From a virus: a DNA stretch of 21,977 bases. The stretch is taken from positions 1 through 21,977 of IMG/VR virus record IMGVR_UViG_3300007960_000235; one strand, written 5' to 3'. Shown here piece after piece: positions 1 to 21,977 of this stretch; the stretch's first letter is position 1, and each line of letters begins with the position of its first letter. The notes under the pieces are model-generated. The model saw only the letters and a program-made list of their open reading frames with translations, made no database searches and was not told the origin of the DNA. The translations under genes and the position numbers were made by a program.

Positions 1-10
1 AAAACATTCT

Positions 11-61
11 AGGCATACACTTAGGCATAAGGTAAAAAACATAGGCATAAGGCATAAGGAG
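11..61 (+). promoter_or_regulatory. gp32 leader with four AGGCATA repeats and the ribosome binding site
   Basis: AGGCATA occurs at 11-17, 23-29, 43-49 and 50-56. Two copies are followed by AGG, and the last runs straight into the Shine-Dalgarno AAGGAG at 56-61, eight bases before the gp32 start codon. T4 gp32 is known to repress its own translation by cooperative binding to an unstructured, repeat-containing leader. The repeats here are in the right place for the same role, but that is inference. They could also be decoy or standby ribosome sites, since each AAGG resembles a weak Shine-Dalgarno. The start of the leader and its promoter lie outside the window. Confidence 0.5.
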
Positions 62-69
62 AAAATACT

Positions 70-1041
70 ATGGCATCTTTAGCAGATATTCGTGCTCGTC
101 TAGCAGCACAAGAAAACAAGAGCACCGGCTCAACTTTCCAAGGCGATAACGCCATTTACCCACACTGGAACATTGCAGAAGGCGAAACCGCAACTGTTCG
201 CTTCCTTCCAGATGGTGACACATCTAATCCGTTCTTTTGGGTTGAACGCCAAATGATTCGACTGCCATTCAACGGCGTGGTAGGCGGAGATAACAAGCAG
301 GTTGTTGTGACAGTACCCTGCGTTGAAATGTGGAATGAAACGTGTCCGATTTTATCGGAAGTTCGTGCTTGGTTCAAGGACCCGTCGCTGGAAGACATGG
401 GCCGCAAATACTGGAAGAAGCGTAGTTATCTGTTCCAGGGTTTTGTACACACTAATCCACTTGATGATGACAAGACCCCTGAAAATCCAATCCGTCGGTT
501 CATTATTTCACCGCAAATCTTTACCACTATTAAGTCATCATTAATGGATCCTGATATGGAAGAATTGCCAACTGATTTCAATAATGGACTTGACTTCCGC
601 ATTACCAAAACCACAAAGGGCGGGTATGCTGATTATTCAACTTCAAGTTGGGCACGCAAGGAATCTGCACTAAACGCAGATGAGCAGGCAGCGATTGAAC
701 AGTATGGATTGTTTGATCTTAAATCGTTCTTGCCTAATCGTCCAGGTGATGTTGAAATGAAGGTCATTCAGGAGATGTTTGAAGCATCTGTTGATGGCAA
801 GGCATACGATCCGGACAAGTGGTCTTCTTATTTTAAACCAGCAGGTATGAACTTTGGTAACGACGATACACCTCGTGCAGCAACATCTGCTCCAGCAGTA
901 GAGGCACCAAAAGCACCTGTAACAGAAGCAGCACCGACCGCAGCACCTGTGGAAGAACCTAAAGCAGAAGCAGCACCAGTAGCGAGCGCAGACAAGGCTC
1001 AAGATATCCTTGCTATGATTCGCGCACGGCAGTCCTCTTAA
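70..1041 (+). CDS. 32: gp32-like single-stranded DNA-binding protein
   Basis: This is the T4-type ssDNA-binding protein that coats single strands during replication, recombination and repair and works with UvsX and UvsY. At 323 residues it is close to T4 gp32 (301). Residues 30-250 carry the aromatic, basic OB-fold core. The zinc region seems reduced: Cys84 and Cys92-Pro93 are present, but the T4 pattern C-x3-H-x5-C-x2-C is not complete. Residues from about 268 form an Ala/Pro/Glu-rich linker, ending in a short amphipathic segment (about 307-323). The linker plus tail would be the equivalent of the acidic C-terminal protein-interaction domain. The start has a strong Shine-Dalgarno (56-61), and a terminator follows 16 bases after the stop. 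Confidence 0.93.
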   Translation: MASLADIRARLAAQENKSTGSTFQGDNAIYPHWNIAEGETATVRFLPDGDTSNPFFWVERQMIRLPFNGVVGGDNKQVVVTVPCVEMWNETCPILSEVRAWFKDPSLEDMGRKYWKKRSYLFQGFVHTNPLDDDKTPENPIRRFIISPQIFTTIKSSLMDPDMEELPTDFNNGLDFRITKTTKGGYADYSTSSWARKESALNADEQAAIEQYGLFDLKSFLPNRPGDVEMKVIQEMFEASVDGKAYDPDKWSSYFKPAGMNFGNDDTPRAATSAPAVEAPKAPVTEAAPTAAPVEEPKAEAAPVASADKAQDILAMIRARQSS

Positions 1042-1057
1042 TCGTTAAGGACTAAAA

Positions 1058-1100
1058 CTCACACCCGGGATCTCCCGGGTGTTGAGTCTTTTTATTTTTT
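1058..1100 (+). terminator. Rho-independent terminator after gp32
   Basis: ACACCCGGGA (1061-1070) pairs with TCCCGGGTGT (1073-1082). A further CTC/GAG extension is separated by one bulged T. A T-rich tract (1089-1100) follows. This isolates gp32 from the accessory genes downstream. Confidence 0.9.
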
Positions 1101-1110
1101 GGAGCCTACT

Positions 1111-1182
1111 ATGCTAGAACTACTAACTATCATTGGCTTTGCAGTAGCAGGCAATATATTTTATATGTTTAAAAAAGGATGA
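1111..1182 (+). CDS. Small single-span membrane peptide, 23 residues
   Basis: An ATG at 1111 opens a 23-codon frame with GGAG at 1101-1104, six bases upstream. The peptide has an acidic residue near the N-terminus, a hydrophobic stretch of about 15 residues (roughly 4-20) and a Lys-Lys-Gly end, which is a plausible minimal transmembrane segment with a positive cytoplasmic end. It lies directly after the gp32 terminator and its stop overlaps the start region of the amidinotransferase-like gene, so it may couple translation to that gene. No family is recognised. It could be a translated leader rather than a functional protein. Confidence 0.5.
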   Translation: MLELLTIIGFAVAGNIFYMFKKG

Positions 1183-1184
1183 GA

Positions 1185-2348
1185 ATGTATTCAGTATACC
1201 AACATTGGGATCTGTTAAAGTATTGCATTGTAGGCAGATCATACCCTCCAGAGTTTTATTCGTGGATTCAGAATACGCAAACACGAAACACGTTTGAAAA
1301 ACTAGCAGAAGAAACAGAAGAAGATTACCAAAACTTAATTAGTTTACTTGAAAATAAGTTTGGTGTGCGTACAGTTCGCCCGGAGTTTCCTGAAGATATT
1401 AATGAATTATACATCGACGGCAAATGGGTGCAACCACCAACTGCACCGCGAGATTACTTTATTATGATTCAAGATAAGTTCTGGGTGCCGGAAATTCCAA
1501 ATGGTAGTCATGCGTGGAGTGTATTTTACCGACAAAACAAACAGCCATACTGGCCAGACTATGTTCGTCCAACGGATTTTTACGACAGTTGGCCGCAGTT
1601 TGCAGACGAAATTCGTACTAAGTTTGAGCAGTTCCAAAAGTTTGATCAACACCATTTGGATGCTAAGTTAAAGTTTTATGATCACATCTTAGATGACATT
1701 CGTGCTAATGGGAATGAAATTAAATATACAGATTTGGATTTTATTAACGGATGTTTTGTTAGTAGACTTGGAGAAGATTTATTTTTTGCAACGCAAACAT
1801 TTCACGACGACAAGCATGCATTACTAGAACAAGTCAATGAATACTTTCCGACAACTCGAAATCGTATTGTTAATGCTGGTGGTCATGGTGATGCTGTATA
1901 CTGTCCGGTAACTCCCGGGTTAATTATTAGCTTGCATGATATTCCAACATACAAAGATACTTTTCCAGACTGGGAAGTTGTATATTTGCCGGATTCAAAC
2001 TATGCTCATATGCGCGAATTTGAGTTTTCTATGAAGCGCAATAAAGGGCGTTGGTTCTTTCCAGGGTTTGAAAAGGATGCTAATATGATGCACATGGTCG
2101 ATCACTACTTTGACGAGTGGGTAGGCGAAGTTCACGAAACTGTATTTGATGTTAATATGTTAACAATTGATGACAAAAATGTTATAGTCTCGGCACATAA
2201 TGATCAAGTTGAAGAGGCTTGTGCTAGACACGGTGTTGAAGTACATGTATCACCATTCCGCCATAAGTATTTTTGGGATGCTGGCATTCATTGTATCACA
2301 AATGATCTCGACCGGATAGGTGAATGTAAAACTTTTTTAAATAAATGA
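1185..2348 (+). CDS. Glycine amidinotransferase-like enzyme (guanidino-modifying superfamily)
   Basis: The protein matches the arginine:glycine amidinotransferase (AGAT) pattern over its length. The N-terminal segment (YQHWDLLKYCIVGR, about 5-18) resembles the family's strand. A PRD segment lies near 88-90. HGDA (about 234-237) fits the catalytic histidine, and GIHCITNDL (about 367-375) fits the catalytic cysteine, C370, in a GxHC context. Family members move an amidino group from arginine to an amine, or make other guanidino products. The segment expected to carry the catalytic aspartate (about 184-202) does not show the usual Asp-Ala-Ala-Asp pattern. A start at 1185 is preferred because AAAAAAGG (1171-1178) is then six bases upstream; an in-frame ATG also exists at 1179. 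The stop overlaps the next start (ATGA). Substrate unknown. Confidence 0.82.
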   Translation: MYSVYQHWDLLKYCIVGRSYPPEFYSWIQNTQTRNTFEKLAEETEEDYQNLISLLENKFGVRTVRPEFPEDINELYIDGKWVQPPTAPRDYFIMIQDKFWVPEIPNGSHAWSVFYRQNKQPYWPDYVRPTDFYDSWPQFADEIRTKFEQFQKFDQHHLDAKLKFYDHILDDIRANGNEIKYTDLDFINGCFVSRLGEDLFFATQTFHDDKHALLEQVNEYFPTTRNRIVNAGGHGDAVYCPVTPGLIISLHDIPTYKDTFPDWEVVYLPDSNYAHMREFEFSMKRNKGRWFFPGFEKDANMMHMVDHYFDEWVGEVHETVFDVNMLTIDDKNVIVSAHNDQVEEACARHGVEVHVSPFRHKYFWDAGIHCITNDLDRIGECKTFLNK

Positions 2349-3253
2349 ACGTTTTTCCAATATTACTTAGCGATCATCTTGGAGGGTTTGATAAAAATCT
2401 AAACTCAGAAGTATTAAACGATGTAATAAATCAGGCAAAAACGCAAAAAATAAAATACATATATACTGCTTATGTGTTCTCTGACGAATTGAAAAAGAAA
2501 TATAATTTTCAAAATCTAAAATATAAAGAGTGTTTAGTTGGCGGATACGGATGGGAGGAAATGCGTGAGTATCATATGCATCCTTATATCAACTATCGAA
2601 ATTTTGTCTGTAGTTTTAATGGCAGCGGTCATGTCTCTAGACAATTACTATCGTCTATACTAAACAATCAAGGTTATTTCAACAAAGACTATTCTAGTAA
2701 AAATTTTGCATACGATAATAACTGGATTACATCACATTTATATAATTTAGATTTAACAGATACTGAGATTCATCTATATTCTAAGTTTTTTGTTAATGAT
2801 GATGAGTTTAATAACACAATCTATTCATTTGGGCATGTACAATATGACCATAAAACTAATATATACAACTTAGAAAACAAATTAACCCAGAGTTTTGTGC
2901 ATATTGTATCTGAAACAATGGCTACTAGTTATTATCCGTTTGTAACAGAAAAGTTCTTATACAGTATTGTTACTAGAGGTTTATTCTTAGCGTATGCACA
3001 CCCGGGTTGGCACAGACATATTGAAAAATATTACGGATTTAAACTGTACAACACTATTTTTGATTATTCATTTGACGACATTCAAAATCCAGTTAAACGT
3101 TTAATAAAATTAATAGAAATGATATCAAAATTTTCTTCATTATCGTCGGACGATTGGCGGGATTTGTATCATTTAGAACAAGACAATATTGAATACAATT
3201 ACGATCATTATTTCAGCGGTGCATATAAAAAACATCTTGCACAGTTCGAGTAA
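2345..3253 (+). CDS. Glycosyltransferase-like protein, possibly GT10 (fucosyltransferase)-like
   Basis: This is a 302-residue protein, AT-rich compared with its neighbours. The clearest segment (about 185-245) reads as a histidine/aromatic strand, then VSETMATSYYPFVTEKF, then a hydrophobic stretch and AHPGW. That layout resembles the nucleotide-sugar-binding part of alpha-1,3-fucosyltransferase-like enzymes, where a Glu-x(n)-TEKF run is followed by a small hydrophobic segment. The N-terminal half is not recognised. It starts in ATGA overlap with the amidinotransferase-like gene, so the two are probably co-translated. The call rests on one motif region and could be a general phage family of other function. 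Confidence 0.5.
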   Translation: MNVFPILLSDHLGGFDKNLNSEVLNDVINQAKTQKIKYIYTAYVFSDELKKKYNFQNLKYKECLVGGYGWEEMREYHMHPYINYRNFVCSFNGSGHVSRQLLSSILNNQGYFNKDYSSKNFAYDNNWITSHLYNLDLTDTEIHLYSKFFVNDDEFNNTIYSFGHVQYDHKTNIYNLENKLTQSFVHIVSETMATSYYPFVTEKFLYSIVTRGLFLAYAHPGWHRHIEKYYGFKLYNTIFDYSFDDIQNPVKRLIKLIEMISKFSSLSSDDWRDLYHLEQDNIEYNYDHYFSGAYKKHLAQFE

Positions 3254-3259
3254 ATCGTA

Positions 3260-3265
3260 TATAAT
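3260..3265 (+). promoter_or_regulatory. Possible -10 element before the first sulfotransferase-like gene
   Basis: TATAAT lies within an AT run and is followed by AAAAAGG (3274-3280), five bases before the ATG at 3286. No convincing -35 was found. Confidence 0.4.
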
Positions 3266-3285
3266 ATAACTTTAAAAAGGTCAAC

Positions 3286-3918
3286 ATGAATAGTATATTT
3301 ACATATATTAATAATGCTGGTTGTATTAATTATTCAGAAGAAATCTTTTTAGGCCACACATTTGGTCAAGGGCATATCTCTCCAGACAATAAAGTGTTTG
3401 CGGTTGGCATTCCTAAAAATGCTAGTTCTAGTGGAAATAAATTTTATAGTTATAATAATTTTTTAAAATCAAACTTTAATACCTTTACACCAGATGAGTA
3501 CATAGTTATCATTCGGGATCCAGTAGAAAGATGGATTAGTGGAGTGATAGAATACTTAATGGGTAATTATGGTAAATTAAAATTTAAAAATATCTGCGAT
3601 TATCTCGATAATAAATTAGTGAAAGAAATTTTGTTTGACCAAGTTATCTTTGATGTACACACATTACCGCAAATAGTTTACATTAACGGATTAGATATTT
3701 CTAAAATTAAGTTTTATTACCAAGATACAGACGTATACGATAAAATAGCATATCATCAAAACCTAGATCGTTTACCAAACAATTTTGCAAATGATAAAAC
3801 TAACTTGGATGAATATAACTATATTAAACAATTACTACTAGGGTATAATAAAATTAATGAAATCCAGAAAATGTATTACTGCGATTACCAATTAATAGAT
3901 GATGTTTCATTCGTATGA
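3286..3918 (+). CDS. Sulfotransferase-like protein
   Basis: This 210-residue protein has the two PAPS-binding signatures of the sulfotransferase superfamily: IPKNASSS at about 42-49 (5'-phosphosulfate loop) and IRDPVERWISG at about 76-86 (3'-phosphate site, Arg and Ser). Members move sulfate from PAPS to a hydroxyl or amine on carbohydrate, protein or small molecules. The length is short, like the minimal phage and bacterial forms. The gene is strongly AT-rich next to the more balanced uvsX, which suggests separate acquisition. It has its own Shine-Dalgarno and a nearby TATAAT. The acceptor cannot be told; neighbouring glycosyltransferase-like genes favour a glycan. Confidence 0.75.
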   Translation: MNSIFTYINNAGCINYSEEIFLGHTFGQGHISPDNKVFAVGIPKNASSSGNKFYSYNNFLKSNFNTFTPDEYIVIIRDPVERWISGVIEYLMGNYGKLKFKNICDYLDNKLVKEILFDQVIFDVHTLPQIVYINGLDISKIKFYYQDTDVYDKIAYHQNLDRLPNNFANDKTNLDEYNYIKQLLLGYNKINEIQKMYYCDYQLIDDVSFV

Positions 3919-3931
3919 CACAAATTTGTGT
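3918..3931. repeat. 14-base perfect palindrome before uvsX
   Basis: ACACAAATTTGTGT begins on the last base of the preceding stop codon and ends two bases before the TATAAT at 3934. It could be an operator site for a dimeric regulator, or a weak hairpin. Confidence 0.55.
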
Positions 3932-3933
3932 TC

Positions 3934-3939
3934 TATAAT
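3934..3939 (+). promoter_or_regulatory. Probable -10 element of uvsX
   Basis: TATAAT is followed by an AT-rich stretch and AGGAG (3951-3955), eight bases before the uvsX ATG. No clear -35 was found; the palindrome 3918-3931 sits where a -35 or activator site would be. Confidence 0.45.
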
Positions 3940-3963
3940 AATATATAAACAGGAGAATTTATA

Positions 3964-5091
3964 ATGGCTAAACCATTTGATGTAAGCAAGTTCCGCAAAG
4001 ACATTACAAAGTCTATTGACGGATTAAGCATTGGCTTTAATGATCCAACTGACTGGGTATCAACAGGCAATTATGCACTCAACTACCTTATCTCGGGAGA
4101 CTTCCATAAAGGTGTTCCCATGGGTAAGGTTACTGTGTTTGCTGGCGAATCAGGTGCGGGTAAATCCTACTTTGTATCTGGCAATATCGCTAAACACGCA
4201 CAACAACAAGGTATCTTTGTTGTAATGATTGACTCAGAAAATGCACCTGATGAAGCATGGTTGCATGCGCTGGGCGTTGATACATCCGAAGACAAACTAT
4301 TAAAACTTAGTATGAGCATGATCGACGACGTTGCCAAAACAATTTCGATGTTTATGAAAGATTATAAAGGTATGCCCGAAGAGGAACGTCCTAAGGTATT
4401 GTTTATCATCGACTCACTGGGCATGTTATTGACCCCAACTGATGTTGACCAGTTTGAAAAAGGCGACATGAAGGGCGATTTGGGTCGTAAACCTAAGGCA
4501 CTAACTGCACTTGTTCGTAATACAGTTAACATGATCGGTGCATACAATGTAGGTCTTGTAGCGACTAATCATACATATGCTAGTCAGGATATGTTTGACC
4601 CAGATGATAAGATTTCAGGTGGTCAAGGCTTTATTTACGCAAGCTCTATTGTTGTAGCAATGCGCAAGCTCAAGCTCAAAGAAGATGAAGATGGTAATAA
4701 GACTTCTGAAGTACAAGGTATTCGTGCAGCCTGTAAGGTAATGAAAACACGCTACGCTAAACCGTTCGAAGCTGTACAGGTTAAGATCCCGTACGAAACT
4801 GGAATGAATCCATATTCTGGACTTGTAGATCTTGCAGAGAAGAAAGGATTGCTAACTAAATCAGGCAATCGGTTACGTTTTGTTGAACGTTCAACAGGTG
4901 AAGAAATTCTTGCTTTCCGCAAGGCCTGGGAAAATAATGATGATGGTATTCTTAATCGACTCATGCAAGACTTTACTTTTTTGGAAGAGCAGATAAGTAA
5001 CCAAGAAGTAAACACCACAGGCAATGTTGCAGATGATGTTGTTGAGGATGTTGCTGATTCACTAGGAGCAGAAGAAGAATATGAGTCCTGA
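3964..5091 (+). CDS. uvsX: UvsX, RecA-like recombinase
   Basis: UvsX forms presynaptic filaments on ssDNA, displaces gp32 with the help of UvsY, and carries out strand exchange in recombination-dependent replication and repair. The Walker A motif GESGAGKS is at 61-68, and the Walker B strand VLFIIDS at about 146-152. The tail from about 340 is acidic, as in other T4-type UvsX proteins. At 375 residues it is near T4 UvsX (391). The start is fixed by AGGAG with eight-base spacing. The last 11 bases overlap the next gene. Confidence 0.95.
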   Translation: MAKPFDVSKFRKDITKSIDGLSIGFNDPTDWVSTGNYALNYLISGDFHKGVPMGKVTVFAGESGAGKSYFVSGNIAKHAQQQGIFVVMIDSENAPDEAWLHALGVDTSEDKLLKLSMSMIDDVAKTISMFMKDYKGMPEEERPKVLFIIDSLGMLLTPTDVDQFEKGDMKGDLGRKPKALTALVRNTVNMIGAYNVGLVATNHTYASQDMFDPDDKISGGQGFIYASSIVVAMRKLKLKEDEDGNKTSEVQGIRAACKVMKTRYAKPFEAVQVKIPYETGMNPYSGLVDLAEKKGLLTKSGNRLRFVERSTGEEILAFRKAWENNDDGILNRLMQDFTFLEEQISNQEVNTTGNVADDVVEDVADSLGAEEEYES

Positions 5092-5332
5092 TATGGCTAT
5101 GGAAATTTGGGAAGCACTACGTCCACATATTAGTGGCGGCTTTCAACAAGCAGCAGATGATTTTGCTGCTGTGTTAATTGAAAATGGCATGAATGCCGGC
5201 GAGATTGCCGAAGCTGCGCAAGATAGTTATGTTATTAAGAGTCTTGCTGAATATGCAGATGAAGAAGATATTGTATATGACGAAGACGATGAAGAGTACG
5301 ATTTTTACGACGACGATAACGACGATTATTAA
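5081..5332 (+). CDS. Small acidic protein of unknown function
   Basis: This is an 83-residue protein overlapping the end of uvsX. Residues 5-58 look helical, with an AADDFAAVLIENGMNAGEIAEAA core. The last 25 residues are almost all Asp, Glu and Tyr, giving a DNA-mimic-like tail. GGAG at 5067-5070 lies upstream of the ATG at 5081; in-frame ATGs at 5093 and 5099 are alternatives. Position and charge suggest a partner or modulator of UvsX or gp32, but this is inference and no family is recognised. Confidence 0.75.
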   Translation: MSPDMAMEIWEALRPHISGGFQQAADDFAAVLIENGMNAGEIAEAAQDSYVIKSLAEYADEEDIVYDEDDEEYDFYDDDNDDY

Positions 5333-5334
5333 TA

Positions 5335-6576
5335 ATGGAAGTCAAGTTTCCAATTAAAACAAAAACTTCTTGTCAATTAAAATGGGTTTGGAACACATTA
5401 TATTTAAACTCTGGTAAAAGTTTTTCTTGTCATCGCACCGGTGGTACCGTTCTTACAGAAGATAATTTTGATGATTTCCATAATACTTTGGTATTACTTT
5501 CAGATAGAAAAAATATGCTTAACGGGGAATGGCCTACACGAAGTTGTTCATATTGCCGACAGCTCGAAAATCAAGGCAGTGTAAGCGATCGTATACGCCA
5601 ATGGTCGATACCGTATAAAGTTCCTCAAGAACTAGAAAAAAACCCAACTGCAATATCAGTCACTCCAACAGTACTAGAAGTATATTTTAGCAATGTTTGT
5701 AATATGGGGTGCCTGTATTGTACCTCGCAGTTGAGCTCAGTCATTGAGGCCGAAAATACAAAATTTGGTGATTTTTTAAAAGGAACGGTTAAATTAGTTA
5801 ATCATTCAAATCAATATCAGAAGTTACTGCCGTTGTTTTGGAAATGGTTAGATAAGAACGGTCAAAACTTGTATAGATTAAACATTTTAGGAGGAGAACC
5901 TTTTTTCCAACAAGAGTTTAATACTTTGCTTGAGTATTTAACAGCTAATCCAATGCCAGAATGCGAACTTAATGTAGTAACAAATCTTAAAATTTCAAAG
6001 ATACAATTAGAAAAAATTGTACAGATATTTAGAACATTGCTTAAAAATAGGCACATAAGACGTGTTGATATTACATGCAGTATTGATTGCTGGGGGCCAG
6101 AACAAGAATATGTTAGATACGGAATGGATTTGCGCCAATGGGAAGAGAATTTTAATTATTTGATAACACAAAAATGGCTGACATTAAATATTAACCAAAC
6201 AATATCACCATTAACAATTAAGACTATGCCTGAACTTTTAAGAAAGCTGCATGAGTGGAGACAAAAAAGAAAAATAGGTCATTGGTTTTCTGGAGTATCC
6301 CCGCAACCTGATTATTTAAAAGTTAATGTCCTCGGCGGTGATATATTTGATCAAGACTTTAACGAAATTTTATATCTAATGCCAGATAACAGCAACGAAG
6401 ATCAGTTAGCTAAAAAGTATATGGAAGGTATCTATAAAGAAACGTATTTAACCGGTATAGTTCCTAACCTAGTTAATGATCTGTTTATTTTTCTTGATGA
6501 AAAAGATAGACGCAGAAATACAAATTGGAGAGATGTCTTTCCATGGTTAGTTGACTTTGAAAATAAAATAAAATAA
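5335..6576 (+). CDS. Radical SAM enzyme (twitch/SPASM-like cysteine pattern)
   Basis: The 4Fe-4S-binding motif C-x3-C-x2-C is at Cys122, Cys126 and Cys129 within VCNMGCLYC, and the SAM-binding GGEP is at 186-189. Both are hallmarks of the radical SAM superfamily. Extra cysteines near the N-terminus (Cys13, Cys32, and Cys71-x2-Cys74 followed by a Glu-x-Gly run) suggest an auxiliary cluster domain placed before the core rather than after it. The 413 residues leave a C-terminal region of about 200 without a recognised motif. It starts two bases after the upstream stop with no clear Shine-Dalgarno, which suggests translational coupling. The gene is AT-rich between two core genes. Substrate unknown; peptide or sugar modification is possible. 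Confidence 0.85.
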   Translation: MEVKFPIKTKTSCQLKWVWNTLYLNSGKSFSCHRTGGTVLTEDNFDDFHNTLVLLSDRKNMLNGEWPTRSCSYCRQLENQGSVSDRIRQWSIPYKVPQELEKNPTAISVTPTVLEVYFSNVCNMGCLYCTSQLSSVIEAENTKFGDFLKGTVKLVNHSNQYQKLLPLFWKWLDKNGQNLYRLNILGGEPFFQQEFNTLLEYLTANPMPECELNVVTNLKISKIQLEKIVQIFRTLLKNRHIRRVDITCSIDCWGPEQEYVRYGMDLRQWEENFNYLITQKWLTLNINQTISPLTIKTMPELLRKLHEWRQKRKIGHWFSGVSPQPDYLKVNVLGGDIFDQDFNEILYLMPDNSNEDQLAKKYMEGIYKETYLTGIVPNLVNDLFIFLDEKDRRRNTNWRDVFPWLVDFENKIK

Positions 6577-6580
6577 AATA

Positions 6581-6586
6581 TATAAT
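6581..6586 (+). promoter_or_regulatory. -10-like element next to the uvsY start
   Basis: TATAAT ends only four bases before the uvsY ATG, within a long A/T run that has no Shine-Dalgarno. If used, the transcript would begin at or just inside the start codon. Confidence 0.35.
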
Positions 6587-6590
6587 ATAC

Positions 6591-7043
6591 ATGTGGTATA
6601 ACAAAGTAACACAGGATCTGAGCCAGCTTCCTCAATTCATCGATTATTATAATGATGAGTTGCAGGAAGCCAAACGAGAAGTTCGCATCGGTGGAAATGT
6701 AGAAACCAACATCAAATTATTGCCCGGCGTTACTGAACACAGATTTAACCAGCTTCAGGAAATTGAAGCTGTATTAAACTATCTTAACATTGAGCTGCGT
6801 AAAATTAGACGTCGCCATTTTCAAAAATATCTGGAAGGTTATGCACGTGCATTAACTAGCCGGGATGCTGAAAAATATGTAGACGGAGAAGCAGAAGTTG
6901 TGGACATGGAACTCATCATCAACGAAGTAGCACTATTGCGTAACCGCTGGTTGGGCATCATGAAAGGTTTAGAGACCAAACAGTGGCAAATGGGCCATAT
7001 TGTTAAATTGCGCACCGCAGGAATGGAAGATGTTTCAGTCTAG
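6591..7043 (+). CDS. uvsY: UvsY-like recombination mediator
   Basis: This is a 150-residue basic, helical protein. T4 UvsY (137 residues) is a hexameric mediator that loads UvsX onto gp32-covered ssDNA. The resemblance lies in size, the Arg/Lys-rich helix at about 70-95, a later segment where an acidic turn precedes the central helix, and the C-terminal pattern ending in GHIVKLR, comparable to T4's KHIQDMR. Its position between UvsX and a UvsW-type helicase supports the call. No Shine-Dalgarno is visible; a TATAAT sits four bases upstream. The last 14 bases overlap the methyltransferase gene. Confidence 0.75.
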   Translation: MWYNKVTQDLSQLPQFIDYYNDELQEAKREVRIGGNVETNIKLLPGVTEHRFNQLQEIEAVLNYLNIELRKIRRRHFQKYLEGYARALTSRDAEKYVDGEAEVVDMELIINEVALLRNRWLGIMKGLETKQWQMGHIVKLRTAGMEDVSV

Positions 7044-7773
7044 CCCAGGACAACAGGTTTTAGACTTGCTCGGCAGTTACGATTCTTTCATGGAAAGCGT
7101 TGAATCGGTGGCAGACATGGGGTGTGGTATGGAAGGCCACGACATTGAATGGTGGGCCACTCGTTCTCTTGAAGACGATGATGGAAATCAGATTCCTTTG
7201 AATATTCGTTGTGTGGCTGTGGATTTAATTGAGAGTGTGCAATCAGTACGTCAACTAAAAAATGCAACCTATTACAGGACTGATTTTGAAACCATTCAGT
7301 TACAAAAAAATCAACGCCCATTTGATGTTATCTGGGCAAACAACAGTTTCCAGTATGCACTAAACCCGTTGAATACTCTGAAGCACTGGAGAAACATACT
7401 CAGCGATGGTGGCATGCTAGCAATGGTTGTGCCCAGTACCACTGAGGTGGAATATCATCGTGTTGCGATCACGCAACCAGAATATGTATATCACCATTAC
7501 ACCACAGTTAACCTGTTACACATGCTGTCACTGACCGGGTTTGAATGTGCGTTTATGCAAAAACATCCTGGCGATCCCTGGATTAAAGTAGTAGCATATA
7601 AGTCTAATATTGAGCCCATGGATCCCAGAACCACACGCTGGTACCACTTGGCTGAAACTGGTCTATTACCCGAATCAGCAGTGGCAAGCATCAACAGGTT
7701 TGGGTATTTGCGACAACAAGATTTAGTGTTGGAATGGTTGGACAGATCTGCTCATTGGTTCGGCGAAGATTAA
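7030..7773 (+). CDS. SAM-dependent methyltransferase, class I
   Basis: Motif I, VADMGCGMEG, is at about 28-37 and binds SAM. VAVDLIES follows as the acidic end of strand 2, and FDVIWANNSFQYALNP matches motif IV of the Methyltransf_11/23 type, followed by a GGMLAMVVPS strand. The C-terminal 70 residues are not recognised. The ATG at 7030 is preferred over one at 7000 because GGAATGGAAG lies directly upstream and the homologous fold starts just after it. It overlaps the end of uvsY and heads the glycan-type gene string, so a sugar or small-molecule acceptor is possible. Confidence 0.8.
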   Translation: MFQSSPGQQVLDLLGSYDSFMESVESVADMGCGMEGHDIEWWATRSLEDDDGNQIPLNIRCVAVDLIESVQSVRQLKNATYYRTDFETIQLQKNQRPFDVIWANNSFQYALNPLNTLKHWRNILSDGGMLAMVVPSTTEVEYHRVAITQPEYVYHHYTTVNLLHMLSLTGFECAFMQKHPGDPWIKVVAYKSNIEPMDPRTTRWYHLAETGLLPESAVASINRFGYLRQQDLVLEWLDRSAHWFGED

Positions 7774-7780
7774 ATACACA

Positions 7781-8440
7781 ATGCGTGTAAAAGAATATAG
7801 TGTAATCACATATCCCACACTGGGATTTAACTACATAGCCATACCCAAAACCGGATCAAGTTCTTTTAAGACTGCGTGTTATATTGCTACCAATATAATC
7901 ACTGAAGACAATATTAAAAATCAACCTAGTACCTGGTTTAGAATTGCTAAAAAATCTCTAGTATATGTCAAACCTGACATTGCAATTAATAACAAGCTAT
8001 TGAACATTAGCCATTTTAGGCATCCAATAAGCAGAACAGTATCTCTATATAAGGATTTTATTTTTGGATTTAAAAAAGATACACGTCCTAAAGGTTCAAA
8101 ATCATTTATTCGAGAATTTAACGAAGCAAGACGCAGACAAAACTTTAGGTACTTTGTTGACTTTTTTACTGCTTACTCCGAAGAAGATAGAAATATACAT
8201 TTTAGAACTCAGCATTGGTTTGTAAAAGATTTTTTCAACACACAAACTTTTTTCTTTACTACCGAACAATATGCACAAGGCATTGAACGATTAAATCAGC
8301 AAGGGATTGGTCTAAATCTATATTATATTAATAAAAATACGGCACCGTCAACGGTTACAATTGATACATCTGGTGTTGATGATTTAATATTACGAACTCA
8401 CGAAGCAGATTTAAAACTCTGGGAACAATATAGTGTCTAA
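7781..8440 (+). CDS. Sulfotransferase-like protein, second copy
   Basis: The 219-residue protein carries IPKTGSSSFK (about 21-30, 5'-phosphosulfate loop) and SHFRHPISRTVSLYKDF (about 77-93, 3'-phosphate site) of the Sulfotransfer_2 type. The remaining sequence is rich in aromatic and basic residues. It shares the two PAPS motifs with the protein at 3286 but little else by eye, so the two are probably separate acquisitions rather than a recent duplication. It is AT-rich. No Shine-Dalgarno is seen; TTAAATA (7773-7779) sits just before the ATG. Its 3' end overlaps the GTG of the next gene. Confidence 0.8.
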   Translation: MRVKEYSVITYPTLGFNYIAIPKTGSSSFKTACYIATNIITEDNIKNQPSTWFRIAKKSLVYVKPDIAINNKLLNISHFRHPISRTVSLYKDFIFGFKKDTRPKGSKSFIREFNEARRRQNFRYFVDFFTAYSEEDRNIHFRTQHWFVKDFFNTQTFFFTTEQYAQGIERLNQQGIGLNLYYINKNTAPSTVTIDTSGVDDLILRTHEADLKLWEQYSV

Positions 8441-9011
8441 ATTAACAGCTTTTCTTGCAGTTGAAAAGTTACTCGCTGATTATAAGTTTGAATCCGTGTT
8501 AGACATTGGTTGCGGTTTTGGTAAACATTCAGAAATATTTCGTAATGCAGGCAAATGTGTTACTGCAACTGATATTGCAGATTTTTATCCTGATGCAATA
8601 CGTGGTTTTTATCAAGATTTAAAGTTTGAACCACACGATATTACCTGGGCCAGCCATGTACTGGAACATCAGCTAAACATAAATGAATTTTTAAAAAAAG
8701 TTAGATCAGAAACACGAGATGGTGGATATACCTGTATTACAGTGCCTCCACTAAAACATTCCATTGTGGGAGGGCATGTCAGTTTGTGGAATGCCGGATT
8801 ATTGTTGTATAATCTTGTACTTGCCGGGTTTGATTGCAAAAATGCACGAATTAAAAAATACAAGTATAATATATCAGTCATTGCCCAGGCACACACATTT
8901 GAATTGCCTGATTTGCATTATGATACTGGTGATATCGATCGTTTGAAACCCTGGTTACCAGATTTTTGTACAGAAAGATTCAATGGCGATATTGATGAAT
9001 GGAACTGGTAA
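8433..9011 (+). CDS. SAM-dependent methyltransferase, second copy
   Basis: This is a 192-residue class I methyltransferase. Motif I, VLDIGCGFG, is at 22-30; ATDIAD is at about 45-50; HDITWASHVLEH at about 68-79 is the motif IV region; GGYTCITVPP is at about 97-106. The GLLLYNLVLAGFD segment is typical of the Methyltransf_11/23 group. The start is GTG, overlapping the sulfotransferase-like stop by eight bases, and the stop TAA abuts the next ATG directly, so translation is probably coupled on both sides. Acceptor unknown; O-methylation of a sugar fits the context. Confidence 0.82.
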   Translation: MSKLTAFLAVEKLLADYKFESVLDIGCGFGKHSEIFRNAGKCVTATDIADFYPDAIRGFYQDLKFEPHDITWASHVLEHQLNINEFLKKVRSETRDGGYTCITVPPLKHSIVGGHVSLWNAGLLLYNLVLAGFDCKNARIKKYKYNISVIAQAHTFELPDLHYDTGDIDRLKPWLPDFCTERFNGDIDEWNW

Positions 9012-9938
9012 ATGATAGGTCTTCTGGTTAAATCAGGAAAATGGAAAAAGACCCAATGGGTTGCGAGAGTTGTTGAATCAACTAAACAAGATCAAATGTG
9101 CATTGTTGAGTTTGAAAATATTGATACGTTAGATTTCGATTTTTTTGTGCAAAACGGGTTAAAGAAAAAGATCCGATCCAACAATGCACATTATGAAGCT
9201 GTTGAGCAACTTAGCATAACACAAAACAAACCTATATTGTTACGAGAAGCATCGTCTTTGCGCAACATGGGCACCATTGGCAGTACTAATACCGGGTCTC
9301 GCGTGCCATTTGAATCACGCTGGGGTAAATTGTGTTGGAACAGCTTTTTCATGGACGAAGGAATATTTCCATATGATCCTGCATATGATCGCTGGGCAGA
9401 TTTATCAAAACGTTTCGATTTGCAAGTCAGAGAATGGCAGCGTCGCGGCGATGCCGTGCTGGTTAATCTACAAGTACCAACCGACAGTGCAACTAACAGA
9501 CTAACATATAACGGCATTGAATACCAGGATTATATGATCGATATAATTAAAAAAATTAAAACTATATCTGATCGTCCTGTAATTGTTCGAGGTCATCCCA
9601 CTGAGCCAGGCATGACTGAATATTTCAAACAACATATTCCTGATGTTGAATATTCCGAAGGCCGCCGATTCTATGACGACCTGGATCGATCCTGGTGCAT
9701 GGTTACATATAACAGCACCAGTGCAGTAGAATCTTCGCTGTATGGGACACCAACAATTACACTAGATCCCAGTGCTGTGGCCTGGCCAGTATCACAACAC
9801 TCACTCGAAGATATTGAAACCACGCACGATGCTGATAGATCTAACTGGTGCAAACGCATAGCATTTCATCAGTGGCAGGGTTTTGAAATGACCGATGGGT
9901 ATGTATGGGGATTGCTTAAAGCATGTATGCCCAAGTAA
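9012..9938 (+). CDS. GT-B-like glycosyltransferase, family copy 1
   Basis: This is a 308-residue member of a family with four copies in this window. The shared C-terminal half has DRPVIVRGHP (about 187-196), WCMVTYNSTSAVESSLYG (about 228-245), then a TxxxDPSxxA turn, LEDIE and a closing YVWGLLK. This layout is like the nucleotide-sugar-binding domain of GT-B and capsule-export-type proteins, where an HP pair and an N-S-x-x-x-E/G helix contact the donor. The N-terminal half (Rossmann-like acceptor domain) differs more between copies. Its start abuts the upstream stop. The acceptor and donor cannot be predicted. Confidence 0.6.
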   Translation: MIGLLVKSGKWKKTQWVARVVESTKQDQMCIVEFENIDTLDFDFFVQNGLKKKIRSNNAHYEAVEQLSITQNKPILLREASSLRNMGTIGSTNTGSRVPFESRWGKLCWNSFFMDEGIFPYDPAYDRWADLSKRFDLQVREWQRRGDAVLVNLQVPTDSATNRLTYNGIEYQDYMIDIIKKIKTISDRPVIVRGHPTEPGMTEYFKQHIPDVEYSEGRRFYDDLDRSWCMVTYNSTSAVESSLYGTPTITLDPSAVAWPVSQHSLEDIETTHDADRSNWCKRIAFHQWQGFEMTDGYVWGLLKACMPK

Positions 9939-9943
9939 ATTAA

Positions 9944-9959
9944 TTAACTACGTAGTTAA
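9944..9959. repeat. 16-base perfect palindrome between glycosyltransferase genes
   Basis: TTAACTACGTAGTTAA lies in the 59-base gap after the stop at 9938 and directly before CTAAATA (9960-9966). It may be an operator or part of a promoter region; too short and AT-rich for a strong terminator. Confidence 0.6.
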
Positions 9960-9966
9960 CTAAATA
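9960..9966 (+). promoter_or_regulatory. T4-late-type promoter box candidate
   Basis: CTAAATA resembles the late box (TATAAATA in T4; similar TAAATA boxes are reported for T4-like cyanophages). It is followed by GAGG (9985-9988), nine bases before the ATG at 9998, which gives a normal leader length. Confidence 0.45.
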
Positions 9967-9997
9967 CTGTTTGAAACATAATTTCGAGGCATTACAA

Positions 9998-10681
9998 ATG
10001 AAACCAATTCCAATTTTCATTGGGTATGATCCCAGAGAAGCTATCGCTTTCCACACCTGTGCCAACAGTATTATCAGGCATGCGAGTAAACCAGTAAGTA
10101 TTATTCCGCTAGCACTAAATTTGTTTGATGATTATAGTGAAACACACACTGACGGAAGCAACCATTTTATCTACAGTCGCTTTCTGGTTCCGCATTTAAT
10201 GGACTACCTCGGATGGGCTATTTTTATGGACGGAGATATGATTGTGCGTGACGATATTGTTAAGCTCTGGGAACTGCGTGAAATGGATAAAGATGTAATG
10301 GTAGTTAAGCACGATTATGAAACAAAAATGCAAACCAAGTATCTGGGTGCTAAGAACGAAAATTATCCTCGAAAAAATTGGTCCAGTGTCATACTCTGGA
10401 ATTGCAACAGTCATCCTAACAGAAAGGTTACACCAAAATTTGTTCAGGAATCAACTGGTGCAGAGCTACACAGATTTACCTGGATAAAAGATGAAAGAAT
10501 TGGCGAATTACCACCAGAATGGAACTGGTTGCCTGATGAATACGGACCTAATCCCGATGCTAAATTGTTGCATTATACCCTGGGTACACCAAGTTTCCAT
10601 GAATTTGCTGACACCCCCATGGGTAGTGAATGGCACCGCGAACGTATTCTAACTGAATATTGCGAACAACATAATTTATGA
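9998..10681 (+). CDS. GT-A-like glycosyltransferase
   Basis: This 227-residue protein has the GT-A/GT8-like layout. It begins IPIFIGYDPREAIAFHTC (about 4-21), a nucleotide-binding start of the kind seen in GT8-like phage enzymes. The metal-binding DGD is at about 78-80 within AIFMDGDMIV. A late LLHYTLGTPSF resembles the His-x-x-G-x-P donor-phosphate motif. The ATG at 9998 is chosen for its GAGG nine bases upstream; a longer frame from a TTG lacks a ribosome site. The gene ends in ATGA overlap with the next. Donor and acceptor unknown. Confidence 0.75.
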   Translation: MKPIPIFIGYDPREAIAFHTCANSIIRHASKPVSIIPLALNLFDDYSETHTDGSNHFIYSRFLVPHLMDYLGWAIFMDGDMIVRDDIVKLWELREMDKDVMVVKHDYETKMQTKYLGAKNENYPRKNWSSVILWNCNSHPNRKVTPKFVQESTGAELHRFTWIKDERIGELPPEWNWLPDEYGPNPDAKLLHYTLGTPSFHEFADTPMGSEWHRERILTEYCEQHNL

Positions 10682-11460
10682 TATATTCTTGTGTAACATC
10701 ACAAACATCCAATATCTATAATCATCTGGGTTCTCACATGATTGATACCTGGTTGAGATGCTGGCCCGCAGAATCACAGTTAACCATATACGCTGAAAAT
10801 GTTGATATCAAACAACAGGATTCCAGAATTCGTGTGTTGGACTGGCATGAACATTGCAGCGAAGATTACCACAATTTTAGAACTAATGTCACCAGAGATA
10901 AAAGAACTTCACGATTTGCTAAAAAAGGCTTTAGCTTTCTGCATTTTTTAGAAAACGAAACTGCCAACAATTTAGTTTGGTTGGACAGTGATTTATTATT
11001 TTATAAACAAATGTCAGAATCACTTCTAGAGTCATTGTTGCCAAACGATAAACTAATTGCGTTATTTGATTGTTACTACCAGGAAAACCCAGATTATACC
11101 ACAGAACAATATACTGATTGTGAGTCTCGAGGCAGAATGGCAGCAGAAAGCGGGTTTGTGATCATAAACAAACATAACACACACTACGATGAATATGTAA
11201 AAAATTATCGATCCCTGTACACATCAGTGGAACAGCACCCGGCGTTGTGGAAACGATACGACGGTGAAATTTGTTTGGTAGCTGCTTGTAAATTTTTAGA
11301 TCAGGTAGAAGATTTAAGCAAACATCGTAACACAAACAAAACACAGACACCTCTAAACAGATCGTGGTTGGGTGAATATGTTTCGCACCACAAAGGAAGA
11401 TCAAAGGATGGATATTCCAAAGAACACATACAACACATTTTAAAGGAACAGTCAGCATGA
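10678..11460 (+). CDS. GT-A-like glycosyltransferase, paralogue of the minus-strand gene
   Basis: This is a 260-residue protein with WLDSDLLF at about 101-108, whose DSD fits the GT-A metal motif. It aligns by eye with the minus-strand protein at 16065-16868. Both open with a short strand and a TWLRCWP/SFLKNWP-like segment followed by a Y-A-E triplet (residues 38-40 in both), both have the DxD near 103-128, and both end with W-G-x-Y-x-x-H-x-K-G plus Arg/Lys. It overlaps both neighbours by four bases (ATGA). Donor and acceptor unknown. Confidence 0.7.
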   Translation: MIYSCVTSQTSNIYNHLGSHMIDTWLRCWPAESQLTIYAENVDIKQQDSRIRVLDWHEHCSEDYHNFRTNVTRDKRTSRFAKKGFSFLHFLENETANNLVWLDSDLLFYKQMSESLLESLLPNDKLIALFDCYYQENPDYTTEQYTDCESRGRMAAESGFVIINKHNTHYDEYVKNYRSLYTSVEQHPALWKRYDGEICLVAACKFLDQVEDLSKHRNTNKTQTPLNRSWLGEYVSHHKGRSKDGYSKEHIQHILKEQSA

Positions 11461-12176
11461 CACAAGTTTTTTTAAAATTTCACAGAACAGACGCAGCAGC
11501 ACAATTATGCTTGCGCCATTGGTTAGAAGTTTTTCGTAACCACGACACTGTAATTCTGTGTGATCGGTATGATCCAGCCACACAAGAAACTCCTGATTAT
11601 TTAAAAACTGTTCTGGAAGATTATCCTGTACCAGTTTTAAACAGTGATTATTCGATTGGAGAAAAATATTGCAGAAATCTCAAAGGCGCCAAACGCGGTA
11701 TGGCTTCTGCAAATCTAACACCATTTACAATTACAAATGCAGATGCATTCTGGATGATCGATGCCGACGATACTTTGTTTTTAACCAGAAACTTAAAGTT
11801 GATTCGCGATAAATTGCGTGCCGCAGAAGATTATTTGTTTGCCAACAAACTGGATGGTTTCAGTTTAGATTTTTATCGTAACTTAAATGACTGTTGGACA
11901 TTCGGCGTCTGTTTGTTACGGTCTGACTTAAATTGGAAGATCATTAAAGACATCTCAGACGAAGAAATTCGCGAAACTGGTTTTGCTAGAAATATTGACA
12001 CAGTGTTTGATATCCTACGTCGACGAGAAACCTTTAATTTAAAAAATTTTGTTTTCGACAGAACAGCGTTTCAGCATCAGGAAAACAACTATCCAGAAAT
12101 GCCACACGGTGTCTATGTCTGGCATCGTGGAAAACTCTGGGATAAACCATTACAGGAAGATGTAGTTGTCTTATGA
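11457..12176 (+). CDS. GT-A-like glycosyltransferase with DADD motif
   Basis: The 239-residue protein has FWMIDADDTLFL at about 98-109, giving an acidic DADD in the place of the GT-A DxD. The N-terminal strand-helix (FLKFHRTDAAAQLCLRHW) fits a nucleotide-binding start. The late HQENNYPEMPHGVYVWHRG segment carries histidines that could act in the donor site. It has AAGGA nine bases before the start and overlaps the previous and next genes by ATGA. It is less certain as an active enzyme than its neighbours because the rest of the fold is not clearly recognised. Confidence 0.58.
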   Translation: MTQVFLKFHRTDAAAQLCLRHWLEVFRNHDTVILCDRYDPATQETPDYLKTVLEDYPVPVLNSDYSIGEKYCRNLKGAKRGMASANLTPFTITNADAFWMIDADDTLFLTRNLKLIRDKLRAAEDYLFANKLDGFSLDFYRNLNDCWTFGVCLLRSDLNWKIIKDISDEEIRETGFARNIDTVFDILRRRETFNLKNFVFDRTAFQHQENNYPEMPHGVYVWHRGKLWDKPLQEDVVVL

Positions 12177-13678
12177 ACATTATTGTACAAGCAGGCGGGC
12201 GTGGTAGTAGATTACGCCACCATACCTGGAATAAACCCAAGTGCTTGGTAAGCGTTCGTGGTCGTCCAATTTTATATCAATTGTTTGATCGTTTTCCGGA
12301 TGATACATTTTATATAATTGGTGATTACGCATTTGATAAGTTAGAAGCGTATCTAAAAAACAATGATCCTGGAGTCAAGTATCAATTAATACAAACCAAA
12401 CAAAAAGGAACCTCAGCAGGAATACGAGAGGCTCTCGAAGCAATTAATAATAGTGATTCTGTGCTGTTGACATGGAGTGATCTAATAGTTGGAGAGTTAC
12501 CAGAAAACAACGACAGTGCGCATCCTGTTGCAGTATATACAACTGATGCGTTTACTTGCCGTTGGAGCATCACTGATGGAAAATTACAAGAACGACCCAG
12601 TAATGTTAATGGTATTCCAGGAGTATTTTTATTTAAGAACAAAAAGTTTTTGAGCAATGTACCATCTTCCGGAGAATTTGTGCGTTGGTTTTCAGAAAAC
12701 ATTCTGAGTTATACTGTGGTGCTAGCCAATGATTTAGAAGAACTTGGAGATTTTTCTACAATCGAAGCAAACAATGATTCACAGTTTTGTAGGTTCTTTA
12801 ATCGTGTAGAAGTTAAGGACAATACAGTAGTTAAAACCGCAGTTGATGATGATTATGCTCATTTAATAGACGGAGAAATTGCTTGGTATAAAGAAGTTCT
12901 AAAACTGGGATTTAATCGTATTCCTAAATTATATAATCTAAATCCTTTGGAAATGCAACGTATTCCGGGCAAACACATATGGGAAGTCACTGATTTAACT
13001 GAACGCGAACAGCGCAGTTTACTGGCAGATTATTTAGATAGTTTACATAATCTACACAGTCGCGGCGAAACCATCGCTAATCAGGAACAGGTGCGTGAAG
13101 TCTATATTGAAAAAACTAAAAAACGTGTTGCAAGTGTACAAGATCTAATACCCAACTTTGATCGTTCTGAAATTACTGTAAACGGACGCAAATGCCGCAA
13201 CGTATTTCATTCCAAGCACCAGCAGTTATGGGATCAAATTATTCAATTCACACACGCAGAAAAGTTTACCCCAACACACGGAGATCCAACATTTAGTAAC
13301 ACACTAATTGATCATAACTTAAAAACCTGGTTCATCGATCCTCGTGGATACTTTGTTGATCCTGGCATCTGGGGAGATCCAGATTATGATTTTGCCAAAG
13401 TGTATTATAGTGCAGTTGGTGGTTATGATGCGTTTAATCGAAGAAAGTTTAAGTTATATATTGACGATGAAACCGTAGAAATTATTCAATCTGAACCTGA
13501 AACTTGCAAGGTTGCCGTCGAGTTATTCAAAGAGTTCTTCCCAAAACAATTACGTAAGATTAAAATTTTACATGGATTGATCTGGCTAGCATTATCTGGG
13601 TATGTTCGCGACGACATTGATAGTATTATCGGAAGTTTTTATAACGGTTTATATTGGCTAGAAGATGGCTTATCGTAA
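12173..13678 (+). CDS. Fused nucleotidyltransferase and APH/choline-kinase-like kinase
   Basis: This is a 501-residue two-domain protein. Residues 1-200 are a sugar-phosphate-type nucleotidyltransferase: QAGGRGSRL at 6-14, KPKCLV at 21-26, and LLTWSDLI at about 98-105 supplying the metal-binding Asp. Residues 230-490 are a kinase of the aminoglycoside/choline kinase fold: THGDPTFSN at 368-376 (catalytic Asp371, metal Asn376) and WFIDPRG at 386-392 (Asp389 equivalent to DFG). Separate bacterial pairs of this kind are LicA-LicC (choline) and AmgK-MurU (amino sugar); which substrate applies here is not decided. It would phosphorylate a small molecule and activate it to an NDP- or CDP-derivative. 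It overlaps the upstream gene by four bases. Confidence 0.82.
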   Translation: MNIIVQAGGRGSRLRHHTWNKPKCLVSVRGRPILYQLFDRFPDDTFYIIGDYAFDKLEAYLKNNDPGVKYQLIQTKQKGTSAGIREALEAINNSDSVLLTWSDLIVGELPENNDSAHPVAVYTTDAFTCRWSITDGKLQERPSNVNGIPGVFLFKNKKFLSNVPSSGEFVRWFSENILSYTVVLANDLEELGDFSTIEANNDSQFCRFFNRVEVKDNTVVKTAVDDDYAHLIDGEIAWYKEVLKLGFNRIPKLYNLNPLEMQRIPGKHIWEVTDLTEREQRSLLADYLDSLHNLHSRGETIANQEQVREVYIEKTKKRVASVQDLIPNFDRSEITVNGRKCRNVFHSKHQQLWDQIIQFTHAEKFTPTHGDPTFSNTLIDHNLKTWFIDPRGYFVDPGIWGDPDYDFAKVYYSAVGGYDAFNRRKFKLYIDDETVEIIQSEPETCKVAVELFKEFFPKQLRKIKILHGLIWLALSGYVRDDIDSIIGSFYNGLYWLEDGLS

Positions 13679-13686
13679 ATAGCACT

Positions 13687-15123
13687 ATGATTCCGTTTAA
13701 TCTATCAAAAAATCTCAAACATCTGTGGTTAATAGATGTTGATGGTACCATTCTAAAGCACAATGGATATCTAAAAAACGGCGATGAGCTCTTGCCGGGT
13801 GTAAAAGAGATGTGGGATTCTATTCCAGAAAAAGATGTGATATTCATAATAAGTGCAAGACAATCCAAATACAAGGATATGACACTTGAGTTTCTAGATA
13901 ATCATGGGTTAAGATACAATCACGCTATTTTTGGTGTACCTCATGGCGAGCGCATTGTGATTAATGATAACAAACCTTCGGATAATCTTCAGACTGCGGT
14001 TGCTTGGAATGTGGAGAGAAATGCTGGTTTCGTTGATGTTAGTGCCGACAATATTCAGGTCGAGATTGAACATTTAACAGAAAAAGAAAAAAAGAAAGAA
14101 GCCAAGGCACAGGCTCGATTGGCAAAAATGGAAGAGCTTGCCAGACAGATCGAATCCAACCAAGCAGAGTTTGATATCGATGACCTAAAGTATGCTCACG
14201 AATATAAAGAATTGTTTAAAGATATTGTAAAATACATGACCGATCCAGCAGGACAATATGGCAATGGTGTGTCATTAGAAAAAATCGTCGGTCGAATCAA
14301 CAACACATCTGACGCCCAATTAATTGGTTTAAGTGAAGATGGTGATGTAACGGAAAATGCAAAACGCAAAGGACTTACCATGGATCCGATTGTAGAGAAC
14401 TTTATTATTGGTGCGGCTGGCCGCATTACCACCTGGGATGGCGATGCTGAACATTTAAAAAATCCGATTGCATTGCGCAGCATAGCCAAACGCAAGCAAA
14501 TGCATGCCTGTTTGGAATCTGGCAGAGATTTTTATTATATTGACACTGGATATTTTGGAAATGGAAAAAGTAAGAAATATCATCGTGTAACCAAAAATGC
14601 AATGCAATGGTTAGGTCCTATCGAAGATCGCCCAGCAGATCGTTTTGAAGCTACCGGAGAAAAAATTAAAAAATACACCACTGGAAGCAAAATATTATTG
14701 TGTCCGCCCAGCCAAAAAGCACTCAAATACTGGGATCTGGATTTAAGTGACTGGCTAGAACAAACCATTGATACGATTCGAGAAAATACAGATCGAGAAA
14801 TCGTAATCCGTACCAAACCAACACGTGCCGAACGCATCACAACCAATACCATGGAGCAAGCTCTGTCTGATGATGTTCATTGTCTGGTTACATTTAATAG
14901 TATTGCTGCAATTGAATCACTCATGAACGGAAAACCAGCATTTACCATGGGACCAAATGCTGCACATCATTTGAGTAACCATGATTTATCTGATATTGAA
15001 AATCCATTCATGCCCACACAAGACGAAGTATATGCATTAATGAAGTGTCTGGCATATCATCAGTTCACAGTGGATGAACTCCGCAATGGTTATGCCTGGT
15101 CAATGTTAACTGGAAAATCATGA
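13687..15123 (+). CDS. HAD-phosphatase and GT-B-like fusion, family copy 2
   Basis: This is a 478-residue protein. Residues 11-120 form a HAD domain: DVDGT at 17-21 (nucleophile Asp17, acid Asp19), IISAR at 54-58, and INDNKP at 92-97 with the metal acids. Residues 125-170 are highly charged and probably helical (Lys/Glu/Ala-rich linker). Residues about 280-478 are the GT-B-like family half shared with genes 9012, 15120 and 16882: REIVIRTKPT, CLVTFNSIAAIESLMNG, LSDIE and a closing GYAWSML. The usual HP pair reads KP here. The ATG at 13687 is preferred over an upstream TTG frame inside the previous gene. TAAATA (13675-13680) lies just upstream; no Shine-Dalgarno. Confidence 0.72.
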   Translation: MIPFNLSKNLKHLWLIDVDGTILKHNGYLKNGDELLPGVKEMWDSIPEKDVIFIISARQSKYKDMTLEFLDNHGLRYNHAIFGVPHGERIVINDNKPSDNLQTAVAWNVERNAGFVDVSADNIQVEIEHLTEKEKKKEAKAQARLAKMEELARQIESNQAEFDIDDLKYAHEYKELFKDIVKYMTDPAGQYGNGVSLEKIVGRINNTSDAQLIGLSEDGDVTENAKRKGLTMDPIVENFIIGAAGRITTWDGDAEHLKNPIALRSIAKRKQMHACLESGRDFYYIDTGYFGNGKSKKYHRVTKNAMQWLGPIEDRPADRFEATGEKIKKYTTGSKILLCPPSQKALKYWDLDLSDWLEQTIDTIRENTDREIVIRTKPTRAERITTNTMEQALSDDVHCLVTFNSIAAIESLMNGKPAFTMGPNAAHHLSNHDLSDIENPFMPTQDEVYALMKCLAYHQFTVDELRNGYAWSMLTGKS

Positions 15124-16064
15124 AAGCGGCTGTTTATTTGAGCGGAGTCCCTGCTAAAACCAAACATTCAGAAAAGCGAGAATTGCTTGAAAGGTTTGCG
15201 CGAGGTGTCACCCAGACAGGTGATCCTGTGGAGCGTGTGGATGGATTTAAGGTTGCTGATTGTGATGTTGCTGTGATTCAGGGATGGATTGGCATGAAAT
15301 CCGGCGCACACTTACAGTTAAGAGAAACAGTTATCAACCATCAAAGAAAACACGGTAAACATACACTTATTATTGATCGTAATTTATTTGGATTTTTAGA
15401 TCCTGCTAATCGAGATCGTTACTTGTGTTATAGTTTAAACGGAATTTTTCCAAACACCGGATACTATTTTGATACACGGGTTGATGAATCTCGTTGGGAA
15501 TCTATTAAACAAAATTATGGATTTTCAGAACGCCCTTGGCGCCAGGGGGCAAATGTACTACTCACTTTGCAAAGAAATCACGGCTGGAGTATGGGGCAAC
15601 AAATAAGTATCCAACAATGGCTAGATAATATTATACCAGTTATCAGACAACATACTAGTCGTACTATTGTTTTGCGCCCACACCCCGGGGATCACAAAAC
15701 TCCACGGTCACTAAAAATCAACGATAATAATTGGAGATGGTCGTCTGAAGCAGACATACGTGATGATTTTAACCAGGCCTGGTGTACAGTAACATATAAC
15801 TCAAGCCCTGGGGTAGCCAGCCTATTATGGGGAGTTCCAGCATTTGTTACGGATCCTGAATCAGATAAAAGTCAGGCTTATCCCTGGGCGAGTGCTGATT
15901 TGCGTCAAGTAGGTGCTCCGCCAATGCCTGACAGAACTCTATTTTATCATACAATCAGTCAGAGCCATTTTAACGATCAAGAAATAAACTCGGGTTATGC
16001 TTGGAATTTTATTAAAGAACGTATCCCAGATGCACCCAGAACACCGACGACTCCAATCAGATAA
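15120..16064 (+). CDS. GT-B-like glycosyltransferase, family copy 3
   Basis: This is a 314-residue relative of the genes at 9012 and 16882. TIVLRPHPGD lies in the second half, then AWCTVTYNSSPGVASLLWG, a TDPES turn, and a closing SGYAWNFI. The N-terminal half matches the 16882 protein best: both start with a short strand followed by a helix ending in a DxA-V-I motif and a strand of the HTLIIDRN/PVFVIDVG kind. The start overlaps the previous stop (ATGA). The stop codon abuts the stop of the minus-strand gene, so transcription of the two genes converges here. Confidence 0.62.
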   Translation: MKAAVYLSGVPAKTKHSEKRELLERFARGVTQTGDPVERVDGFKVADCDVAVIQGWIGMKSGAHLQLRETVINHQRKHGKHTLIIDRNLFGFLDPANRDRYLCYSLNGIFPNTGYYFDTRVDESRWESIKQNYGFSERPWRQGANVLLTLQRNHGWSMGQQISIQQWLDNIIPVIRQHTSRTIVLRPHPGDHKTPRSLKINDNNWRWSSEADIRDDFNQAWCTVTYNSSPGVASLLWGVPAFVTDPESDKSQAYPWASADLRQVGAPPMPDRTLFYHTISQSHFNDQEINSGYAWNFIKERIPDAPRTPTTPIR

Positions 16065-16868
16065 TCATCTCCAATAATATTCTGATCTCTGAAATCTGAG
16101 GTCCTTGGCCCTGCTGCGCCCTTCGCGTTTTCTGCTACCTTTGAGATGATCCAAATATGCACCCCATTCTGTATTAATTAATGGATGACCTTCTCCGTTA
16201 AACAGATCTTGTGCCATGTCCAGATTGTTCATGGGTAATGAATCCAGTACCGATTTAAACACATAACTGTCGTGCCATTCTTTGAGAGTAAAAATTCCAT
16301 GTTCAGCGTCTTCGTAATAACGCTCGAATTTTTCCAGGAAGTTTTTGGTATTCTGATGTTCCAGATTCAAGGAATACAGTCCACATTCTGGATATTTTCT
16401 ACCACGACCCAAAAAGCACACATCATATTGTTCAGGCATCAACTGTTTAATTTTATCGATACTAATAGGACTATGGCAATATACATCACCGTCCATCCAA
16501 ATTAACGTGCCTGATTCCACTTCCTGAGCACAGGCAAAAATTGAATAAACTTTGTGTGCAAAACGAATGGCATCCCACTTAAATGCTTTTCTGGCATCTT
16601 TGCGTTTGCTTTTTTCAGGATCTGCTGAAATGTCACCACTGGCACGTGGATCGTTTTTCCAGCGTTCTTTGAATGCCAGCATTTTGGGGCTGCTTTGTTT
16701 TAGATCTCTGACTACCAGATTGGGTGCGGATTCTGCGACTTCACAGTCTTCGGCATAAACATAAAGATTAATTTCAGATGGCCAATTCTTCAGGAATGAT
16801 TCGACCATGCGTTTTCCGTACAGATCATATCCGTTTTTGTTAAATGTAGTGACTACTGTATATTGCAT
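16065..16868 (-). CDS. GT-A-like glycosyltransferase on the opposite strand
   Basis: This is the only minus-strand gene of the window. It has 267 residues with TLIWMDGDVYCHSPI (about 121-135), whose DGD fits the GT-A metal motif. It is a paralogue of the plus-strand gene at 10678 by shared start, DxD position and the closing WGAYLDHLKGSRK. The stop directly abuts the stop of the 15120 gene, and only 13 bases separate its start from the next plus-strand start. No Shine-Dalgarno is visible. TATAAATA on this strand (16882-16875) ends six bases before the ATG. It looks like an inverted cassette within a co-directional string. Confidence 0.75.
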   Translation of the reverse strand: MQYTVVTTFNKNGYDLYGKRMVESFLKNWPSEINLYVYAEDCEVAESAPNLVVRDLKQSSPKMLAFKERWKNDPRASGDISADPEKSKRKDARKAFKWDAIRFAHKVYSIFACAQEVESGTLIWMDGDVYCHSPISIDKIKQLMPEQYDVCFLGRGRKYPECGLYSLNLEHQNTKNFLEKFERYYEDAEHGIFTLKEWHDSYVFKSVLDSLPMNNLDMAQDLFNGEGHPLINTEWGAYLDHLKGSRKREGRSRAKDLRFQRSEYYWR

Positions 16869-16874
16869 AATTAA

Positions 16875-16882
16875 TATTTATA
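16875..16882 (-). promoter_or_regulatory. Perfect T4 late-promoter box before the minus-strand gene
   Basis: Read on the minus strand, TATAAATA matches the T4 late consensus exactly and is followed after six bases by the ATG of the gene ending at 16065. A transcript starting at normal distance would have no leader or almost none. Confidence 0.5.
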
Positions 16883-17718
16883 TGGCACAAAAGAGCATAG
16901 CATACTTTCCAAAACAGGTCGCACTCAACGGTTCTGATGTTCTCAAAGACTTTTTAAAAGGCGCAACCAAACATGGCATGGTGCCTGTGGAGAATAGCAT
17001 GGATGCTGACTATGCTGTGATATGGTCTGTGTTGTGGAACGGCAGAATGGCGGCAAATCAGCGTGTGTATGAACATTATAGACATTTCAATAAACCAGTG
17101 TTTGTTATAGATGTGGGTGCATTACACCGCGAAGTTACCTGGAAAGTAGCCCTCAACAACATCAATGCACATGGTTATTATGGCCACGAACTGGATTTGG
17201 ATCCAGATCGTCCAAAAAAACTGGGCATCAGTTTACGAACGCAAACACATAATAACGGCAAAATATTAATTGCCACGCAGCACCGCAGAAGCCAACAAGT
17301 CAAAGATGTTAATATTGAACAATGGGTCATTCAGATGTACAATAAAATTACGTCAATTACTGATCGGCCAGTTGTAATACGTCCTCACCCCAGATGTAAT
17401 CTTGACGTATATCATTTGCCAGTGGGTGTGGAAATACAAAAACCAGTTAAAATTGCCAACAGCTATGATAAATTTGATTTAGAATATGATTGGTATGCTA
17501 TTGTAAACTACAACAGTGGTCCGGGCATTCAGGGAGCTCTCAATGGGTGTCATGTTATAGTTAATGATTCCAGTCTGGCATATCCAGTTTCAACCACACT
17601 GGAAAATCCTGTTTATACACCACGCGATGAATGGTTGATAAGTATTGCACACACGGAATACACCCGAGAAGAACTCAGACAAGGCTTATGTCTAAAAAGG
17701 CTAGCAGAAAAGCTCTAG
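16882..17718 (+). CDS. GT-B-like glycosyltransferase, family copy 4
   Basis: The protein has 278 residues from the ATG at 16882; an upstream frame extending into the minus-strand gene is not supported because the homologous start YFPKQ matches just after this ATG. DRPVVIRPHPRC and YAIVNYNSGPGIQGALNG are the donor-site segments, followed by NDSSLAYPVS and a closing C-terminal helix. It is closest by eye to the 15120 protein over the N-terminal half. No Shine-Dalgarno is seen. Its last 31 bases overlap the next gene. Confidence 0.62.
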   Translation: MAQKSIAYFPKQVALNGSDVLKDFLKGATKHGMVPVENSMDADYAVIWSVLWNGRMAANQRVYEHYRHFNKPVFVIDVGALHREVTWKVALNNINAHGYYGHELDLDPDRPKKLGISLRTQTHNNGKILIATQHRRSQQVKDVNIEQWVIQMYNKITSITDRPVVIRPHPRCNLDVYHLPVGVEIQKPVKIANSYDKFDLEYDWYAIVNYNSGPGIQGALNGCHVIVNDSSLAYPVSTTLENPVYTPRDEWLISIAHTEYTREELRQGLCLKRLAEKL

Positions 17719-18473
17719 AAGCACCACTGGTTCCAGACCCGCCCAGTGTGCCTCAGAATAAAACAGGCGCACCTGTTGATTGCGCCTGTGTGATTCACGG
17801 ATCATATTATTCATTTGATTATGTACACAAATTGTACAATGGATTATGCCGTAACTTATCCAAACCAGTGCGTTTGCATGTTTATACCGAAGCAGAACGC
17901 ATTGTGCCGGGGCCATACATTCATCATCCACTAAAAAATCTAGGTGTTGAGGGACCCAAAAAAAGCTGGTGGTACAAAACACAACTGTTTGACAGCACTC
18001 AGTTTTCTGGTCAACTGTTATATTTAGATCTTGATGTCGTTATTGTAGACAACATTGATTTTTTTACTGAACTTTCCACTGATTGTTTTTGGGGAATCAG
18101 AGATTTTAGATACTTGTTTAATAAAACACGGCGCAATCTAAACAGCAGCATCATGTATTTTGATACACAAAAATTTAATTATGTGTGGCAGCAATTTTTG
18201 TCTAATCCTGATGAGCATATGAGACGATTACACGGAGATCAGGATTTTATTGATCGCGCGATACCGCCCACTGATAAAAAGTTTTTTGATGAAGACTTAA
18301 TAAAGAGCTGGCGTTGGCAACTGTTGGATGGTGGTTATGACGTCAAAACCAGACGACATCGCAATCCCGGTTCTGGTACTAAAATTACAACTCCAACCAG
18401 AGTCATGGTTTTTCATGGAAAACCAAAAATACACGATGTAAATGATGCAATTATTCATAAATACTGGTGTTAA
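17688..18473 (+). CDS. GT-A-like glycosyltransferase with HGDQDF motif
   Basis: This is a 261-residue protein. LLYLDLDVVIVDNID (about 110-124) supplies the metal DLD at 114-116, LHGDQDFIDRA (about 181-191) is the acceptor-side motif, and MVFHGKPKIHD near the end is the donor-phosphate motif. All are usual in GT8-type and related enzymes. The N-terminus has a basic, proline-rich stretch of about 25 residues. The ATG at 17688 has AAGG just upstream and is preferred over a longer frame beginning at 17631. It closes the main glycosyltransferase string. Donor and acceptor unknown. Confidence 0.8.
   Translation: MSKKASRKALEAPLVPDPPSVPQNKTGAPVDCACVIHGSYYSFDYVHKLYNGLCRNLSKPVRLHVYTEAERIVPGPYIHHPLKNLGVEGPKKSWWYKTQLFDSTQFSGQLLYLDLDVVIVDNIDFFTELSTDCFWGIRDFRYLFNKTRRNLNSSIMYFDTQKFNYVWQQFLSNPDEHMRRLHGDQDFIDRAIPPTDKKFFDEDLIKSWRWQLLDGGYDVKTRRHRNPGSGTKITTPTRVMVFHGKPKIHDVNDAIIHKYWC
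18456..18463 (+). promoter_or_regulatory. Late-promoter-like box before the 18501 gene
   Basis: CATAAATA differs from the T4 late consensus TATAAATA at one base and lies 37 bases before the next ATG, leaving room for the GGAG at 18489-18492. It sits inside the end of the preceding gene. Confidence 0.4.
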
Positions 18474-18475
18474 CA

Positions 18476-18489
18476 CAAAAACGTTTTTG
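18476..18489. repeat. 14-base perfect palindrome before the 18501 gene
   Basis: CAAAAACGTTTTTG begins three bases after the stop at 18471-18473 and abuts the GGAG of the next gene. It could mask the ribosome site or act as an operator. Confidence 0.5.
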
Positions 18490-18500
18490 GAGAAATAACA

Positions 18501-19040
18501 ATGGCAACACGTACAATTAAATTTCTAGGTAAGGCATACTCAGAATCAGGAGATGTCAGCCTCGAAGTTAATATTAATGGAAATCAGGTACATAACAGCA
18601 CAGTAACAACGAAAACACCAACTGGGACTGAAAACACAGATGACCTTTATGAAATGTTTACTTTTGACATAGACAGTAGCGTTTCTGGAAACATTCCGGT
18701 TAGTATTGCAGTTAGTGGCGGAACGGCATACTTTGGTTTGCTTAATGGAAACTATTCTGGGTTTGAAGCAACACGCAGAGAAGATGGAACTCTTGTGTTT
18801 CCGTTAGAAGTAACAGTCGCTCCAGGAGATTTCTATAGAGATTTAAACAATAACACAGCAGAAAGCGACGGCAAATCCAACGTAAGTATCGAACCATTAA
18901 ACGGTGCAACTGTTACACGCGAACCACTAGATAATACCTATTATGGGGATTGGCATTACAGAATTCCAGACGGATCTACATTTACGTGTGATTATTACAT
19001 TGATCCAAGTCTAGAAATTCTGGAAGTACCGACAGAATAA
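18501..19040 (+). CDS. Small beta-rich protein, possibly carbohydrate-binding or virion-associated
   Basis: The 179-residue protein is rich in Thr, Ser, Asn, Gly and aromatic residues with few predicted helices. The opening IKFLGKAYSESGDVSLEVNI resembles the strand layout of CBM36/CBM60-type beta-sandwich modules, which bind sugars through calcium; no calcium site can be assigned. There is no signal peptide. GGAG lies eight bases before the ATG, and a late-type box and a palindrome precede it, while a terminator follows. Late timing and fold would fit a virion decoration or fibre-associated protein. Function not established. Confidence 0.65.
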   Translation: MATRTIKFLGKAYSESGDVSLEVNINGNQVHNSTVTTKTPTGTENTDDLYEMFTFDIDSSVSGNIPVSIAVSGGTAYFGLLNGNYSGFEATRREDGTLVFPLEVTVAPGDFYRDLNNNTAESDGKSNVSIEPLNGATVTREPLDNTYYGDWHYRIPDGSTFTCDYYIDPSLEILEVPTE

Positions 19041-19073
19041 AAAATTCTTTAATATTACAAGAAGAATTTATTA

Positions 19074-19101
19074 ATGGGGTCTAGACAGACCCCATTTTTT
19101 T
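19074..19101 (+). terminator. Rho-independent terminator closing the accessory region
   Basis: ATGGGGTCT (19074-19082) pairs with AGACCCCAT (19087-19095) around the loop AGAC, followed by a run of T to 19101. Confidence 0.9.
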
Positions 19102-19129
19102 GCCTATAATATATACATAGATCAATAAA

Positions 19130-19151
19130 TTTGTTGTAAAAATACAACAAA
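19130..19151. repeat. Inverted repeat upstream of the ATPase promoter
   Basis: TTTGTTGTA (19130-19138) and TACAACAAA (19143-19151) are perfect nine-base arms around AAAA, ending nine bases before the -35. This is a candidate operator. Confidence 0.5.
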
Positions 19152-19159
19152 AATAGTAA

Positions 19160-19188
19160 TTGACAATCACTACAAAAGTAACTATAAT
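19160..19188 (+). promoter_or_regulatory. Consensus sigma-70 promoter for the ATPase gene
   Basis: TTGACA (19160-19165), a 17-base spacer and TATAAT (19183-19188) match the bacterial housekeeping consensus exactly. It is followed by GGAG (19219-19222), six bases before the start. This is expected of a phage early promoter used by host RNA polymerase. The 188-base stretch from 19041 to 19228 contains no gene; it holds the terminator, an extra TATAAT (19105-19110), the inverted repeat and this promoter. Confidence 0.85.
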
Positions 19189-19228
19189 AAACACTCATTC
19201 AACAACATAGTAAACGTAGGAGTTAGAT

Positions 19229-20248
19229 ATGAATGTGCGTATTTCTTATGGTACATATCGTGCAGACAACGGGTCTGTACAAGAAGTACACGATCAAATT
19301 TTTGAGGCAATTGCTCCTGTTAAACACGGCAAAAAGGGAGCATACATTACTGTGCGTGCCAATGACACAGTTAAATCACAGCGAGATAAAATCCGGGTAA
19401 AAATTCAAGAACAAGATCTTGAATATCTGGATGCACCACTTCTGTCGCCAACGACTGCACAACTTACAGAAACTGATGATCAAGTCATGGACCGCATTGA
19501 AACACGGTTCAATGTTCTGGAAGAGATGACACGAGCAGCAATCAACAGTAATGTTCGAGCAATGATTGTGGTGGGTCCGCCGGGTGTGGGTAAAAGTTAT
19601 GGAGTACAAGCACAACTTGAAAAAAGTTCTATGTTTGATCGTCTGGCAGGCAGCAAGGTCAAGTATGAAGTTGTTAAAGGTGCTATGACCCCAATCGGGT
19701 TATATGCCACACTTTACAACCATGCCGATAAAGGCAATGTGCTTGTGTTTGACGATTGCGACAGCATCTTGCTCGACGATTTATCACTGAATTTGCTTAA
19801 AGCGGCCCTTGATTCTGGGAAGAAGCGCACTATCCACTGGAATGCGGACAGTTCGCTGCTGCGTCGTGAAGGTATCCCAGACCGCTTTGACTTCCACGGC
19901 GCAGTAATTTTTATTACTAACCTGAAGTTTGACCATGTGCGCAGCAAGAAGTTGCAGGATCACTTGGAAGCACTTCAGAGTCGTTGCCACTATATTGATC
20001 TAACTCTAGACACCATGCGTGACCGTTTATTGCGCATCAAACAAATTCATCGCAAGGGTGACCTGTTTGAACACTACTTTTTTCAAGGTAATGAGGGAGA
20101 ACAGGTAATTACTTTTATGGAAGAGAATCAAAATAAACTGCGTGAAATGAGTTTGCGCATGGCGCTCAAGCTGGCAGACTTAATTAAGGTCAGTCCTACT
20201 CGTTGGAAGGACATGGCCGAAGTAACTTGCATGAAGACAAGTTTTTAA
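19229..20248 (+). CDS. AAA+ ATPase of T4-like marine phages
   Basis: This is a 339-residue protein. The N-terminal 95 residues are not recognised. The AAA+ core has Walker A GPPGVGKS at 116-123, Walker B VLVFDDCDS at 171-179, sensor 1 Asn231 in AVIFITN, and a likely arginine finger in SRC at about 252. The family is common in T4-like marine phages but its role is not settled; the AAA+ core suggests a motor or remodeller. It begins a new transcription unit with a consensus promoter and ends at a pair of hairpins and a terminator. Confidence 0.85.
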   Translation: MNVRISYGTYRADNGSVQEVHDQIFEAIAPVKHGKKGAYITVRANDTVKSQRDKIRVKIQEQDLEYLDAPLLSPTTAQLTETDDQVMDRIETRFNVLEEMTRAAINSNVRAMIVVGPPGVGKSYGVQAQLEKSSMFDRLAGSKVKYEVVKGAMTPIGLYATLYNHADKGNVLVFDDCDSILLDDLSLNLLKAALDSGKKRTIHWNADSSLLRREGIPDRFDFHGAVIFITNLKFDHVRSKKLQDHLEALQSRCHYIDLTLDTMRDRLLRIKQIHRKGDLFEHYFFQGNEGEQVITFMEENQNKLREMSLRMALKLADLIKVSPTRWKDMAEVTCMKTSF

Positions 20249-20343
20249 TCAGAGAACACAATATGCTATGTTGAACTCCTACGTTCTTTGGTTAAAAAGT
20301 AGCTAAGAAACACATTCAAGTTGAACTCCCAAGTTTCTTAGTT
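20242..20343 (+). ncRNA. Tandem structured RNA hairpins in the ATPase 3' region
   Basis: Hairpin 1 pairs 20242-20257 with 20283-20298 (16 pairs, two G-U) and includes the ATPase stop codon. Hairpin 2 pairs 20301-20311 with 20333-20343 (11 pairs, one G-U). Both loops (25 and 21 bases) begin with ACA and contain GTTGAACTCC in the same place. The lower stems differ at several positions while staying paired, for example G-C against A-U and C-G against U-A. Hairpin 2 is followed by a T run (to 20347), so it may also act as a terminator. No known RNA family is recognised. Confidence 0.6.
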
Positions 20344-20348
20344 TTTTG

Positions 20349-20380
20349 GCGCAAGATGAAATACTCTTGCGCTTTTTTTT
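20349..20380 (+). terminator. Rho-independent terminator before the 20402 gene
   Basis: GCGCAAGA (20349-20356) pairs with TCTTGCGC (20365-20372) around an eight-base loop, followed by eight T. Confidence 0.92.
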
Positions 20381-20386
20381 ATCTTG

Positions 20387-20395
20387 TGTTATAAT
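20387..20395 (+). promoter_or_regulatory. Extended -10 promoter at the start of the 20402 gene
   Basis: TGTTATAAT is an exact TGn-TATAAT element. It ends six bases before the ATG at 20402, so transcription would start at or next to the start codon. Confidence 0.65.
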
Positions 20396-20401
20396 AAGTG
20401 T

Positions 20402-21523
20402 ATGATAAGAAAAGTCATAGATCGAGATTCGGCACATTTGTGGATGCGTGAAAACTTGCGCTTCAGTCGCTACGACATTAACTTTGTGGAAAATGTTGCA
20501 CGCTATATCGATCGAGGACGTTCGCTCACAGTCAAACAAAATGACTTGTGGGAAAAGATTGTACACAAGTATCGCAAGCAGATATTTTCAGAATCAAACG
20601 GCACAATCACAGACGAACTTATTTTAGACAAACAATGGACTAATCCTGTTGTAGAGTTTGATCCTGAATATGCTCCATTATTATGGATCAAAGACGATCA
20701 CATCTGTTTGCGCTTTCCCTATAACAAAGACACAGTAGCAGACCTACGCAGAATGCTACAGGATACCGGACACGACTACGGACTAATATCATATGTTCAT
20801 CCGGATCAGTATTTTAGTTGGGACAAACAACAACGCATTTGGCACGGTACTGCATACGCAACACTAATCCGAGATTTAACAGAGTTTGCACTTGATCACG
20901 AGTTTGCAATTGATGCAAGCGTAAAAGAAATTGTAGATTCGGTATCTGGCGACGAGTTTGATTGGTGTCCAGTTGCAGAACTACACGGCGACGGCTACAT
21001 GGTGAGTAATTTAAGTGCAGGTTTACTACGAGCATTACCCGCAAACGAGATTACACTTGATACAGTACGTGAACTTGTTGGACTAAAAGTTACAATCAGT
21101 GATGCAATGCAGAGTCGTGTAGCACAGAAATACGGGGTTCAACTAGGTCGCATTGCATGTCAGCGAACAGCAACCGTAATGGTAGATGATATCAACACAC
21201 TTAAAGAATATTTTAAACGTACCGATCATCGACTAGTTGTTTATCATAGACAGTATCAACAGTATACAGACGCAACCGCAAATGAAGAACAAGAAACACT
21301 TACGCCAACAAAGTTTGTTAGTTTGGCAGATTTTAGAGCGCACAACAAAGGGTTAGGTGACTATTATGTGTACAGTAAAGACACAGATAACTATACACTA
21401 GACCACGGAGTTGATTGTGTGGTGTTTATGCCCGATGTATCGTTTCCGTTTGATGCATTATCTAACATTGCTAAGAAGGTAATTACAGTAGTACAAAATG
21501 AAACTAGCACGCCTAATAATTAA
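20402..21523 (+). CDS. Conserved-type phage protein of unknown function before uvsW
   Basis: This is a 373-residue protein from the ATG at 20402; an upstream TTG frame would cross the promoter. No catalytic motif was found. Residues about 95-160 show a strand-helix pattern ending in a WDKQQRIWHG turn, which resembles the ssDNA-binding HARP-like accessory domain of SNF2 helicases, but only loosely. It overlaps uvsW by 26 bases and probably acts with it. The gene lies downstream of a canonical terminator and has its own extended -10, so it starts a separate unit, possibly leaderless. Confidence 0.75.
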   Translation: MIRKVIDRDSAHLWMRENLRFSRYDINFVENVARYIDRGRSLTVKQNDLWEKIVHKYRKQIFSESNGTITDELILDKQWTNPVVEFDPEYAPLLWIKDDHICLRFPYNKDTVADLRRMLQDTGHDYGLISYVHPDQYFSWDKQQRIWHGTAYATLIRDLTEFALDHEFAIDASVKEIVDSVSGDEFDWCPVAELHGDGYMVSNLSAGLLRALPANEITLDTVRELVGLKVTISDAMQSRVAQKYGVQLGRIACQRTATVMVDDINTLKEYFKRTDHRLVVYHRQYQQYTDATANEEQETLTPTKFVSLADFRAHNKGLGDYYVYSKDTDNYTLDHGVDCVVFMPDVSFPFDALSNIAKKVITVVQNETSTPNN

Positions 21524-21977
21524 AGACGAAGTAAACGTTAAGATCGAAGGACTGGATTTACCGGTGCGCAAAGCATTGGTTAATAAGTTTAAGTATGTTG
21601 TGCCCCACGCACGCTACTTGCCAGCAGTAAGATTAGGACGCTGGGACGGTAAAGTAGCATTCTTCCAGCTTGGTGGCAGCACATATGTTAATTTGCTTCC
21701 GGATATTGTACCTGTACTTGCTGAGTACAACTATGATGTTGCTGTAGATGATCAACGAGAATATCAGACAGCGTTTGAGTTTGAACGTGTAGAAACAGAT
21801 TCCTTTAGTCATGTACATTGGCCCAAAGGACACCCAGCAGAGGGACAGCCTATTGAATTGCGTGATTACCAAATTGAAGTTGTTAATAACTTTCTGGAGA
21901 ATCCACAGAGCTTACAAGAGATTGCTACAGGTGCCGGTAAGACACTTATGACAGCAGCTCTTAGTCAGCGTGTTGAA
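21498..21977 (+). CDS. uvsW: UvsW-like helicase, N-terminal part cut by the window edge
   Basis: The first 160 residues of a superfamily 2 helicase are present. The Q-like motif LRDYQ is at 121-125 and motif I, ATGAGKT, at 143-149 (Walker A), followed by LMTAAL. The N-terminal 115 residues match the DNA-binding domain of T4 UvsW in layout, including GRWDGK at 47-52. T4 UvsW (about 500 residues) unwinds D-loops, R-loops and branched DNA and helps control replication start and fork regression. The DEAD-box part is beyond the edge. It starts inside the end of the upstream gene. Confidence 0.9.
   Translation, partial: MKLARLIIKDEVNVKIEGLDLPVRKALVNKFKYVVPHARYLPAVRLGRWDGKVAFFQLGGSTYVNLLPDIVPVLAEYNYDVAVDDQREYQTAFEFERVETDSFSHVHWPKGHPAEGQPIELRDYQIEVVNNFLENPQSLQEIATGAGKTLMTAALSQRVE

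Follow-up and report, generated by a model that had tools for sequence, protein, structure and literature searches.

Hairpin loops in the 3' untranslated region of a phage nrdC.10-like ATPase gene are complementary to, and covary with, the gene's own ribosome-binding site

The window analyzed here (i.e., the whole stretch of 21,977 nucleotides of the virus record IMGVR_UViG_3300007960_000235) contains a long run of genes whose translations, by reading only, resemble glycosyltransferases, sulfotransferases, radical-SAM proteins, and methyltransferases. This run lies between gp32/uvsX and a gene for a 339-aa protein of phrog_1250, which is the family of T4 nrdC.10 according to the annotation of its hits. 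An AAA+ fold is predicted for this protein. The gene has its own consensus promoter and is followed by two hairpins and a separate intrinsic terminator, so it probably forms a stand-alone transcription unit of about 1.2 kb. The coordinates of the features are given in the table.

Table. Features of the ATPase transcription unit and its surroundings (window positions)
Feature	Position	Strand	Description	Support
Gene run	1179-18473		glycosyltransferase-, sulfotransferase-, radical-SAM-, and methyltransferase-like genes	reading of translations only
Promoter	19160-19188	+	sigma-70-type, TTGACA-17-TATAAT; predicted 5' UTR of about 33 nt	12 of 12 consensus match; 126 of 135 non-redundant relatives have such a promoter with the -10 about 32 nt before the start codon
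Additional 5' match	19201-19211		CAACATAG, in the 5' UTR	complementary to CTATGTTG in loop 1
5' partner	19213-19224	+	AACGTAGGAGTT, the Shine-Dalgarno sequence (SD; GGAG, 19219-19222) and its flanks	perfect 12-nt complement to 20274-20285; SD/element covariation across relatives
Translation start region	19219-19237	+	SD, ATG (19229), and codons 2-3; can pair with loop 2	minimum free energy structure of the whole mRNA pairs 19219-19224, 19226-19228, and 19230-19234 with 20314-20329
ATPase gene	19229-20248	+	nrdC.10-like AAA+ ATPase (fold predicted), phrog_1250; the proposed regulated gene	phrog_1250, E = 3.6e-86; AlphaFold2 mean pLDDT of 87.4; Foldseek matches to AAA+ proteins
Hairpin 1	20245-20295	+	13 bp (20245-20257 with 20283-20295); loop carries GTTGAACTCCTACG, complementary to CGTAGGAGTT of the SD region	folding; whole-mRNA folding; stem covariation
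Additional 3' match	20266-20273		CTATGTTG, 5' half of loop 1	complementary to CAACATAG
Loop motif, copy 1	20270-20279		GTTGAACTCC	exact copy
Hairpin 2	20301-20343	+	11 bp (20301-20311 with 20333-20343); loop ACATTCAAGTTGAACTCCCAA is complementary to SD, start codon, and codons 2-3	folding; whole-mRNA folding; stem covariation
Loop motif, copy 2	20320-20329		GTTGAACTCC	exact copy
Terminator	20348-20380	+	intrinsic; ends the transcript
Start of next gene	20390-20404		TATAAT ending 6 nt before an ATG (20402)

The tandem hairpins reported in a preliminary description of this sequence are real. Their free energies were -13.0 and -10.1 kcal/mol, compared with means of -5.6 and -4.2 for shuffled sequences (z of -3.47 and -2.96; 1 of 200 shuffles was as good in each case); energies no better than those of shuffled sequence had been named in advance as grounds for rejecting the observation. 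Both loops open with ACA, and both carry the same motif, of which only these two exact copies were found in the window. The motif lies 3 nt before the 3' arm in both hairpins, whereas its offsets from the 5' arm differ (12 and 8 nt). The stem swaps described previously (GC/AU, AU/GC, and CG/UA) are present by direct reading, and the separation of the terminator from the hairpins was confirmed. Two corrections are needed. The stem of hairpin 1 starts inside the stop codon of the ATPase gene rather than after the gene, and two copies alone prove little. A hairpin followed directly by a U tract is not the whole function of the region, because the terminator is separate and the hairpins carry the SD complement. 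No Rfam family matched the window at the gathering score, and an E-value search gave a best subthreshold hit of 24.4 bits against a gathering score of 52.

To examine whether related phages carry similar elements, we read 80 IMG/VR loci with a related ATPase past the stop codon (individual loci are hereafter numbered with the prefix L). Most had a hairpin element between the stop codon and the terminator, in one of three arrangements: the motif on the 3' side of a large hairpin loop (the window and the TCTAGCTCC group), the motif single-stranded just before a hairpin (the GGTAGCTCC group), or the motif in the loop of a G+C-rich hairpin (the GTTGGCTCC group). In 22 distinct hairpins of the first arrangement, 20 of them from relatives, 90.9% of cells were paired and 39 were double changed, with a covariation score of 0.623 against 0.260 for shuffles (0 of 500); sliding the register destroyed the signal. 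The absence of further covarying copies had also been set beforehand as a refuting outcome, and that outcome was not observed. We also considered whether the motif is a general phage element. A 15-mer pattern scan of IMG/VR for AGTCTAGCTCCTAGG gave 43 places, nearly all right behind this ATPase or, in four, one insert further on. Of the four places without an ATPase match, three lie at a contig end and one (L121) does not.

Reading the 5' ends of the same genes showed that the motif is the reverse complement of the gene's own SD region and that the two change together. In the window, CGTAGGAGTT is matched by AACTCCTACG (GGAGTT with AACTCC). In the TCTAGCTCC group, GGAGCTAG occurs with CTAGCTCC, or GGAGC(C/A)TAGAC with GTCTAGCTCC and one bulged base, or GGAGC-AGACTA with TAGTCT-A-GCTCC. 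In L009 to L012 and L016, GGAGCAA occurs with TTGCTCC; in the GTTGGCTCC group, GGAGCCAAC with GTTGGCTCC; in L229, GGAGTTGGC with GCCAACTCC; in L323, CAGGAGTTAAA with TTTAACTCCTG; and in L328 and L329, CTAGGAGA with TCTCCTAG. The SD core itself is compensated in L075, L079, L182, and L190, where the SD is GGGG and the element contains GCCC (GGGGCTAGAAA with TTTCTAGCCC). In L375 and L380, a quite different sequence next to the SD, TTCCACGCAAA (CCACGCAAA in both), is matched by TTTGCGTGGAA in a hairpin loop.

The covariation between the SD region and the element was supported by several tests. When the first CTCC of the 3' UTR was taken blindly, 54 distinct pairs had a mean duplex energy of -15.1, compared with -13.6 (standard deviation, 0.26) for permuted partners (0 of 20,000 permutations). 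Three more scans brought the collection to 305 ATPase loci, of which 141 were below 95% identity and 112 of these non-redundant loci had a detected terminator. Between positions -22 to -1 and the 90 nt before the terminator, a perfect complement of at least 8 nt occurred in 56% of own pairs and in 13% of pairs with loci less than 75% identical; for at least 9 nt, these values were 36% and 5%. A complement of at least 7 nt was found in 80% of own pairs and in 17% with reversed sequence, so that about one-fifth of the loci with a terminator show no match of this length. A single 9-nt match in one genome is near chance, and the case rests on comparison. A first CTCC/GCCC selection rule was polluted by stem sequences and was replaced. 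With the element chosen, without reference to the SD, as the last CTCC before the terminator, 40 distinct SD/element pairs gave 40 double-changed cells against 13 in shuffles and a covariation score of 0.270 against 0.118 (0 of 500), and sliding the register destroyed the signal. The position after GGAG paired in 39 of 40 as C-G, U-A, A-U, or U-G. Seventeen loci in which pairing requires a one-nucleotide bulge or mismatch were left out of this count. On the ATPase tree, supported independent contrasts at SD+5 went the same way in 7 cases and the opposite way in none, with 3 unchanged (P = 0.016); an earlier version with another selection rule gave 6, 0, and 4.

These results bear on the idea that the hairpins are binding sites for a phage or host protein, or a processing site, and that the complementarity is secondary. 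Stem-loops with conserved loop letters are typical protein sites, and the stem covariation fits this reading too. However, the loop letters are conserved only within clades and change together with the SD, the motif in some clades is single-stranded beside a hairpin rather than in a loop, and L375 and L380 have an unrelated sequence. We therefore regard this explanation as very unlikely. The preliminary interpretation was thus partly supported. It correctly proposed selection on RNA structure beyond termination, but it suggested a protein, an sRNA, or an mRNA processing site to account for the motif, none of which is needed, and it missed that the partner in the sequence is the ribosome-binding site of the same gene about 1 kb upstream; which protein, if any, assists was not identified. 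An even more remote possibility is a DNA-level inverted repeat, serving as a protein-binding site or a mobile-cassette end flanking the gene. The two sequences are indeed inverted repeats in the DNA, but the upstream copy sits on the SD at SD spacing, the downstream copy sits in an RNA hairpin whose stem covaries, and whole genes lie inside the repeat in some relatives.

Where genes were inserted behind the ATPase (L002 [+1.18 kb], L056, L067, L070 [+1.77 kb], and L083), the element stays at the operon end, still before the terminator. In L002, a close relative, the insert (positions 4979 to 6160) is over 1.1 kb of extra sequence that is apparently a gene. Motif nucleotides were more often unpaired than their region (probability of 0.69 against 0.47; higher in 92 of 96). 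In the window, predicted duplexes with the start region had energies of -20.7 kcal/mol for loop 1 and -20.0 kcal/mol for loop 2, compared with -7.3 kcal/mol for the 16S anti-SD tail. Loop 2, including its ACATTCA opening (the start of which had been noted previously as ACA), pairs with the SD, start codon, and codons 2-3, and the minimum free energy structure of the 1,191-nt transcript contains this pairing. Over 73 non-redundant transcripts, an average of 7.4 of the 19 nt from SD to AUG paired with the 3' UTR, compared with 0.1 with coding windows of equal length and 2.3 after the 3' UTR was shuffled. Folding of whole mRNAs of 1.2 kb is unreliable, and the shuffled null is not zero. In the window, the 5' half of loop 1 also matches the 5' UTR upstream of the SD (the additional matches in the table; 11 nt in L001). 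These two helices seem sterically exclusive, as the second match cannot easily form together with the SD pairing in one pair of partners, and we have no explanation for it.

Specificity was examined in five large contigs, in which the ATPase start had the longest perfect match to the element of 105 to 238 gene starts, with one tie. The octamer TAGCTCCT occurs on either strand only at the SD and the element of a 222-kb contig. Other genes of the five contigs showed no excess of complement between their own SD and their own 3' region over permuted genes, so the device belongs to this gene. By energy, however, other gene starts sometimes score as well as the ATPase start. In two of the contigs (G006 and G007), a conserved 144-aa gene has the start TAGGAGCCAGACATG, with a predicted energy of -17.2 with the element against -16.1 for the ATPase start. 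This gene could be a second target, but no homologue was found in the three other contigs examined. No regulon of other genes with matching SDs that track the element across clades was found, and the presence of a few starts with similar energies leaves the matter of conserved additional targets undecided. These observations are relevant to a reading in which the 3' UTR is cut off or accumulates as a small RNA and acts in trans on the ATPase mRNA, as negative feedback, and perhaps on other phage or host mRNAs with similar SDs. A hairpin with an exposed CU-rich loop plus a terminator is the anatomy of many sRNAs, and OppZ and CarZ of Vibrio cholerae are self-targeting 3' UTR sRNAs that inhibit translation of their own transcripts (PMC7398697). 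Those sRNAs are cut out by RNase E and act in trans, whereas no evidence of processing, which sequence analysis does not reveal, is at hand here. In addition, no promoter-like site precedes the element in the window, and the element covaries with the ATPase SD. Trans action is not excluded, but we consider this reading unlikely.

Taken together, the hairpins are best explained, with fairly good confidence, as a cis-acting translational off-switch in the 3' UTR of the ATPase mRNA. In this model, each hairpin holds, on the 3' side of a large loop, a sequence complementary to the SD region of the same mRNA. Once RNA polymerase has made the 3' end, a loop would pair with the SD (in the window, also with the start codon and first codons), so that 30S subunits could not bind; nascent mRNA could be translated, and the finished mRNA would close itself. 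Our analysis demonstrates the complementarity, the covariation, the exposed position in a conserved hairpin, the constant place before the terminator, and the predicted whole-mRNA folding. That pairing lowers translation, that it acts within one molecule, and the timing are inferences, as no expression data were examined and neither 30S binding, protein level, nor RNase III cleavage of the duplex was measured. A further, tentative possibility is that the element is a conserved phage device for timed, self-limiting expression, in which the mRNA is translated only while being transcribed, so that each transcript gives a fixed burst of protein independent of any regulator protein. Alternatively, the pairing may protect rather than repress, shielding the 5' end or the GGAG sequence from an RNase. 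In Bacillus subtilis hbs, a 14-nt pairing of the two UTRs of one mRNA protects it from RNase Y (PMC7821165), and T4 RegB cuts GGAG in SDs (PMC3014915). This alternative appears unlikely, since the pairing covers the SD and start codon, which would block initiation, and is kept where the SD is GGGG or GGAA.

The closest known system is the icaR 3' UTR of Staphylococcus aureus, in which an anti-SD motif (UCCCCUG) pairs with the SD of the same mRNA and blocks initiation, with cis or trans action not settled there either (PMC3868564). icaR is cellular, and its UCCCC motif or an equivalent is lacking in Staphylococcus epidermidis (PMC7821165). The element described here belongs to a phage gene, lies in a compact hairpin just before the terminator, is conserved over ATPases down to about 55% identity, and covaries with the SD. 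A review lists icaR, hbs, and RNAIII as cases and notes poor conservation (PMC7821165). In hok and AapA3 type I toxin mRNAs, long-distance pairing of the 3' end with the start region keeps the full-length mRNA inert (PMC6733600). Those mRNAs encode toxins, have an antisense antitoxin, and are activated by 3' trimming, none of which was seen or tested here; the gene product is an ATPase of 339 aa rather than a small toxic membrane peptide. In T4, start-region structures hide the SD or AUG of genes e, soc, 49, and I-TevI in helices at the translation initiation region, whereas the partner here is about 1 kb downstream, beyond the coding region. The text of the review describing them has no hit for "UTR" or "long-range" (PMC3014915), although our literature coverage was incomplete and an earlier report may have been missed. 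The few known bacterial mRNAs that pair their 3' UTR with their own SD are single cases, poorly conserved between species. The maintenance of this arrangement across a large group of phages, with many compensatory changes including one in the SD core, is strong comparative evidence that such long-range closure is selected. It provides a series of natural variants in which cis versus trans action and the effect of transcription-translation coupling on closure are testable, and it gives the uncharacterized T4-type nrdC.10 family a feature: the phage appears to keep its dose under control.

Among cultured relatives, Acj9, VAP7, and Citrobacter Ci1 showed no clear element by eye. PA5oct (L126), a cultured jumbo phage of Pseudomonas aeruginosa with a 46% identical homologue, has a weaker candidate (SD AGTAGCAT with ATGCTACT downstream). 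In this phage, AGGAGTAGCAT before the homologue (about 2140 to 2170) and ATGCTACTTTCC in a hairpin after it (3322 to 3360) form 8 pairs plus two G-U, which is suggestive only. Contig G007 encodes a second, 279-aa nrdC.10-like paralogue (position 71010; L159), which is followed directly by another promoter and gene, without the element. In the window, the short distance between TATAAT and ATG in the gene after the terminator suggests that its mRNA may be leaderless, and similar short spacing is seen behind the terminator in many relatives.
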